A DNA stretch of 64,000 nucleotides from Zhongshania aliphaticivorans (GTDB taxonomy: Bacteria; Pseudomonadota; Gammaproteobacteria; Pseudomonadales; Spongiibacteraceae). Where the stretch lies: NCBI RefSeq assembly GCF_001586255.1, contig NZ_CP014544.1, forward strand, positions 661,001-725,000, in the 5' to 3' direction. The translations under genes were made by a program, and so were the position numbers. Positions 1-64,000 of this stretch are shown here, in pieces. Under the pieces are notes generated by a model. It had not been told where the DNA came from. It made no database searches and saw only the letters and a list, made by a program, of their open reading frames with translations. The first letter of the stretch is position 1. Every line of letters begins with the position of its first letter.

Positions 1-1424
1 ACGGCAACGGCGACTTTACCGATGCGTTTAGCTATAACCATAACGCTCATGACCACCTCAGGTGCGGTTTTTTGGGTTCGCACCACTTCCAAGAGTTTCA
101 TAATATTTGCGGGGCTGAAGAAATGTGCGCCGATAACGTCTTGCGGGCGTCCGGTGACATCGGCGATGGTATTAACATCTAAATAAGAGGTGTTAGTGGC
201 AAGGATGCAGTTTGGCTTGCAAACCTCGACGAGTTTGGAAAAGACCGCCTTTTTTACATCCATATTTTCAAAGGTTGCCTCAATCACTAGGTCGGCATCG
301 GCAATGTCAGCGTACTGCAAGCTGGGTTTTATATTGCTAATGGCTTTCGCAAGTTGATCCTGGCTGAGGCGGCCGCGTTTTACAGATTGATTATAGTTAG
401 CCTCAATTTGATCTAGGCCGCGATTGAGATTTTCTTGGGCCGTTTCTATTAATGTTACGGGAAAGCCGGCGCTTGCGAAGCACATGGCAATGCCGCCGCC
501 CATCGTTCCTGCGCCAATGACGGCGACCTTATTAATTGGTCTAGGTGTTACGGATGGCGCAATATCTGGGAGCTTAGTACAGGCCCTTTCGGCAAGAAAA
601 ATATGGCGTAGGGCTGCAGAACCCGCAGAGCTGCGACATTCTAAAAATCGCTCTCTTTCTACCCGCTGGCCCTCATGAATATCGGTTTTTGTGGCGAGCT
701 CAATGAGTTCGAGTATATAAGCTGGCGCCAGTATTCCCGTCGGTTTCAAGGAATTCTTTTTATTTTCAAAGAAGTGTTCGTCTACGGGCGACGCAATCAG
801 TGCGCTGGTAGGCCGAACTTTGGCGCCATTGTCGATAAGTTCCTTGGCGTAGGCGATACCGGATTCTGGTAGTGAGGCTGCAATAATTTGGTCGATTAAA
901 CCGCATTGCAGGGCCTCATCTGCGGAAATTGCCTTACCGCTAGAAATCATCGCAAGTGCTTTTTCAACGCCAATGAGGCGAGGCAATCTTTGGGTGCCGC
1001 CGGAGCCTGGCACCAGTCCAAGTGTGACTTCTGGGAGGCCGAGTTTGGTATTTTGCGCGGCGCATCGGTAATGCGCCGCCATTGCTATTTCAAGGCCGCC
1101 GCCTAAGGCGTTACCGTGTAACGCGGCGATCACTGGTACTGGAAATTCTTCAATTGCAGAAATGACTTCCGGCAGAGTCGGGCCGGTTTGTGGTTTGCCA
1201 AACTCGGTTATATCTGCGCCTGCAATAAAGGTTTTACCCATGCAGTAAATAAGTACGGAGCTTACCTTGTCGGCTTTGGCCCTTGTTAAGGCGCTGATTA
1301 AGCCTTCTCGCACGGCGGCAGATATGGCGTTTATTGGTGGGTTGTTTATTGAGATTAAGCCAATTTTTCCGCGACGTTCATAACATATCGCGGCTGTTAA
1401 TGTATTTGTTGCATTGGTGGACAT
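1..1424 (-). CDS. FadJ-like enoyl-CoA hydratase / 3-hydroxyacyl-CoA dehydrogenase, 3' end outside window
   Basis: An uninterrupted minus-strand frame starts at an ATG at 1424 and is still open at base 1 after 474 codons, so the C-terminus is missing. The N-terminal half is crotonase-like (ADITEFGKP oxyanion region, then GNALGGGLEIAMA). The second half opens an NAD-binding fold with VAVIGAGTMGGGIAM. This is the order in FadJ/MFE-type proteins, which hydrate enoyl-CoA and oxidise the 3-hydroxyacyl-CoA. Divergent pairing with the paa operon suggests it does the PaaF/PaaH steps (2,3-dehydroadipyl-CoA to 3-oxoadipyl-CoA); general beta-oxidation is the alternative. The fusion and frame are seen; substrate is inferred. 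Confidence 0.9.
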   Translation of the reverse strand, partial: MSTNATNTLTAAICYERRGKIGLISINNPPINAISAAVREGLISALTRAKADKVSSVLIYCMGKTFIAGADITEFGKPQTGPTLPEVISAIEEFPVPVIAALHGNALGGGLEIAMAAHYRCAAQNTKLGLPEVTLGLVPGSGGTQRLPRLIGVEKALAMISSGKAISADEALQCGLIDQIIAASLPESGIAYAKELIDNGAKVRPTSALIASPVDEHFFENKKNSLKPTGILAPAYILELIELATKTDIHEGQRVERERFLECRSSAGSAALRHIFLAERACTKLPDIAPSVTPRPINKVAVIGAGTMGGGIAMCFASAGFPVTLIETAQENLNRGLDQIEANYNQSVKRGRLSQDQLAKAISNIKPSLQYADIADADLVIEATFENMDVKKAVFSKLVEVCKPNCILATNTSYLDVNTIADVTGRPQDVIGAHFFSPANIMKLLEVVRTQKTAPEVVMSVMVIAKRIGKVAVA

Positions 1425-1505
1425 TGTTGGGCGCTCCGGTGCTTATGGCTAATTCAGCTTGAGATTGTCTAAAGTGTTACACAAAAAGTAGTTTGAAGCA
1501 TCTAT

Positions 1506-1534
1506 TGTGTATCATATTAATATGTGTATCATAT
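1506..1534. promoter_or_regulatory. Candidate operator between the FadJ-like gene and paaZ
   Basis: The divergent intergenic stretch holds two direct copies of TGTGTATCATAT, at 1506-1517 and 1523-1534, 17 bp apart. Between them lies a perfect 12-bp palindrome, CATATTAATATG, at 1513-1524. A repeat plus dyad between divergent catabolic genes suits a TetR/GntR-type phenylacetyl-CoA-responsive repressor (PaaR/PaaX role). No such regulator is inside the window, so the assignment is inference. Confidence 0.5.
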
Positions 1535-1625
1535 CGAGTAATTAAACCCATGGGTCTCGAAGCAAGTTTCGGGGGTTCTAGTGGGACCTTGTGTTGCAAA
1601 TAAAAACAGCAGTGGAGTCTGGTTT

Positions 1626-3668
1626 ATGAAGCTCAGCAGTTATATTGCCGGTGAATGGCGTGAAGGCGAAAGTAGAGGCGTGGAAACGTTCGACGCTGTA
1701 AGCGGCGAAACCTTGTGTTATGTCTCTAGCGACGGCGTCGATTTTGCGCAGGCATTGCGTTACGGCAGAGAAGTTGGTGGCGCTGCACTGCGGGCCATGA
1801 CCTTTCATGAGCGTGCCGCTGCACTCAAGGCAATGGCTAAGCAGCTAATGGCGGATAAAGAAGATTTTTATGCGTTATCGGCTAAAACCGGTGCAACCCG
1901 TGCCGACAGTTGGGTGGATATAGAAGGTGGTTTAGGCACCGTATTTACCTATGCCAGCCTCGCAACACGTGAACTGCCAAATGATGTAATGACGGTTGAG
2001 GGCGACGTTGAAAACCTATCGCGGGGTGGCAGCTTCCTCGGTCGCCATATTTTAACCTCTAAGCGTGGTGTGTCATTGCACATCAACGCCTTCAATTTTC
2101 CGTGCTGGGGTATGCTCGAGAAAATCGCGCCTAGCCTGATTGCCGGTGTTCCCGTTATTGTGAAGCCCGCCAGCCCTAATGCCTTTCTTGCCCAAGCGAT
2201 GGTTAAGGCGATTGTTGATGGTGGGTTCCTGCCCGAAGGCGCTATACAGCTTATCTGCGGTTCCGTTGGCGATCTCTTTGAACACCTCAATGAACAAGAT
2301 TTAGTCACCTTTACAGGCTCTGCCAGTACCGGCCGCAAGTTGCGGACTCACCCAAATATTGTCGCAAACTCAATTCCCTTTACGATGGAAGCAGACTCCC
2401 TAAATTGCGCCATTCTGGGTAAGACGGTAGCAAAGGACGATCCCGAGTTTGACCTGTTCGTTAAAGAAGTTGTTAAAGAGATGACGGTTAAGGCCGGTCA
2501 GAAATGCACGGCTATTCGTCGAATTGTGGTGCCACGCGCCTTAATGGGCGATGTTATCGAGGCGCTAAGTGCGCGGCTAGACAAAATCACTGTTGGTAAT
2601 CCGAGTGATGAAAGTGTTCGCATGGGCGCCTTGGTAAGCAAGAGTCAGGTTGAGGATGTGCGTAGTCAGGTAGCACGTCTTACTGAAGAATGTGAGCTTG
2701 TCTACGGCGGTGGCGACTGTCTAGATTTAGTGGGTGCAGATAATAAAGTCGGCGCCTTTTTCCCAAAAACTCTTCTCAAATGCGATAAGCCTTTTGAGAA
2801 AATGTTAGTGCACGAGATCGAGGCTTTTGGTCCGGTAAGTACCGTAATGCCCTACGACAGCATTGACGATGCAATTCGCATTGCGCAGCTCGGCAAAGGT
2901 AGTTTAGTCGCTTCAGTGGTTACTTTCGACAATGCCGAAGCGCGCGAGTTGGTGCTGGCAGCAGCAGCTTGGCATGGCCGAATTCATATTCTTAACCGCG
3001 ATTGCGCTAAAGAATCTACCGGTCATGGTTCACCGCTCGCGATGTTGGTTCATGGTGGGCCTGGTCGTGCTGGTGGTGGCGAAGAACTCGGTGGCTTGCG
3101 CGCGGTTAAGCATTATATGCAGCGCACTGCGTTGCAGGGTTCTCCTAATATGCTGTCTGCTATTACCTCTGAATATCATCGCGGTGGGGTGGTAGAGAGT
3201 GATGGCGTTCACCCGTTCAAAAAATACTTTGAAGATCTACAAATTGGCGAAACGCTAATAACCCACCGCCGCACAGTGACTGAAGCCGATATCGTGAATT
3301 TCGGCTGTGTTAGTGGCGATCATTTCTATGCTCATTTTGACGAAATTGCCGCCAAAGACTCCTTCTTTGGCAAGCGCGTGGCGCATGGCTATTTTGTGAT
3401 TTCTGCGGCTGCCGGTATGTTTGTTGAGCCTTCACAAGGCCCTGTTATTGCAAACTATGGCTTAGATAATTTGCGCTTTATCGAGCCCGTGGGCATCGGC
3501 GATACCATCCGCGCCAAACTGACCGTTAAGAAGAAGATCAAGAAAACACCCCGCGGCGATGAGAAAGCTAACGGTGTTGTTGCGTGGGCTATCGAGGTCA
3601 CCAATCAGCACGATGTTGCAGTTGCTATTTACGACATTCTGACACTGGTTGAACGCCGCGAAGTTTGA
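1626..3668 (+). CDS. paaZ: Bifunctional aldehyde dehydrogenase / enoyl-CoA hydratase of phenylacetate ring opening
   Basis: The 680-residue product matches the usual PaaZ length. The N-terminal ~520 residues are an aldehyde dehydrogenase with the catalytic cysteine in [11 protein letters not shown] and general-base glutamate in TMEADSLN. The C-terminal ~150 residues are a MaoC-type hydratase ([11 protein letters not shown]). PaaZ hydrolyses oxepin-CoA and oxidises the resulting semialdehyde to 3-oxo-5,6-dehydrosuberyl-CoA in the cytoplasm. The ATG at 1626 has GGAG eight bases upstream and gives the canonical N-terminus, so it is preferred over an in-frame start at 1581. It is the first gene of the right-running paa operon. 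Confidence 0.95.
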
Positions 3669-3683
3669 GCGAGGAGAATTGTT

Positions 3684-4475
3684 ATGAATTACGAAAATAT
3701 CGAATTCACGGTAGAAGATGGCGTTGCCTTGCTGCGCCTTAATCGACCCGACTCATTGAATAGTTTTACGGCGGAAATGCATGGCGAGGTGCGCAAAGTA
3801 CTGAGCCAAGCGGCAGAAGACAAACTTGTTCGCTGTGTTGTTATTACCGGAAATGGTCGCGGATTTTGCGCCGGGCAAGACTTAAATGACCGTGCCGTTG
3901 CACCTAGCGACACCATGCCCGATCTGGGTGATTCAGTAGAGAATTACTATAACCCTTTAATCCGTTTAATTGCCCACATGGAAAAGCCCGTTATTTGTGC
4001 GGTTAATGGCGTCGCCGCCGGTGCGGGCGCAAATATCGCCTTAGCCTGCGATATTGTTATCGCCGGTCGCAAGGCAAGTTTCATTGAGTCCTTTGCAAAG
4101 CTAGGTCTAATTCCTGATTCAGGTGGTACGTGGATGCTACCGCGTCTGGTCGGCATGGCAAGGGCCAGAGGCCTCGCGATGCTTGGGCCTAAGGTGTCTG
4201 CTGAACAGGCCGCAGATTGGGGAATGATTTGGCAAGTTGTTGACGACGAAGTCCTGATGGACACCGTGTTAGCACTGGCGAAGCAGATGGCGACTCAGCC
4301 AACACGGGGTTTTGCCTTTACTAAGAAGGCCTTCCTATCGTCAGCCACCAATAGCCTTGATGAGCAGCTCGAGGTAGAGAAGGAGCTGATGCGCAGCGCT
4401 GGTAAAACATACGACTACAAAGAGGGCGTCTTTGCCTTTATAGAAAAGCGCAATCCTGAATTTCGTGGTGAATAA
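3684..4475 (+). CDS. paaG: 1,2-epoxyphenylacetyl-CoA isomerase
   Basis: A 263-residue crotonase-fold protein lying 15 bases after paaZ with a strong AGGAGA ribosome site. GRGFCAGQDLNDR, KPVICAVNGVAAGAGA, KLGLIPDSGGTW and WGMIWQVVDDE closely follow the E. coli PaaG sequence as I know it. PaaG converts ring-1,2-epoxyphenylacetyl-CoA to oxepin-CoA, the substrate of PaaZ, and also isomerises a later double bond. The aspartate of the PDSGG segment is the expected catalytic residue. The alternative, PaaF hydratase, fits less well because of the GLIPDSGGTW motif. Confidence 0.93.
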   Translation: MNYENIEFTVEDGVALLRLNRPDSLNSFTAEMHGEVRKVLSQAAEDKLVRCVVITGNGRGFCAGQDLNDRAVAPSDTMPDLGDSVENYYNPLIRLIAHMEKPVICAVNGVAAGAGANIALACDIVIAGRKASFIESFAKLGLIPDSGGTWMLPRLVGMARARGLAMLGPKVSAEQAADWGMIWQVVDDEVLMDTVLALAKQMATQPTRGFAFTKKAFLSSATNSLDEQLEVEKELMRSAGKTYDYKEGVFAFIEKRNPEFRGE

Positions 4476-4548
4476 TCTATCTAGTAGCGACGCTGGCGCT
4501 GTAAGAATTACAAGAGTGTAAGCGCGATTAAGGGTTTAGGAGAAGAAA

Positions 4549-5763
4549 TTGAAAAGCTTGAGAGATGTTTTTATTTGTGACGCCCAGCGTACGCCAATTG
4601 GCCGTTACGGTGGCGCGTTAGCGCCAGTGCGCGGGGATGATCTCGGTGCAGTGCCAATGCGGGCTTTAATAGCGCGAAACCCAGGCGTTGATTGGTCGAA
4701 GGTAGATGACGTTTTTTACGGCTGCGCGAACCAAGCTGGTGAAGATAATCGGAATGTGGCGCGGATGTCGGCGCTACTTGCGGGCTTGCCGGTCGACGTG
4801 CCTGGTGTGACCCTTAATCGTCTGTGTGGGTCTGGAATGGATGCGGTGGGTAACGCGGCGCGGGCAATAAAAACAGGTGAAGCAGAGCTTGTCATTGCTG
4901 GCGGTGTCGAGTCGATGTCCCGCGCTCCTTTCGTTGTTTCAAAGACCGATTCTGCCTTTGGCCGTAATAGCCAAATGTTTGATACCACCTTGGGGTGGCG
5001 CTTTATTAATAAAGCAATGAGGGCCCAGTACGGCGTGGACTCCATGCCCGAAACCGCAGAAAACGTTGCGGCAGATTTTAATATTAGCAGGGAAGATCAA
5101 GACAAGTTTGCCTATGTGTCGCAACAGCGTACGGCGGCTGCGCAAGCGCGGGGTCGTTTCGACTGTGAAATTGCTGCGGTGAGCATTCCGCGTCGCAAAG
5201 GTGAGCCGCTAATTATTGACCGCGACGAGCACCCCCGTGCTGAAACCACCCTTGAAGGCCTAGCGAAATTACCAACGCCCTTTCGACAGGACGGAACAGT
5301 AACGGCAGGTAACTCCTCGGGTCTTAACGACGGCGCCTGCGCCTTATTGTTAGCGTCGGAAAAGGCAGCTAGTCGTTACGGTTTAACACCAAAAGCCAAA
5401 GTGCTGGGCATGGCTGCAAGTGGTTTGGCACCAAGAATTATGGGCTACGGACCAGTAGAGGCAAGCCGTAAGGTTTTGGAGCAGACCGGTTTAACAATTG
5501 CTGACATGGATGTTATTGAACTAAATGAGGCATTTGCGGCGCAAGGCCTAGCAGTATTGAGAGCATTAAATATCGCCGAAGACGACGCGCGTGTTAACCC
5601 AAATGGCGGCGCCATAGCGCTAGGTCATCCATTAGGAATGAGCGGGGCGCGCTTGGTCACTACGGCTGTTTATGAATTGATCGAACGTAAAAAGCGCTAT
5701 GCACTTTGCACTATGTGTATCGGCGTAGGCCAAGGTATTGCCATTGTAATCGAGCGTGTTTAA
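4549..5763 (+). CDS. paaJ: 3-oxoadipyl-CoA / 3-oxo-5,6-dehydrosuberyl-CoA thiolase
   Basis: A 404-residue thiolase. The acylated cysteine is in [10 protein letters not shown], the histidine in [17 protein letters not shown] and the second cysteine in [10 protein letters not shown], completing the thiolase active site. PaaJ splits the ring-opened beta-keto-CoA intermediates to acetyl-CoA and shorter acyl-CoAs, ending in succinyl-CoA. Translation appears to begin at a TTG at 4549, preceded by AGGAGAAG; no ATG or GTG lies near the expected N-terminus ([15 protein letters not shown]). The unusual start could limit expression. It sits between paaG and paaA in one direction. Confidence 0.93.
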
Positions 5764-5784
5764 GGAATTAAAAGGAGTACTAAA

Positions 5785-6756
5785 ATGATCCAGTTTGATT
5801 CAAAAGAACTCTCCTCAAGTGAGTTAGAAGGTTTGAATGCGCATTTTCAAGAGCGTATTGATGCGGAAGAAAAAATAGAACCAAAAGATTGGATGCCGGA
5901 GAAGTATCGCAAAAATCTGATTCGCCAGATCTCTCAGCATGCCCATTCAGAAGTGATCGGCATGCAACCGGAGGGTAATTGGATTACTCGCGCGCCAACA
6001 TTGCACCGCAAAGCCGTTTTGCTTGCAAAGGTACAAGACGAAGCGGGTCATGGCCTTTACCTTTATAGTTCAGCGGAAACCATGGGTATAACGCGTGAGG
6101 AGCTAATTGAATCGCTTCACGATGGCTCGGCTAAATACGCGCAAATTTTTAACTATCCAACATTAAGTTGGGCAGATATGGGCGCGATTGGCTGGCTGGT
6201 AGATGGTGCAGCAATCGTTAACCAGGTTTCGCTACAGCGCACGTCTTATGGTCCTTATGCACGGAGCATGGTACGAATTTGCAAAGAAGAAAGTTTTCAT
6301 CAGCGTCAGGGTTACCACATCCTCATGACGTTAATGGAGGGCTCTGCCGAGCAAAAGGCCATGGCTCAAGACGCCGTTAACCGTTTTTGGTGGCCATCAT
6401 TAATGATGTTCGGCCCACACGACGCAGCTTCTGCGCACTCTGCACAATCCATGAAATGGAAGGTAAAGCGCCAAACAAACGATGAGCTACGTCAGAAGTT
6501 TGTCGATCAAAGTGTGGAGCAGGCTAAGGCAATCGGGCTCACTCTGCCAGACCCAGATTTAGTATGGAATGAAGAGCGTGGTCATTTTGATTTTGGCGAA
6601 ATCGACTGGGCGGAGTTTGATCGCGTCGTTAGCGGCAGCGGCCATTGTAATCGCGAGCGAGTTGCTCATCACCGTCGAGCGCACGATGAGGGGTCTTGGG
6701 TTAGAGATGCAATCTGTGCATACGAAGAAAAAAAGCGCAGCCGAGAAGTTGCATAA
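5785..6756 (+). CDS. paaA: Phenylacetyl-CoA 1,2-epoxidase catalytic subunit
   Basis: A 323-residue ferritin-like di-iron protein. Iron ligands are visible in [23 protein letters not shown] and [11 protein letters not shown], the expected Glu and Glu-X-X-His pairs. PaaA is the oxygenase alpha subunit of PaaABCE, which epoxidises the ring of phenylacetyl-CoA with O2 and NADPH-derived electrons. An AAGGAG site precedes the ATG. It heads the subunit block paaABCDE in the canonical order, and the length is typical. No anomaly seen. Confidence 0.96.
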
Positions 6757-6766
6757 GGAGAAAATC

Positions 6767-7057
6767 ATGACTGACAACGTAAATATGAAGTTATACGAAG
6801 TGTTCCTTCGCTCTCGTCGCGGGCTAGACCATAAGCATGTCGGCAGCCTGCATGCTGAAGATCAGGAGCAGGCGTTGGAATATGCGCGAGACGTTTATAC
6901 ACGACGCAGCGAAGGCGTGAGCATCTGGGTGGTTAAGTCATCGGATATTTGTGCGTCACAAGAAAGTGATTGCGAGAGCTTCTACGACCCGCTTGATGAC
7001 AAGCCGTATCGGCACGCTACCCATTATAAGCTTCCTGATGAAGTGAACAGCATGTGA
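6767..7057 (+). CDS. paaB: Phenylacetyl-CoA epoxidase subunit B
   Basis: A 96-residue protein starting at the ATG at 6767, seven bases after AAGGAG. YEVFLRSRRGLDHKHVGSLH and the later IWVVKS are characteristic of PaaB, a small subunit that bridges PaaA/PaaC heterodimers in the multicomponent epoxidase. A longer in-frame extension back into paaA is rejected because the ribosome site and family length both support 6767. It begins 11 bases after paaA ends, so translation is probably coupled. Confidence 0.95.
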   Translation: MTDNVNMKLYEVFLRSRRGLDHKHVGSLHAEDQEQALEYARDVYTRRSEGVSIWVVKSSDICASQESDCESFYDPLDDKPYRHATHYKLPDEVNSM

Positions 7058-7065
7058 GGTCGGCA

Positions 7066-7833
7066 ATGAAAGAACGAGATATAGATCAAGCAATAAGCGT
7101 GTATGCACTTCGACTTGGCGATGACGCCTTGGTATTGGGGCACCGTTTAAGCGAGTGGTGTAGCAATGGCCCATTTTTAGAAGAAGATTTAGCGCTAACG
7201 AATGTTGCCCTAGATTATGTGGGGCGAGCGCGTAATTTTTTAAATTATGCCGCGCAATTGCGTGGTAACGGCAGTACCGAGGACTCACTAGCCTACCAGC
7301 GAGATTGTCGTGATTTCACCAATTTGCTGATGCATGAGCTACCGCGTGGTGATTTCGCGTTTACGCTGGCTCGGCAATATTTGTTGGATGAGTACGAGGC
7401 CTTATTTCTTGCTGAGTTGCTTAATTCAAAAGACAGTGATCTTGCTGGTATTGCTGCTAAGTCGGCAAAAGAGACAAGTTATCATCTGCGTCGTAGTCGC
7501 GAGTGGATGTTGCGCTTAGGGGACGGCACAGACGAAAGTCGTCGTCGCTTGCAGGCGGCCTTAGATGAGTTGACGGGCTATACCACCGAGTTGTTCGAGA
7601 TGGACGATCTTGAGCGTGACTTGTGTGAAATTGGCGTTGCCGTTGATCGCAGTACCTTATTTGACCGTTGGTTTAGTTCGGTATCGACAACTTTTGCTGA
7701 AGCGAATGTGACTTTGCCACCGGCAAGTTGGGCAGTTAAAGGTGGGCGTATTGGCTTCCATACCGAGCACCTAGGGCATTTGTTAGCTGAATTGCAATAT
7801 GTGCAGCGTGCCTATCCTGGCTGTCGTTGGTAG
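7066..7833 (+). CDS. paaC: Phenylacetyl-CoA epoxidase structural subunit
   Basis: A 255-residue ferritin-fold protein. ALRLGDDALVLGHRLSEW, NVALDYVGRARNFLNYA and the C-terminal GFHTEHLGHLLAE are typical PaaC segments. PaaC is the paralogous partner of PaaA that has lost catalytic iron but is needed for the stable heterotetramer. The ATG at 7066 is chosen over an upstream in-frame ATG at 7054 because the latter overlaps the paaB stop and GAGG lies at the right distance from 7066. Confidence 0.94.
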   Translation: MKERDIDQAISVYALRLGDDALVLGHRLSEWCSNGPFLEEDLALTNVALDYVGRARNFLNYAAQLRGNGSTEDSLAYQRDCRDFTNLLMHELPRGDFAFTLARQYLLDEYEALFLAELLNSKDSDLAGIAAKSAKETSYHLRRSREWMLRLGDGTDESRRRLQAALDELTGYTTELFEMDDLERDLCEIGVAVDRSTLFDRWFSSVSTTFAEANVTLPPASWAVKGGRIGFHTEHLGHLLAELQYVQRAYPGCRW

Positions 7834-7850
7834 AGCCTGGGAATAACGCC

Positions 7851-8372
7851 ATGAAAGACAGCAAGCTTATTCCGCTTTTGCCATTGGAGGAGTACCAGCG
7901 TCGCAGGCGACGACGTGAGTCTGATATTCCAGAAATATGGGATCTGTTAGACGCAGTAAAAGACCCTGAGATACCTGTTCTTAGTATTTGGGATCTCGGT
8001 GTATTACAAGATATAAAAAAAGTGGGCGAGGAATTACTCGTAACGATCACCCCGACCTATTCTGGTTGCCCCGCTGTTGATGTAATGAAGGAAGATATTC
8101 TCATTGCATTGCAAAAGTCGGGGTACGTGAATGGTCGGGTTGAGTCTAAGCTGTCGCCAGCCTGGACAACTGCATGGATGTCGTCTGAGGGGCGTAAAAA
8201 ATTGCAGGATTACGGAATTGCGCCCAGTAAAAATTCGAATATAGGAATTCAATGCCCACACTGTAATTCAATGGATGTGGCGGTAATAAGTGAGTTTGGT
8301 TCTACATCATGTAAGTCACTTTACCGTTGCAAGGCCTGCAGTGAAGCATTTGATTATTTTAAAAATATTTAG
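7851..8372 (+). CDS. paaD: Phenylacetate epoxidase assembly protein, DUF59/MIP18 type
   Basis: A 173-residue protein. The N-terminal part is DUF59-like (WDLLDAVKDPEIPVLSIWDLG, TPTYSGCPAVDVM), the family implicated in iron-sulfur or metal-centre maturation. The C-terminus adds two CxxC knuckles (CPHC and CKAC), as expected for PaaD. It is required for epoxidase function but is not a stable subunit; a role in loading or repairing metal centres is the accepted inference. The ATG at 7851 is preferred over an in-frame TTG at 7827 inside the end of paaC. Confidence 0.93.
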   Translation: MKDSKLIPLLPLEEYQRRRRRRESDIPEIWDLLDAVKDPEIPVLSIWDLGVLQDIKKVGEELLVTITPTYSGCPAVDVMKEDILIALQKSGYVNGRVESKLSPAWTTAWMSSEGRKKLQDYGIAPSKNSNIGIQCPHCNSMDVAVISEFGSTSCKSLYRCKACSEAFDYFKNI

Positions 8373-8402
8373 CTACTTTAGCTTATTTGAGGGTATTGGG
8401 GC

Positions 8403-9494
8403 ATGAAGGCCAATTATTTCCATCCGCTTACCGTTTCGCGCAGTACAAAAGAAACCGATGACGCCGTAGTGCTGAGTTTTGAGGTCCCTTCAGAGCTTGC
8501 TGCCACATTTACATACCGCCCAGGTCAATACTTAACTCTGCGCGCTGAAATCGACGGAGAGCCTATACAGCGCTCTTATTCAATATGCTCGGGTATAAAC
8601 GATAAAAGTATGAAAATCGCTATTAAGCGAGTTGAAGGCGGAAAATTTTCTAACTTTGCTAATGACCAGCTTGCGGAGGGCACAACGCTAGAAATTATGC
8701 CGCCGCAGGGTAGTTTTAGTGTGGCCCTAGATCCAGCGAAAGCGAGCAATTATCTTTTTATTGCGTCTGGGAGTGGTATTACCCCGGTGTTGTCGAATAT
8801 TAAGTCGGTACTAGAAGTAGAGCCTGAAAGCCGAGTTACGCTTTTGTACGGTAATCAGCGCACGAACACCATGATGTTTCGCACCGCGCTAAGCTTCCTG
8901 AAAAATCGGTTTATGACCCGCTTTCACTGGGTGAATATATTGAGTCGTGAAGATCAAGGTGTCGATCTGCTTAACGGCCGTCTTGATAACGCCAAAGGCG
9001 CGGCCTTAAGCAAACGCTTACTGCCACTTGGTCAGTTCGATAGTTATTATATTTGTGGTCCAGAGTCGATGATCTCTGAGGTGTCTAGGGGGCTGCGTGG
9101 TTTTGGCGTTGCAGACGATAATATTCACTTTGAACTATTTGGCTCTTCGGCCGAAGATGCCGATACAGTGGTTAAAAAGCATCACGCTCGGGCTAAAACC
9201 TATGCGGGTAAAACCAGTGAGGTGACGATCATTGCCGACGGTCGGGCTAGTAGCTTTGACCTTGCTGCTGACGGCGAGAATATATTAGATGCCGGTATGA
9301 ATAACGGAATAGACCTGCCATACAGTTGCAAGGGTGGGGTTTGCTCCACCTGCAAAGCGCATCTTGTAGAGGGCGAGGTAGATCAAGATATTACCCATGG
9401 TCTAGATGCGTCAGATGTTGAGCGTGGCTTTATTCTTACCTGCCAGGCGCATCCAATAAGCGACAGGGTGGTTGTTAGCTTTGACGAGAAATAA
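8403..9494 (+). CDS. paaE: Phenylacetyl-CoA epoxidase reductase
   Basis: A 363-residue ferredoxin reductase of the FAD/NAD(P)/2Fe-2S type. In order it has an FAD site (RSYSICSG, about residue 58), a nucleotide site (FIASGSGITPVLS, then YYICGPESMI) and a plant-type 2Fe-2S domain with CKGGVCSTCKAH and a distal TCQAHP cysteine. PaaE passes electrons from NADPH to the PaaA di-iron centre. It closes the paaABCDE block and a hairpin with T-run follows. Confidence 0.95.
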   Translation: MKANYFHPLTVSRSTKETDDAVVLSFEVPSELAATFTYRPGQYLTLRAEIDGEPIQRSYSICSGINDKSMKIAIKRVEGGKFSNFANDQLAEGTTLEIMPPQGSFSVALDPAKASNYLFIASGSGITPVLSNIKSVLEVEPESRVTLLYGNQRTNTMMFRTALSFLKNRFMTRFHWVNILSREDQGVDLLNGRLDNAKGAALSKRLLPLGQFDSYYICGPESMISEVSRGLRGFGVADDNIHFELFGSSAEDADTVVKKHHARAKTYAGKTSEVTIIADGRASSFDLAADGENILDAGMNNGIDLPYSCKGGVCSTCKAHLVEGEVDQDITHGLDASDVERGFILTCQAHPISDRVVVSFDEK

Positions 9495-9552
9495 TTAAGT
9501 TCGCGACGCCCAAATGGGGCTAGTCGCTATTTCGATTATTAGACCGATATTG

Positions 9553-9593
9553 GGCGCATCACCTTTTTAAGTATTGGGTCATGCGCCTTTTTT
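9553..9593 (+). terminator. Possible intrinsic terminator after paaE
   Basis: GGCGCAT at 9553-9559 pairs with ATGCGCC at 9581-9587 and is followed directly by TTTTTT. The 21-base loop is long, so termination may be partial, letting some transcription reach paaI. Confidence 0.5.
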
Positions 9594-9617
9594 ATTTAAG
9601 GCTATTGGGGATTGTTA

Positions 9618-10118
9618 ATGCAAAGTACCGTTGAATTATCGCCACAACAGTTAGCAGAATCTTGTGCGGCGCTAATGTATGAGCGCGATTTAGCAACGCG
9701 CGCGCTGGGAATGGTGATAGACACGATAGTACCTGGCGAAGCAGTGCTCAGTATGATCGTTAGCGATGTGATGATACAGGGCCACGATAGCTGTCATGGC
9801 GGGTATATTTTTACACTCGCCGACTCAGCGTTTGCGTTTGCCTGTAATACTTATAATGCAGTGACTGTTGGGCAAGCTTGCACAATCGACTATATTGCAC
9901 CGGCTAAACTTGGGGATCGATTAACTGCTACAGCAAAGGAGCTATCACGGGGCAAGCGGACAGGGGTATACGATGTCAGTATTGTAAATCAGCGAGCCGA
10001 GCTGCTAGCAACATTCCGTGGGCGCTCCTATCAAGTACAGGGTGTATTGATGGACGGGCGCGAATTGCAAAGCAAAGCCGCTGAGTACCTAGCCAAGGCC
10101 CAGCTAAAGCCTAGTTAA
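9618..10118 (+). CDS. paaI: Hotdog-fold phenylacetyl-CoA thioesterase
   Basis: A 166-residue hotdog thioesterase. HDSCHGGYIFTLADSAFAFACN matches the PaaI catalytic helix region, with the aspartate of LADSAFA as active-site residue. PaaI hydrolyses phenylacetyl-CoA and ring-hydroxylated derivatives, releasing CoA trapped in dead-end intermediates. The ATG at 9618 is preferred over the in-frame TTG two codons earlier. It follows the epoxidase block and ends 97 bases before the Rrf2 regulator. Confidence 0.92.
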   Translation: MQSTVELSPQQLAESCAALMYERDLATRALGMVIDTIVPGEAVLSMIVSDVMIQGHDSCHGGYIFTLADSAFAFACNTYNAVTVGQACTIDYIAPAKLGDRLTATAKELSRGKRTGVYDVSIVNQRAELLATFRGRSYQVQGVLMDGRELQSKAAEYLAKAQLKPS

Positions 10119-10158
10119 GGCGGAATAAGATGCTATACAGAAAAATAGCGCGCTTCAC

Positions 10159-10205
10159 TTGACAGACAATAATAAGTAATCATAATGGTTACAAATACAT
10201 TGTCT
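10159..10205 (+). promoter_or_regulatory. Promoter overlapped by concentric dyads upstream of the Rrf2 regulator
   Basis: TTGACA at 10159-10164 and CATAAT at 10181-10186 form a good sigma-70 promoter with a 16-base spacer. Over it lie a 17-bp near-palindrome, GTAATCATAATGGTTAC (10176-10192), and an outer inverted repeat AGACAAT/ATTGTCT (10164-10170, 10199-10205) with almost the same centre. This suggests autorepression by the Rrf2 protein encoded 11 bases downstream; the binding protein is inferred. Confidence 0.6.
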
Positions 10206-10215
10206 GATTAAAATT

Positions 10216-10635
10216 ATGAGCAATACCCGATTTGCAGTAGCGGTACATGTACTAACTGTTATTAGCTTGGATGAGACGCGACCAATCTCGTCCCAGTTGA
10301 TTGCATCCAGCGTGGGTACTAATGCGGCGCTAATTCGACGCCTGCTTATTAGCTTAAACGATGCGAAAATTACAAGCTCTGAGCGTGGCGCCAGTGGCGG
10401 CGTCCGTCTTGCTCGACCTGCCAGCAGTATCACTTTGTTCGATGTATGGCGGGCCGTAGACGAGGAAGGGCAGTTGTTTCGGGTGCACCCAACGTCTAAT
10501 CCCCAGTGTCCTGTAGGTCGTAATATTGAAGGGCTTTTAGGAGGAGTGCTTTCGAGTACACAATGCATGGTTGAGGCCGTTCTCGGAAAAGTAACGATTA
10601 GAGATTTGGTGGCGAAAGTAGAGATAGCGGGCTAG
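10216..10635 (+). CDS. Rrf2-family transcriptional regulator (YwnA-like)
   Basis: A 139-residue protein with an N-terminal winged helix (RFAVAVHVLTVI, SSQLIASSVGTNAALIRRLL) and the Rrf2 wing GASGGVRLARP. Only two cysteines (QCPVG and TQCMV) follow, in the region where NsrR/IscR carry three cluster ligands. Either it binds no cluster or it is a thiol sensor, as proposed for the YwnA subgroup. It lies downstream of the paa genes and upstream of a SnoaL-like gene, each flanked by GTAAC-type dyads, so regulation of itself and the SnoaL-like gene is likely. Confidence 0.85.
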   Translation: MSNTRFAVAVHVLTVISLDETRPISSQLIASSVGTNAALIRRLLISLNDAKITSSERGASGGVRLARPASSITLFDVWRAVDEEGQLFRVHPTSNPQCPVGRNIEGLLGGVLSSTQCMVEAVLGKVTIRDLVAKVEIAG

Positions 10636-10655
10636 TCCCGCTAAAAAATTTGCAC

Positions 10656-10684
10656 ATTAATGTAACAGTTTTTGTTACATTAAT
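10656..10684. promoter_or_regulatory. Perfect 11-bp inverted repeat upstream of the SnoaL-like gene
   Basis: ATTAATGTAAC (10656-10666) and GTTACATTAAT (10674-10684) are perfect inverted repeats around a 7-base T-rich centre. The GTAAC/GTTAC half-site also occurs in the dyad upstream of the Rrf2 gene, suggesting a shared operator. No T-run follows, so a terminator is less likely. Confidence 0.55.
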
Positions 10685-10768
10685 AAGGATTTACTTACTA
10701 AAATCATTTTTTGGTGAGTATTTATGGGCGCGTTTAGCGTGTGAGATGAAAGTTAAGAGGACTGAAAT

Positions 10769-11530
10769 ATGAATATTCGTGAAGCCAAGGTCGTAGACTT
10801 ACTTAAAGCGATAGAGACAAAAGATACGGATGCAATGAGCCTTATCGATGACAAGGCTTATATTCAACATAATCTCTATGTGCCTGATGGCCCCGCAGGA
10901 TTTCGTGGGCTGGTGGCGTCACTGCCAGATGGTCTGGCTAAAGTGTCAACAAAGCGGGTATTTCAAGATGGAGACTACGTTGTTGCCCATAGTGAGATAG
11001 ATATTGGCGGCGCAAAAGCGGTTTTTGATATATTTCGATTTGAGGGTGATTACGTAGTTGAGCATTGGGATAACGCACAGCCACTTATGCCAGCTAATCC
11101 CAGCGGTCGCAGCCTACTGGACGGCCCCGTTGAGATCGTAGATATAGATTGTACTGCTGCCAATAAATTAGTGGCCCGCGCATTTGTAGAAAATATTTTG
11201 ATGGTGGGAGACTTGTCTAGGGCGGAGGAATTTGTCAGTGCCCAAACCTATATTCAGCATCACCCCATGGTTAGAGACGGTTTGGATGGTCTTGCAGAAG
11301 CCTTTGGTCAGTGGGCAGAAGAAGGCGTAGAGGTAGCCTATAGCAAAGTGCATATGGTGCTAGGTAAAGGCAACTTTGCGCTGGTCGCTTCTGGTGGGCG
11401 CTTCAATGGTAATGACGTTGCCTTTTATGACATGTTCCGTTTAGCCGACGGAAAAATAGTTGAGCACTGGGACGTGGTCGAAGAGATTCCAGCGCGGGAT
11501 GCATGGCAAAATAATAACGGGAAATTCTAA
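10769..11530 (+). CDS. Tandem SnoaL-like (NTF2-fold) protein
   Basis: A 253-residue protein made of two homologous SnoaL-like halves. AYIQHNLYVPDGPAG and its following EGDYVVEHWDN in the first half align with TYIQHHPMVRDGLDG and DGKIVEHWDV in the second. Each half carries the Ile-Gln-His and Glu-His-Trp-Asp signatures of the SnoaL-like cone, often found as small hydrolases, isomerases or detoxification proteins. No signal peptide is seen. Its position behind the Rrf2 gene suggests stress- or metabolite-induced expression. The reaction cannot be predicted. Confidence 0.8.
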   Translation: MNIREAKVVDLLKAIETKDTDAMSLIDDKAYIQHNLYVPDGPAGFRGLVASLPDGLAKVSTKRVFQDGDYVVAHSEIDIGGAKAVFDIFRFEGDYVVEHWDNAQPLMPANPSGRSLLDGPVEIVDIDCTAANKLVARAFVENILMVGDLSRAEEFVSAQTYIQHHPMVRDGLDGLAEAFGQWAEEGVEVAYSKVHMVLGKGNFALVASGGRFNGNDVAFYDMFRLADGKIVEHWDVVEEIPARDAWQNNNGKF

Positions 11531-11595
11531 GGAGAAATTTAGTTAGGGGGTAGCGCATTATCGAATGCAAACCATAGGAGCTCTGCGTGCAGAAG

Positions 11596-12591
11596 CTATA
11601 AAGCGGACTTTCGTCCAGAGCGTGTTACAGAGGGCGTTTCCCCAAATTCTTCTAAGTAAAATTTGCTAAAATTTCCGAAGTGGTAGAATCCACAGCGCAT
11701 TGCTATTTCGGAAATCTTAATTCCAACATTTTCACGTCGTGAAAAAACAAGGAGCTCTCGGGCTCTTCTCAAGCGAAGCCTTCTTAAGTAGAGTATTGGG
11801 GTCGAACACTCATACTGCTCAAACCCTTTTTGAAGGGAGCGAGCGCTAATACAAACGTGGTTGGCAATATCTTGAACGGTGATTTTTTTTGAGTAGTTTT
11901 CTTCCATGAATTCTTTGGCTTTAACGATTACCTTTGGAAGTACTCTGTACTTTATTTTTTCAATATCCTCAACATGGCTGTGGCTTCCAGATAGCAAGGA
12001 TAGAGCTAGAACTCTTTCAATATTTTTAAACATTTCGGAGTTGTTTTGTAAGTCGCTTAAATATGGGTTGTTTATAACAAAATTATTTAACATAATGGAG
12101 AACTTATCTAGATTACTTTTTTCCCCATCTGTGCAGTTGAATGCGACGGCAAGTTTCGCTTCTACCCCGTAAGATTCCAGCAGAGTGCGATCGATCAGAT
12201 TTTTATCTAATTTAAATATTATATTTTCACAATCATTAGACCATTGCATGTCAATATTCTTATCTGTGTCTAATATTACGGGATTTCCGGCCGAGGCGGT
12301 TTTTTCTATATTATTCTGGCGAATGTTAAAATGACCGCTAACTGGTAGCATTACCAAATAGAAATTTTGGAACGGTTCAGATTGTATGTGGATGTTTGCG
12401 TTGTAAGCTAATCGACTTAAGGATGTTTCAGAAATTGAGCGGTGCTCCATATTTGCGGATAGCAGATCGGACGTGCGGCACAAATTAAGCCTGTGTGGTT
12501 GATAGACTGATCCTACCAAAGAGCAGGCTTCATCAGGGTCAACGCTGTTTTTAAAAACAGTATCCATTATCAGATTAAAATTTTTATTCAT
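11596..12591 (-). CDS. AraC-family transcriptional regulator of the alkane cluster
   Basis: A 331-residue protein. The C-terminal ~100 residues contain two helix-turn-helix segments (ITVQDIANHVCISARSLQKGF and KISEIAMRCGFYHFGNFSKF), the AraC/XylS DNA-binding domain. The N-terminal ~200 residues resemble the AraC-binding-like sensor domain of XylS/AlkR-type activators. It is the last gene of the left-running alkane cluster, so it is the natural candidate for alkane- or alcohol-responsive activation of alkB. Low-GC, A/T-rich codons contrast with the paa genes. Confidence 0.85.
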   Translation of the reverse strand: MNKNFNLIMDTVFKNSVDPDEACSLVGSVYQPHRLNLCRTSDLLSANMEHRSISETSLSRLAYNANIHIQSEPFQNFYLVMLPVSGHFNIRQNNIEKTASAGNPVILDTDKNIDMQWSNDCENIIFKLDKNLIDRTLLESYGVEAKLAVAFNCTDGEKSNLDKFSIMLNNFVINNPYLSDLQNNSEMFKNIERVLALSLLSGSHSHVEDIEKIKYRVLPKVIVKAKEFMEENYSKKITVQDIANHVCISARSLQKGFEQYECSTPILYLRRLRLRRARELLVFSRRENVGIKISEIAMRCGFYHFGNFSKFYLEEFGETPSVTRSGRKSAL

Positions 12592-12680
12592 AAAAATAAA
12601 TAGTCATTGTGATCAATAAGCAGAGAGTAAAATAAATTTCCATTAAAGGGTGCCTTTTATTGAGCCTAAGGTTGTAAAAT

Positions 12681-13307
12681 TTATTTTGGAATTTTTTTTG
12701 CCTGCCCTAGATACATGTAGCCCATTATCTTTGGGAATCCATCCATGTAGCATGTTTCTACTTCAATAACATCAAAGCCGGAAGAAGCTATCAATTCTTG
12801 AATAGGCCGGTTAAGATGACAGCCACCGGCAATCTTTTTCCATGTAGGTGTTACCCGTTGCTGCCATTTTGCAATATCAGTTTCCGGAGATTTGCCGTGC
12901 TCGCAAAATAATAATATTCCATCTTCCTTTAGAACTCGATGCATTTTCTGTAGAGCTTTAGCGCTATTAGAGATGCTGCATAGAGTATAGCAGAGCAGAA
13001 TAGTGTCAACGCTATTGTTTTCTAAGGGGATTTCTTCCCCAGGAAGATCTAACCACTTTACGTTGACTGGGGACTTGTTAATATTATGTTGCGCTTTATG
13101 TCGCATTCCATTTGAGGGCTCGAGTCCCCAGACAAAATCGACGGTACTAGGGTTGTATAGATGTAAATTAATACCGCTGCCGATTCCAACTTCGAGTACT
13201 ATACCTCGAGCTAATGGAACCACTCGCTCTCTCAAACTCATGACTGAATTTTGACTACAGAGTTTATCTAAAATGTGTGGTAAAACTTTATCGTCATAAA
13301 AGCTCAT
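12681..13307 (-). CDS. SAM-dependent methyltransferase
   Basis: A 208-residue class I methyltransferase. Motif I is VLEVGIGSGINLHLY, with acidic motif II GLEPSNGM and a later DTILLCYTLCS post-I region. The sequence resembles the short METTL7/UbiE-like group that methylates small thiols or lipids. It lies between the PQQ dehydrogenase and the AraC gene in the same direction. The substrate is unknown; a role in handling alkane-derived products is only suggested by position. Confidence 0.75.
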   Translation of the reverse strand: MSFYDDKVLPHILDKLCSQNSVMSLRERVVPLARGIVLEVGIGSGINLHLYNPSTVDFVWGLEPSNGMRHKAQHNINKSPVNVKWLDLPGEEIPLENNSVDTILLCYTLCSISNSAKALQKMHRVLKEDGILLFCEHGKSPETDIAKWQQRVTPTWKKIAGGCHLNRPIQELIASSGFDVIEVETCYMDGFPKIMGYMYLGQAKKIPK

Positions 13308-13395
13308 GGTTAATCCTATTATGTAATTTTTTTATTAACTAGAGGTCAGATATAAATTGTAGTATCCAATTAAGTATATGGCTTAATCAAAAACT

Positions 13396-15540
13396 TCATC
13401 GAGCAGGGCGCTCATCATCGCCGCTATCTTTGGCGTACTTAGTTCGCCCTAGGATATACTGCCGTACGCTTTCTATGTCTGCGTCACTCAGCTCATCCTT
13501 GTAAGACACCATGCCTCTAGATTCTAAGATTCCATCTCTAACAACTGAAAGCCATGCGTTAGGTGCCCTGTTAAATCCAGAATATCTGAGGTCTGGGATT
13601 ACACCGCCACCAACAGCTCCTGCGCCATGGCAATTAATACAATACCGGTCGTAAATCTCAAACCCTTTCGTAATTGCGGCTGGGTCACCTAGCTGTGTAG
13701 AGGGTTGTATCTTCAAGGTGGCTCGTTTATCGTCGGGTAAATTGGTGTTGCCTCCAATTTTGAAAACCAATAGGCGGCTTTTATTAACTGGGTAGCCTTG
13801 CGCGGCATCCTGAGTTAAAACACCAGTCATAAGTGGCATGATCCCCCCCCACCCGGCGTTCACTGCGATATATTGTCGGCCGTTTACTTTGAACGTCACC
13901 GGAGGCGCAACAACACCGGTCTGAGCATTAAAGCGCCATAATAGATGACCATTTTTTGAGTTGTAAGCGTTTACATAACCCGTAGCAGATCCTTGAAATA
14001 CTAAACCTCCTTTTGTAGCTAAAACGCCACCATTCCAAACACCAGGATACTCTACTTGCCAAAGATCTTCGCCGGTAAGAACGTTGCGGGCAAGTAGCGA
14101 GCCAGATGTAGCATCTTTTACTGCAGCTATAACCTTTGGGTCGTCTGGTAAATTAGCCGCTTTCGTATCTACACCGAGATTTACCGCCAGTTTAGAAGGG
14201 CTTTGTTCGTCTTCCGCCAAGTAAGGGAAAGAAGTATTTTGGGCTGGGATATAAAGTGTATTTGAATTGGGGTCGAAAGCCATTGGGTGCCAATTATGAC
14301 CTCCCATCCAGGACGGTTTAACCAGAGCAGGCTTGCCAGTTTTCCAATATTGAGCGTCTGGGTTTATAACCGGGCGCCCGGTGGATTTATCAATATGTGA
14401 TGCCCAATTAACGTCAACAAATTTCTCTGCTGAAATCAATTTCCCATTGGTTCGATCTAAGACATATAGGAATCCGTTTTTAGGCGCTTGAATTGCGACT
14501 TTTCGATCTAAACCGTCAATATTAATATTAGCTAGTACAATTGGCTGGGTTGCTGTGAAGTCCCACGCCTCTCCTGGAGTAGTTTGATAGTGCCACTTAT
14601 ATTTTCCGGTATCAGCGTTGACAGAAACTATAGAGGATAAAAATAAATTGTCACCTCCGCCGGGCGACCGGATATTCGGGTTCCACGGTGAGCCATTGCC
14701 AACGCCAAAGAGTAGGCTATTTGTATCGGGGTCATAGACGATAGTATCCCAAACAGTCCCTCCTTTTTCTAATGGACTGTTACTTTTTGACCAGGTTTCA
14801 TCCATTAAAGCTTGTGGTTCTGTACCTGTTTCATGGCTTTTTGTGCCAGGGACAGTGTAAAAACGCCACACTAGATCCCCTGAGTTTATGTCGTAAGCTG
14901 TGATGTATCCCCGTACACCATATTCTGCGCCCCCATTACCTATGAATACTTTCCCATTTGCAACTCTTGGGGCTCCAGTGATAGTGTAGTTCAAAGAGCT
15001 ATCTACAGTATTCACACTCCAGCGCATGCTACCGGTTTCCGCATCAAGCGCTATAAGTCTGCCATCTAATGTCGCTAGATAGACTCCCCCGTCGTGGTAG
15101 GCCAAGCCCCTTGTTACCGCGTCGCAACATCCTTTAACTCCTGTGGACTTAGGAACTTTGGGATCATATTCCCAAAGTACTTCGCCAGTTTCGGCTAAGA
15201 AAGCATGAACATGATTCCATGCAGACGTAGTATAAATAACACCATCGATCACAATTGGTGTGGCTTCTTGCCCTCGATTTTCTGGTAGATCTTGGTACCA
15301 TGCGAGTCCAAGCTTAGAAATATTATCGGTATTAATATCCGATAGTACCGAATAGCGCTGTTCGTAAGCGTCGTTTCCGTGCATTGGCCAGTCAATAGAT
15401 TCAATCTCAGTGCCAGTGCTAGCAGGTTTCGCACTAGTGCGATTGTCTCTGCCTGTGCCTGTGCCTGTGCCTGTGCAGCCACAAAATAATGTAATTCCTA
15501 TAGCCACAATTGCATGATTTAATTTATTATTAATATTCAT
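13396..15540 (-). CDS. PQQ-dependent quinohaemoprotein alcohol dehydrogenase
   Basis: A 714-residue exported protein. The N-terminus has a hydrophobic signal ending in CGC, possibly a lipoprotein signal. Eight-bladed propeller features follow, including the vicinal cysteine pair in KGCCDAVTRG that is diagnostic of PQQ alcohol dehydrogenases, and W-motifs such as GSMRWSVNT. The C-terminal ~90 residues are a cytochrome c domain with CINCH (about residue 635) and a distal methionine in SRGMVSY. It would oxidise primary alcohols in the periplasm, following AlkB. Four copies of a 6-bp unit just after the signal encode a Thr-Gly run. Confidence 0.93.
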   Translation of the reverse strand: MNINNKLNHAIVAIGITLFCGCTGTGTGTGRDNRTSAKPASTGTEIESIDWPMHGNDAYEQRYSVLSDINTDNISKLGLAWYQDLPENRGQEATPIVIDGVIYTTSAWNHVHAFLAETGEVLWEYDPKVPKSTGVKGCCDAVTRGLAYHDGGVYLATLDGRLIALDAETGSMRWSVNTVDSSLNYTITGAPRVANGKVFIGNGGAEYGVRGYITAYDINSGDLVWRFYTVPGTKSHETGTEPQALMDETWSKSNSPLEKGGTVWDTIVYDPDTNSLLFGVGNGSPWNPNIRSPGGGDNLFLSSIVSVNADTGKYKWHYQTTPGEAWDFTATQPIVLANINIDGLDRKVAIQAPKNGFLYVLDRTNGKLISAEKFVDVNWASHIDKSTGRPVINPDAQYWKTGKPALVKPSWMGGHNWHPMAFDPNSNTLYIPAQNTSFPYLAEDEQSPSKLAVNLGVDTKAANLPDDPKVIAAVKDATSGSLLARNVLTGEDLWQVEYPGVWNGGVLATKGGLVFQGSATGYVNAYNSKNGHLLWRFNAQTGVVAPPVTFKVNGRQYIAVNAGWGGIMPLMTGVLTQDAAQGYPVNKSRLLVFKIGGNTNLPDDKRATLKIQPSTQLGDPAAITKGFEIYDRYCINCHGAGAVGGGVIPDLRYSGFNRAPNAWLSVVRDGILESRGMVSYKDELSDADIESVRQYILGRTKYAKDSGDDERPAR

Positions 15541-15552
15541 TGTGAATTATTT

Positions 15553-15717
15553 TCACTCCATATTTTCAAAATCGGATTTCGGTGCGCTACACTCATAACA
15601 AGTCCAAGATTCAGGGATGTCATCCCATTTTGTACCCGCCACTATGCCATCGTCAGGAATGCCGATTTCTTCGTCATATATAAAGCCGCATACAATGCAT
15701 TCGTATTTTTTTAACAT
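15553..15717 (-). CDS. Rubredoxin (54 residues)
   Basis: A 54-residue rubredoxin read directly on the minus strand: ATG at 15717, TGA at 15553-15555. The iron ligands are CIVCG near the start and CYECSAP near the end, flanking GTKWDDIPESW. Rubredoxins carry single electrons from rubredoxin reductase to AlkB. It is 12 bases from its paralogue and 12 from the PQQ dehydrogenase. The residue between the second cysteine pair (Tyr-Glu) and the short C-terminal tail are unusual and may make this the weaker electron donor of the two. Confidence 0.92.
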   Translation of the reverse strand: MLKKYECIVCGFIYDEEIGIPDDGIVAGTKWDDIPESWTCYECSAPKSDFENME

Positions 15718-15729
15718 TAAAAATAGTTC

Positions 15730-15900
15730 CTAATCTTCTATTTTTTTGAAATCTGGTTTGTCGCGCACTGCGCAGGAGGGGCAAGCCCAGTCGGTGGGAA
15801 TGTCGATCCACTTAGTGCCTGCGGGAAATCCTTCAAATTCATCTCCAGAATCTTCGCTGTAGATGTAGCCACAGCCTGGACAGATATATTTATTCATCAT
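15730..15900 (-). CDS. Second rubredoxin (56 residues), next to alkB
   Basis: A 56-residue rubredoxin, first ATG at 15900 (a second ATG follows at once), TAG at 15730-15732. Ligand pairs are CPGCG and CPSCA around GTKWIDIPTDW. After the last cysteine it has AVRDKPDF, one residue longer than the neighbouring rubredoxin and with an Arg. An Arg insertion at this place is the feature reported to separate AlkG1-type from AlkG2-type rubredoxins, so the pair may be functionally distinct. It lies four bases from alkB and is surely cotranscribed. Confidence 0.92.
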   Translation of the reverse strand: MMNKYICPGCGYIYSEDSGDEFEGFPAGTKWIDIPTDWACPSCAVRDKPDFKKIED

Positions 15901-15904
15901 TACC

Positions 15905-17068
15905 TCACTTAGCGTATTTTCTTATTAAGGCATCGCGCTTCTTTGGGTCTAGGTTTGCTTTCAAAATATCGCCGTTATATTGTTCTAAAACTCTGTGATC
16001 CATCACTTTGCGCCATAAGAAAGGTAGGTAGGCCATTGTGAAGCACCCCGCATACCCTGTTGGTAGCTGTGGGGCATCGTCACTTCGAAGGACTTGATAT
16101 CGACGAGTAGGGCGTGAGTGATGATCTGAGTGCCGCTGTAGATGAAATGTCATAATATTAGATACAATATGATCTGCATTCCACGAGTGCTCTGGGCGAG
16201 TCCGCTCAAATCTTCCGTCTTCCTGTTTTTGTCGCAATAAGCCGTAATGCTCAATATAGTTTGACGTAGAAAGGAATTGCCATCCCCACAATGTTGATAT
16301 CAGGATGAATGGAAGTATTACTGGTCCCCATGCGTAAAGTGCGCCGCCATACAGAAGAAATGTAATGGAAAACGATTGAAGAATTTGATTTTCAATACTA
16401 AATACTGACTTTCCTTTTCTTTTTAGTCTTATATTCTCATCATGAAATGCTCGTGCAAATGCGCCGGGAATCTCTCTAAGAATGAATTTATATAACGACT
16501 CACCCAGCCTAGCTGAAGCTGGATCGTCAGGAGTGGCGACATCTTTATGGTGACCTCTATTATGCTCTGCAGAAAAATGGCCGTACGCTGGAACAGCTAA
16601 TACCAATTTGGCCAAATTCTTTTCTTGTCGATTATTCTTGTGACCTAGCTCATGCCCAACTACCAACGCAAGTCCATTTGTCAAAGCTACGCCGATAGTG
16701 ACACCTAAGTAGGCTGTAGTGCTATTGGCAACAGTAGCTAGCCACCAAGCAGAATATATCCAGGTCACATAAAAAAGCGGCACGGAAAGGAATACGAGCC
16801 ATTTATAAAACGCATCGTTCTCAATCTCGTTTGATCTGCTTTCTCGGTAATTTGCATCATCCCTACCAAATACAAGGTCCCCTAGTGGGATAAATACATA
16901 CCAAAGAATAGGGGTAAGCCATGGGAATAATGGGTTACCCGTAGCTTCGTATATTTTTATACCGATGATCGGTGACACTGCTACCAACAGTGGAAGCCAC
17001 CATAGGTATCGTTTGGAGTCCTTATTCTTTATTTTTTCAACGTGGTTATAAGTATTATATTGAGCCAT
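15905..17068 (-). CDS. alkB: Alkane 1-monooxygenase
   Basis: A 387-residue integral membrane non-haem di-iron hydroxylase. The histidine boxes are in order: HELGHKNNR, EHNRGHHKD, then NYIEHYGLLR and LQRHSDHHSRPTRRYQ. Several hydrophobic segments precede and separate them (for example WWLPLLVAVSPIIGIKIY). AlkB inserts oxygen into the terminal carbon of medium-chain n-alkanes using electrons from rubredoxin. It is the first gene of the left-running cluster alkB-rub-rub-PQQ ADH-methyltransferase-araC. Its ribosome site lies inside a strong hairpin. Confidence 0.97.
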   Translation of the reverse strand: MAQYNTYNHVEKIKNKDSKRYLWWLPLLVAVSPIIGIKIYEATGNPLFPWLTPILWYVFIPLGDLVFGRDDANYRESRSNEIENDAFYKWLVFLSVPLFYVTWIYSAWWLATVANSTTAYLGVTIGVALTNGLALVVGHELGHKNNRQEKNLAKLVLAVPAYGHFSAEHNRGHHKDVATPDDPASARLGESLYKFILREIPGAFARAFHDENIRLKRKGKSVFSIENQILQSFSITFLLYGGALYAWGPVILPFILISTLWGWQFLSTSNYIEHYGLLRQKQEDGRFERTRPEHSWNADHIVSNIMTFHLQRHSDHHSRPTRRYQVLRSDDAPQLPTGYAGCFTMAYLPFLWRKVMDHRVLEQYNGDILKANLDPKKRDALIRKYAK

Positions 17069-17077
17069 TACAATTAC

Positions 17078-17107
17078 CGCCTACTAACTAATTTATTTTA
17101 GTAGGCG
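17078..17107 (-). promoter_or_regulatory. Perfect hairpin covering the alkB ribosome-binding site
   Basis: In the alkB leader, CGCCTACTAA and TTAGTAGGCG (minus-strand reading) form a perfect 10-bp stem around a 10-base loop. The 3' arm contains AGGCG of the AGGCGG Shine-Dalgarno, eight bases before the ATG. A DNA operator or an mRNA structure limiting translation are both possible. Confidence 0.6.
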
Positions 17108-17119
17108 TATCGTAGTATG

Positions 17120-17145
17120 AACGGGAAATGCATATATATCCCGTT
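17120..17145. promoter_or_regulatory. Inverted repeat upstream of alkB
   Basis: AACGGGA (17120-17126) and TCCCGTT (17139-17145) flank a 12-base AT-rich centre, about 50-75 bases before the alkB start. Position suits an activator or repressor site. The rest of 17146-17689 holds no convincing gene; plus-strand frames there lack domains or ribosome sites. Confidence 0.45.
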
Positions 17146-17689
17146 TGCGTATCTCCTATCCATATAACGAATTAATGTTTCATTACGATCTGAGATAAAC
17201 GGGCTTTTTCATTGAGTTATATTGCCCCTACCGGGTAATATTTATATCTTGATTTTGTTCTTGGATCAGTTAAGCGTAATATTTGAATGGGGGGGGTATC
17301 GGGTAAGGCTTGAGATATTAACTGTTAGGGACGGTCCGCAAAATCGCTTTGTTTTCGCAAAACATGAATTTTCACGTCCATTAAACTACGAAACAGAAAA
17401 TTCCGCCTCTCGTTATGGCCTGTAAGCTGCATTTTTCCTGCTTACATGCGCTGTTCCCCGGGAGGTGGGTGGGCTCCCGTTCTCGACTTTCGGGTAGTAT
17501 TTCCATAGATTTTTCTCTTGCTTTACCCGCGGAATCTGTGCATCCATTTTTTCAAGGAACCGCTCGCGGCGGGTTTGCGATTTTTATTTTGGTATTCCGC
17601 TTCGGCAAAGGTGAATTGGCTCATATACTATTCCGAGTAAAATGGATGATGCCGGCATTATCGCAAATTTTTGGGGTTATGCAGATGAT

Positions 17690-19060
17690 ATGGACACCGC
17701 CCTCCCTGAATCGGCATCTAAGTGCCATAGTTGAGTTTCGACAATCAACTAGCAGAGAGGACGGTGTTATGAATGAGGTTAGCGTAATTGGTTTAGATCT
17801 GGCAAAGCATGTTTTCCAGGTTCATGGCATAACAGCCAACGGGGAAGTAGCTATAAGGAAAACCCTGCGGCGCTCACAGCTACTTTCATTTTTTGCCAAT
17901 TGCCCCCCTTGCTTGATGGGCATGGAGGCCTGCGGAGGTGCGCATTACTGGTTACGAGAAATTCGCCGACTGGGACATGAGGTCAAAATGATGGCGCCCG
18001 CGTTTGTTAAGCCCTATCTCAAAGCCAACAAAAATGACCGCAATGATGCGGAGGCAATTTGCGAAGCCATACAGCGACCCTCAATGCGTTTTGTGGCTGA
18101 GAAGTCCCCTGAGCAACAATCGGTGCTGCATTTACACCATTCGCGCCGCCTGCTGGTGAAACAGCGGGTGGCCGTGAGCAACCACCTGCGAGGGCTGTTA
18201 TCTGAGTACGGTATTGTCCTTGCTCAAGGAGAGCGTGTGTTACTTCGGCAATTGCCGAGTTTGCTGGAAGACGGTGACAATGGGCTGCCGATGCTGACTC
18301 GTCACACAGTAGCAACACTCAGAACGCAGTACCTTCAACTGGTGGAGCAGATTCATGATTTGGAGGTATACCTGCAGGCTTGGCATAAGCAGGCAGAGCA
18401 GAGCCAGCGTTTAGCCAGCATTCCTGGTGTGGGCTTGCAGACAGCCACGGCACTGGCTGCGACAGTCGGTGATGGCCAAAGCTTCCGCAATGGACGGCAA
18501 CTGGCAGCGTACCTAGGATTGGTGCCTCGACAGCATTCCTCTGGCGGTAAGCCTCGTTTACTGGGAATCAGTAAGCGAGGGGATAGCTACCTTCGAGGGT
18601 TGCTCATCCATGGTGCCAGAGCCGTGATTCGGCATATCCGCCGACGGTTAGCGCTGGGGCAGCCTGGCGGCAATCCTTGGGTGGAGCAATTATTGCTGCG
18701 CTGTCACCCCAATGAAGGGGCTGTGGCGCTGGCGAATAAAATGGCAAGGATTGCCTGGGTATTGCTGAGCAGGAACGAGTGTTATCACGCTACAGCAAAA
18801 TAAAGAAGCAAGGGTTAACAAGGGCTAAAAGAGAGAAGTACAGCCAACGATTGCACAGGTAAAGACAATGACAGTACGGTCGAACCGCGGCGGGTCAAAC
18901 CCGAGGAATCTCTTGAGGAAAGACCTCGATGTGCAGATAGGGCCCTGTCGGCAAATATCATTGGGGCCAGAGCGCTGAATGCTCATCAATAGGCCGGATG
19001 TAAGACTGCATTCGATTTATATTGTCAGAACCCTTTACTTGGCAAACGGGCGGTGTCCAT
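17690..19060 (+). mobile_element. IS110/IS1111-type insertion sequence
   Basis: The transposase gene is bracketed by 13-base inverted repeats, ATGGACACCGCCC at 17690-17702 and its complement at 19048-19060. Such short subterminal repeats around a DEDD transposase are typical of the IS1111 subgroup. No target duplication was recognised, as expected for this family. About 245 non-coding bases lie between the transposase and the right repeat. It separates the alkane cluster from tatABC. Confidence 0.85.
17769..18803 (+). CDS. IS110-family transposase
   Basis: A 344-residue transposase starting at ATG 17769. The N-terminal RuvC-like (DEDD) domain starts with VIGLDLAKHVFQVHG and continues with GMEACGGAHYW and KNDRNDAEAICEA. 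The C-terminal Transposase_20 domain has ASIPGVGLQTATALAA and GLVPRQHSSGGK with a serine typical of the nucleophile region. The frame is open upstream to 17415, crossing the element boundary, but the family N-terminus and inverted repeat support 17769. It appears intact. Confidence 0.93.
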   Translation: MNEVSVIGLDLAKHVFQVHGITANGEVAIRKTLRRSQLLSFFANCPPCLMGMEACGGAHYWLREIRRLGHEVKMMAPAFVKPYLKANKNDRNDAEAICEAIQRPSMRFVAEKSPEQQSVLHLHHSRRLLVKQRVAVSNHLRGLLSEYGIVLAQGERVLLRQLPSLLEDGDNGLPMLTRHTVATLRTQYLQLVEQIHDLEVYLQAWHKQAEQSQRLASIPGVGLQTATALAATVGDGQSFRNGRQLAAYLGLVPRQHSSGGKPRLLGISKRGDSYLRGLLIHGARAVIRHIRRRLALGQPGGNPWVEQLLLRCHPNEGAVALANKMARIAWVLLSRNECYHATAK

Positions 19061-19183
19061 GTAAGAGATTCCTTAGGTTTTAGGCTGGGTATTTGGCATT
19101 AGTAGATATGGTTGGTCATCATTGTAACCCCGCATGTTGGAGGTAAAGATGAAAATTGCTTTTTGCTAACTGCGTGTTTAAAT

Positions 19184-19924
19184 TTAATCGGAGTGTTTGA
19201 TTTTAATCAAAAGGCTAAAGAGTAGGCCAAGTTCAAATAGCATGATCATCGGTACCGCGAGTAATGCCTGAGATATGATGTCGGGTGGTGTCAAAACCAT
19301 TCCAACTACAAAACAGGCCAATATAATATACGGTCGTTTTTCACTTAATGCTTTTCTGCTTGTTATACCACTGGTAATGAGCAGTACCGTAGCAATAGGA
19401 ATTTCGAAGGTAAGGCCAAAAGCCAGAAATAGCTTAAGCACGGTATTGAGATAGAGTGATATGTCGGGGGTGTAAGAAACGCCTGTCGGTGTAGCGCTGC
19501 TAAAAAAGCTAAATACGAGCGGAAATACTACGTAAAAAGCAAAGGCTATGCCAATATAAAATAGCAATACGCTGGAAATTAGCAGTGGAATACCGAGGTG
19601 TTGTTCCTTTCGGTATAGCCCTGGTGATATAAATCCCCAGAGCTGATATAGAAAAACCGGCATTGACAACGCGAAGGCTGTGCATAGCACAAGCTTCAGT
19701 GGTGCCATAAAGGTCGACGTAACCTCAGTTGCAATCATACTTCCACCTTCCGGTAGGTATTGCAAAAGTGGGTCGGCAATGAGGCTGTAAATATCTTGTG
19801 AAAACGGCATTAAGCACAATGTAGATATAAGCATTGCGACGAGAAAACGTAAAAGCCGATCACGCAGTTCTGTTAAATGCGCGGTAAGGTTAGTAGCCTT
19901 GTCACTCTCCGCGTTGGCAATCAT
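19184..19924 (-). CDS. tatC: Sec-independent protein translocase TatC
   Basis: A 246-residue polytopic membrane protein with about six helices. The N-terminal [12 protein letters not shown], and the conserved [25 protein letters not shown] and FEIPI segments define TatC. It is the receptor for twin-arginine signal peptides in the inner membrane. The start overlaps the tatB stop by four bases, so translation is coupled. Order tatA-tatB-tatC is canonical. Confidence 0.97.
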
Positions 19925-20259
19925 AACTCTCGTACTTCATTATTTGCCGAACGTGAGTTGTCGCCTGTGGCGATCTCAGTGCTTGCGTCAGGTTCGCTAT
20001 TAATAGCTTTATGAAAATTCTGTTTTAACGCGGCAAGATCGTCATCGATTCGGTATATTGCGTCACTTTTCAGCTTGGTACGTATTTCTGTGGCGTTGAT
20101 TTCATCTTCAATCTCAAAGCGCAACTTGTTAAAGCCACGCTTCAATCGGCCAACATAAAGCGACCCCGTCCTGATTGCGCCAGGCAACCGTTCTGGGCCG
20201 AGAACCAGCAAGCCGACTATCCCGACGACCAGTAATTCAAGAAAGCTCATATCGAACAT
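19921..20259 (-). CDS. tatB: Sec-independent protein translocase TatB
   Basis: A 112-residue protein with the TatB N-terminus ([26 protein letters not shown]): one short membrane helix, the glutamate near residue 8 and the Gly-Pro-Glu-Arg hinge, followed by an amphipathic helix ([13 protein letters not shown]) and an acidic variable tail. TatB pairs with TatC in substrate recognition. It lies six bases after tatA. Confidence 0.95.
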
Positions 20260-20265
20260 GATCGA

Positions 20266-20520
20266 TTATGCTCGATTTTCTATTGGGCTGGTGCTTGCCT
20301 GGTCTGCTTCGCTTTTGCTCTCTTTTAATGAGGCAGTTGACGGTTTCTCTTCACTGTCTTGTGCCAATTGTTGATCTAGGCCCTTCATGCCGTCTTTAAA
20401 CCCGCGTAATGCGCTGCCTAAGTCGCTACCTAGGTTACCGAGTTTTTTAGTGCCAAACAGCAATACGATGATGGCCAAAATGATAAGCAGTTGCCAAATA
20501 CTGATTCCGCCGATACCCAT
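20266..20520 (-). CDS. tatA: Sec-independent protein translocase TatA
   Basis: An 84-residue protein with a single N-terminal helix ([22 protein letters not shown]), the Phe-Gly-Thr-Lys-Lys hinge and amphipathic helix [13 protein letters not shown], then a charged unstructured tail. TatA oligomerises to form the translocation pathway for folded proteins. It is first in the left-running tatABC operon. Confidence 0.96.
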
Positions 20521-20628
20521 AAATTACCTCTATATATAGCAGTGAATTACGTGCAGGAATTCAACTGCTAGCCACAAATCGATACGATTTTGCGGTGGCT
20601 AGCAATCGAAGGCTGGTGCTTTTTGTCA

Positions 20629-20988
20629 CTATAGCCCGCCGCCGGGAAGTATGCTTAATCCCGGTAACTCTGTGAGCGGGAGGCTATCGAAATAGGGAGA
20701 AATGATGCCGATGGCCTGCGTGCCCAAGGGGACTACTGGGCCGACAAGTAAATTTGCTCCGGGTAAGTCCACTAGTATTGGCAGTAAGGTAGTGGAAACC
20801 TCGCTAATAGCAGATGGCCCAGCGATTGTGAATGCATCGCTGATCATCGGTAGTTCGCCAATCGGGATGGAATTTAGTGTGGTGCTCAGGTCGCTGGCTA
20901 GGTTTGTAATGAGAGAAAACTGCGCGTTTGCCGTAGTGGCTAGGCTGGCAAGAAAAGCGCTTGCGACGATTTTTGGGATTTGTTTCAT
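20629..20988 (-). CDS. Small exported hypothetical protein
   Basis: A 119-residue frame beginning with a good Sec signal peptide (MKQIPKIVASAFLASLATTANA, cleavage likely after ANA). The mature part is rich in Leu, Ile, Pro, Gly and Ser with repeated LP and GP turns (PISELP-like phrases such as GELPMISD and TELPGLSILPGG). No family is recognised. An overlapping plus-strand frame lacks a signal peptide and is judged the shadow. Confidence 0.5.
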   Translation of the reverse strand: MKQIPKIVASAFLASLATTANAQFSLITNLASDLSTTLNSIPIGELPMISDAFTIAGPSAISEVSTTLLPILVDLPGANLLVGPVVPLGTQAIGIISPYFDSLPLTELPGLSILPGGGL

Positions 20989-21172
20989 TATTTTGATGCT
21001 CCTGTTGTTGGTTTGTTTTCGATTTGTAATGGCTAAACCACGTAGTTCTGTGCTGAATAACCTTTTAGTATTTAGATGCGTGAGTACTAGATTTTTACCG
21101 TGACATGTGGCTTTAGCGGTCGTGACGCATTCTTGATCCTAGCTTAAGAGCTTTGCTTGATATTTTGAATTT

Positions 21173-21219
21173 AACACATAATGACACAATTTTATCTATT
21201 GTCTACTAATTTATGTGTT
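21173..21219. repeat. Nested inverted repeat in the 20989-21448 intergenic stretch
   Basis: AACACATAA (21173-21181) and TTATGTGTT (21211-21219) are perfect 9-bp arms. Just inside them GACACAAT and ATTGTC form a second imperfect pair. It could be an operator for the exported protein gene or a transcript hairpin. Nothing else is recognised in this 460-base gap. Confidence 0.4.
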
Positions 21220-21448
21220 GTATTGGTGGTGTCTGGATTTTAAGGAAGTAGTTGTAGTCTTTCGATAATATGGATTTATAAATCAGCATTCTATGATGTA
21301 TAAATCTATATGACTTAACTATTAAAAGGTTATTAGCTAGCAGCAAAAATCGTTCCGACTGTTGCTCGTTTCGTTATAGAATTGGCGAGTAGAGGGCAAT
21401 AGGCTCAGCTCAAACTTGGTCTGATCTTCACGAAATTGATATTTAGGT

Positions 21449-21634
21449 ATGCAAGTGAATGAACGTAAAGAGCCTCCGATCGCTCTGGTGAGTACATGGA
21501 TTAATTTATTAATGTCGAGCGAAGACAAAGACGTTAAAGATCGCGCGTCCGAGATGTTGTTAAATGCTTTTGGTGATATGAAGGCTGCATCCGAATTTGT
21601 GGAAAAACACCAAATAGTGATCAAGTCCAAGTGA
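21449..21634 (+). CDS. Small hypothetical protein
   Basis: A 61-residue, charged, mostly helical protein (RKEPPIALVSTWINLL, ASEMLLNAFGDMKAASEFVE). A TAGG just before the ATG is a weak ribosome site. No domain is recognised. A minus-strand frame across the same bases looks less protein-like. It sits between the tat region and the small integrase island. Confidence 0.4.
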   Translation: MQVNERKEPPIALVSTWINLLMSSEDKDVKDRASEMLLNAFGDMKAASEFVEKHQIVIKSK

Positions 21635-21839
21635 TCATGTTGCCGCAGAGTCGCGAGTTCAAGGCGTATAGGTTTTAACAGCCTGTTTGGAGTTGGCATT
21701 TAGCTCCAATTACGTAATTTATTTCCACTCGAGTTTTGTAAATGTAGATCCCGAACGCTGACGTCGGGTCGGGTGACTCGAAGAGTATAGGCATTTAGTG
21801 GTGTCCTGAAGCCTTCCTTGAGAGGTAAGTTGTAAAACT

Positions 21840-22388
21840 TTAATAAAACTCACTTGCCTGCCTGAGCTTTTGCATCATGTTCTGCGCTAAGGGTAAGGTC
21901 AGCTCGCTAGGGAAGTAAGTGTAAGCCTCGATTTGTGACGGTATCCATGCGGCGATCTTGTCGATAGTATTGCCATCGCCTCCCAGCACCAATTCGATCA
22001 GCGTGTCTAAATAGTCTCTCGGTCCTTGCCTCAAAACCAACAGGTAGATCGACCGTGCAATGCAGTGTAGCTCACGCTCAGTAAGGGCTCTCGCTGGAAT
22101 AAAGCTTGGCTGTAGCGGTAACTCGGTTATTACGCCAATGGCCACTTCTAGCCGTATGTCATCGAGGTGTTGAGTCAGTACCTCGGACGCGTATTCCATT
22201 AGCATGTCAGCACGCCCGACTTCGATGTGGGCGAAGCGAGACATTAGCCATGATTGTACGGCTTGTTCATTATTCGACTCGCGGCCAGTACCGAGAATAG
22301 CGACTAAATCATCGTTGTAGCAGGTCGAAAGACGGCTGTTGATTATTTTTGCTAGTGAGCGGGCAGTCTCTTTGGTCAATGTGTTCAT
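21840..22388 (-). CDS. Hypothetical protein of the small integrase island
   Basis: A 182-residue soluble, alpha-helical protein with no motif I recognise (ETARSLAKIINSRLSTCY, LTERELHCIARSIYLLVL). It is transcribed with the next gene and the integrase, about 100 bases apart, at the outer left end of the 21.8-27.4 kb accessory block. Its function is unknown. Confidence 0.6.
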   Translation of the reverse strand: MNTLTKETARSLAKIINSRLSTCYNDDLVAILGTGRESNNEQAVQSWLMSRFAHIEVGRADMLMEYASEVLTQHLDDIRLEVAIGVITELPLQPSFIPARALTERELHCIARSIYLLVLRQGPRDYLDTLIELVLGGDGNTIDKIAAWIPSQIEAYTYFPSELTLPLAQNMMQKLRQASEFY

Positions 22389-22489
22389 AGCGTCTCCTGT
22401 TGGCGTATAGCGCCATCATCTTTGTTTCGTATAAATTGGTGTTGTCGTTGATGGATATTCAATTTGGAGCAGCGCATAGCCATTCGGGG

Positions 22490-22900
22490 CTACCAGCCGC
22501 CGCCAAGCGATTTATGCTCTAGGTATTTGCGGACCTTCAGCGATTCGCCGTCCCGAATTGCTTGCCACGTTGTCCGGTCGTCGTAGTTCTTATTGTTTGT
22601 GTGTACATACTTACTTGGCTCATTTCTGGGAAATAGGACCTGCAGTAGCTGATAGATAACGAGGAGGTTGCTTAATGCTTCATCAGCGATATCAGCCAGA
22701 AATACCGCTATGTCTCCCTGAGGCACTTTCCATATGTTCAGTATGCGTTCCGCGAGGATAAGTGCGGCACTGCGTGGCAGCCCTAGTACAGCGTCATCAG
22801 GATCGTCTGCAAGATGTTCCGGTACCTTGATGTTGAGTAAGCGCATATCGCCTAGGGTGAGCAAAGCGATAAAATTGGTATCGTTTGTTTCATTGGTCAT
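22490..22900 (-). CDS. Hypothetical protein, weakly MbcA/ParS-like C-terminus
   Basis: A 136-residue acidic protein. Its C-terminal TTWQAIRDGESLKVRKYLE vaguely resembles the end of MbcA/ParS/Xre antitoxins (a Pro/Trp, then Ile-x-Asp-Gly, then Val-x-x-Tyr-Leu), but no RES toxin gene is adjacent, so an antitoxin role is not claimed. It lies 26 bases downstream of the integrase gene in the same direction. Confidence 0.55.
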   Translation of the reverse strand: MTNETNDTNFIALLTLGDMRLLNIKVPEHLADDPDDAVLGLPRSAALILAERILNIWKVPQGDIAVFLADIADEALSNLLVIYQLLQVLFPRNEPSKYVHTNNKNYDDRTTWQAIRDGESLKVRKYLEHKSLGGGW

Positions 22901-22926
22901 GAATATTTCCCCTTATCCCTACTGTG

Positions 22927-24162
22927 TTATTGGGCGGCGTGCCGTTCATCCTGTACGCCAAGCATTTGCTCAAATGCGGAACCGTCCTGTCTTGTCAGGT
23001 TGGGTATATACCTTGAGTACACTTTGAACAGCATTTCGGTGCTGGCGTGGCCAAGAAACCTTGCTACCCACTCTGGGTTTTCACCGGAAGCCAGTAATAG
23101 CGTCGCAGCGGTATGGCGAGTCTGATAAGGCCGCCGCATCTTCAGGCCTAGATGGCGGAGTAGGGGATACCAGACACGCTTAGTAATATTGTTGTGATCA
23201 AGGGGCTTGCCTTCGGTATTGCAGAATACATAAGGGCTGAGCTTGCCGGTTGCTTGATATTGAGCCTCTAGTGCGGCTTTAACTGGCCCTAGCATGGGGA
23301 TGTCCCGCTGGCTGCCGTCAGTTTTGGTGTATTCGGTCTGGCCTTGAACCAGTGTCTCTCTGATAGCGATCAGTCCGCGCTTAAAATCGACGAACTCCCA
23401 GCGAAGTCCATCTATTTCGCCGGTACGCATACCCGAGTAAAAGCGCACCGCATAGTAATTGCGGTAATCCTCGCGTACCGATTCGATGATCCGATTAACC
23501 TCTATTAGGGAAAACGGCTCAACATGGCTGCGCTGGAGTTTGAGGGGCTTGATGTTCTTATAGGGGTTCTCAAAGGAATAGCGATCTGATGCCTCTTCCA
23601 AAATGCCTTTTAATAGCGCCATATGGGTATTGATGGTCTTGGCTGCAATCTGCTCTTTACCGCCACGACCGGGCTTCGATGCCAGTTTAGAGCGGAACTC
23701 AAGAATCTCGGCTTTGGTGATATCGGATAACACGCGCTTGCCGAAAAACTTGATCAGTGAATTTGAAAGCACCGATTCAATGTTGCGGGCATGAGATGCC
23801 CGCCACTCTATTTTTTTTTCGGTTTGCCATTGGCGTGCGAAGATTTCAAATAGCGGTGCCCTTGTTGAGCTCCTCGCGGGGATGTAGCTGTTTTGTACAC
23901 GTACAAGCTGTGTTTGACTTGTATTGGCGCGGTTGGGATCTACCTCTAGAAATTTCTGAATGTTTTTGCTGCCAGGGAAAAACTCAGAATAGTTGAACTC
24001 CCCAAGCTTTATTCGGGCTTCTACTTTATCGAGAAGCGTCTGCACCTTTTTCCGGTTTTGGGCGCTGTCATGCAGCGCTGTGTGTTCCCGAAAGCGTGCT
24101 CCTTGATACGAAAAATCTAGAAGCAGCCTGCCTGTATCAGGCCGTACCCGAACCTTACCCAT
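22927..24162 (-). CDS. Tyrosine recombinase / phage-type integrase
   Basis: A 411-residue integrase. The N-terminal VRVRPDTGRLLLDFSYQGAR is a DUF3596-type arm-binding domain; a SAM-like core-binding domain follows. The catalytic domain shows the first Arg in GMRTGEIDGLRW, Arg-His in TRHTAATLL, His in LGHAS and nucleophile Tyr in FKVYSRYI. The start at 24162 is chosen over an in-frame one at 24201 because it gives the family N-terminus and overlaps the upstream gene by only eight bases. It should mobilise the 21.8-27.4 kb block, whose left attachment site I could not find. Confidence 0.9.
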   Translation of the reverse strand: MGKVRVRPDTGRLLLDFSYQGARFREHTALHDSAQNRKKVQTLLDKVEARIKLGEFNYSEFFPGSKNIQKFLEVDPNRANTSQTQLVRVQNSYIPARSSTRAPLFEIFARQWQTEKKIEWRASHARNIESVLSNSLIKFFGKRVLSDITKAEILEFRSKLASKPGRGGKEQIAAKTINTHMALLKGILEEASDRYSFENPYKNIKPLKLQRSHVEPFSLIEVNRIIESVREDYRNYYAVRFYSGMRTGEIDGLRWEFVDFKRGLIAIRETLVQGQTEYTKTDGSQRDIPMLGPVKAALEAQYQATGKLSPYVFCNTEGKPLDHNNITKRVWYPLLRHLGLKMRRPYQTRHTAATLLLASGENPEWVARFLGHASTEMLFKVYSRYIPNLTRQDGSAFEQMLGVQDERHAAQ

Positions 24163-24391
24163 AGCACACACCTCCGTTCGCCATAGGGATTTCAATGTCA
24201 TTGGGAGACTTCCGCGCTAACATCTCCTCTTCAACAGCTTCCCAGATGTAGAGGATTTTTCGCCGACCAAATGGCTTTATGTAGTGTTTACCCTCTAGCA
24301 ATACACTGTCATTGAGTTGTTGCCGAATGGTGCGTACGTCATATTTGATACGCTCAGATAGTTCTTCGGTTGTAAGGTATGTCGTAGTCAT
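24155..24391 (-). CDS. Excisionase-like DNA-binding protein
   Basis: A 78-residue protein with an N-terminal helix-turn-helix (YLTTEELSERIKYDVRTIRQQL) and a wing (GKHYIKPFGRRKILY), the layout of Xis/AlpA proteins. It overlaps the integrase start by eight bases. Such proteins bend DNA at attachment sites and set the direction of recombination, or regulate int. Function is by family and position. Confidence 0.75.
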   Translation of the reverse strand: MTTTYLTTEELSERIKYDVRTIRQQLNDSVLLEGKHYIKPFGRRKILYIWEAVEEEMLARKSPNDIEIPMANGGVCYG

Positions 24392-24410
24392 GTACTTCTC
24401 CTTGGCTCAT

Positions 24411-24443
24411 ATATGATTCATTAGGTGCTCAAGTGAATCATAT
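24411..24443. promoter_or_regulatory. Divergent operator between xis-like and XRE genes
   Basis: ATATGATTCA (24411-24420) and TGAATCATAT (24434-24443) are perfect 10-bp arms 13 bases apart. Further half-sites, GAATCA at 24455-24460 and TATGATTA near 24483, follow toward the XRE gene. This resembles a lysogeny-type control region between divergent genes. Confidence 0.65.
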
Positions 24444-24539
24444 TGCGCTAAAAAGAATCAGTCAAGCGTTAGAATGCTCATTTATGATTAATTTGGTACA
24501 CTGGGCGCATTATTGGGTGTGGCAAGGGTTGGCTTCAAC

Positions 24540-24764
24540 GTGATTCGGATATTGTTTAAACAGCTTCTAGACGAAAAATCGTTTCGCGAGAAAAGGCGGA
24601 TAACGGTGGGAGAGGTATCTGAGGTCACTGGTATTAGTCGAGCTACACTAACTCGTGTTGCTAATGTTCCCGGCTATAACACCAACACCGATACCATAAA
24701 TGCGCTATGTGTTTATTTTGAGTGCGAACCGAAAGATTTACTGCGCTATGTCGAAGGGAGTTAA
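24540..24764 (+). CDS. XRE/Cro-type transcriptional regulator
   Basis: About 74 residues from a GTG at 24540 (an in-frame TTG at 24513 is the longer choice). A single helix-turn-helix of the Cro/HTH_26 type fills the protein: TVGEVSEVTGISRATLTRVA, then TINALCVYFECEPKDLLRYV. This short form is the usual repressor of small integrative elements. It is divergent from xis-int across an operator of repeated GAATCA half-sites, which it probably binds. Confidence 0.8.
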   Translation: MIRILFKQLLDEKSFREKRRITVGEVSEVTGISRATLTRVANVPGYNTNTDTINALCVYFECEPKDLLRYVEGS

Positions 24765-24994
24765 GCTCAGGATTAGGGCAAGTCACCAATATTAGGCGGA
24801 AACCTATATGCTTGCCGCTGTTGAATATATTGTGTCCGAAGTTGGTAAAAAACCGGCTGTCAAAAATACGTTGTTCGGTTCAGTGAAGGATTTTATTCAG
24901 CCTTAACCTTAACCGCTCAATCAGCGGTGTACGTTAGCGCGTCCAGAAACGTACCTGTGTTGCTGCTTCGAGTTGTTTGTATATCGGCACATTT

Positions 24995-26644
24995 CTAACT
25001 TCGCTTATCAATGGCAAGTGCACGCCATAGTATTTTATGAATATATACAATGGATGTATTTTCAATATTCTTTGCAGTTAAGTCCTGGCTACGATCATAC
25101 GACCATTTCACTGAGCTAGAGCCATTCACTTTAATCCCCACAACACCTACTTTGTATAATATAAAAAGTATATTTTGCCTTAGCTGGGCCATATAGGCAT
25201 TGGATGACGGATACCCAATTTTCATATATGAATGAGCAGATTTGACTGCGATATCTGCATTTGATTCAGGACATTCAGCTAGCTCAAGTATTAGAAGTTC
25301 AAGTTGATCGTCAGATATAGTCCCTGCTTTGAAGTTGCTGTTTCTACGATGCAAAACGTCAATATACTTATCAAGTAGTGGATGCTCAACAAACCATTCA
25401 TACTTAAGCGATTCAATTCGGTCTACGGAATATGATTTTTCTGCAAGCTTTATAATTGATGCTGTTATTTCTGTTTTTCCCTGCGACTCAATTAAGCAAG
25501 CGTTTACAAACATTATTGCATCTCGCGGTCGAAGTAAGGTCCTATCTAATATGTAGTCGGCGGATGTTACCTTATCTATTTTATCTGGAAAAACATCACT
25601 AAAACCAACGCTCCCACTGGTGTATTTATATTTTAGAAGGTGGTTAACACGGCTATCAAGGACCCTCATCAACTGTTCTTTGGTCCAGCCTAGCTGAAGG
25701 AATAGGCTGTTATACTTTTCGCGCTGAAAACCTGCGTCTCTAGTTTTGTCTAATACTCGATCCAGAAGGTCGGTTCTTAGTGTGATGACAATTTTTACTG
25801 GCGTAATATTCCTGAATTTCTTTATTGTTTCAATGAGAGCTCTTATCAGCTTATAGCGAAGGCCATCTTCCACCCAGTTTTCATCAAGGCGATCTATTAA
25901 GATATATGTTTTCTTTTGCGGGTCAGTAAATATATCTTCTGCTAAGAGGTTTACTATTTTTGAAAGCTTTTCAATCTGGACGGAGCTAACAACTTTCTTG
26001 CCGTAATGTATTACTTCTGATTTTTGTTCCTCTGATAAAGCTGCCCCAGCTTCGCCTGAAAATGTGACACCAGGAACATTAGAGTCTATCGATGACTTTA
26101 AGCTTGCTTCTAGCTTGCCAGTAAACTCTTTAATACGTGTTTCCGTGTCTACCCAGAACTTATCTCCCCATTCCTCAATATAATTCAGGGCTTGTTGTTT
26201 TTTCTGTTTTCCTGAGAGGAGTGCAGTGATTGAATCAATGAAGTTTGTTTTTGCTTGGGCGCAATCGATGTTGTACTTATTTTTTATTAACTCGACCGAG
26301 AGAGTATGCTGCCACAACAGGCTATAGAATATGTCGAGATTAACTCCCAAATCTTCGAAGAAGTTTAAAATTGTTGAATTCGATATGTGTCTGAGAGCTA
26401 GCTCTTCCGGCTCAATTCTTATCACTCGATCACTATTCTTCTCTAGCTGTTCGATAAGGGCGCTTTTTCCGATTCCCGTTCGGCCCAAAATAATAGACTG
26501 TGGTGTGCTTGTATCCTCTAATATTTCGTAGTCACCAATATCCACAAAGCATTCTTCTAAGAAGCTTTTATCATTTTCTGCGTCGGCCTCACCAACAGAC
26601 ATGTGTTTTTTAAAGATGAAGTCCTGCTTGGCTATCTTGGTCAT
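24995..26644 (-). CDS. P-loop ATPase of the Sll1717/KAP-like group
   Basis: A 549-residue STAND/AAA-type ATPase. Walker A is LGRTGIGKSALIEQ (about residue 55) and Walker B YILIDRLDENWV (about residue 245); a conserved arginine follows in VITLRTDLLDRV. The opening phrase (MSVGEADAENDKSFLEECFVD) is typical of the Sll1717-family P-loop ATPases, many of which are cargo of genomic islands. The C-terminal ~200 residues are helical with no known effector domain. Position on an integrase island suggests a defence or plasmid-related role; this is inference. Confidence 0.75.
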   Translation of the reverse strand: MTKIAKQDFIFKKHMSVGEADAENDKSFLEECFVDIGDYEILEDTSTPQSIILGRTGIGKSALIEQLEKNSDRVIRIEPEELALRHISNSTILNFFEDLGVNLDIFYSLLWQHTLSVELIKNKYNIDCAQAKTNFIDSITALLSGKQKKQQALNYIEEWGDKFWVDTETRIKEFTGKLEASLKSSIDSNVPGVTFSGEAGAALSEEQKSEVIHYGKKVVSSVQIEKLSKIVNLLAEDIFTDPQKKTYILIDRLDENWVEDGLRYKLIRALIETIKKFRNITPVKIVITLRTDLLDRVLDKTRDAGFQREKYNSLFLQLGWTKEQLMRVLDSRVNHLLKYKYTSGSVGFSDVFPDKIDKVTSADYILDRTLLRPRDAIMFVNACLIESQGKTEITASIIKLAEKSYSVDRIESLKYEWFVEHPLLDKYIDVLHRRNSNFKAGTISDDQLELLILELAECPESNADIAVKSAHSYMKIGYPSSNAYMAQLRQNILFILYKVGVVGIKVNGSSSVKWSYDRSQDLTAKNIENTSIVYIHKILWRALAIDKRS

Positions 26645-26920
26645 ATTCCCTCATTGTGGCAAAAGTGATTTGCGGACGCATCTCTGCCAAAGATTCCATT
26701 CCCCTGATCATATCCCGTTTTTTATAAATTTCAACGAGTTAAATCAGTCCTGAATGTGTTAATGAAAATTGCTCACCTGTTAACACCGCTTTAATAGGAG
26801 AAAACAGGTAATGCCGGTGACTGGCTGCTATTGTGCCGCTGCAGTCTTCTGGCTTTAGTAACTTCGGTTGATTGCTGGATTGACGATGCTTGCTGGCAGG
26901 GCATCAAGCGCGCTTGTTTA

Positions 26921-27181
26921 CTACGCCCACTCTTCGTCTCCCTCCGGGCCAATGAGTGCGAAAATACCATCGTCTCGAATGATGCGTTGAGCTTCATTTA
27001 ATGTGTCAGAGTCGGTTTCAAATGTATCGTCCCAAACTGTCGAGTTATTGTATTCGTCAACTACCTCAAGGCACCATCGATGTTCTCCTTCGAGCTTGTA
27101 TATTTCGACTCGAACGGCTTGGTTCTCGCTCGAGAGTTCTTGGGATAGAGGGGAGGTTACAACGATTGAGATATACTGCAT
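26921..27181 (-). CDS. Small hypothetical protein
   Basis: An 86-residue acidic protein (YISIVVTSPLSQELSSENQA, DDTFETDSDTLNEAQRII, IFALIGPEGDEEWA) that looks like a compact alpha/beta domain. No family is recognised. The 276-base gap to the ATPase gene holds nothing I can name. Confidence 0.5.
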   Translation of the reverse strand: MQYISIVVTSPLSQELSSENQAVRVEIYKLEGEHRWCLEVVDEYNNSTVWDDTFETDSDTLNEAQRIIRDDGIFALIGPEGDEEWA

Positions 27182-27408
27182 TTATACAGGCCTTTGATGC
27201 GGTTGCCTTGAATGATGTTATTGGGAGGCGACCGCCAGTTTTCTATCCTGTGTGTTTTAGTGCAAGTTGATAGGTGGGCTGGGGAATTGGGCGCGCATTG
27301 ATTGATCTTCAGTCTTTGCTGCTTTAGGCTATTTTATCACTGCTGTAATCGTGGCGTGGTGACCGAAGGTCATAGAGTCGTTTGCTTGGGGTGGGTCTAA
27401 ATTCAAAA

Positions 27409-27439
27409 GTGTCACGGAAAACGTCACGGAGTGTCACGG
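27409..27439. repeat. Three GTCACGG direct repeats next to the attachment site
   Basis: GTCACGG occurs at 27411, 27423 and 27433, two copies extended to GTGTCACGG. Spacing of 10-12 bases places them on one DNA face. Such repeats near an attachment site are typical of arm-type integrase binding sites; the likely user is the integrase at 22927-24162. Confidence 0.5.
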
Positions 27440-27459
27440 GGGCTTAAAAGCAACAGACG

Positions 27460-27498
27460 AAAAAAAACGGCAAGCCAGTAAGTAACTGATTTGCCGTT
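27460..27498 (-). terminator. Intrinsic terminator, probably the original tRNA-fMet terminator
   Basis: On the minus strand AACGGCAA (27498-27491) pairs with TTGCCGTT (27473-27466) and runs into eight T. It lies ten bases beyond the tRNA-fMet 3'-end copy at 27507-27522, exactly where a tRNA terminator would sit before the island separated the two. Confidence 0.8.
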
Positions 27499-27506
27499 CT
27501 TTAAAG

Positions 27507-27522
27507 TGGTAGCGGGGGCAGG
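27507..27522. other. Left attachment site of the 32.7-kb island
   Basis: TGGTAGCGGGGGCAGG is identical to 60218-60233, the 3' end (CCA, acceptor strand and start of the T stem) of tRNA-fMet. Direct orientation and 16-base identity mark the two island boundaries. Confidence 0.85.
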
Positions 27523-27572
27523 CAACCGACACTGCTTGCTGTTTGACGCGCACGCCTTGAAATAGGCATATC

Positions 27573-29432
27573 TTATTGTTTTTTAATGAATATTACGCCA
27601 GCATCCTTTAAGATTTTTACGAAGCCCTTAACATTTTGAGCTCCTTTGGAGTCTTTAGTGAAAGAAAAAAGTACACGCTCACGAGCACGAGACAACGCTA
27701 CGAAGAATACGTTCACATCATCGTCATTTCCCCAAAAAGCGTCGTCATTGAATTCGACAAAAATAACTGTGTGATACTCCAGTCCTTTACTCTTATGAAT
27801 GGTCATCAAGCGGACAGATTCCGTACCCTCCATGTTAGATATACATTCAGACCAAGAAGGTGAACCATCACGACATTCGTCAAAATACTCCGCAAATCCG
27901 AGAATAGCCGAATTGAGGCGCTCGCCGCCCGCATACTCCCTATATGTTCTTTGAATTTCGCCGCGCTCGACATGATTTAACAAGATATCGACTATTTCCC
28001 TACCGGTAACCTCCGCTGGGCTTCTACCCCTGACTAGCTGCTCCAGATCATCTATTAAGCATCGAACAGCATACAATGTCTCGCTGTGCCCTTTTTCGCT
28101 ATCTAGGTCGGCACCTCTTACTTCTGCAATAGCATTTCGGCAATCTTGAAATGGTTGGCCAGACCGAACATTTACCGCGAGTTTGAGCGAGGCAAGAAAA
28201 AATGTGTAAGCCTTTTCTTTCACCAAATCCTGAATGGCAATACCGCCAACAGCTCTTGCCTCATTCCTGATTTTCAAACCTTTACTTTGAAAGGCCACCT
28301 TAATGCGATCTTCGACATCATTTATCCGTAACCGCGCCAATACCACAAAATCTGCCGGAGCTAGGTCAGCGTTTTTCTGAAGCTCGTTAGCTATGAATGA
28401 CGCTATATACTCCCCTTCATCTTGCCTTGTTTCAGACACCCAGCCTTCGACTGAATTTTCTGGAACAGGATCGTCTTGGCGAGCACATTCTGTCGGAATA
28501 TAGTCGCCATCGAAAGTAGTCGCCAAATCATTGATCAAATTGACGATACGGGAGTTGGATCGAAAATTAAAAGGAAGACGCTCGTCCGATGCGCCGAAAT
28601 CAGCCTCAAATAGATTAAATATATCTTCCCTAGCACCCGCCCATCTCATAATTGCCTGGTTAGAATCCCCAACAGCGGTAAGAACCGAGTCTGACCCGAG
28701 AAATGCCGTTTTTATCAATTCGTATTGTCGAGCTGTTACGTCTTGAAATTCGTCAAGAAACACGTGTGAGTAAGTCTTTCGCAAAGCAGATAAAATTTTA
28801 GGCTGAATTTGAAGAATTAAAACCGCCAACGCTTTTATCATATCGAAAGTCAGGCGAGACGGATTGGCATCAATATGTTGTCGCCACCATAACCACTGAA
28901 TTTGTTGCTCCGGGGTTACCGCCTCTTCAAATTGGAAATCTGGAATTGATCTGTGAACAATTCTGTCAAGCTGACCCGAATTCTTGCTCCTAACTTCCGA
29001 GTAGTCACTTTCATTTTTTAATTTAAATTCCTCCCAAACATCTCGGTTTGGGAACTCTATAGTGTAGTCATGACTAGGGCGCCATTGATCGGGAAGTGAT
29101 TCTAAAAATTGATCAACAAGCCTTTTAGCGAAAGCATCAAGGGTAAGGGATTCAAATCTCTTGGCCTGAATTGGGTCGCAACGGTGAGTTACTCTGTCCC
29201 CAAGATTTCTTGCTGCATCCACCTTAAAAGATATGGCAAGAATGCGTTGCGGTGGAGGACATAATCCCGTCATGAGCAAAAAGGTTGCTCGCTGTGCCAG
29301 TAATTCTGTTTTTCCTGCTCCCGGGCCAGCGAGCACCGACATTGGTTCCACGGCCTTAACGACCTCTAGGGCCCGGCCTTCAATTCGTATGCCCGGTGAA
29401 GGCTTCCAATCATCTGCCTTCAGGTAGGTCAT
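27573..29432 (-). CDS. gajB: UvrD-like helicase of a Gabija-type system
   Basis: A 619-residue superfamily 1 helicase. Walker A is LAGPGAGKTELLAQRA, Walker B VFLDEFQDVTARQ, then VGDSNQAIMRWAGA (motif III), FNFRSNSRIV (motif IV), LMTIHKSKGLEY (motif V) and VALSRARERV (motif VI), all intact. In Gabija, GajB accompanies the OLD-family nuclease GajA and senses or processes DNA termini. ATG 29432 overlaps the upstream stop as ATGA, showing translational coupling; a longer in-frame start at 29516 is rejected. The pairing is seen; anti-phage activity is inferred. Confidence 0.85.
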   Translation of the reverse strand: MTYLKADDWKPSPGIRIEGRALEVVKAVEPMSVLAGPGAGKTELLAQRATFLLMTGLCPPPQRILAISFKVDAARNLGDRVTHRCDPIQAKRFESLTLDAFAKRLVDQFLESLPDQWRPSHDYTIEFPNRDVWEEFKLKNESDYSEVRSKNSGQLDRIVHRSIPDFQFEEAVTPEQQIQWLWWRQHIDANPSRLTFDMIKALAVLILQIQPKILSALRKTYSHVFLDEFQDVTARQYELIKTAFLGSDSVLTAVGDSNQAIMRWAGAREDIFNLFEADFGASDERLPFNFRSNSRIVNLINDLATTFDGDYIPTECARQDDPVPENSVEGWVSETRQDEGEYIASFIANELQKNADLAPADFVVLARLRINDVEDRIKVAFQSKGLKIRNEARAVGGIAIQDLVKEKAYTFFLASLKLAVNVRSGQPFQDCRNAIAEVRGADLDSEKGHSETLYAVRCLIDDLEQLVRGRSPAEVTGREIVDILLNHVERGEIQRTYREYAGGERLNSAILGFAEYFDECRDGSPSWSECISNMEGTESVRLMTIHKSKGLEYHTVIFVEFNDDAFWGNDDDVNVFFVALSRARERVLFSFTKDSKGAQNVKGFVKILKDAGVIFIKKQ

Positions 29433-31390
29433 TCTTCTTCCCCAGCACAGATGGATGATGGAGGCGCAAGAATGATCTTGGCCATTGCAATCAAGGCCTT
29501 TAATGGCTCGGGACAATTGGTTCTGATTGCCTCATCATCCAGTGCGGCCAAAGCTTTAAAATGTGAAGCTGGCTTTGACCGGGACTTGAACAGGTTTTTG
29601 TATGCAAAAAGCTCTTCAGTTGAAAACTGAGCACCGATACGGTTAAGCTCTGCATTTCCCAACCCACTGCTGCCAAAAACTGCTTCAGCTATTTTACTAG
29701 GGTCATCTTTTGTTGGGTCGAATGCTCTACTCGGCTTATAGGCTTCCGGAAAGGCTTGAACCATCATCATGTCAAGGTCTAGCCATGTGGAATAAAAGAC
29801 CCATTGCGCCCGTAACCACTGAGTCCACGGTACAACATTTTCCGGAGTTAAAGCTTCGTTAGAAATGACAGCAGAAGGGTCTAGATCATATCCTGCATCG
29901 TTAAGCCATGTTGCGGCATTCTTTATCCTTCCCATGCCTGCATTGTGTCGCCCAAGATCAAAATCCAAAAGAGTTAAACAAGGTATATTGAGACCAACAA
30001 CAAGTTTCCAAAGATGTTGAGCATGGCGACCACCTATTGGAACAAATGCTACAAATGAGGGGTCTAGTGATATGCCTAAAGCCTCTGCAATTCGAGGAAT
30101 AACAATCCTTTCGCTATCACCTTCGCCAATTATCACAAGGCGGGCGAAATAAATTTCTGGATTTGCCAAGATAACTTGATGAAGGAAATTATCCTCTTCG
30201 CTTCCGCTAGTGGGCAATGGGATTTCTCGAACATCGGAAATAAGCGTTTGATTACAATTCCTGAAATACCTAACATTTCGCGGAGAAATACGCGCCATGA
30301 CGCTTGTAGAGTGGCTAGTCACAAACGATTGGGCTGTGCCTGTTTTTATAAGGCTTTCTAAAAGCCCTATTAGTCTAGGGAGGTAAAACGGAGCAAGGTG
30401 GTTTTCAGGTTCTTCGAGGGCAAAAATTGTTAATGGCGCAGGTACAAAGTCAAGAGGTTTAAAGCCTTCAAGGCTAGCTGGCGCAGCAGCCTCCATCTTC
30501 CAAATTAAGTTGTGTAGCGTAGCAGACAGGGCAAAATACAATAACGAGACTTGACCTTCACTAAGCTCTTCAAGCTGACGGTTACCACCCCCAGGAGATT
30601 TTTCGAACCGTAATGTTAGATCGCGAATCAACTGTTCGAATTCGGTTGCCACAACACTGAAGAGTGGGTCTGCATCGTAATGACCATCATGTAGGGCACC
30701 CCAAAATGTTTTGAGGTCGTGGCTTGTTGTACCGATAGCTGTTACAGCGTTGAGACTGTTTTCAAGTTGTTTTGCAAATTCTTGTGATTGATTTTTGGTC
30801 TCTTCATTCCAGTCTGCAGAGCGCTCTATCCGTTTCAAGACATTCTTTAATGCATGACGGGTCACGCCCAAGGAATCCCTATGGGCTGGTATGTATACCA
30901 ACTCGGCAAATTGAGTAGACTTACCACGCAGGGGTGTTTTCCGCTCATCGTCTGGACCAAAGGGAACTTCGTCCAGCGAGCGAACCGTATAGAGCTTGAT
31001 CTCGATATCATCCTCGTAAGACTCTGATTTTAAATAATTTCCCTCAAGAACTAGCCGTACCTTTAAAGCCTGATCACTTGCATTGAAAAATATGTCGTTA
31101 AAAACGTGGGGAATAACATCAGGGCTAGAAAAACCAAATACGACGTCAATGATGATCTCGCGCTCAGCCACAGACTGACTATCTTCACCGACTCCAAAGT
31201 GTACGTCCGCTTTTCTTAACTGACGCTCACTCGATAGAGGTGAAAAAAGGCGTTTCAACGCTTCCAATGCTGATGATTTTCCGGCTCCATTATCACCAAC
31301 GAAACCCGTTATGCCAGGCTGAAATTGAATCGTTGTTGCAACGTCTCCAAAGCATCTGAAATTTCTTAACGATAATGACTCTATATGCAT
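29429..31390 (-). CDS. gajA: OLD-family ATPase-TOPRIM endonuclease of a Gabija-type system
   Basis: A 653-residue OLD nuclease. The ABC-type ATPase has Walker A GDNGAGKSS (residues 32-40), signature ELSEGQVSLLYFAL and Walker B IFALEEPENHL, with H-loop FVTSHS. The TOPRIM domain follows with LVIIGEGDSERIVIP (glutamate) and LTLLDFDLGRH (Asp-x-Asp). GajA is a nicking endonuclease held inactive by nucleotides and released on phage infection. The start is taken at ATG 31390, just after the stop of the upstream gene. It is the class 2 OLD + UvrD arrangement. Confidence 0.87.
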   Translation of the reverse strand: MHIESLSLRNFRCFGDVATTIQFQPGITGFVGDNGAGKSSALEALKRLFSPLSSERQLRKADVHFGVGEDSQSVAEREIIIDVVFGFSSPDVIPHVFNDIFFNASDQALKVRLVLEGNYLKSESYEDDIEIKLYTVRSLDEVPFGPDDERKTPLRGKSTQFAELVYIPAHRDSLGVTRHALKNVLKRIERSADWNEETKNQSQEFAKQLENSLNAVTAIGTTSHDLKTFWGALHDGHYDADPLFSVVATEFEQLIRDLTLRFEKSPGGGNRQLEELSEGQVSLLYFALSATLHNLIWKMEAAAPASLEGFKPLDFVPAPLTIFALEEPENHLAPFYLPRLIGLLESLIKTGTAQSFVTSHSTSVMARISPRNVRYFRNCNQTLISDVREIPLPTSGSEEDNFLHQVILANPEIYFARLVIIGEGDSERIVIPRIAEALGISLDPSFVAFVPIGGRHAQHLWKLVVGLNIPCLTLLDFDLGRHNAGMGRIKNAATWLNDAGYDLDPSAVISNEALTPENVVPWTQWLRAQWVFYSTWLDLDMMMVQAFPEAYKPSRAFDPTKDDPSKIAEAVFGSSGLGNAELNRIGAQFSTEELFAYKNLFKSRSKPASHFKALAALDDEAIRTNCPEPLKALIAMAKIILAPPSSICAGEEE

Positions 31391-31394
31391 TGTA

Positions 31395-32225
31395 TTATCT
31401 GTCTCCTGCAAGCCCGGCGAGAGCTGCCTTTAAAACCTGAAAACACACCTTTGCCGTATGTTCATCCGGAGAGAACCCCGACATAAGCTGCTGATAAGGA
31501 TGGATGTAGTTTCTAAAATCGCGTAATCCGTGGCTAAATTTTTTTACATCAACTTTCAAAAATCCGATTTCGCAAGCTACGTCGATTAAATGCGCAAGGC
31601 TCCAATCCTGTAATGGTCTAACTTTGCCTTCAGGGCTTTTCGGGCTAGACGATGCTCTGTTGAATTTTTCAGGATTGTTTTGTGCTACGCCCAACAGAAC
31701 AGCTTCCAGTACGCTTCCGCACATAAATATTACAGAAAGATATGCATTAGCTGCTAAAGCTAAACGCGCCTCTTCTAGCCTTTTCTCTATAATTTTGGCT
31801 ATTTGGTGTTCAACCGGAAGCTTGTGAAGGTTGGGGATTCTAAATTCCTGGTTTAAGAACGAATCTTCAGTTTGCTCCTTGTTATTTTCAGGAGTCCTAC
31901 CGCCAATTCTTGCGACTATGAGCCTAGATTTTTCAAGTATGTTTTGTTCTATATCCGTCCCACTCAGTTCGCAATTAGCTTCGTATGATGCAAGCATTTC
32001 TTCCAAAACAGGAGCAACGATACTATCTGGCTCTAACTCCCAAAATGCTCTCATCTTTTTAGCCTTAGACGTACCATAGATTTGATAACGAGTGCTATGA
32101 ATATCTATTTTATGGCGAGAAAAGAATTCTCCGTAGGTCGCATCGCTGTAATCCAGCACGTAACCTCCCCCCATTTGCAATATTCTCTCCAAGTATCGCT
32201 TATCAATATCTGTGAGGCTGCTCAT
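31395..32225 (-). CDS. AbiJ-N-terminal-domain / HEPN-like protein, first gene of the Gabija operon
   Basis: A 276-residue protein. Residues 1-80 (LERILQMGGGYVLDYSD, FFSRHKIDI, YGTSKAKKMRAFWE) match the N-terminal domain seen in AbiJ-type abortive infection proteins. The C-terminal ~130 residues are helical and end with LRDFRNYIHPYQQ, an RNxxHP signature of HEPN/Abi-C-like domains. It stops four bases before gajA, so the three genes form one operon. Extra genes are not part of minimal Gabija; it may be a toxin, sensor or a separate Abi module. Confidence 0.7.
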   Translation of the reverse strand: MSSLTDIDKRYLERILQMGGGYVLDYSDATYGEFFSRHKIDIHSTRYQIYGTSKAKKMRAFWELEPDSIVAPVLEEMLASYEANCELSGTDIEQNILEKSRLIVARIGGRTPENNKEQTEDSFLNQEFRIPNLHKLPVEHQIAKIIEKRLEEARLALAANAYLSVIFMCGSVLEAVLLGVAQNNPEKFNRASSSPKSPEGKVRPLQDWSLAHLIDVACEIGFLKVDVKKFSHGLRDFRNYIHPYQQLMSGFSPDEHTAKVCFQVLKAALAGLAGDR

Positions 32226-32379
32226 CTTTTGACCTTCGAACCGCGCTTTATTAACTAACTCTCACAATCAGGACGCTCTTGACGCCAATCTGCTTGCTCT
32301 TTTAACTGTAAATACATACAGTATTCCGTAATGGCTAGCCAGCTTGTTCTTTTTACAGCTGGTTGACATTTTGGAATGA

Positions 32380-32402
32380 TTATGTGACATTCAATCACAT
32401 AA
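32380..32402. promoter_or_regulatory. Candidate operator upstream of the Dcm-type methyltransferase
   Basis: TTATGTGA (32380-32387) and TCACATAA (32395-32402) are perfect 8-bp arms, 7 bases apart, 40 bases before the methyltransferase ATG and just after a TTGACA at 32363. Methyltransferases of the EcoRII/SsoII type are known to repress their own promoters through an N-terminal HTH. Confidence 0.6.
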
Positions 32403-32441
32403 GTGTCCCTTTTTAAACCCGCTATTACCTGGAGTTCCAAT

Positions 32442-33749
32442 ATGTCTGAGATGAATGATCTTGAGCTTTTGAACAAAGTTGCCTCGATCTTCTCACAGCA
32501 GACCATCGCAGATGAAATCAATCACCCCAGAGAAGTAGTAAACCGCTGGCTCAAAGAACGTAACAAACAGCCCGATCAGGACTGGCTAACTTACGCTGAG
32601 CGCATTGCGCTTGAAAGCATGCTACCCAAGCCTTGCTCTGAGGACAGAGAGTTCACATTCATTGACCTGTTCGCAGGTATTGGTGGCATAAGATACGGTT
32701 TCGAGAAAGCTGGCGGAAAATGCGTCTTCACCAGTGAATACGACAAGTATGCCGTCAAGACATATCTTGCCAACTACCACTGTGACCACGATGTTCATGG
32801 TGACATAAAGGAAATCACCCAGCCGGAAGGAATGGATAAAAATCAGGCTTATGAATTCATCCAGGAGCGCATTCCTGATCACGATGTCCTGCTTGCCGGA
32901 TTTCCTTGCCAGCCCTTTTCAATAGCCGGAGTATCCAAAAAAAACTCACTCGGACGGGCTCATGGCTTTGAGTGCGATACTCAGGGCACACTATTCTTTG
33001 ATGTCGCACGCATAATTGATGCGAAGCGGCCTCTTGCCATCATGCTGGAAAATGTCAAAAACCTGAAAAGTCACGACAGGGGAAAGACCTTCAAGGTCAT
33101 CATGAATACGCTCGACGAACTTGGTTACGATGTCATAGACCGAGAATACAACCAACTACAATCCGACCCCAAGATTATCAATGGCAAAAATTTCGTCCCT
33201 CAAAACAGGGAGCGCATAGTTATTGTTGCCTTCCGGCGTGACCTTGATGTCACAGATGGTCTGACACTAAAAGATGTCAAAAAATATTTCCCGAAAAAAG
33301 AGCCTGTTGTAGGCGACATTCTGGAAAACGAAGCCACCGTTGACGAGAAATACGTTCTCACTCCAAAGCTCTGGAACTACCTGAAAGGGTATGCTGAAAA
33401 GCACAAGAAGGCTGGTAATGGCTTCGGGTTTGGTAAGGTAACTGCAAGTGACCGGTCAACACGCACCCTGTCTGCCCGGTATTACAAAGACGGCTCCGAG
33501 GTCCTGGTTGATCGAGGACCGCGCAAAAGGCCGCGTCGCCTGACACCAAGAGAATGCGCCCGTCTCATGGGTTTTGACAAGAAAGGCGAAAGCAATTTCG
33601 TCATCCCGGTCTCGGACACTCAGGCATACAAGCAATTCGGCAATAGCGTTGTTGTACCCGTATTTGAGTCAGTCGCCTTACTTATGAAGCCGTACATTGC
33701 GAAAGCGCAGGAAAAGAGCAAAAAAGCCAAACGTAAAAAAGCGGCCTGA
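32442..33749 (+). CDS. dcm: DNA (cytosine-5) methyltransferase, Dcm/M.EcoRII type
   Basis: A 435-residue C5 methyltransferase very close to E. coli Dcm as I recall it. Motif I is [16 protein letters not shown], motif [19 protein letters not shown] with catalytic cysteine, motif [10 protein letters not shown], motif [13 protein letters not shown], and motif [11 protein letters not shown]. The target-recognition region (YILTP-like [19 protein letters not shown]) is Dcm-like, implying CCWGG. An N-terminal helix-turn-helix-like segment ([19 protein letters not shown]) may repress its own promoter. ATG 32442 has GGAG upstream. It shares its last A with vsr. Confidence 0.93.
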
Positions 33750-34177
33750 TGACGGATGTTGTAAGCCCGAAAAAACGCTCGGAGATGATGTCGGGCATAC
33801 GTGGAAAGAACACAAAACCCGAGCTTATCGTCAGACAGGAACTCCACAGACGCGGATTTCGCTACCGGCTGCACCATAAAGGCTTGCCTGGAAAGCCAGA
33901 CCTGGTATTCCCGAAGTACAAAACCGTCATATTCGTGAATGGCTGCTTCTGGCACGGCCACAACTGCAAGCTATTTAAATGGCCAAAATCAAACCCCCAA
34001 TTCTGGAAAGAGAAAATATCCGGAAACCAGGTTAGGGATGAAAAGCAAAGAAAAGCTCTTGAAGAAGGCGGCTGGCAGGTTATAACAGTCTGGGAGTGCT
34101 CACTAAAAGGCAAATCTCCACATGACATCATGGCTGAAATTGATAGTATCAGTGAGCGGCTAACACAAAACGGATAA
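33749..34177 (+). CDS. vsr: Very short patch repair endonuclease
   Basis: A 142-residue Vsr protein. Family hallmarks are MMSGIRGKNTKPELIVRQEL, GKPDLVFPKYKTVIFVNGCFWHGH and WKEKISGNQVRD, with the PD-(D/E)xK-like aspartate and metal-binding histidines. Vsr nicks at T:G mismatches created by deamination of 5-methylcytosine in CCWGG sites. Its ATG overlaps the methyltransferase TGA by one base, as in dcm-vsr pairs. Confidence 0.94.
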   Translation: MTDVVSPKKRSEMMSGIRGKNTKPELIVRQELHRRGFRYRLHHKGLPGKPDLVFPKYKTVIFVNGCFWHGHNCKLFKWPKSNPQFWKEKISGNQVRDEKQRKALEEGGWQVITVWECSLKGKSPHDIMAEIDSISERLTQNG

Positions 34178-34180
34178 GAA

Positions 34181-35578
34181 ATGACCAGCACTCCAGGAAC
34201 CTATGATACCGATACGGCCAAACATATCTCGCTGGATCAGCTTGTAGCTCTCTTTGCTGGAGTTGGGGCAACCAGCCTGTATGTAAAAAAGCTCGCGCCT
34301 AACGATAACAGCAAGAACCAGCCATACCTTGGCGCCCAACTCACTGACCTTGCTTTTATTCCTACCGGTGAACCTGTTCCCTCAGCCACCGCGTCCGGTA
34401 AAACAAGTGACCCGAAACGACAAATCAAGTATCAGGTGCCAGTCGATCTAGCCTGGATCGATGCTGACTCCAAAACTTATGAAGCGCCTCATGCCAAGCT
34501 GATTTATTACCCTCAATATCCCGAAGTCCGGTTTTCCGGCTTTCTGAAAGGCTCCCCTGTAAATGCCAGTGAATGGATGGATAGATACAGGAAAGGAACC
34601 AGTATTGGCCGATGGTTGATCCTTGGTGTTTCTGCTAGTAAGAAAGTCTATGCTTATTTGGCCACACCGGATTCTGCATTATCAAAAGAGCTTGATCATA
34701 CGAACTTGCTGGATATCGGTAGCGTGTTTGGTCAGATAGATATTCGCCATACAGGTGTAACAGACACGCGATCTGCTCTTCTTCACAAGCTTCTCGAAAT
34801 CCATAACATGGGATGGATTGCAGGGCAAAGGCTGAGCTCAGACGAGATCGCGATACCATATAAAGCCCCAAACGGCGGCGGATATACACTTGAATCCCTG
34901 CTCGGGATTGTTCCAAATGGTATATCGGAACCCGATTATCTTGGCTGGGAAGTGAAGCAGTTTGGAGTAACAGGCTTTCCCCAAAAAGGAGCAAAGCCGA
35001 CAACGCTTATGACCCCTGAGCCCAATGGCGGGTACTACAAAGTACAAGGTGCTGCGGAGTTTGTCCGGGCATTCGGATATCCCGACAAATCCGGCATTCC
35101 CGACAGATTGAATTTTGGCGGCAGGCATATTGCCGGTGTCCTTTGCAGCGCTACAAATCTCGTCATGAATGTTGAAGGCTTTGACCACAATAATGGACGA
35201 ATTACTGATGCGACTGGCGCAATTACCTTAAGGGATCAGGCCAATACAGTGGCCGCAAGCTGGAGTTTTTCCAAAATCATGGATCACTGGAAAAGAAAGC
35301 ATTCTCAGGCCGTTTATGTTCCCTGCATCATGAGGCCATCAGGAACCGGTAGCCGGGAATACAGCTACGGAGATACAGTTGAATTGGGAACAGGCACCGA
35401 TTTTGAAATGTTCCTGTCTGCCACGATGGACAAGGCGGTTTATTATGATCCCGGTATCAAGCTGGAAAATGCTTCCACTGACAAGGCAAAGCTGAAACTC
35501 CGCAGCCAGTTCAGAGTCAATCACAAGCATCTCCCTTCCCTTTACAGAAACCTAGAATATGTCCAGCTTGGTTCGTAG
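34181..35578 (+). CDS. MvaI/BcnI-family type II restriction endonuclease
   Basis: A 465-residue protein three bases after vsr. GGYTLESLLGIVPNGISEPDYLGWEVKQ is the MvaI/BcnI active-site block: a PD-(D/E)xK fold with EPD and ExK. With a Dcm-type methylase beside it, cleavage at CCWGG is expected, as for MvaI. The N-terminal ~200 residues are extra relative to the compact enzymes, perhaps a target-recognition domain. A complete methylase-Vsr-nuclease cassette on the island argues for an active system. Confidence 0.88.
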   Translation: MTSTPGTYDTDTAKHISLDQLVALFAGVGATSLYVKKLAPNDNSKNQPYLGAQLTDLAFIPTGEPVPSATASGKTSDPKRQIKYQVPVDLAWIDADSKTYEAPHAKLIYYPQYPEVRFSGFLKGSPVNASEWMDRYRKGTSIGRWLILGVSASKKVYAYLATPDSALSKELDHTNLLDIGSVFGQIDIRHTGVTDTRSALLHKLLEIHNMGWIAGQRLSSDEIAIPYKAPNGGGYTLESLLGIVPNGISEPDYLGWEVKQFGVTGFPQKGAKPTTLMTPEPNGGYYKVQGAAEFVRAFGYPDKSGIPDRLNFGGRHIAGVLCSATNLVMNVEGFDHNNGRITDATGAITLRDQANTVAASWSFSKIMDHWKRKHSQAVYVPCIMRPSGTGSREYSYGDTVELGTGTDFEMFLSATMDKAVYYDPGIKLENASTDKAKLKLRSQFRVNHKHLPSLYRNLEYVQLGS

Positions 35579-35629
35579 CCCCTATAGTCAGTCGTGATTT
35601 CTGGATCAGCTGCGCAAAAAAGAAGGCCG

Positions 35630-35983
35630 TCAAAACGGCAGATCATCAAGATCGATTTCTTCTCCGATCTCTTCTGGCAGGATTTTGATCGCACCTGGAC
35701 AGCAAAAGCTGATCACTCGAAGAAAGTCACAGACCTCCTTCCAGAAGGCGAGCTCTTCATAGTCGTGGATTTCGCGGTAGAAGTTCTCGTAAGCCTCTGC
35801 CATGTACCAGCTCGGCTTACCGACAACAGTTTCCAGTTTTTCAAAGCACATCGCGGTGTCATAGACCTTGCGTGAAACGGCAGCGATAAAACCTTTGTTG
35901 CATTCGTCACACTGTTCATGAAAATGCTGAATGTCACCAAGAACGATGATCTCGGCGGTTTGATTGATTGCTGACTTAGTCAT
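35630..35983 (-). CDS. Hypothetical protein with SSB-like acidic tail
   Basis: A 117-residue protein with a CDEC pair near residue 27, a helical middle (AEAYENFYREIHDYEELAFWKEV) and a C-terminus DLDDLPF that resembles the acidic tip of single-strand binding proteins (DDDIPF), but no OB fold. It is downstream of the relaxase gene, 12 bases away, in the same direction, so a role in DNA transfer is plausible. It converges on the restriction gene. Confidence 0.65.
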   Translation of the reverse strand: MTKSAINQTAEIIVLGDIQHFHEQCDECNKGFIAAVSRKVYDTAMCFEKLETVVGKPSWYMAEAYENFYREIHDYEELAFWKEVCDFLRVISFCCPGAIKILPEEIGEEIDLDDLPF

Positions 35984-35995
35984 TTGGTATTTCCT

Positions 35996-37675
35996 CTATC
36001 TACCCCGATCCCGTCCACGGCGCGGTCTTCTTGAGCGGCGAGGCCGCGAACTGCGATTGTTGTCATGGCTTGGAGCGTTATCGTCATCGCCACCGGTATC
36101 GCCATCCTCCTGGTCAGCACCGGAGGCCTTATCGAACTCGGCCGTCAGGTTTGGAAGGTCCTTCTTACCTTCCGCTTCTGTCCGTGCCTTTTCTTGATTA
36201 GCGCCAGCGGCCTTTTCAAACTGCGCTGCGAGATCAGGTTTATCACGAGCGCCCCCTGTGCTTTCCTCGCGGCCACCTCGCACCTGCCCGGCTGCCTCGC
36301 GGAAATGCTCACGGATATTTAGTGCTTCACTACCTTCAAACTGTTTCTGAATATCGCGGCTTTGCTCACGCTTGAACTTGGCATCTAGGGCGGAAATCTC
36401 CCGCGCCTCAACCTTTGCCAGATTTTTCAGGCGGCGCTCAATATCGTGCTCTAGTGCTTGATGAACCCTTTGCTGTAGCCGCGTTTCCCGCTTATGGGCG
36501 TTGGATAGCGCTTCAAATTCTTTCGCCTGCCCGGCATGGCGCTTCTTGTCCTGATATTCGTGAAGCTTCTTCCGGGCAAATTCGACACCGCTTACCCGGC
36601 CAAGGAAGGCGGCCAGCCCTTGCGGATTGAACCGGGCGCGCTTATCGGCAATAGCCTGTTCTTCACTGGCTATTTTCTGCTCAAGGAATTTTCCTTCCGC
36701 ATCCTGCTTCTGGATAAGGGCCGCCTTTTCCCTTGCGATACGTTCGGCCAGCTTTGGGCCTTCGGCTTCAAGCGGTTTACGGCGCTCGCGATGGGCTTGC
36801 TTGAGGTCTTCATATTTCTTGGCCCATTTCTCAAGATCGCTATGCTGTTTGAATTCCGCCCGCTGCTTCGCGGCAATATCACGGGCCTCATCCACGGTCG
36901 GTAGAAGTTCTGAGGGGTAATCGTATTTCAGGAAGGCGGCGACATCTCGCGCCCGCACCGACTTGTCATCGATCATGCGGGGGAGCGCACTGGTGTGACC
37001 ATGAAGATCAACCACCACATAGGGCCGGTCACCTTGCGCGAGGATATAGCCCATATCGGCAAGGGCATTCACAAAACCTTTGGCGCTATCGGCCCTGCGC
37101 CAGGCTTGCGTGATTTCGGTCATCCGCTCTTCTTTGGTGCGGCCTGTCTGGTTTTGCTGGTGCTGCTCGTAGAGCGAATTCTGTTTGTTCTTTTCCTTTT
37201 GATCGGGCTCGTAGCCATCCGGCAAGATCAGATCATGATCGCGGGCAAATTCCCGCGTCACCTTCATGAGCTTTTCACGGTCAAAACTGAGCTGTACGGC
37301 TTTGCCTTGCTCGGCATCAATCCGTGACCAGACCACATGGGCGTGCTCTCGTCCTTCTTTTATATGGAAGACAACAGCACGAGGCTGATTTTTTAGCCCA
37401 AGCTTTTGTTCAACCCGGTCGATATAGTCCATATATTGATCGCGGCTCATCTGGCCGTTGACCTTGGTCCAGGGATTGATCGAAAGGCTGTAGAGGTATT
37501 TCTGGCATTTGGTGAGACAATGGGCTTGCAGCTCCCACTCGGCAAACGCGCCGTGAAGGTCGTGAGCGACTGCGCCCCGGATATGGGCGATTTCCACCTG
37601 TTCGTTATCCGCTTCGTTTTGCAGGTGGGTGGCCAGATCACCGCCCCCGCCGCGCTGGGAGGCAAAGGGAATCAT
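35996..37675 (-). CDS. Relaxase / mobilisation nuclease (MobA/VirD2 family)
   Basis: A 559-residue MOBP-like relaxase. The N-terminal MIPFASQRGGGGDLATHL, QKYLYSLSINP and the HxH motif in GREHAHVVWSRID (about residue 110) mark the nicking domain. Residues ~240-500 are a long charged coiled coil (REKAALIQKQDAEGKFLEQK), and the C-terminus is a low-complexity RSSRPRR tail, perhaps a transfer signal. The protein should nick oriT and lead the strand through a partner's secretion channel. Its start overlaps mobC by four bases. Confidence 0.88.
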   Translation of the reverse strand: MIPFASQRGGGGDLATHLQNEADNEQVEIAHIRGAVAHDLHGAFAEWELQAHCLTKCQKYLYSLSINPWTKVNGQMSRDQYMDYIDRVEQKLGLKNQPRAVVFHIKEGREHAHVVWSRIDAEQGKAVQLSFDREKLMKVTREFARDHDLILPDGYEPDQKEKNKQNSLYEQHQQNQTGRTKEERMTEITQAWRRADSAKGFVNALADMGYILAQGDRPYVVVDLHGHTSALPRMIDDKSVRARDVAAFLKYDYPSELLPTVDEARDIAAKQRAEFKQHSDLEKWAKKYEDLKQAHRERRKPLEAEGPKLAERIAREKAALIQKQDAEGKFLEQKIASEEQAIADKRARFNPQGLAAFLGRVSGVEFARKKLHEYQDKKRHAGQAKEFEALSNAHKRETRLQQRVHQALEHDIERRLKNLAKVEAREISALDAKFKREQSRDIQKQFEGSEALNIREHFREAAGQVRGGREESTGGARDKPDLAAQFEKAAGANQEKARTEAEGKKDLPNLTAEFDKASGADQEDGDTGGDDDNAPSHDNNRSSRPRRSRRPRRGRDRGR

Positions 37676-38022
37676 GACTGCCTGCCCATGGCTTTAAAGC
37701 AGGCATTGCGGATAGCAATCAGCTCGAAGAGCGCTTCTTCCAGCTTTAAAGCGACATTTGCATCGCCTCCGGCAAGGAGCGTTATCTCGTGCAAATCGTC
37801 ATGAAGGCGGGCCGTCTGAGCCAAAAGATGACCGATAACCTGCTTTTCGATGACAGGCTTTCTGGCGGCGCGTGCAGGTTCCTTACCGAAAATTGCCTGT
37901 GTGATAAAGGCATTTTTCGAGAGCCCTGACCGCTCGACCCGCAACCAAAATTCGGCTTCCAGCTCTACAGGCGGGCGGTAGGATATCGGTCCTTTGCGCT
38001 TTTGGTCATTTTGCTTTTCCAT
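37672..38022 (-). CDS. mobC: Plasmid mobilisation relaxosome protein MobC
   Basis: A 116-residue protein starting at ATG 38022, with GGGAGG just upstream; a longer frame to 38082 would run into the candidate oriT. The N-terminal RPPVELEAEFWLRVERSGLSKNAFITQAIFG is a ribbon-helix-helix domain of the MobC type, followed by a helical tail. MobC binds oriT and helps the relaxase open the nic region. Four-base overlap with the relaxase gene shows coupling. Confidence 0.82.
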   Translation of the reverse strand: MEKQNDQKRKGPISYRPPVELEAEFWLRVERSGLSKNAFITQAIFGKEPARAARKPVIEKQVIGHLLAQTARLHDDLHEITLLAGGDANVALKLEEALFELIAIRNACFKAMGRQS

Positions 38023-38056
38023 GCCTCCCAGCTTACTGAGGCTTTCATAAGCCGAG

Positions 38057-38088
38057 CCTCGCGGCGTCCTCGCGGCATCCAATCCTGC
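38057..38088 (+). other. Candidate oriT: tandem repeat and nic-like ATCCTGC
   Basis: CCTCGCGGCGT and CCTCGCGGCAT (38057-38067, 38068-38078) are a tandem 11-base repeat. ATCCTG at 38082-38087 followed by C matches the nic consensus of MOBP/IncP-type origins (cut after ATCCTG). It lies 35-65 bases upstream of mobC, the usual place for oriT. The nick itself is inferred. Confidence 0.6.
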
Positions 38089-38108
38089 GCAAGGGTTGGT
38101 CCAGGGTT

Positions 38109-38410
38109 TTCAGGGGAGGCGAATTCCCCTGAATGCAGGTCAAGGCGGCACACGCCTTGTGGAGGGTTCCAAGGGGCGCACACTGCCCTTTGGTCGATGG
38201 GGCTGTAGGGGAGAGCGAAGTCTCCCCTGCTCGTGATGAAACGGCGAAACGTTTACCTCAGCCGGAGAGGTTCGATACCGGTCTGGCTGACACAATCCCT
38301 TGGTGCGTCGATTCCAAAAGGATCGACAAGCTTAGGGATTCCGAGGGGGTGTCAACGGGGGATGGGAAGTCCCCCTCCAAGGTGGGCGTGGTATTACCAC
38401 GCACACCTTG
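38109..38410. ncRNA. Array of consecutive hairpins, candidate structured RNA or oriT structure
   Basis: No gene occupies these 300 bases, but nearly all bases fall in inverted repeats. H1 TTCAGGGGA/TCCCCTGAA (38109-38133); H2 CAAGGCG/CGCCTTG (38141-38159); H3 CCAAGGGGC/GCCCTTTGG (38169-38193); H4 AGGGGAGA/TCTCCCCT (38207-38228); H5 TCAGCC/GGCTGA (38258-38290); H6 AATCCCT/AGGGATT with inner GTCGAT/ATCGAC (38294-38340), extendable by TGACAC/GTGTCA; H7 GGGGGA/TCCCCC (38357-38375); H8 a 33-bp palindrome with one mismatch (38378-38410). H1-H2 and H7-H8 look like a repeated pair. Strand and function are unknown. Confidence 0.6.
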
Positions 38411-38621
38411 TGTTCCATCTTAACGCCTTCCTCCTGCTCTCCTTCAAGTCTACGGAAGAGGTCGTTACCATAACCTTAACAAAACACCAAAAGCCGCAGT
38501 TTTTCTATGGTTTTCGGGTTTATCCGGGTCGATACGGATCGTTTCAGGTCGCCGCTTCCTTTGGGGAACCGGCAGGCCAGAACGGGCTGGTTCTGACTCT
38601 ATCAGGATGTGAAAAAACGAG

Positions 38622-38648
38622 AAGCGGGAACGCTCTCGCGTCCCGCTT
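38622..38648 (+). terminator. Hairpin resembling a weak terminator
   Basis: AAGCGGGA (38622-38629) pairs with TCCCGCTT (38641-38648), followed by TTAATT. It could end a transcript from the hairpin array. The remaining 38411-39032 sequence is AT-rich leader of the porin gene with no other feature recognised. Confidence 0.45.
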
Positions 38649-39032
38649 TAATTGTGGGTAAGAATTTGATCTTACAAAACAGGCCGCCAATCCGACAAAT
38701 ATCACAGTCATTCAACAGGGAAAATTATCAATGAAGAAAGAAAGGAGATCAGCCCGCCAACTAAAACGAACTGATCTCCGGATGAAGAGTAAGCTCGCCT
38801 ACTACAACAAACTTACTTTTTCAGATATATAAGTATCTACGCCATCAGGCAAGAAATAATGTTGCTGTATGAAAGTCACAACGCTGTGACATAAATACAA
38901 CACGACTTAATAAAAATACCTCGACGGTTCATTATTTAATAGAAACAACGTCATCTCCGATATAGAACAAGAAGGTCAGTATGCGAATCGTTTGCTGATT
39001 TTTAACAAAAAATATTTCATATGGAGATGAAA

Positions 39033-40184
39033 ATGAAAAAACTACTTCTAGCTTCTGCTGCCATCGTTGGTATGACAGCAATCACATCACCTGCTCTTGC
39101 TGGCGATGGTATTAGCCTTGACATAGGTGGCCACCTTAAAGGTTACGTCACTTACATCGATCAAGATTCTCGTTTAAACAACGAAGAGCGCAGCTTTGAT
39201 ATTTTGCGCGAAACAGAAATCCACTTGAATGGTGAAACAACACTCGACAACGGTTTAACTGTCGGTGTTAATTTCGAAGCTGACGCTGATGGCGCTGACA
39301 GCTTTGAACTTGACGAGTCATACGCTTATTTGTCAGGATCATGGGGCCGTATAAATTTTGGTGAAGAAGACGGTGCAGCTTACCTTCTCCAAGTTGCTGC
39401 GCCTTCTGCTGACAGCAACTACGACGGCATTCGCCAATTTGTCACCCCAATTAATGTTACTCTTTCCAACTTGAATGACGGTAACAATGCAAACTTCATC
39501 ACTGTACACAGCGGCGGAGAAGGTTTTGACTATGACAACGACCTTACAAGAAATGCAGAAAAACTAACTTACTTGTCACCTGTCATGAATGGCTTTCAGT
39601 TAGGTCTTTCTTACACGCCTGATGTTGCAGACACAAATGCCGCTATTGATGCACAGTTCGCGTCAAACACAAACACTATCGGTGGTGTTAACCAAGATGA
39701 CGATGGTGGTTACGGTTCTGCTTGGGAAGGTGCTGTACGTTACGAAGGCCAGATGGATGAAATCGGTTACACAGTTGGTGCCGGTTACGCGAATGTAGAC
39801 TTGGAAAATTCCGCAGCTGGTTTTGATGACTACAAAGAGTGGAACGCAGGCGTTGATCTTGACTGGTCAGCTTTCGGTCTTGGTGTTGTTTACACAGAAA
39901 ACAACAATGGTCAAAGCGGAACACAAGATGAAAACGAAACATGGGTTGTCGGTGCTGACTATACGACTGGCCCTTACAAACTCGGTGCATCTTGGTTGAA
40001 CAACGACAGCAACGTAGATGCGGCTACTCCAGTGGAGACCAACCGTCTGACAGGTGGTATAGTATATACTTATGGTCCTGGCATGACTTTCCGTGGTTCT
40101 GTGAGCTATATCGAAGCAGAACGTGAAGGCCAGACTGATGTTGACGCAACACATCTTCTTGTTGGTACTCAAATCAACTTCTAA
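39033..40184 (+). CDS. Outer-membrane porin
   Basis: A 383-residue porin. A signal peptide (MKKLLLASAAIVGMTAITSPALA) is followed by a Gly/Tyr/Asp-rich beta-barrel of alternating strands (LKGYVTYIDQ, GLTVGVNFEADADG, AYLSGSWGRINFGEED) that ends in the outer-membrane signature VGTQINF. It resembles the trimeric general porins common in alphaproteobacteria. GGAG precedes the ATG at 39033. Codon use is AT-rich compared with the adjoining mobilisation genes. A porin is unusual cargo; it may change permeability or phage reception. A terminator follows. Confidence 0.87.
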   Translation: MKKLLLASAAIVGMTAITSPALAGDGISLDIGGHLKGYVTYIDQDSRLNNEERSFDILRETEIHLNGETTLDNGLTVGVNFEADADGADSFELDESYAYLSGSWGRINFGEEDGAAYLLQVAAPSADSNYDGIRQFVTPINVTLSNLNDGNNANFITVHSGGEGFDYDNDLTRNAEKLTYLSPVMNGFQLGLSYTPDVADTNAAIDAQFASNTNTIGGVNQDDDGGYGSAWEGAVRYEGQMDEIGYTVGAGYANVDLENSAAGFDDYKEWNAGVDLDWSAFGLGVVYTENNNGQSGTQDENETWVVGADYTTGPYKLGASWLNNDSNVDAATPVETNRLTGGIVYTYGPGMTFRGSVSYIEAEREGQTDVDATHLLVGTQINF

Positions 40185-40207
40185 TCGAGTGTTGATCTAA
40201 TAATTTT

Positions 40208-40240
40208 GAAAGGGCCGCTGCAAAGTGGCCCTTTCTTTTT
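40208..40240 (+). terminator. Intrinsic terminator after the porin gene
   Basis: GAAAGGGCC (40208-40216) pairs with GGCCCTTTC (40227-40235), ten-base loop, then TTTTT. This is a clear Rho-independent terminator 24 bases after the porin stop. Confidence 0.9.
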
Positions 40241-40324
40241 GCGAGCGCGAGGACACCGCGAGGACCACCATTCCCGTGGCGCGTGATAATCCCTGCTATC
40301 GGAACTAGCAGGACAATATTTGAA

Positions 40325-41851
40325 ATGACAAGCAAAGACAGTGATGTTCTTCTAGGCGATATTCCGCGTGGCGTATCAACCCGCTCGCTGAAGCAGCAGA
40401 GTGCCCCGCAAGCACGCTGGCAAACCAGTAGTTCTATACAGCAAAGCGCGGTGCTGGCCTATGACCCCGAAGCCCCTTGCGGAAAAATCCTCGTGGGCGC
40501 CATAGGCAATAAGCTTGTGGGAATTGAAGACAACCGCCATATATTGACCGTGGCTGGTAGCCGCGCCGGTAAATCTGTCGCAGTGATCGGTAATATGTGC
40601 TTTTACCCCGGCAGTATTTTGGCAACTGACCCGAAAGGCGAGCTTGCGAGCCTGACGGCGGCCCGGCGGGCGGCCATTGGACAAAAAGTCTATGTGCTTG
40701 ATCCGTTCGAGCAAACAACCGGCTTCGCAGCCGAGCATCGGGCGAAATTTAATCCGATGGCTGCGCTAAGCCTGGAGAGTCCTACCATTATTGAAGATGC
40801 GGCCCTGATTGGGGACGCTATGGTTATTGCCGCAGGCAAAGACCCCCATTGGGATGAAAGTGCCCGCAATTTTATTGAGGGCGTCATTTTGCATGTAGCG
40901 ACGGCAGCACAGTATGAAGGTGAGCGAAATTTGATCAACGTGCGCAGCCTGCTCCGACGTGCTATGGATTGGCATGGCGACGATGACAACGGTGACTTCG
41001 CGCTAAAAGCGGAGATGCTGGCAAACGCTGACTGGCTTGGGCAAGGTTGCGGCTATACCGATGTCGCCGACGCTATTGAGGGCGCTGCGCTCGATTTCTT
41101 TGATAAGGGCGAGAATGAGCGCGCTAGCGTTCTTTCCACCGTTCGCCGCCATACCAAGATACTGGAATATACGGCGATGCGTCGGGTACTTTCCGGCCAT
41201 GATTTTGATCTCGCCGACCTGAAGCGGGAAGCTGGCGGCGTAACTATTTACCTTTGCCTTCCTGCCAGCCGCATGGGGCTATGCAACCGCTGGCTTCGTA
41301 TCTTTATCAACCAGCTCCTCGATGCGATGGAGCGGGAAAAAACCACCCCAGAGAATCCGGTCCTTGTCGTGCTGGATGAATTTCCGGTACTGGGCCATAT
41401 GAGCCAACTTGAAAACGCCGCTGGTCAGATTGCGTCTTTTGGCGTGAAGCTATGGGTAATCTTGCAGGACTGGGGGCAAGGAACCACCTTATATAAGGAA
41501 AGGTGGGAGAGCTTTGCCGCCAATGCCGGGATCATGCAATTTTTCGGGAACAACGATCTTGCCACTACAGAATATATTTCGAAGAGGCTTGGCAAAACTC
41601 AAATCAACGCCATTCGGGGTGGTGAGGTCGGCCAGGATCAGGCCCGCCAGGGAATGACCGGAAAATCGGAAACATTGGAGCTTCACGATCTCATGACCCC
41701 GGAAGAAGTCACGCGGTTCTTCGCTCGCTCGGATTGCAAGAAACGTCAGCTCGTGATCTGGGCAGGCTACCACCCGATGATTTTACAGCGGGTGGAGTAT
41801 TTCGATAAATATGGGCCGTTCGCGGAGCTGTTTAGAGAGCTTCTACCCTAA
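40325..41851 (+). CDS. TraG/VirD4-type coupling ATPase without membrane anchor
   Basis: A 508-residue coupling protein. Walker A is AGSRAGKSVAVIG (about residue 78), DPKGELASL and YVLDPF follow, Walker B is LVVLDEFPVLGHM, with the later WVILQDWGQ. These are the TraG/VirD4 features that link relaxosomes to a type IV channel. No N-terminal membrane helices are present, so it is a soluble form like those in mobilisable elements or it borrows a partner's anchor. The start is taken at ATG 40325; 40283 is an in-frame alternative. Confidence 0.88.
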   Translation: MTSKDSDVLLGDIPRGVSTRSLKQQSAPQARWQTSSSIQQSAVLAYDPEAPCGKILVGAIGNKLVGIEDNRHILTVAGSRAGKSVAVIGNMCFYPGSILATDPKGELASLTAARRAAIGQKVYVLDPFEQTTGFAAEHRAKFNPMAALSLESPTIIEDAALIGDAMVIAAGKDPHWDESARNFIEGVILHVATAAQYEGERNLINVRSLLRRAMDWHGDDDNGDFALKAEMLANADWLGQGCGYTDVADAIEGAALDFFDKGENERASVLSTVRRHTKILEYTAMRRVLSGHDFDLADLKREAGGVTIYLCLPASRMGLCNRWLRIFINQLLDAMEREKTTPENPVLVVLDEFPVLGHMSQLENAAGQIASFGVKLWVILQDWGQGTTLYKERWESFAANAGIMQFFGNNDLATTEYISKRLGKTQINAIRGGEVGQDQARQGMTGKSETLELHDLMTPEEVTRFFARSDCKKRQLVIWAGYHPMILQRVEYFDKYGPFAELFRELLP

Positions 41852-41857
41852 GAGGTC

Positions 41858-42628
41858 TCACTTGCTTTTCCAAAAGAACTCGCCGTCTTCCGGCATCGAA
41901 GTGATAGAAGCTTCTATTTCTCCAACAAGGCCTATTCCTTTTGAAATTAGCTCCTCCACAGTATCTTTCGTCAGAGGGACCTGATTTCCGTCCTTGTCGT
42001 ATCCTGCCCGATGGACACAGTGATGCCGTGTGGCTACTGCTTTGAATAACCAATCTATGTCGCCAAAATCTATGTCTAAAACCGAATTAAACATCGGCTT
42101 AACCTTAGCTAGATCATGAAAAATCAGGTCTCGAAGATATTGGCTTAAGTCATCCTTTAGTTGATCTCTTTTTGTAAATATTTCCTTTATCGTAAATTTG
42201 CGCTTAGCAAATTCTGGGTCACTCTCCACAAGCCGACGCATGTGCTCCTCAGTCGAAAGTGAGTTCTTTATAAATGTTGCCGATAAGTAGGCTTCGACGG
42301 ATGCGACTATATGTGCATGAAGCATGACTAGCAGTTTTGTGGAAGATTGCCTACTGACTTGCGAATTTAGTATTTCGCGTGTTGCCTCGATACTTTCTTC
42401 AAACAGCTCGAATGGAGTTTTGCCGGAAACTATTAAATCATCATCGTAATCGTATTCTCGAAAGTCGTTATTGCCATATAGCTCATCATATTCGTCCGAA
42501 AAATCATCCCAGCCCTCAGTGAATTCGTCTGCTTCGTCGTCGTTAAGCTGCTCCCTGATCCATTCAGCTCTTGCTTCTTGATATTCATCTTCTAGCTGAT
42601 CCATCCACAGCCGCTTAGCTTGCCCCAT
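41858..42628 (-). CDS. HEPN-like protein, possible RNase effector
   Basis: A 256-residue protein. The first 80 residues are very acidic with many Asp/Glu/Tyr. The C-terminal ~170 are helical and include TRHHCVHRAGYDKDG, an R-x4-H motif with flanking context typical of RiboL-PSP/HEPN domains. Such domains are often metal-independent RNases in toxin-antitoxin and abortive systems. It converges on the coupling ATPase and stands alone, 79 bases downstream of the ankyrin gene. RNase activity is inference. Confidence 0.65.
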   Translation of the reverse strand: MGQAKRLWMDQLEDEYQEARAEWIREQLNDDEADEFTEGWDDFSDEYDELYGNNDFREYDYDDDLIVSGKTPFELFEESIEATREILNSQVSRQSSTKLLVMLHAHIVASVEAYLSATFIKNSLSTEEHMRRLVESDPEFAKRKFTIKEIFTKRDQLKDDLSQYLRDLIFHDLAKVKPMFNSVLDIDFGDIDWLFKAVATRHHCVHRAGYDKDGNQVPLTKDTVEELISKGIGLVGEIEASITSMPEDGEFFWKSK

Positions 42629-42707
42629 TAGATAGTCCTTTTATGAGCGTCATTATTGAATTTTCTTAAATAGTTGCGAAAAATACTCGTGTTAAAAACT
42701 AGATGAT

Positions 42708-43253
42708 TCATTGTCTACGAGTCAACTTAATGCCCTGGGCCTTTGCCTGTTTACGCTCCTTATTTCCCAGTAGCCGCGCGGCGGCGGGATTATCACCAAA
42801 TAGATAGGCCATTTCTGAAGCGAGCAGTCCGCGATTATCGCGTATAAGGAAATCGCATCGGCGGGATTCAATTAACACCTTAAGAACATCTTTTGCGTCG
42901 CGAGCGGCGGCAATGTGGAGAGCCGTATCACCTAGCCGTTCCCTTCTTTTGTTTATGTCATAACCGATGCGAATGTAGGCCAATACCGTTATGGCATCGC
43001 CACGCTCAACCGCAGCGAAAAATCGTCGGGCCAGTAATATCTCCATGCCGTTGCCACGGGCACTATCATCACCGGCCTGGTAACCACCAGTTGATACCAT
43101 GCCCATTGGCTGAAGATCAGCGAGATGTTTTAGCCTGTAAGCTTCCTTGGTATCAGCGTCCAGTTGACTTTCGATCTCTGATACGCGCTTCGTGTTGGTA
43201 TCGGAAGACAGGAGCCTGTCGGTAAAGTTTTGTCTATCACCGGAATCTGCCAT
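42708..43253 (-). CDS. Ankyrin-repeat protein
   Basis: A 181-residue protein. About two ankyrin repeats are seen (GDAITVLAYIRIGYDINKR, then LGDTALHIAAARDAKDVLKVLIESRRCDFLIRDNRG region). The N-terminal 60 residues are charged and Gly-rich. It starts three bases after the preceding gene, so the two are cotranscribed. Ankyrin proteins mediate binding; the partner could be the upstream gene product. Function unknown. Confidence 0.7.
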   Translation of the reverse strand: MADSGDRQNFTDRLLSSDTNTKRVSEIESQLDADTKEAYRLKHLADLQPMGMVSTGGYQAGDDSARGNGMEILLARRFFAAVERGDAITVLAYIRIGYDINKRRERLGDTALHIAAARDAKDVLKVLIESRRCDFLIRDNRGLLASEMAYLFGDNPAAARLLGNKERKQAKAQGIKLTRRQ

Positions 43254-43256
43254 ATA

Positions 43257-44102
43257 TCACCTCTTTACGCGGGCGTAGCGGTAAAGACTCTTCTCCAGGT
43301 TTTCCTGTGAAGGGTCTTTAAAGCTCGCTAAGGCGCGGGCATGTTCCACTTCCATTGGTGCGTGGAAAAACAGCAAGTTGAGTTCTAGGGCGCTACTTTC
43401 AACGTTCAACCCCAGCGAGCTATCAAGAAGCAGATAGTGCCGGTTCATACCGGTACTGACTTCCTTTAAGAAGAACATCATGTTTTCTTCTGGCGAGACG
43501 GCCAGCCAGCCGTCTAATCTCGTTTGAGATTTGTAATTGAGTGGCATATCGCCAATGGCAACATCAACCAGGCTGGGCTCTTCTCCTTTCAAATAACTGC
43601 GTTCGAGCAACCGAACAACAGCAATGCGATTGTCGAGTGGCTGGTCGATGGCCAGTTCCGAGCACCACACCTGGTCGCCGTCGTCGCGCCAGTTGTAATA
43701 CCGGCCAGCTATGTTCGCAGGAATTCCGAGCTGCGTGTATTGCTGGTCTTGCTCAAGGTATTCGACCATCCGGTTCGCTGCTTGCAGCCCGAATGTCCTC
43801 TCTTTAAGTTCTTCTTCATTCAGGAGGTTTAAATCTTCTTCCTGGACGAACTTAAAAATCGCGTGGATGCGCTCGTTATTTTCACCTTCCGGTGTCGAAT
43901 ATTTTCGTGTGCCGTCCTTCTTTTTTACGCCCTCAACGAATTTGCGCAAACTTTCTTGAGGCACTTCGACATCACAATATTCAGCTATTGCTTCTGAGAC
44001 GTCGATCCAGGTGTAAACATCGCCATCAAAATAACCGCCATAGCGATGATAGGCCCGTAGCGCATTACGCATTCGCAAAAGCTGCCAGTCTGTATATGCC
44101 AT
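43257..44102 (-). CDS. Hypothetical protein paired with the ankyrin gene
   Basis: A 281-residue soluble protein. Its N-terminal part (YTDWQLLRMRNALRAYHRYGG, TWIDVSEAIAEYCDVEVPQESLRKFV) looks like a small DNA-binding or adaptor helix bundle; the rest is alpha/beta with no motif recognised. It is first of a left-running pair with the ankyrin gene and is divergent from a right-running three-gene set across 90 bases, so both may share control. Confidence 0.6.
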   Translation of the reverse strand: MAYTDWQLLRMRNALRAYHRYGGYFDGDVYTWIDVSEAIAEYCDVEVPQESLRKFVEGVKKKDGTRKYSTPEGENNERIHAIFKFVQEEDLNLLNEEELKERTFGLQAANRMVEYLEQDQQYTQLGIPANIAGRYYNWRDDGDQVWCSELAIDQPLDNRIAVVRLLERSYLKGEEPSLVDVAIGDMPLNYKSQTRLDGWLAVSPEENMMFFLKEVSTGMNRHYLLLDSSLGLNVESSALELNLLFFHAPMEVEHARALASFKDPSQENLEKSLYRYARVKR

Positions 44103-44193
44103 AGAGCATTAAATCCTGAGCACGATGAAGCTGCGAGGAAGCTTCGTAGTCCAAGGTTTTAACCTGTCCCTAACGTATTCAGGAGGCAGGATC

Positions 44194-44871
44194 ATGAAGC
44201 AGATATCACCGTTTGACGGAGCTCCAAAAACCGAAATCGTAACCGATGATCAGGGCCGCCGCGCATTTATTGTCACTCCGCGCTATCTGACGCCCTGGCG
44301 TTTTAAGGTAGCGCGCTTCGCCGCCAATGTCACGGCCTGGGCCTTGATGTTCGCTCTCGTGTTTTTGGTTGATCGCACGGTGAGCGAACCCGGTTGGGAA
44401 GTTCTGGCGGCCATTGTTTCTCCTTGGGTCCTTTGGCAGTTGTGGTTTGTAGTCGCTCGTTTTATGTGCAGCCGCACGGCTCGCTTCGAGCTCACCGAAG
44501 ACACTCTCAAGGTTGGCGGGCTGTTCGGGAGCCGCAAGTTCGACCGAACCATACCCAATAGCTTTGCCTTGCCCCCGCATAACAGCGCCATAGCGGAACA
44601 ACGCAAACATGAGCTGATTGTCCGCCAAGAAGCCAGCAAAGGGCGCGTGATAGCCAAGATGCCCATCTATGCGAATTCGTGGCATCTCTCATTCGTTTAC
44701 TTGGGGCAGCGCAACGACCTGCTGACCATTTACGGGCAGCAAGATGCGGAAGCACTTCTGTGCCGGTTACAAGCCTGTAACGAAGTGTTGAATCGTCAGG
44801 CAGGGCTCGCCGAAGGGCTGTCAATGAGCGCCGATGATGACTGGACCGATAGTCCGGGTGATGTCGGGTAG
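44194..44871 (+). CDS. Membrane protein with PH-like cytosolic part
   Basis: A 225-residue protein from ATG 44194, which has AGGAGG at ideal distance; an in-frame start at 44125 lacks one. Two hydrophobic segments (ANVTAWALMFALVFLVD and AAIVSPWVLWQLWFVVARF) are followed by a beta-rich part (RFELTEDTLKVGGLFGSRKF) that resembles bacterial PH-like folds. It is the first of three right-running genes with a J-domain protein and a zinc-ribbon protein. Confidence 0.65.
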   Translation: MKQISPFDGAPKTEIVTDDQGRRAFIVTPRYLTPWRFKVARFAANVTAWALMFALVFLVDRTVSEPGWEVLAAIVSPWVLWQLWFVVARFMCSRTARFELTEDTLKVGGLFGSRKFDRTIPNSFALPPHNSAIAEQRKHELIVRQEASKGRVIAKMPIYANSWHLSFVYLGQRNDLLTIYGQQDAEALLCRLQACNEVLNRQAGLAEGLSMSADDDWTDSPGDVG

Positions 44872-44890
44872 GACCAAGGAGGACGCCGCC

Positions 44891-45769
44891 GTGGAAGATT
44901 ATGAACACAAAGAATGGGGTTATGTGGTCGCGTTTGTGATCGGTGTGTCGGTATGTTGGCACACCCCTTTCTGGGTCGCCGAGACTATTGGCTATCTGGA
45001 TAAGTTAGAAGCCTGGGTTGCCATTGCTGACTCATGGGAAAACCCTTTAACCCTGTTGTGCCATTTGATCTTGGTCATAGTGGGTGCAGCGATTAACGCT
45101 GCGGCGTTTTTCATCCTATTCCTGATCGGCTACGGCTTGTGGAAGGTTTTCGTCGCGATAGGTAAATGGTTGCTCTACCAGTTGGAAATTCTTGTGTCTG
45201 CGCTTATCGAGGTGGCTCAGTGGCTGGTGAACGGAGTGATAAGCATCGTAACGACTGTCACGCGCGCGATTTGGGATTTTCTGACTTGGCCTTTGCGGTT
45301 CATTTTTGAATTGATTGGTGATCTCTATGGTTGGTTCTCTGAAAGGACGACACGACGCCGCTATGAGCGAGAGACACTGAAAAAGGCCTACAAAGAAAAA
45401 TACCGGCAGGACTTCCGCTCCTTTCGGGCCTTCATGAAGTATTGGAAAGCGCTTCAGCGTGGCGAAAATCCCCCATATCCCGGATCGGAGGGAACCGGGA
45501 ACGGCTCGGGAGGCAACAACGGGCGCAGGCAAAAAGAGAACAACAACCCCGGAGGTTCTGGTGGTCCGGGAGGAAATGGCTCTGATCCCTATCAGATTGC
45601 GCTTAATGTCATCGGTCTTACAGAGCCATTCACTAAAGCTGAGCTGAACGCACGTTACAAAAGAGCAATCGCACGTTGTCATCCCGATAAAACTGGCGGT
45701 GATGATCGCGAAGCAAAGAGGGTCAATATGGCCCGTGATGTTATCTTGAAGAGGAAGGGCTGGTCATGA
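44891..45769 (+). CDS. Membrane protein with C-terminal J domain
   Basis: A 292-residue protein. A GTG at 44891, eight bases after AAGGAGG, is the best start; ATGs at 44834 and 44861 lie inside the previous gene without such a site. Two or more hydrophobic helices lead (GYVVAFVIGVSVCWH, LILVIVGAAINAAAFFILF), then an Asn/Gly-rich linker and a compact J domain with the HPD motif in ARCHPDKTGGDD (about residue 265). It should recruit DnaK to a membrane complex. It overlaps the next gene by four bases. Confidence 0.75.
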   Translation: MEDYEHKEWGYVVAFVIGVSVCWHTPFWVAETIGYLDKLEAWVAIADSWENPLTLLCHLILVIVGAAINAAAFFILFLIGYGLWKVFVAIGKWLLYQLEILVSALIEVAQWLVNGVISIVTTVTRAIWDFLTWPLRFIFELIGDLYGWFSERTTRRRYERETLKKAYKEKYRQDFRSFRAFMKYWKALQRGENPPYPGSEGTGNGSGGNNGRRQKENNNPGGSGGPGGNGSDPYQIALNVIGLTEPFTKAELNARYKRAIARCHPDKTGGDDREAKRVNMARDVILKRKGWS

Positions 45770-46401
45770 AAAAGCTTACTATTTGGAACGACACTGACAT
45801 CGTGAAATATGACCCTAAAGCTGGCAATCGGGAACTGGACTTTGACAGCACAATGCAGGCTTTACAGCAAGCAAGCGGTCACACCGAATATAGGGTGATA
45901 CCGATGCGCTGCGATAAATATGACAAGCCCTATACTGTCGTATATAAGCGCGCTCCAGGTTTCCTCAGTTTTTATGTCGATGAGGTAACAAAGGAGTTTG
46001 CCACTGAAGATAATTCCCGCAGCTTGTTTTCAGGTCGTTCTTCGAATAAAAGCGCGGGATTAACAACCTACCATCAAACCGAATTTTGCCATGATGGGCG
46101 TTATTGTCCTTGGTGCGGCCACGACGGTGGAACTGTATTCTGTCATGACTGCGGTGAGCTTTATTGTGGCGGAAAAAAACTTACGCTAATCAACGGCAAG
46201 AGGATTCATGAATGCGTGCCACGCTGTGGCTCAAGAGGTGAATTGTCACCCTCTGATCATATTAGCGGACATCAGCGCCAGAACCAAAGTCAGAGGTCTT
46301 TGGCGATCGGCGCATCCTATCGCATTGAGCACAAGTCCGAGGCAATAGAGATACAGAGAACGATCCGCCAAGAAATTACGTATCGGATCACCAAGAAGTA
46401 A
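45766..46401 (+). CDS. Zinc-ribbon protein resembling a TerY-C domain
   Basis: A 211-residue protein. The C-terminal half has a dense set of zinc ligands: CHDGRYCPWCGHDGG, FCHDCGELYCGG and CVPRCGSRGEL, the order seen in TerY-C-type metal-binding domains. The N-terminal half (YRVIPMRCDKYDKPYTVVY) is unassigned. Its ATG overlaps the J-domain stop. TerY-C proteins occur in membrane-linked phosphorylation/tellurite-type systems, so this three-gene set may be a related membrane stress system; inference only. Confidence 0.6.
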   Translation: MKKLTIWNDTDIVKYDPKAGNRELDFDSTMQALQQASGHTEYRVIPMRCDKYDKPYTVVYKRAPGFLSFYVDEVTKEFATEDNSRSLFSGRSSNKSAGLTTYHQTEFCHDGRYCPWCGHDGGTVFCHDCGELYCGGKKLTLINGKRIHECVPRCGSRGELSPSDHISGHQRQNQSQRSLAIGASYRIEHKSEAIEIQRTIRQEITYRITKK

Positions 46402-46460
46402 ATCCGGCGGCCACAATGCCGGATTGTCAGCGCGCGGCGTCTCACCTGGCGACGCGCGTC

Positions 46461-46497
46461 AAATTTTCCGCGACGGCCCCATCTTCGCGGAAAATTT
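46461..46497. terminator. Bidirectional hairpin between convergent genes
   Basis: AAATTTTCCGCGA (46461-46473) and TCGCGGAAAATTT (46485-46497) are perfect 13-bp arms around 11 bases. A/T runs on both sides allow termination from the zinc-ribbon gene and from ardA. Confidence 0.75.
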
Positions 46498-46564
46498 TGA
46501 TTTTTGGCCGCCCCCTACTAACAGGGGCAGCCTTTAATTGTTTTGAATACCGGTCAATTACTGG

Positions 46565-47077
46565 TTAGTGATTCCAGAATATATGTACTTCGTCATAAGC
46601 GGTTTCAATGGTGAAGATGTCGCCGCTATATTCCATATCACGGCCCATTTTTTCATAGTCGATGTAATAGGCCAGATGTTCGGGGATGCCGCCGCCTTGC
46701 TCGGTCAGTTCCTCGGCATATTCGGCCAGTGATTTGTAACAGCCGCAATAATGGTCTTCGAGTGCCTTTTCGGCATCGCCCAGGTCATCGCCGTAATAAT
46801 TCAGGATTTCCGCGCCCAGCTTGCCGTGTTCTTCGATGAAACAAGCTTTTTCATGGGCTGACTCTATCCCTTCATACTCTGAAAGGCTGGCTCCTTCAAA
46901 ACCTTCATAATCATGGATAGCGTATTCCTCGGAATCCTCTACCGGAGAGCTTGCCAGTATTTTGTTGATTTCTTCCTGAATATCTTCCGGCTGAAGTGTG
47001 GCATCAATCCATTTCCCGTGAAGATATCCCTCGTTATAGGCCGCCAGGTCTGCCACATAGATATTGATATCGCTCAT
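46565..47077 (-). CDS. ardA: Antirestriction protein ArdA
   Basis: A 170-residue, very acidic protein. INIYVADLAAYNEGYLHGKW and the DYEGFEG and HLAYYIDYEKMGRDME regions are characteristic of ArdA, a DNA mimic that blocks type I restriction complexes. It protects an incoming mobile element from the recipient. It begins 385 bases before the nested IS block. The coexistence with a type II system on the same island is no conflict because ArdA targets type I enzymes mostly. Confidence 0.92.
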   Translation of the reverse strand: MSDINIYVADLAAYNEGYLHGKWIDATLQPEDIQEEINKILASSPVEDSEEYAIHDYEGFEGASLSEYEGIESAHEKACFIEEHGKLGAEILNYYGDDLGDAEKALEDHYCGCYKSLAEYAEELTEQGGGIPEHLAYYIDYEKMGRDMEYSGDIFTIETAYDEVHIFWNH

Positions 47078-47301
47078 TGTCTTTACTCCTTTAAATCGCC
47101 TTTATGGGTTTTTGATCAAGCACCGCTTGGTGCGCTGCTCATGAACCCTTGGCGACTAGGCCGACTAGGCGGGGGTGAAAGAATCCAGAAAAATTGCGGA
47201 GGGTCTGTCGTAGCGAATAGCGGCCACGACGGAAACCGTCATTTTTCTTGATTCTGAGGGGATGCAATGCCATTCATGCTCGTTTGCTTTTTCGGGGCGT
47301 T

Positions 47302-47376
47302 ACGGGGATTCCCCGTTTGAAGGGGTATTGGAAAGCGGGCGAAAGCCCGATTGCAGATAGGGGAAGGCTTTCCCCT
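47302..47376. ncRNA. Second hairpin cluster, similar in design to 38109-38410
   Basis: Three adjacent hairpins lie upstream of ardA in a 385-base gene-free stretch: ACGGGG/CCCCGT (47302-47316); CGGGC-GAAA-GCCCG with a GNRA-type loop (47336-47349); AGGGGAA/TTCCCCT (47359-47376). The last two are joined by a linker containing TTGCAGAT, comparable to ATGCAGGT between H1 and H2 of the other array. Function unknown; strand undecided. Confidence 0.5.
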
Positions 47377-47512
47377 CCATGGAGCTATTATGCTTGCTGA
47401 TGAAAAAAAGGGACTTCGGGATTAAGCGAAAGCATTTCCAGGGAACTGGGATTAATTGCTCTTGACCTTTCCCCAAAGTTAGTACCGCAACTCCGATGAG
47501 ATTTTCCAAAAG

Positions 47513-48331
47513 TTATGCCGCCTGTTTTGCGAATGCAACAGGTGGCAGATAATTCAGAGAACTGTGTGGTCGAACGTGATTGTAGTGATGACGCCACTCA
47601 TCGATCTCGACTCTTGCTTCCTCCATTGACCGGAACCAGTAACGGTTTAAACACTCGTTCCTGAACTTTCCATTCAAGCTTTCTACAAAAGCATTCTGCG
47701 TTGGCTTTCCTGGCTGTATGAAACCAAGCTTCACTCCAGCTTCTTGGCTCCAAAAAAACATGGCCTTACTGGTAAATTCGGTGCCGTTATCGCAGACAAT
47801 CGTATTCGGTTTGCCGCGAGCCTCGATTAACTGACCAAGAAAGCGAGCGACTTGCCGACCACTAATCGACACAGAAACCAGTTGCCCAACCATCTCGCGC
47901 GAATAATCATCAACAACATTCAGCACACGAAAGCGCCGCCCATTGCTCAATTGATCCGACACAAAGTCCATCGACCAGCGTTGGTTGACACCCAAAGGGA
48001 CTTCCATGGGCTGACGAGGGCGCTGTAGCTTTTTCCGCTTCTTGGTGCGAACCTGAAGGCCTTCCTCAGTGTAAATCCGGTAAGTACGCTTCCTGTTAAC
48101 AACCAGTCCTTCAGCCTTGAGAAGCCCGTGAAGCAACAAATACCCATAAGCAGACTGATCAACAGCCAACTCCTTTAGCCTTGTTCTCAGTGCCTCATCG
48201 TTGCTTGGCCTAGCCTGATAGCGATAGGCCGTTCGGCTGATGCCCGCTAGCCGGCAGGCGGCGCGCTCACTGATACGATGCTCTGCGATCATGTGTTTGG
48301 CTACCTGCTTGCGGCCGGCGGGCTTTACCAC
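47513..48331 (-). CDS. IS3-family transposase OrfB of the outer element
   Basis: A 272-residue integrase-fold transposase. HTH_21-like N-terminus (ISERAACRLAGISRTAYRYQ), then DDE core: Asp in WSMDFVSDQL, Asp in IVCDNGTEFTSK and Glu in NAFVESLNGKFRNE. The C-terminal HHYNHVRPHSSLNYLPP is typical of IS3/IS407-like enzymes. It overlaps the end of orfA, from which it would normally be expressed by frameshift or coupling. The gene itself is intact but its orfA is split. Confidence 0.92.
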   Translation of the reverse strand: MVKPAGRKQVAKHMIAEHRISERAACRLAGISRTAYRYQARPSNDEALRTRLKELAVDQSAYGYLLLHGLLKAEGLVVNRKRTYRIYTEEGLQVRTKKRKKLQRPRQPMEVPLGVNQRWSMDFVSDQLSNGRRFRVLNVVDDYSREMVGQLVSVSISGRQVARFLGQLIEARGKPNTIVCDNGTEFTSKAMFFWSQEAGVKLGFIQPGKPTQNAFVESLNGKFRNECLNRYWFRSMEEARVEIDEWRHHYNHVRPHSSLNYLPPVAFAKQAA

Positions 48332-48465
48332 TTTTTTGACAGAACGTCCTTCATCGCTTCGACTTCAAGGAGCTTGTCGGCTAATAGTTTCTTGTGTAAT
48401 CCCCCCGGAAATCCGGAACAGTTATTAGTAGAAAATTCCACTAAACTGAAGGAAGGGAGTTTTCT

Positions 48466-48732
48466 ATGCGAACATCAAGATACAGCGACAGCCAGATACT
48501 GGCGATTTTGAAACAGAATGAGAACGGTGTTTCCGTTCCAGATCTTTGCCGGGAGCACGGCATGAGCTCAGCCCAGTTCTATAAATGGCGTGCCAAGTTC
48601 GGCGGCATGGATGCGTCCATGATGAAACGCCTGAAAGAGCTGGAGGAAGAAAACAAGCGCCTCAAGAAGATGTATGCTGAGGAGCGGCTCAAGGCTGAGA
48701 TCCGGCAGGAAGCGCTTGAGGGAAAGCTGTAA
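48466..48732 (+). CDS. IS3-family OrfA, copy 1
   Basis: An 88-residue helix-turn-helix protein ([39 protein letters not shown]) with a C-terminal leucine-zipper-like helix ([18 protein letters not shown]), as in IS3 OrfA. It is identical in translation to the copy at 50211-50477. It supplies end recognition and, by frameshift, the N-terminus of the OrfAB transposase in this family. Alone it usually acts as a regulator or inhibitor. Confidence 0.92.
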
Positions 48733-49392
48733 CGCCATCTCGACGTCGTGAGATGGCGGTCGCGGCAAGACAGCGTTACGGCATTAGCGTGCGGATGGCT
48801 TGCCATTTCCTGGATATTAGCGTCTCCAGCTATTACTACCAGCCGAAGCTGTCGACAGAAAACCAGTTGATAGCGGATTGGTTGCTTAGGTTGACGACAA
48901 CAAATAAGCGCTGGGGCTTTGGCTTGTGCTACCTGTATTTGCGCAATGTGAAAGGCTATAGCTGGAATCACAAGCGTGTGTACAGGATTTACCGAGAGCT
49001 TGAGCTGAATTTGCGGATCAAGCCCAAACGACGCATCAAACGCGATAAGCCTGATGCGCTGTCGGTGCCAACGGCGCCGAACCAGGTTTGGTCGATAGAT
49101 TTTATGAGCGACTCTCTGGCGGATGGTCGGCAGTTACGTACGTTTAACGTGCTCGATGACTATAATCGCGAAGGCTTAGGAATTGAGGTCGATTTGTCCT
49201 TGCCCAGCCTTCGAGTGATTCGGAGTCTTGAGCAGATAGCGGAATGGCGAGGTTTGCCAAACGCTATTCGCCTGGACAACGGCCCCGAATATATCGCTCA
49301 GGCGCTGATTGATTGGGCCAATAGTCGAAAAATTACGCTGATGTATATCCAGCTGTAATCCCCCCATTTGCCGATACAGCTATTCGTAGAAT

Positions 49393-50190
49393 TTAGGCTG
49401 CTTGCAGCAGTTGTCTTGGGGGTACTCCTCCTATGGCCATGTTTGGCCGCTCATTGTTGTACAGCCAGAGCCATTCCGTAGCAAGATTTTGTGCCTGTTC
49501 TACCGAGTCAAACAGATGTAAATCTAGCCACTCGTGGCGTACCGTTCGATTGAATCGTTCAATATAGGCATTCTGCGTCGGCTTACCTGGCTGGATATAC
49601 ATCAGCGTAATTTTTCGACTATTGGCCCAATCAATCAGCGCCTGAGCGATATATTCGGGGCCGTTGTCCAGGCGAATAGCGTTTGGCAAACCTCGCCATT
49701 CCGCTATCTGCTCAAGACTCCGAATCACTCGAAGGCTGGGCAAGGACAAATCGACCTCAATTCCTAAGCCTTCGCGATTATAGTCATCGAGCACGTTAAA
49801 CGTACGTAACTGCCGACCATCCGCCAGAGAGTCGCTCATAAAATCTATCGACCAAACCTGGTTCGGCGCCGTTGGCACCGACAGCGCATCAGGCTTATCG
49901 CGTTTGATGCGTCGTTTGGGCTTGATCCGCAAATTCAGCTCAAGCTCTCGGTAAATCCTGTACACACGCTTGTGATTCCAGCTATAGCCTTTCACATTGC
50001 GCAAATACAGGTAGCACAAGCCAAAGCCCCAGCGCTTATTTGTTGTCGTCAACCTAAGCAACCAATCCGCTATCAACTGGTTTTCTGTCGACAGCTTCGG
50101 CTGGTAGTAATAGCTGGAGACGCTAATATCCAGGAAATGGCAAGCCATCCGCACGCTAATGCCGTAACGCTGTCTTGCCGCGACCGCCAT
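49393..50190 (-). CDS. IS3-family transposase OrfB, copy 2 (intact)
   Basis: A 265-residue DDE transposase: Asp in [13 protein letters not shown], Asp in [12 protein letters not shown], Glu in [15 protein letters not shown], with the usual C-terminal [13 protein letters not shown]. All catalytic residues are present, so this copy should be active with its OrfA. It could also act in trans on copy 1, whose ends are the same. Confidence 0.94.
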
Positions 50191-50210
50191 CTCACGACGT
50201 CGAGATGGCG

Positions 50211-50477
50211 TTACAGCTTTCCCTCAAGCGCTTCCTGCCGGATCTCAGCCTTGAGCCGCTCCTCAGCATACATCTTCTTGAGGCGCTTGTTTTCTTCCTC
50301 CAGCTCTTTCAGGCGTTTCATCATGGACGCATCCATGCCGCCGAACTTGGCACGCCATTTATAGAACTGGGCTGAGCTCATGCCGTGCTCCCGGCAAAGA
50401 TCTGGAACGGAAACACCGTTCTCATTCTGTTTCAAAATCGCCAGTATCTGGCTGTCGCTGTATCTTGATGTTCGCAT
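50211..50477 (-). CDS. IS3-family OrfA, copy 2
   Basis: An 88-residue protein identical in translation to the copy at 48466-48732, with the same helix-turn-helix and coiled-coil helix. It precedes the intact orfB of copy 2 by 20 bases in the same direction, giving one complete transposase unit. Confidence 0.93.
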
Positions 50478-51215
50478 AGAAAACTCCCTTCCTTCAGTTT
50501 AGTGGAATTTTCTACTAATAACTGTTCCGGATTTCCGGGGGGATTACACAGCCAGGTAAGCCGACGCAGAATGCCTATATTGAACGATTCAATCGAACGG
50601 TACGCCACGAGTGGCTAGATTTACATCTGTTTGACTCGGTAGAACAGGCACAAAATCTTGCTACGGAATGGCTCTGGCTGTACAACAATGAGCGGCCAAA
50701 CATGGCCATAGGAGGAGTACCCCCAAGACAACTGCTGCAAGCAGCCTAAATTCTACGAATAGCTGTATCGGCAAATGGGGGGATTACACTTGAGCTTGTT
50801 GTTCTCGCTCTCCAACTCTCGTAACCGTTTGGCTTCGTTGACTTCCATTCCGGCAAACTTGCTGCGCCAGTTATAGAAAGTGCCCGTCGAGATACCTAGG
50901 TTACGACAGATGTCATCTACCTTGGCTCCAGCCTCATGCTCTTTGATGGCCTTGATGATTTGTTCGTCGCTGTATCGCTTCTTCATACTGAGATCTCCAT
51001 CCCGTTAGGTTAACCGGAAATCTCATCTTGGTCTTGGTTCTAAAATCGGGGGAAAGGTCACTCTAAGCGCATTTCCAAGAAAACGCGCGAATCCAAAGAT
51101 AACCTAGTCGGGAAGGAAGTCTGGCGTGATTTCAGTGGTCAGGTCAGGCTTAACAAGGATCGATCTTATGACTGCTTCAGAGCTTTCTTGACAGAACAAC
51201 CGCATTAAGGCCCAT

Positions 51216-52913
51216 TTACTCGACTGCCAGATTTGCAGCCTCAAATTGCCGGATTTCATTGGAAACGGGGCCGTAGTCATCTTCGTTTAGCACTGAGTAT
51301 TTCTTATCAAAAAGTAAAACCTTGCCTCCGAAGTCGATATTCGCATCTTCCACCAGTCCAATAATCAGTTGTCGTCCTTGAGGCCGGTTATCGCGAACGA
51401 ATTCAAGTATTCTTTGAAGGTTCTTGGGGTCTTGTTCCTGCTGGTTTGGTGCGTCTATTATGATCGGGAAGAATGTTGCATTGCCATTCTTTTCGATAGC
51501 GCTTAGCGCGGTAAAAAAGTAAGCCAATATTGCTCTTGGAAGATCACTTCCACTTTCTTCAATAGAAGCGTTTATATTTGTGAAAACATTGTCGCTCAGA
51601 GAGTGGACACCAAGCTTGCTGGTGTTTCGTCTGAGATTTTCCTCGTATTGTGAGAGTATGGCCTTTCTTCTTTCAGGGTCGTCATATTTTTTCATTTCGT
51701 CTGTTGTTGACTGGATTCGCTCATCATAATCGGTTACAACGGCGCGATATTCGCCTTCTTCATTTTCCAAATGCGTGATGAGTGCTTTCTTTCCCTCAAG
51801 ATCAATCAAGTCTTTTAATTTTACCTCTCCCTTTTTTTGCGAGAGAAGCGAGTTAATCTGTTCGCGTGTCTCCTTTGTCTGGGCGAATAGACTCTCTGTA
51901 TCGTCGATCTTTTTCTCGATATCCCTTAAATCATCCCGCAGTGATGCCAGTAAATCCGAACAGGTTTCTGTATCTTGTGCGATATCGAATCGCTCCGAGA
52001 ACGAGTTTGAGTAGTTGGCCCCACAGGTGGGGCAACCAATAGTTTCATCATTGAGTTGGGTAGAAAACTTATAGTCCTCACTGAGTTCGTCGTGAGTCCG
52101 TACTACGATTTCGATCTGTGCTTCAAGCCTGATTTTCTCGGTTTTGTATTCGGATATTTTTTGCCTGTAGCTATTCTCATTTCCTTTAAGAATTTCACAT
52201 CGATCCAGGAGCTGATTTATTTCGCAGCGAAATTGTTCGGCATCAATGTTAAAGTCTACACGAGAGACATCTTTGTAGGCCTTGTCTTTCACTGACTGAA
52301 TGGATTTTATTTGGCGGAGAGGCTCTTCTTTGTCGTTTTCAAGATTCTTCCTCTTAGCTTCGAGTTCGTACCATTTATCGGGTCTTAATCCGAAATGATA
52401 GCCGGTGACACGTTGTTTCCAGTGTGAAAATTGCGAGAGGTTTGTAAACGAACTCCAGTTTTCAACCCATCCTTTATCCTGATCGATATAGAATGGAAGC
52501 ATGAGATAGGCGGGCGGAGGAGTTATAGGAACGCCTTCTCTGTCGGAGAGCTTTAGATTGAAATCGAACAGCTTTGCCAGCTCCGGCGCAAGCTCGTTGG
52601 TAATGCTTGAGTAAGTGCCGATTTCAAGATCATCGGAATCAAACAGGGAAAATGAATTTCGGTGCCTGTATATCGAGTAGTCTTTTCCATCGAGAGAGAA
52701 TCTGATCAATATGAGGATGTCGGCATTCGTCCATTTGGGGTGTCTTTTGTGCGGATTAGCCCCAAAAGCATAGGGAATGGATTTTATTACAGAAGATTTT
52801 CCGGTGTCATTTTCACCTTGGACCACTGTTATGTCCGGATCGAACTCTATCTTCCTTGCTTTCTTTTCTCGATGCGATACGAGTAGCATGCTTTTTAACT
52901 GCAAGTTTTTCAT
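51216..52913 (-). CDS. Short SMC/Rad50-like ATPase of a Lamassu-like system
   Basis: A 565-residue SMC-type protein. Walker A is VQGENDTGKSSVIKS (residues 31-45); two coiled-coil stretches flank a zinc-hook-like CPTCG (about residue 294); Walker B is FFPIIIDAPNQQEQD near residue 480. It is shorter than most Rad50/LmuB proteins because the arms are short. It overlaps the upstream DUF4297 nuclease gene by four bases. SMC + DUF4297 is the Lamassu-Cap4 arrangement, in which SMC senses DNA structures and releases the nuclease. Activity is inferred. Confidence 0.8.
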   Translation of the reverse strand: MKNLQLKSMLLVSHREKKARKIEFDPDITVVQGENDTGKSSVIKSIPYAFGANPHKRHPKWTNADILILIRFSLDGKDYSIYRHRNSFSLFDSDDLEIGTYSSITNELAPELAKLFDFNLKLSDREGVPITPPPAYLMLPFYIDQDKGWVENWSSFTNLSQFSHWKQRVTGYHFGLRPDKWYELEAKRKNLENDKEEPLRQIKSIQSVKDKAYKDVSRVDFNIDAEQFRCEINQLLDRCEILKGNENSYRQKISEYKTEKIRLEAQIEIVVRTHDELSEDYKFSTQLNDETIGCPTCGANYSNSFSERFDIAQDTETCSDLLASLRDDLRDIEKKIDDTESLFAQTKETREQINSLLSQKKGEVKLKDLIDLEGKKALITHLENEEGEYRAVVTDYDERIQSTTDEMKKYDDPERRKAILSQYEENLRRNTSKLGVHSLSDNVFTNINASIEESGSDLPRAILAYFFTALSAIEKNGNATFFPIIIDAPNQQEQDPKNLQRILEFVRDNRPQGRQLIIGLVEDANIDFGGKVLLFDKKYSVLNEDDYGPVSNEIRQFEAANLAVE

Positions 52914-54037
52914 TTTTCTTCTTCCGTAAGTTTCGTATCAGTCTTCGATATTGGCTCATTCCTCAATGCCTCGTATAAAATTGCTGATCTAACATATTCT
53001 TCATCGTATTCGTTCTTATATTTCTTGGAAAGAGCGGGAATTATTTTTTCAGCAAGATCCCCGAATGTCTTTATGCCGTCTTCTCCGTCATGGGAAGATA
53101 TCTCGCAGATAACGTCATATGAAAATTGTGCGTGGAATTCGTTGGTGGAATCCATTTTTGCGACGATATATTCCTGCCAGCACTGCCTTATTCTTCTTAT
53201 TTGCTGAAAATGAAAATTCTCCGTGCTCAATACGTTGCTGGCATCGTTCCACAGGTCGTCGTCATTTCGGCGATTGAGTACCGTACCTATCATGCGCTCG
53301 AAGTCAGAGCGCCCTATGGCTTTGTGGCGAAGCAGTTCGGAATCGTTGCCGATTTCTCTTTCATGATTTGTTTTTCTTCTGATTTCGTCAAAAAATGTTT
53401 TGTAAACCAGAGAGATATGTACCTGGCTTTCCGGATGCAGGTTTTCGAAAAATTCTACGAGCTTTCCTTTGGCAATGGATGTGTGATCAGAAAGTCTCAG
53501 ATCGCTTTTCTGTGTCTCAATGGTGCTAAGTCCGTGCAGGTTACAATATTCCTGGCTGGAGGGCTCTACTGCCGATCTTATTTTCTCCTTTTCTTTGTCG
53601 GACAAGCAGGAAAATGATACGCGGCCTAGATCGATTGATTTATCTCCGTTTCGTAGCTTGGCAGATAGAGGTTGGTTTGAAGAAAAAATCAGACTGACTT
53701 CCGCGATATCCGAAAACCGCTTATAGTTTTCGTAGAGTTTTTCAATTATCGATGGACTTTCCTTTTTAGAGGTCGTTAGAGCTCCGACTGTCCAGTTTCC
53801 GGATTTCTTTGATTTTACCTGGTAAAAGATGACCCCTGAGGGATCACTTTGGGAATCAAAGACAACGACATCTTCATGGTGTTCGAAAACCATAAGGTAG
53901 TCATCTTGGTTCGCATGCAATTCAAGTAGTTCGCATAGCGACCAGTTCTTCTGATAATCGAATCTGTTAGAAGACATTGAGCCGCTGGTTTCTCTGACGG
54001 GCGTCTCTGCAAAGGATTTGAGGATGTCGCTGCTCAT
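52910..54037 (-). CDS. DUF4297 (Cap4-type) nuclease of a Lamassu-like system
   Basis: A 375-residue protein. The N-terminal ~200 residues are DUF4297-like: RETSGSMSSNRFDYQKNW, then DVVVFDSQSD and VIFYQVKSKKSG, giving the Asp and Gln-x-Lys of a PD-(D/E)xK nuclease. The rest is helical, perhaps contacting the SMC partner. ATG 54037 has AGGA upstream; an in-frame start at 54070 is possible. Its stop overlaps the SMC start (ATGA). No LmuC-like third gene was recognised, so the set may be a minimal or divergent form. Confidence 0.8.
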   Translation of the reverse strand: MSSDILKSFAETPVRETSGSMSSNRFDYQKNWSLCELLELHANQDDYLMVFEHHEDVVVFDSQSDPSGVIFYQVKSKKSGNWTVGALTTSKKESPSIIEKLYENYKRFSDIAEVSLIFSSNQPLSAKLRNGDKSIDLGRVSFSCLSDKEKEKIRSAVEPSSQEYCNLHGLSTIETQKSDLRLSDHTSIAKGKLVEFFENLHPESQVHISLVYKTFFDEIRRKTNHEREIGNDSELLRHKAIGRSDFERMIGTVLNRRNDDDLWNDASNVLSTENFHFQQIRRIRQCWQEYIVAKMDSTNEFHAQFSYDVICEISSHDGEDGIKTFGDLAEKIIPALSKKYKNEYDEEYVRSAILYEALRNEPISKTDTKLTEEEK

Positions 54038-54125
54038 ACTAAGGCGTCCTGCTTTTCTTATATTCCCCAATCAGGTCGATTAGCCTTCCTGATTACAAAT
54101 TTCCTGTGCGATGCACAGTCTTCGA

Positions 54126-54378
54126 TTTGCCACAAATTTGCCACAAGGAATTCCAGCGAGATTCAGAGGGTGGCGGATTCCTGCGGGTTCTGGTGTGGCG
54201 AAAAATTGTGGCAAAAATGGCCGATCCCTCCGTTTTCTTCCCATATTATGCAGCTAACCCATTGATTTTATTGTGGCGCGCCCTAGAGGATTCGAACCTC
54301 TGGCCTTTGGCTCCGGAAGCCATATAAAACACTATGATTTCTGCTGGTTGTAGCTAGTTTGCCACAATTTTGCCACAT
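54126..54378. other. Attachment region with repeated integrase arm-type sites
   Basis: TTTGCCACAA occurs at 54126-54135, 54137-54146 and 54358-54367, inverted at 54206-54215, with a one-mismatch copy at 54369-54378. They surround a tRNA-Arg 3' fragment just downstream of a tyrosine integrase gene. This layout is that of an attP/attL with arm sites. Confidence 0.75.
54274..54323 (-). pseudogene. tRNA-Arg(CCG) 3' fragment
   Basis: On the minus strand the 3' half of a tRNA is seen: anticodon loop TTCCGGA with anticodon CCG, T loop GGTTCGAATCC, acceptor strand and CCA at 54274-54276. The 5' half (D arm, 5' acceptor strand) is absent. It is the imprint of tyrosine-integrase insertion at a tRNA-Arg gene. 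Confidence 0.85.
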
Positions 54379-55559
54379 CAATTCGACGGGATCATCGAAA
54401 GCATTCCCGTTTTCTCGCTTCCGTCATCTTCTGCTTTCTCGATGAGGTGGCCATAGACATTCAATGTGGTGGTGATGTCTTCGTGCCCCATAAGCCTCTG
54501 GATGCGTTTAAGATTCATTTTTTTATCAATCAGCATCGAGGCGAAGAAGTGGCGCAAATCGTATGGTTTGTAGCGTGCCTTTAGAAGGGTGTCGCCATCC
54601 TCTTCTTTTTCGTCCATTAGCCCGGCTTCTTTGCACGCGGCATAGAATCCTCTTTTCCGCCAGTGGTCTGGCAATATCCATCGACCAGTTGAAGTTGGAA
54701 AGAGTAGGTCATATTTGTTCTCAATCGATTTGTTGTCTCTGTAATGGGAAAGCATTTCGTAAACATGTGGGCTCAGATCAATAAAACGTCGCGCTGCTTT
54801 TGTCTTCGTCACTGATATTTTGTAACCGCCGCATTCGATAGCCCGCTGCACGTCTACGCCATTTTCGTGGATACTATTTTGAGAAAGCGCCAAGTATTCT
54901 TGCGGGCGCATTCCAGTATCTGCCGCAACATAAAGTATTGGGCGATACCTCTCCCATGTCCGCGCTATATGTCGGTTTTTTGAGTTGGCAAGCCTGTCTG
55001 CCGCAGCAAGAAGTGATTGAATGTCTTTTAGTGAGGGAATGACTATCGGGTCGTCATAACGTGACGCTCCTCTGACTGCAATTCCAATAGCGGGGTTGCT
55101 TGATAGATAGCCCCTGGTGACCATCTCTTTCATTACACTTTGAAAGGAGGATAGAGCTTTTTTTGCCTGGTCTCTGCTGTAATTCGCAAGCAGCCACGAG
55201 CGAAATTCGATGATATCCGGGCCTTGTAGTTCTTGAAGCGGTTTGGGCCATTCATATGAGTTGATTATATCAGCGCGATAATCATAAACCTTTAGGGTGA
55301 AAGTGGTGACTGGATCGCGACCGTCACGACCTTCATTTTTGCATATGTCGAGCCACTTTTTTACTGCTTGCTCAATGGTCTGTATATCGGTACGGGCTGC
55401 ACTATAGGAATGTTTTGCTGCACCGCTTTCGATAAATGCACGGGCTTCTTTCATTGTATTGAACGACTTAAACGCATATCCAGATTTTGTTGCGCTTGTG
55501 GGGTATCTAACTTGGTAGGTTGTCCCTTTTTTACCAGTTCTTTTTCTTATGTCGGCCAT
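54378..55559 (-). CDS. Tyrosine recombinase / integrase, tRNA-Arg type
   Basis: A 393-residue integrase. The arm-binding N-terminus (KRTGKKGTTYQVRYPTSA), a core-binding domain and a catalytic domain with Arg in DTGMRPQEYLAL, His-x-x-Arg-His region YDLRHFFASML, His in LMGHEDITTT and Tyr in LNVYGHL are all present. It lies next to a tRNA-Arg fragment flanked by arm-type repeats, its probable attachment site. As only one side of the site remains, the element may now depend on the serine recombinase. Confidence 0.93.
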   Translation of the reverse strand: MADIRKRTGKKGTTYQVRYPTSATKSGYAFKSFNTMKEARAFIESGAAKHSYSAARTDIQTIEQAVKKWLDICKNEGRDGRDPVTTFTLKVYDYRADIINSYEWPKPLQELQGPDIIEFRSWLLANYSRDQAKKALSSFQSVMKEMVTRGYLSSNPAIGIAVRGASRYDDPIVIPSLKDIQSLLAAADRLANSKNRHIARTWERYRPILYVAADTGMRPQEYLALSQNSIHENGVDVQRAIECGGYKISVTKTKAARRFIDLSPHVYEMLSHYRDNKSIENKYDLLFPTSTGRWILPDHWRKRGFYAACKEAGLMDEKEEDGDTLLKARYKPYDLRHFFASMLIDKKMNLKRIQRLMGHEDITTTLNVYGHLIEKAEDDGSEKTGMLSMIPSN

Positions 55560-55576
55560 GATTCGTCATAGCCTTT

Positions 55577-55864
55577 CTACCGGTGTCCGTCAAACTTATT
55601 TGACAGTGAGCCTGGTTTAAAATGTGAATTTCTTTCGGCTTCAACACGGCACTGCGTATATATCGAAACCAATGTGCCGCGTTCAATTTTTAGTTTCCCT
55701 TCGATAGGGTCCACGAAGAATGGAAGTTTTCGCTTGCCGTAGGCATCCGGTTCGGCTGCGCGTTTAATTTGTCGCTCATTAAGCTCTATGCCCATAGAGG
55801 CGAGAACGTCTCTGGCTTCTGATAAGCCTATGTATTTTGGTGGCTCCATAGCCCTGCCTTTCAT
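55577..55864 (-). CDS. Possible excisionase-like protein
   Basis: A 95-residue protein 17 bases upstream of the integrase. A helix-turn-helix-like start (KYIGLSEARDVLASMGIEL, ERQIKRAAEPDAYGKRKL) resembles small Xis/MerR-type wing proteins. The start overlaps the upstream stop (ATGA at 55861-55864). Function by position; sequence evidence is modest. Confidence 0.6.
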   Translation of the reverse strand: MKGRAMEPPKYIGLSEARDVLASMGIELNERQIKRAAEPDAYGKRKLPFFVDPIEGKLKIERGTLVSIYTQCRVEAERNSHFKPGSLSNKFDGHR

Positions 55865-56142
55865 CTTTCAAAGTCGAGGCAGGTCGGTCGATAATGATTT
55901 GTATCGAATTTCGATATTCTTTCCCCGCTCGGCTTTCTGAGATCGATATGTTCACCGTATTCATTGGTGATAGGTAGTAGAAGCCGAACGCCGGTCGTAA
56001 ACTTGGCGTTATAGTCATCTCTAAGCACATGAATATCTGTAATCAGCGCCTGAAGAAGCTCGTCCATTGAGACTGTGCCAAGTCCTCTGTACTCGATAAG
56101 TATGCCCGATTGCCGCTTATTTCCTTTTTTCTTATCCATCAC
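55861..56142 (-). CDS. Hypothetical protein upstream of the integrase
   Basis: A 93-residue protein (a second ATG follows at once at 56139). GILIEYRGLGTVSMDELLQAL and VRLLLPITNEYGEHIDLRKP suggest a small alpha/beta domain. It heads a left-running unit with the xis-like gene and integrase, overlapping the former by four bases. No family recognised. The 260 bases before the next gene hold nothing clear. Confidence 0.6.
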   Translation of the reverse strand: MMDKKKGNKRQSGILIEYRGLGTVSMDELLQALITDIHVLRDDYNAKFTTGVRLLLPITNEYGEHIDLRKPSGERISKFDTNHYRPTCLDFER

Positions 56143-56404
56143 TCTATTCTAAGTTGCATATGGTTAATGAAGGTTTAACAAGGGTCAGCAATGGATAGCG
56201 CGGATTTTCGCAACAGCCCGTTTCGCACCTTTTGATCCCGAACGAACCCGCGTCGATCTGCATCAATCTTGGGTAGCAATTCCCGTTTTCCTCTTCCTCT
56301 TCCTTTTTCCCCTGCCGGTCAAATGCCTTAGCCACTGGATGATGATGTGTGGGCCGGGCGTAAAGGCCTTGGCAGTCAGGGTCTTCAGGAAAAGGAGACG
56401 AAAA

Positions 56405-56602
56405 ATGAGAAAGTCCTACACAATCTTTGAACTACAATCCTACAGCGTGGGCTCTTTGCAGGCTCTGTTTCGCGCCGAAGCGGACGGGCTGCAAGGTGCA
56501 AAATTGGATCAATCCATCGCCACGGCTAACCTTCGGGCCATCAGCGGAGTGATAGAAGCAAAGCGGAAAGCGCCCGCGCCAAAACCGCCGGGTATGCGGT
56601 AG
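56405..56602 (+). CDS. Small hypothetical protein
   Basis: A 65-residue protein from ATG 56405, preceded by AAGGAG. It is helical and charged (YTIFELQSYSVGSLQALF, ATANLRAISGVIEAKRKAP). No domain is recognised. An in-frame start at 56339 is rejected because the ribosome site favours 56405. It lies just before the AbiE control region. Confidence 0.6.
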   Translation: MRKSYTIFELQSYSVGSLQALFRAEADGLQGAKLDQSIATANLRAISGVIEAKRKAPAPKPPGMR

Positions 56603-56625
56603 ACTACCGTATCATATTGATTTAT

Positions 56626-56705
56626 CTTCATTATCCCATAAAAAGGGATATGAAGGTTAAAAAATAACATAAATATATTGAAATATCCATATAAATGATG
56701 GATAT
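56626..56705. promoter_or_regulatory. Inverted repeats controlling abiE
   Basis: ATATCCAT (56683-56690) and ATGGATAT (56698-56705) are perfect arms ending a few bases before the abiEi start; another GGATAT follows at 56708. A larger dyad, CTTCAT..ATCCC/GGGATATGAAG, lies at 56626-56655. AbiEi antitoxins are known to bind inverted repeats in their own promoters. The mRNA leader would be very short. Confidence 0.7.
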
Positions 56706-56711
56706 TTGGAT

Positions 56712-57533
56712 ATGATGAAAATAACCATAGAGCGTTACATTGATGATCAAGCAGCCTCCGGCAGGCTTTGCTTTACCAAAAGCGAAGCCGTAGACGCTAC
56801 TGGCTCTTCGCCAAAGTCATTCCTGCACAGCGCCGTAAAGCTACAGAAACGTGGGCGTCTCTTCAGCCCCCGAAGCGGCTTCTACGTCATAGTGCCATCA
56901 CAGTACCAATCATGGGGAGCGCCCCCGCCAGACTGGTATATACGCGACCTCATGGGATTTGAGGACATTCCCTACTATGTCGGGCTACTGAAAGCCGCCG
57001 AAATTCATGGCGCGCGCCATCAGGCCGTCATGGAGTTTCAGGTTATAACGAATAAGCAGCTCCCCCGCATCAAAGCTGGACGCTCTCATATCGGGTTTTA
57101 TTACCGGAAGAATATTGAAGCTGTCGAAGAAGGCCTGATTGAGCAAAAGTCTGACACTGGCTATTACAAGGTTTCCGGGCCGGAGTTGACCGCGTTTGAT
57201 CTGGTGCGCTACCCCAAAGCGACAGGCGGAATAAACCATATTGCGACGGTCTTGGTTGATCTGGGCGAAAAAATTGATCCGGCACTCTTGGGCTTTCTCT
57301 CCACGGCCTTTGAACGCAGCCAAGTACAAAGGCTGGGTTACCTGCTGGACTACATTGGCCACGATAAAGCCGCGCGTTATCTGTTAAAAACGCTAGAAAA
57401 CACAGGAAAGTTGACTCAAATCGAGCTGGTTCCACCGCCTCGGGATATGGACCCCGATTTAATTCCAGAGATTACCGAGAAAGACCGGCGCTGGCGCATG
57501 ACCATTCGTCGTCCTGTGGAGGTTGACGAATGA
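56712..57533 (+). CDS. abiEi: Type IV antitoxin AbiEi
   Basis: A 273-residue protein. The N-terminal ~80 residues are a winged helix (CFTKSEAVDATGSSPKSFLHSA, KRGRLFSPRSGFYVIVP); the rest has the AbiEi C-terminal domain (PYYVGLLKAAEIHGARHQAVM, TAFDLVRYP). It represses the operon and neutralises AbiEii. The start is placed at ATG 56712 (an ATG at 56715 and a TTG at 56706 are alternatives). It overlaps the toxin gene by four bases. Confidence 0.92.
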   Translation: MMKITIERYIDDQAASGRLCFTKSEAVDATGSSPKSFLHSAVKLQKRGRLFSPRSGFYVIVPSQYQSWGAPPPDWYIRDLMGFEDIPYYVGLLKAAEIHGARHQAVMEFQVITNKQLPRIKAGRSHIGFYYRKNIEAVEEGLIEQKSDTGYYKVSGPELTAFDLVRYPKATGGINHIATVLVDLGEKIDPALLGFLSTAFERSQVQRLGYLLDYIGHDKAARYLLKTLENTGKLTQIELVPPPRDMDPDLIPEITEKDRRWRMTIRRPVEVDE

Positions 57534-58375
57534 TACCAAACAGCTACTTAACGGCATGGTCAAAACATGCGCCCTGGGCAGAACGATATCAGATAGAGCA
57601 AGACCTGATTATCAGTCGTGCGCTTGTCGAACTATTTTCTAATCCCTTCTTGGCAAGCGAATTGCGTTTTCGTGGTGGTACAGCGCTGAACAAGCTGCAT
57701 TTCCCTGACCCTCTGCGGTATTCGGAAGATATTGACTTGGTGCGTACTACAGAAGGCCCCATAAAGGGGTTGCTGGGAACGATGCAGGATATCCTGCGGC
57801 CTTGGCTGGGTGATGCGAACTATAAGACGAGCAAAGTTGCTCCTAAGCTCACCTATTCGGTAGAGGCGGAAGACGGTACTCAGATACGCCTAAAAATAGA
57901 GATCAATACGCGGGAAAGGGCAGCTTTCGATGGAGGAGTCACCTCCCCATATGCAGTTGAAAACCCTTGGTTTACAGGCGGGTGTGAAATTCCCACCTTC
58001 TCAAACGACGAGATGCTAGCTACCAAGCTACGAGCGCTGTTACAGCGTGACAAGGGGCGCGATCTGTTCGACCTGTCTCATGCGCTTGCTAGCCTTGACC
58101 CGGTCGATCCGGCGAATATCGCCAGACTTTTTGAGCGCTATGTCGAAGATGCGCCCATTTCCCGCGCCAACGCTGAACAGCGTATGTTCCAGAAGCTGGC
58201 AAGCAAGGATTTATTATCGGATATGAGGCCTTTGGTCCGTTCCGATCACATTGAATCTTTCAGCGATCAGGCCCTGCATGACTCTTTTGTACTGGTTTTT
58301 GATAAGCTGATTTCAGAAATCTCTGGTGACCCTTGGGCCAAAACGGAGGCAATGAGAGAGCGCTTCAAAATCTAG
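57530..58375 (+). CDS. abiEii: Type IV toxin AbiEii, nucleotidyltransferase
   Basis: A 281-residue toxin of the AbiEii/DUF1814 family. The nucleotidyltransferase motifs are RFRGGTALNKLHF (Gly-Gly-Thr) and RYSEDIDLVRT (Asp-x-Asp), then LKIEINTRER and a Lys/Asp-containing EMLATKLRALLQRDKGRDLFDL. Such enzymes transfer nucleotides to tRNA or other targets and stop growth when not balanced. The gene starts in ATGA overlap with abiEi. Provides abortive phage resistance and island maintenance in known systems. Confidence 0.92.
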   Translation: MIPNSYLTAWSKHAPWAERYQIEQDLIISRALVELFSNPFLASELRFRGGTALNKLHFPDPLRYSEDIDLVRTTEGPIKGLLGTMQDILRPWLGDANYKTSKVAPKLTYSVEAEDGTQIRLKIEINTRERAAFDGGVTSPYAVENPWFTGGCEIPTFSNDEMLATKLRALLQRDKGRDLFDLSHALASLDPVDPANIARLFERYVEDAPISRANAEQRMFQKLASKDLLSDMRPLVRSDHIESFSDQALHDSFVLVFDKLISEISGDPWAKTEAMRERFKI

Positions 58376-58435
58376 CCAACGCCTTGCGATGATGCCGCGA
58401 GGCTCGGCTTTGCAGTCATCCCGTAGTCTGGCTGC

Positions 58436-58599
58436 ATGGAGTGTTCAAAGAAAAATCAGACAGCGACAGCGCAGCATTCACCGGAGCAGATAGCTCTGGT
58501 CAAACTGCTGGCGCGGGCGGCAGCGGAGAGCGATCACAAAGCCTCCGGCGAGGCCCATGAATCGTCGCACGAACATCGCCAGAATGGCGAGGAGTCTGC

Positions 58600-58603
<4 letters not shown>
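58436..58603 (+). CDS. Small recombinase-linked protein (55 residues)
   Basis: ATG 58436 opens a 55-residue frame rich in Ala, Glu, His and Ser (QIALVKLLARAAAES, ESSHEHRQNGEES) whose TGA overlaps the recombinase ATG as ATGA. That coupling and reading-frame use suggest it is real. No domain is known; it could be a directionality factor or only a translational leader. Confidence 0.6.
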
Positions 58604-60294
<1,691 letters not shown>

Positions 60295-60331
60295 ACTGAT
60301 CTGCTGTCGTTTTCTCTATGACAGGGCGCGC

Positions 60332-60360
60332 ATTATAGGAGCGGAAATTAATTCTTGCAA
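60332..60360 (-). promoter_or_regulatory. tRNA-fMet promoter
   Basis: On the minus strand TTGCAA (60360-60355), a 17-base spacer and TATAAT (60337-60332) form a near-perfect sigma-70 promoter. A GCGCGCC discriminator follows, typical of stringently controlled stable-RNA promoters. It is about 40 bases before the tRNA. Confidence 0.85.
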
Positions 60361-60439
60361 GCCCTATTGCCGAATAAGTTTAAATTAATGTGAATTAGAT
60401 TTGTGGGATACGGTTTTGCCGGTATTTATAGGCTTTTGC

Positions 60440-61891
60440 TTAGCCTTGCAGCGGCTGGGCAAGTATCCATAAGCCTACGCCGGTGAAGATCACCATTAAT
60501 AGCAACATAGGCACTTGGCTGAGGCTGGCTTGGCGTTGGCTGGGGAAGCTGCGCAGTGCTTCGGCGTGAGCGAGGTATACGCTGGCGACGTGACCGATAA
60601 GAATGAGCCACACTTGGCTGTTCCAGATCAGGCCCATGTCGGGGAGTATCGGCAGTCGGCCGCTGATCGCGGTGCCGAATAGATCCCAGCCCCAGCCGAA
60701 TGGGTCGGAGATGAGTCCGCGTACTTTAAGGCCTTGGCTGAGTAGCAGAGTGTAGTAGTGGGTAATGTGGTAGACCAAGGCGATGGGCAGCAGGCTGTAG
60801 CCAAAGCGCAGTGATAGTTCAGTGACGCTCAGATCGCTGCGGGTCAGGCGCTTACCCGCCCACAGGAAGAATAAAAATAAATATAAGTAGATAAAAGGCG
60901 ACAGCAGTAAGCAGACAACTTCAAAGGCTAAGTACCAGGGGCGAAGGGTGACGTAGGCATAGAGGGGGTGCTTGCCAAGCAAGGGTTCCAAAATATGCAG
61001 GGGGTCGGTCCAAAACAGATTGAACCACAGCGTCGTTTCTCGCAGGCCATCGTAGGCGGTAGACGACAGCATAAAAAGAAGAAAGACCAGCAGACTGCGG
61101 TGCTCTAGGCGTTGGTGTAATAAGCCGCTGAAGGGCATGCATAGGCTGAGCTTGGCTCTGCCCTTGGCGCTGGGGTCATAATGTATAGGTGCCATTTTGG
61201 CGATTAGCTGAAACATCACCGAGAACAGCTCGCCATGGCGAAACCAGCTTTGGCTGCCAAAACGCCATACCGCTAGGGTGTTAATGAGTGTGTAAGCGAT
61301 GAGTGCCAAGGACAGCGAGAAGGGCTTGGTATTGCCAAATAGCTCTAACAAAATAAAGGCCATATACAGTGCTACGGCGGGCCAGTAAGCCAGTTGCTTG
61401 GGGTAGGCTTGGCGACCTTGGCAAAAGTGTTTTAGCGGACTCAGTATCACGTGCCAGGGATTAAGGTAGTGATACCAGTTGCCGAATACCGCACTGAGGT
61501 AGCTTGCGCCTAATGCAAAGCTAATCCAGAAAAAGGTCATATTGAAGTTGCGGTAGCTGTCTTGGTTGCCAATAAAGCCGCTGACAATGGCAAGCCCAAA
61601 ACACAGTAAAACAAGCCCTTTTAGCAATGTGCCAAGCCGTATTGTGTTAAATGCCTGAAGCAGTCGGGGGTGGCCGATGGGCCAAAGCCGCGCCGGACGG
61701 TTGGCATGGTCGGCATTGTAAAAGTAAGCCAAGACGATAAAAGACAAAATTAACGCGGCCATCGCCCCATAGATATACATCCAATAGGGCATGGGCAGAA
61801 TATAGGGTTCGCCAAAGGAGTGGGCCTGCGCCAAGCCGGACGCAAGCAGTCCGGCGAGGTATAGGCTTATTCTTGTTGCGTACTGCTGCAT
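60440..61891 (-). CDS. Multi-pass membrane protein, function unknown
   Basis: A 483-residue protein with about 12 hydrophobic segments (for example YIYGAMAALILSFIVLAYF, WISFALGASYLSAVFGNWY, LYLFLFFLWAGKRL, MLLLMVIFTGVGLWILA). Conserved polar/aromatic phrases (GNWYHYLNPWHVIL, YHITHYYTLLL) with several His and Trp could bind a cofactor or metal. An N-terminal signal (LYLAGLLASGLAQAHS) may be cleaved. No transporter family is recognised. It is 42 bases after the peptidase-like gene and likely cotranscribed. Confidence 0.8.
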   Translation of the reverse strand: MQQYATRISLYLAGLLASGLAQAHSFGEPYILPMPYWMYIYGAMAALILSFIVLAYFYNADHANRPARLWPIGHPRLLQAFNTIRLGTLLKGLVLLCFGLAIVSGFIGNQDSYRNFNMTFFWISFALGASYLSAVFGNWYHYLNPWHVILSPLKHFCQGRQAYPKQLAYWPAVALYMAFILLELFGNTKPFSLSLALIAYTLINTLAVWRFGSQSWFRHGELFSVMFQLIAKMAPIHYDPSAKGRAKLSLCMPFSGLLHQRLEHRSLLVFLLFMLSSTAYDGLRETTLWFNLFWTDPLHILEPLLGKHPLYAYVTLRPWYLAFEVVCLLLSPFIYLYLFLFFLWAGKRLTRSDLSVTELSLRFGYSLLPIALVYHITHYYTLLLSQGLKVRGLISDPFGWGWDLFGTAISGRLPILPDMGLIWNSQVWLILIGHVASVYLAHAEALRSFPSQRQASLSQVPMLLLMVIFTGVGLWILAQPLQG

Positions 61892-61932
61892 TGCTGGCGC
61901 GCGCCTAGACGCGCGGCATAGGTAGCACCGGT

Positions 61933-64000
61933 TTATTTGGCACTACTCAGATTCGCGTTGCGGTTGTAAGCGCGCTCCCACATTTTCACGTAGCCTTCGG
62001 CCGAGTTGTACAGGGCGTCAAGGGCTTCTTTGCCACCTTCTAGGCGCACTTCTTCAACGAAGTCGGCAACAAGGCCGTAGTGCGACATGCCGGTTTCGTC
62101 GATATGCCAGTATTTGCCGCTATCGGGAATTAACAGCATGTTGACGGTAACGGGCTTGAAACCGCTAAATTGTGGGCCCCAGTCGTCGCCGCTAAATAGG
62201 GTGAATGGGTAGCGAACTGGTTCTGAGTCGCCGCCACGAGGTCCTGGGTGGCCGCCAAAGCCGTTGGCATCGGCGCCGTAGCCTAGACCTAACACTTGAT
62301 CGGTGTCGCTAATGCCTGCTTTTGCACGCCAGAATTTTAACTTCTCTAAAAACTCCTTGTGCTTAATACCATTGCCTTTGTAGGGATAAATAACGCCGCC
62401 GTTTTTCAGCATTTTTGCGGCTTGGTCGCTGGTTAAGCCGCCGTGAGCGTCGTGCGAGGAAGACAGCGGGTATTTGGGCACTTCTTGCTCAGCGAGTTCA
62501 ATCATAATGTCTTTGCTGTGGTAGGCGGCATGGTCAATATCAATCACCATGCCGCGCTTCATCAGTGCGCGCAGCGCGTATTCACCTAAATCGGTTACCG
62601 TGCGCGCATTGCAGCGAACACCGGCGGGGTAGAGTGGTGAGGCGCCGGCGCTCACTTCAAAAAAGGCTTGTGATATTGGGTCGTCGCCAGTGCCGGGAAT
62701 GCCGGTAGCCATCTCTGTGCCGGGAGAGCGAACTAAGGGCTCGTCTACGGGATAGTCGCGGCAGGTGGTAGTTTTAAAGAAGGCTTTGGTGTCCAAGAAA
62801 TTAAGCAAGTTCATGGTGCTGCCATTAAAAAGACCGGCGCCGCCCAGTGAGCTGTTGATGTCGTGGAAGGGATAAACATGGCGAACGCCAAGATCCCACA
62901 AGCGCTGAATTTCAGAATCAATTTGGGCTTCGTCACAATTACGTTGTTCGATCCCACCGAGCAAAAAGGTGACGCCACAGTCAAATACCTGTGCAACTTC
63001 AACGCCGAGGACCACGGCCATTTTGCCGTCGTTAATCACGGTACGCGCTTCTTGTGGCGATTTTACAATGCGATACCAGCCTTTGCCGGGGCCGCCGTAC
63101 TGGGCGTCGATGTAGTCTTGCACTTCATAGAGGTATTCAACTTGCTTAACGGCAACACTCATATCGTCGCAGTCGGCGTTAGGGTTGGCGGCAATCACCT
63201 TGCCGACGTTACATAAGCCCGCGATGTTAGTGCCGTGGTTCACCATCAGGCGCAAGCCAGACAAATAGGCGCGCTCGACCCATTTGTAATACATGACTTG
63301 GTGAGTTAAGTAGTCGCGGCGCGGCCAGTCTACAAACGTAGGCCAGCCTTTGGTTTCATGGCTGTCGGTGGGGTTTTCACTAATTACATTATTGCCGTCG
63401 CGAATACCGTTGGGGCCGTGCAGCTCTTCGCAGTCTTCTAGGGCGTGGTCTACGCCAAAGCGGTGGATAGGCCCACCGTATAAAACGCCGCCAGCCGAGG
63501 GACCAACGTCTCCGGCATAAGACATTTCATTCGACATACCCATGTGAGTGTGGATATCGGCAAAGCCGATAATAGGCTTGTCTACACCTCTGCCTTTAAA
63601 GGTTTCGCCGCTTATTGATGTCGGCATTTCTGGGTAGCTGGTGCAGTTGGTCGCGGGGGCGAATTTAAATTGGGCCGCGGGCTCCGTACTGGCTGGTCCA
63701 GCGATTAGCGCACCGCTGTCATTTACCTGCATAGTCTGGCTAGTGCTGTCAGACACAATACTAAAGCTGGCGTTACTGGTATTCAGGTTTATGGTCCAAA
63801 TAGCCGCGTCAGTCGCGGCCTCTTCACCACTAATGGTGTCGGCAGCGGCGGTTAGGAGGCGTTTGTCCTTGGTGTAAAACAGATACTTGCCCAGCGTCGC
63901 TGGCTGCATGAAGAAGGCTTCTGCCCCGCTAGTGCTCGCGGCAGTAGTGGCGTAGCCGGATTCCGCTGCGGCAACAACGTACTTTGCGGTTTTTACCGAC
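61933..64000 (-). CDS. Renal-dipeptidase (M19) family protein, 5' end outside window
   Basis: At least 689 residues; the frame is still open at base 64000. Metal-binding marks of M19/amidohydrolase-type membrane dipeptidases are GFADIHTHMGMS (His-x-His), MVIDIDHAAYHSKD, YPLSSSHDAHGG and the later GLGYGADANGFGG. The N-terminal ~150 residues are an extra beta-rich part (YLFYTKDKRLLTAA, TSNASFSIVSDSTSQ), suggesting a secreted enzyme. It would hydrolyse dipeptides or related amides; insertions within the barrel (NISENPTDSHETKGW) make the substrate unsure. Confidence 0.85.
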   Translation of the reverse strand, partial: SVKTAKYVVAAAESGYATTAASTSGAEAFFMQPATLGKYLFYTKDKRLLTAAADTISGEEAATDAAIWTINLNTSNASFSIVSDSTSQTMQVNDSGALIAGPASTEPAAQFKFAPATNCTSYPEMPTSISGETFKGRGVDKPIIGFADIHTHMGMSNEMSYAGDVGPSAGGVLYGGPIHRFGVDHALEDCEELHGPNGIRDGNNVISENPTDSHETKGWPTFVDWPRRDYLTHQVMYYKWVERAYLSGLRLMVNHGTNIAGLCNVGKVIAANPNADCDDMSVAVKQVEYLYEVQDYIDAQYGGPGKGWYRIVKSPQEARTVINDGKMAVVLGVEVAQVFDCGVTFLLGGIEQRNCDEAQIDSEIQRLWDLGVRHVYPFHDINSSLGGAGLFNGSTMNLLNFLDTKAFFKTTTCRDYPVDEPLVRSPGTEMATGIPGTGDDPISQAFFEVSAGASPLYPAGVRCNARTVTDLGEYALRALMKRGMVIDIDHAAYHSKDIMIELAEQEVPKYPLSSSHDAHGGLTSDQAAKMLKNGGVIYPYKGNGIKHKEFLEKLKFWRAKAGISDTDQVLGLGYGADANGFGGHPGPRGGDSEPVRYPFTLFSGDDWGPQFSGFKPVTVNMLLIPDSGKYWHIDETGMSHYGLVADFVEEVRLEGGKEALDALYNSAEGYVKMWERAYNRNANLSSAK

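Follow-up and report, generated by a model that had tools for sequence, protein, structure and literature searches.

A modular hairpin array adjoining a probable origin of transfer on a mobilizable defence island, with relatives in many bacteria

A mobilizable defence island of Zhongshania aliphaticivorans carries ten hairpins in series at positions 38079-38410 of the window (the whole 64,000-nucleotide stretch analysed), and the last of these hairpins is probably the nic hairpin of an origin of transfer (oriT) itself. By computation, the array has a real structure, its paired bases covary, it folds on one strand, and it ends at a nic-like hairpin beside a mobC-position gene and the relaxase gene, in an island that has moved recently. 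We put at roughly one in two the probability that the region is an extended oriT whose array is single-stranded on the transferred strand, most likely starting the complementary strand in the manner of a single-strand initiation site or single-strand origin (ssi/sso). At the last hairpin, the cut by the relaxase would fall after CACCTTG on the + strand, and the nine hairpins before it would form a modular array on the same + strand, entering the recipient last. Such an array would work only when single-stranded, folding once displaced or delivered, and the folded form would offer a host polymerase or primase a priming site of the single-strand initiation or single-strand origin type, from which the complementary strand would run leftward through mobC, the relaxase gene and the rest of the island. 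Judged from sequence comparison, the array is a member of a widespread family; since related arrays with covarying paired bases occur in many bacteria, they are probably a conserved single-strand device for island transfer.

The island spans 32.7 kb between 16-bp tRNA-Met repeats (window 27507-60233). The left attachment repeat (27507..27522) is a copy of the tRNA-Met 3' end, and the right one (60218..60233) lies in the 3' end of the tRNA-Met gene itself (60218-60294, - strand). Window positions 27455-47462 and 51061-60339 form one stretch, 99.9% identical, in a second species of the genus, and the 80 kb compared showed no further match to that species' genome as long as 200 bases; the island moved recently. 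The window copy has about 3.6 kb extra with IS3-type pieces, the transposase pieces lying at 47463-51060, a stretch absent from the second species' copy. The cargo includes Gabija, Lamassu and AbiE genes as well as restriction-modification genes, with a type II methylase, Vsr and an MvaI/BcnI-type nuclease, and the recombinase genes encode a tyrosine integrase (54378) and a large serine recombinase (58600). The open reading frame (ORF) of the latter (58600-60294; nearest model CcrB, below cut-off) ends inside tRNA-Met and spans the attachment repeat. A first, sequence-only reading of the array had offered an integration site among its possible uses, a suggestion we abandon, as the island's attachment repeats lie elsewhere; with those repeats at tRNA-Met, an attachment site inside the array is ruled out for the window.

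The array lies between a gene in the position of mobC (- strand, start probably at 38022) and a porin gene at 39021, and all its hairpins are described on the + strand. The most 5' recognisable module, at 38079..38099 (CCAATCCT-gcgca-AGGGTTGG), is of a kind found in many relatives (GCATCCAA..GGTTGGTC). It is followed by hairpin 1 at 38109..38133 (TTCAGGGGA-ggcgaat-TCCCCTGAA), retained with changes in L025 and L076, by hairpin 2 at 38141..38159 (CAAGGCG-gcaca-CGCCTTG), and by hairpin 3 at 38169..38193 (CCAAGGGGC-gcacact-GCCCTTTGG), which has a G.T pair inside its stem. Hairpin 4 at 38205..38230 (GTAGGGGAGA-gcgaag-TCTCCCCTGC) and hairpin 5 at 38239..38254 (AAACG-gcgaaa-CGTTT, of the form CG-gcgaNa-CG) are recurrent modules. 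Two two-tier hairpins come next, one at 38258..38290 with a TCRAT loop (TCAGCC..GGT-TCGAT-ACC..GGCTGA) and one at 38294..38340 (AATCCCTT..TCGATTC-caaaa-GGATCGA..TTAGGGATT), and the series is completed by the penultimate hairpin at 38357..38375 (GGGGGA-tgggaag-TCCCCC) and the last hairpin at 38378..38410, the presumed nic-proximal inverted repeat, with the presumed nic after 38410 (CACCTTG^T).

This inventory departs in part from the sequence-only reading, which had counted eight inverted repeats from 38109 onward; nine are present there and the tenth, at 38079-38099, lies outside the stretch it described. The GAA-containing loops it had noticed in three G-rich stems are present. Its proposal that the first and last pairs of hairpins (H1-H2 and H7-H8) are a duplicated unit is not supported, as the last hairpin belongs to a type of its own, taken to be the nic hairpin and common to the relatives, and counterparts of hairpin 2 exist in 4 of the 10 relatives aligned (window counted), with other hairpins occupying its place in the rest. 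Its remarks that no reading frame and no known RNA family explain the array are both borne out. Single-base gaps run along the 10-relative alignment and no coding frame is kept. A search of Rfam (4227 families) with the window at gathering score matched tRNA-Met alone and nothing for the array, and searches at E up to 5 with L001 (which contains the window's array) and with L004-L007 gave no match.

The array folds far better than expected by chance. As RNA, the + strand of 38095-38425 has a predicted energy of -167.6 kcal/mol (z = -7.7), equalled by 0 of 100 dinucleotide shuffles; for the same region z is -5.4 on the - strand and -6.3 for the + strand as single-stranded DNA (ssDNA). The array has 53 paired bp in perfect stems (at least 5 bp, loop 3-9); the average for 567 other 333-base windows is 11.6 (sd 7.6, maximum 40), and 0 of 1000 dinucleotide shuffles of the array attain 53. 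The arrays of 115 relatives have a mean of 35.1 such paired bp versus 12.8 in 925 control windows; 58 of the 115 lie above the controls' 99th percentile, and 18 lie above the control maximum of 44. The explanation of the array as a chance cluster of inverted repeats, which the first reading had already thought improbable, is refuted by the shuffles together with the covariation found in 46 relatives, and its likelihood is negligible.

Relatives were found by a pattern built from the last hairpin, which matched at least 119 genome-contig stretches and, besides these, eight viral loci. By eye, 115 of 119 genome-contig matches were judged real, three of them repeats of known loci; L049, L083, L101 and L113 were judged to be chance, as were L012, L013, L014, L016 and L018. 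With L079, L103 and L133 set aside as repeats, along with L001, L003 (the second genome's copy of the window island) and L008 from other searches, the final set comprised 122 loci, window included. An AACGG-type block lies no more than 75 nt upstream of the last hairpin in 107 of the 112 retained genome-contig loci; it is lacking in L066, L080, L096, L104 and L114, the last of which is cut off at its own start, and L080, L096, L104 and L114 were excluded from most array counts. About three quarters of the 80 taxon names among the matches listed are ones we take to be Alphaproteobacteria by genus. The other taxa among those matches are Gamma-, Beta- and Deltaproteobacteria, Nitrospirales, Planctomycetota, Verrucomicrobiales, Bacteroidota and one cyanobacterium, with the reservation that many taxon records are metagenome-assembled or draft genomes and some may be contamination. 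A near-identical array is present in L036 (Spongiibacteraceae). Within the window's class the pattern is rare, occurring in 6 of 370 genomes, and two of its seven places there (one shared sequence) are probably chance; a covariance model matched 4 of 274. In a sample of the phylum the count was 1 of 299, the window's own. The window genome has a single copy of the pattern.

BLAST searches extended this distribution to Sinorhizobium meliloti pSymB, where the array lies upstream of a small gene and an annotated relaxase gene, and to further genomes. Searches started from the arrays, and thus independent of the nic pattern, gave 11 distinct loci (L002-L007, L009, L010 and L146-L148; near-duplicates H2, H4 and H9 left out), in which the last hairpin is intact in eight, damaged in one (L147) and absent in two (L007, L148). 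Array remnants adjoin a Fic-like gene in two genomes (L007 1250-1720 and L147 7660-9161), the nic arm being damaged in L147 and the 3' part missing in L007. BLAST of the L004 array against phages and E. coli genomes found nothing, and scans of viral contigs gave no match to the array module CCAANCCGCGCAGGGTTGGTC and a single stretch for the module GGGAGAGCGAAGTCTCCC (L145), with flanks unlike an array. The gene nearest the array follows no consistent rule of orientation: of those upstream, 70 are on the minus strand and 36 on the plus strand, and of those downstream, 54 and 52 respectively.

The last three hairpins covary strongly. Alignment A1 contains these hairpins from 46 relatives, window excluded (46 of 50 sequences selected from the 122, with L053, L086, L089 and L097 left out); 99.0% of its 1424 cells are paired, and 17 of its 31 pairs have changed on both sides. 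None of 500 shuffles attained any of five measures, and sliding the partners reduced pairing to 37-48% of cells, a comparison in which the unslid version is favoured because the structure was drawn from one of the aligned sequences. Helices 4-5, which are the last hairpin, are paired in 99.3% and 98.9% of cells, and helix 3, the equivalent of the window's penultimate hairpin, covaries as well. The two-tier hairpin at 38258..38290 appears to correspond to helices 1-2, with which it can be equated by loop and shape. A covariance model built from A1 (R1; E-values rough) matches the window at 38287-38411 (E 7e-9) and the plasmid Do28_2 (E 3e-11), neither of which entered its building; the window match begins at 38287, and so covers the hairpin that follows 38258..38290 rather than 38258..38290 itself. 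Alignment A2, of the relaxase clade (10 of 11 sequences; L087, which is short, left out), reaches further upstream, and 22 of its 66 predicted pairs have changed on both sides. The outer stem of 38294..38340 covaries there (A2 columns 427-433 with 474-480). Within hairpin 3 (A2 columns 229-237 with 247-255), 9 of 10 relatives have G.T at one internal column pair and the tenth has G-C; the outermost pair varies (G-C 5, C-G 2, A-U 2, other 1), and its immediate neighbours hardly change. A search for covariation was the check that the first reading had named, and both alignments pass it.

The last hairpin fits a MOBP-type oriT, with its nic and the repeat next to it. PMC3772185 gives the MOBP nick consensus as (C/T)ATCCTG(C/T) with an inverted repeat just 5', and PMC7755788 lists CTTG|C nicks. 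The nic-like site is CACCTTG^T in the window and CACATCTTG^C (CATCTTG^C) in most relatives, with CACACCTTG^T as the alternative; CATCTTG^C is one change from the consensus, and the inverted repeat is present directly 5' of the presumed nic, at 38378-38410. Similarity among relatives peaks at nic, fades over about 400 nt upstream and climbs again beyond 700 nt, and downstream of nic conservation is close to zero past +13. Because the nic hairpin is an inverted repeat, it is the +1 base and gene order that decide which strand is taken as nicked. The +1 base is C or T on the + strand in 117 of 117 distinct sequences and G on the - strand in most, and the relaxase gene lies on the trailing side of oriT, as is common. 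We infer that CACCTTG^T is the likely cut site and, from these two features, that the + strand is probably the one nicked and transferred.

Relaxase genes accompany the hairpin at some loci. At 10 of the 122, eight proteobacterial (window included) and two from Bacteroidota, a member of this relaxase family is encoded upstream on the - strand, 405-783 nt separating its near end from the hairpin; at eight further loci a family member lies at least 4 kb away on the + strand. The figure of 10 is a lower bound, because the gene screen, which considered the longest non-overlapping ORFs only and in which absences are weak, missed the annotated S. meliloti relaxase. In the two Bacteroidota loci the last hairpin stands beside a related relaxase gene with no array, and Do28_2, a 16-kb plasmid of Desulfosarcina typed MOBP, carries the hairpin in a long-loop version beside annotated mobC and relaxase genes and has almost no array hairpins. 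As hairpins vary freely between arrays and Do28_2 nearly lacks them, the array is not required by every relative with the hairpin. The loci noted with the last hairpin and no array are L080 and L096 (Bacteroidota genera), with a related relaxase 405-451 nt away, and L104. The first reading had placed the array next to mobC and oriT; the link to transfer is supported, and the relation is closer than adjacency, the last hairpin being probably the nic hairpin.

In the window, the MobC-position gene (37672..38082, - strand; likeliest start an in-frame ATG at 38022) has no Pfam or NCBIfam match and has homologues in the same place in six other loci. The adjacent relaxase gene (35996..37675, - strand) encodes a MobA/VirD2-like nuclease domain, its nearest NCBIfam models, Bacteroides MobB and TraI/MobA(P), both scoring below their cut-offs, and a TraG/VirD4-type coupling protein, likewise with NCBIfam matches below cut-offs, is encoded at 40283..41851 on the + strand. 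A porin gene (39021-40184) separates the transfer origin from the TraG gene; in L091, L119, L023 and L137 a TraG-type ORF begins 87-147 nt past the last hairpin. Across the 122 loci we found a TraG relative in 33, a serine recombinase in 42 and a relaxase of this family anywhere in 18, and 46 had none of these three, a count that depends on limited flanks and ORF calling and is not proof of absence. A small gene family (median 112 aa) occurs in 23 of the 122 loci, 0.4-1.9 kb downstream of the last hairpin (L073, L089, L074 and others), and in these three named loci it immediately precedes the serine recombinase.

The array is a fold of the + strand. This strand folds better than the - strand in 101 of 115 arrays, and its hairpins are imperfect in a strand-specific way, G.T lying far above A.C on the + strand in every counting tried. 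At sites flanked by three Watson-Crick pairs on each side, the 115 arrays have 386 Watson-Crick, 139 G.T, 46 A.C and 283 other combinations, and the shuffle counterpart has 103, 52, 45 and 204. In loop-anchored stems the ratio of G.T to A.C is 88:7, 34:5, 53:9, 88:13 or 52:8 according to the pairs counted, in related and therefore non-independent sequences. The 88:7 count is confined to five of the seven module types and to their inner 4 to 6 pairs (Watson-Crick 531, G.T 88, A.C 7, other 88; 14% G.T), and the other cuts, three of four of which add a sixth module type, give 7.0-9.1%, so that G.T amounts to 7-14% of Watson-Crick plus G.T pairs in array stems. In the nic hairpin it amounts to 3 of 548 paired cells in A1 (0.5%) and to 4 of 179 (2%) in the inner stem, where 50 distinct sequences have 175 Watson-Crick, 4 G.T, 6 A.C and 13 other combinations. 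From these counts it follows that the array is a + strand fold tolerant of G.T and that the nic hairpin is nearly strict. Along A1 columns 30-156 the G.T share climbs with distance from nic (last hairpin 3/548, penultimate 7/410, two-tier 25/452), a trend made uncertain by a wider parse of the penultimate hairpin, which gives 16 G.T to 202 Watson-Crick pairs (outer four pairs, 61 distinct sequences, with 5 A.C and 21 other; 25 of the 122 loci unparsed).

These G.T pairs count against our preferred explanation, as 7-14% in the array and 0.5%-2% in the nic hairpin is what would be expected of an array acting as RNA and a nic hairpin acting as DNA; they could also have come from C-to-T change in exposed ssDNA. 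The sequence-only reading had left the choice between a structured RNA and an ssDNA structure for transfer. The array may encode, on the + strand, a structured RNA of some 350 nt or more with a helping role in mobilization, an interpretation we regard as possible but rather unlikely. Besides the G.T excess, the column pair that is G.T in 9 of 10 relatives and the helices that covary in 46 relatives are in keeping with it, and there is a precedent in Salmonella Genomic Island 1 (SGI1), where, according to PMC9299015, an sRNA made beside oriT is essential to island transfer, a role comparable to the one envisaged here. A bolder version, that the array represents a new class of large, modular, covarying RNA directly 5' of the nick, built from interchangeable hairpin-linker modules and needed for island transfer or for establishment in the recipient, we hold to be doubtful. 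Signals for transcription speak against an RNA: promoter scoring, which would miss unknown promoter types, found no promoter-like site in the window region; 68 arrays showed no excess of + strand promoters upstream (mean 7.71 on +, 7.72 on -); and the window region has no terminator-like signal on the + strand, the two sites found both being on the - strand (shuffles average 1.4). The gap between the array and the likeliest mobC start is moreover about 57 nt, in which a promoter would have little space, and the array has no conserved 5' border, its similarity being anchored at nic. Because of this anchoring, the lack of promoter and + strand terminator signals and the little room left by mobC, we favour the reading of the array as ssDNA. 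Also counted against the ssDNA explanation are the free variation in the number and kind of hairpins, their near absence from Do28_2, the 46 loci with no relaxase, TraG or serine recombinase and the 3 of 11 array-BLAST loci with no intact last hairpin.

Two further explanations also start from a single strand. The fold on the transferred strand might guard or mark the trailing end, either against nucleases or as a signal for the relaxase to stop and re-join, with no part in priming. The position of the array directly 5' of nic, and a number and kind of hairpins that vary freely between arrays, as expected for a bulk structural role, agree with such a function, and yet loop, stem and linker strings recur among arrays, with GGGAGAGC, TCGATGGG and CAGGAACG among the commonest 8-mers, which suggests specific recognition; we therefore consider trailing-end protection unlikely. 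Conjugative elements pass through ssDNA, and template switching during single-strand transfer could perfect palindromes and so yield covariation with no function, leaving hairpins that differ between arrays, as they do. Such a mutational by-product would be expected to have perfect Watson-Crick arms, but strand-biased G.T pairs persist, and loops and linkers outside the stems recur as well, making this origin very improbable. A CsrA sponge (GGA in loops) was considered and rejected: among recurrent modules, GGA in the loop is the rule in the aggaac type only.

The preferred reading, an ssDNA array that starts the complementary strand, has a weak hint in its favour from DnaA-box-like sites 5' of the arrays: TTWTCCACA occurs on the + strand 4 times in 28,154 bases at -650..-400 (L041, L069, L081, L137) and 2 times in 177,189 bases further upstream. 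Measured from the end of the last hairpin, + strand TTWTCCACA sites lie 437-545 nt upstream in L010, L041, L069, L081, L102 and L137, L010 and L102 being related sequences, and at 685 nt in L129. Published precedents for the position of such a priming site differ. PMC4595007 places the sso upstream of the double-strand origin in most rolling-circle plasmids and, in ICEBs1, downstream of oriT, arguing that an upstream sso could be harmful to an integrating element, and PMC7690428 describes Frpo/ssi sites as proposed primers of transferred strands. If the reading is right, the transfer origins of a broad range of islands, many of them with no visible relaxase, can be recognised by a simple sequence signature, and mobility could be predicted in cases that relaxase-based typing overlooks. 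The array would also provide a testable case of ssDNA conversion in the recipient beyond the F and rolling-circle models, together with a clean system in which to ask whether an oriT-linked fold acts as DNA or RNA.

Among titles and the starts of abstracts in the open-access literature we found no description of the array, and those literature matches to its motif strings that were listed look unrelated. It does, however, share features with several known systems. GOLLD, ROOL and HEARO are large ornate bacterial RNAs, long multi-hairpin elements on mobile DNA, from which the array differs in having no Rfam match in the searches described above. With the sgm-sRNA of SGI1 it shares a possible structured RNA beside the oriT of a mobilizable island, but the SGI1 relaxase is tyrosine-recombinase-like, and no promoter was found for the array here. 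Like the sso of rolling-circle plasmids, sso1 of ICEBs1 and the Frpo/ssi sites, it is a strand-specific multi-hairpin region near a nick, presumed to be active only as ssDNA; the likeness is one of layout, and the array is larger and modular, with about ten hairpins in variable number, and sso1 is on the opposite side of oriT. The closest parallel to the last hairpin is the MOBP-type oriT, as in RP4, VirD2 borders and tfs4, with which it shares an inverted repeat at a (C/T)ATC(C/T)TG^(C/T)-like nick, placed upstream of the gene for a MobA/VirD2-like relaxase. It differs from these in having the nick motif within the 3' arm of the repeat, with CTTG in place of CCTG, and in the long covarying array that precedes it.
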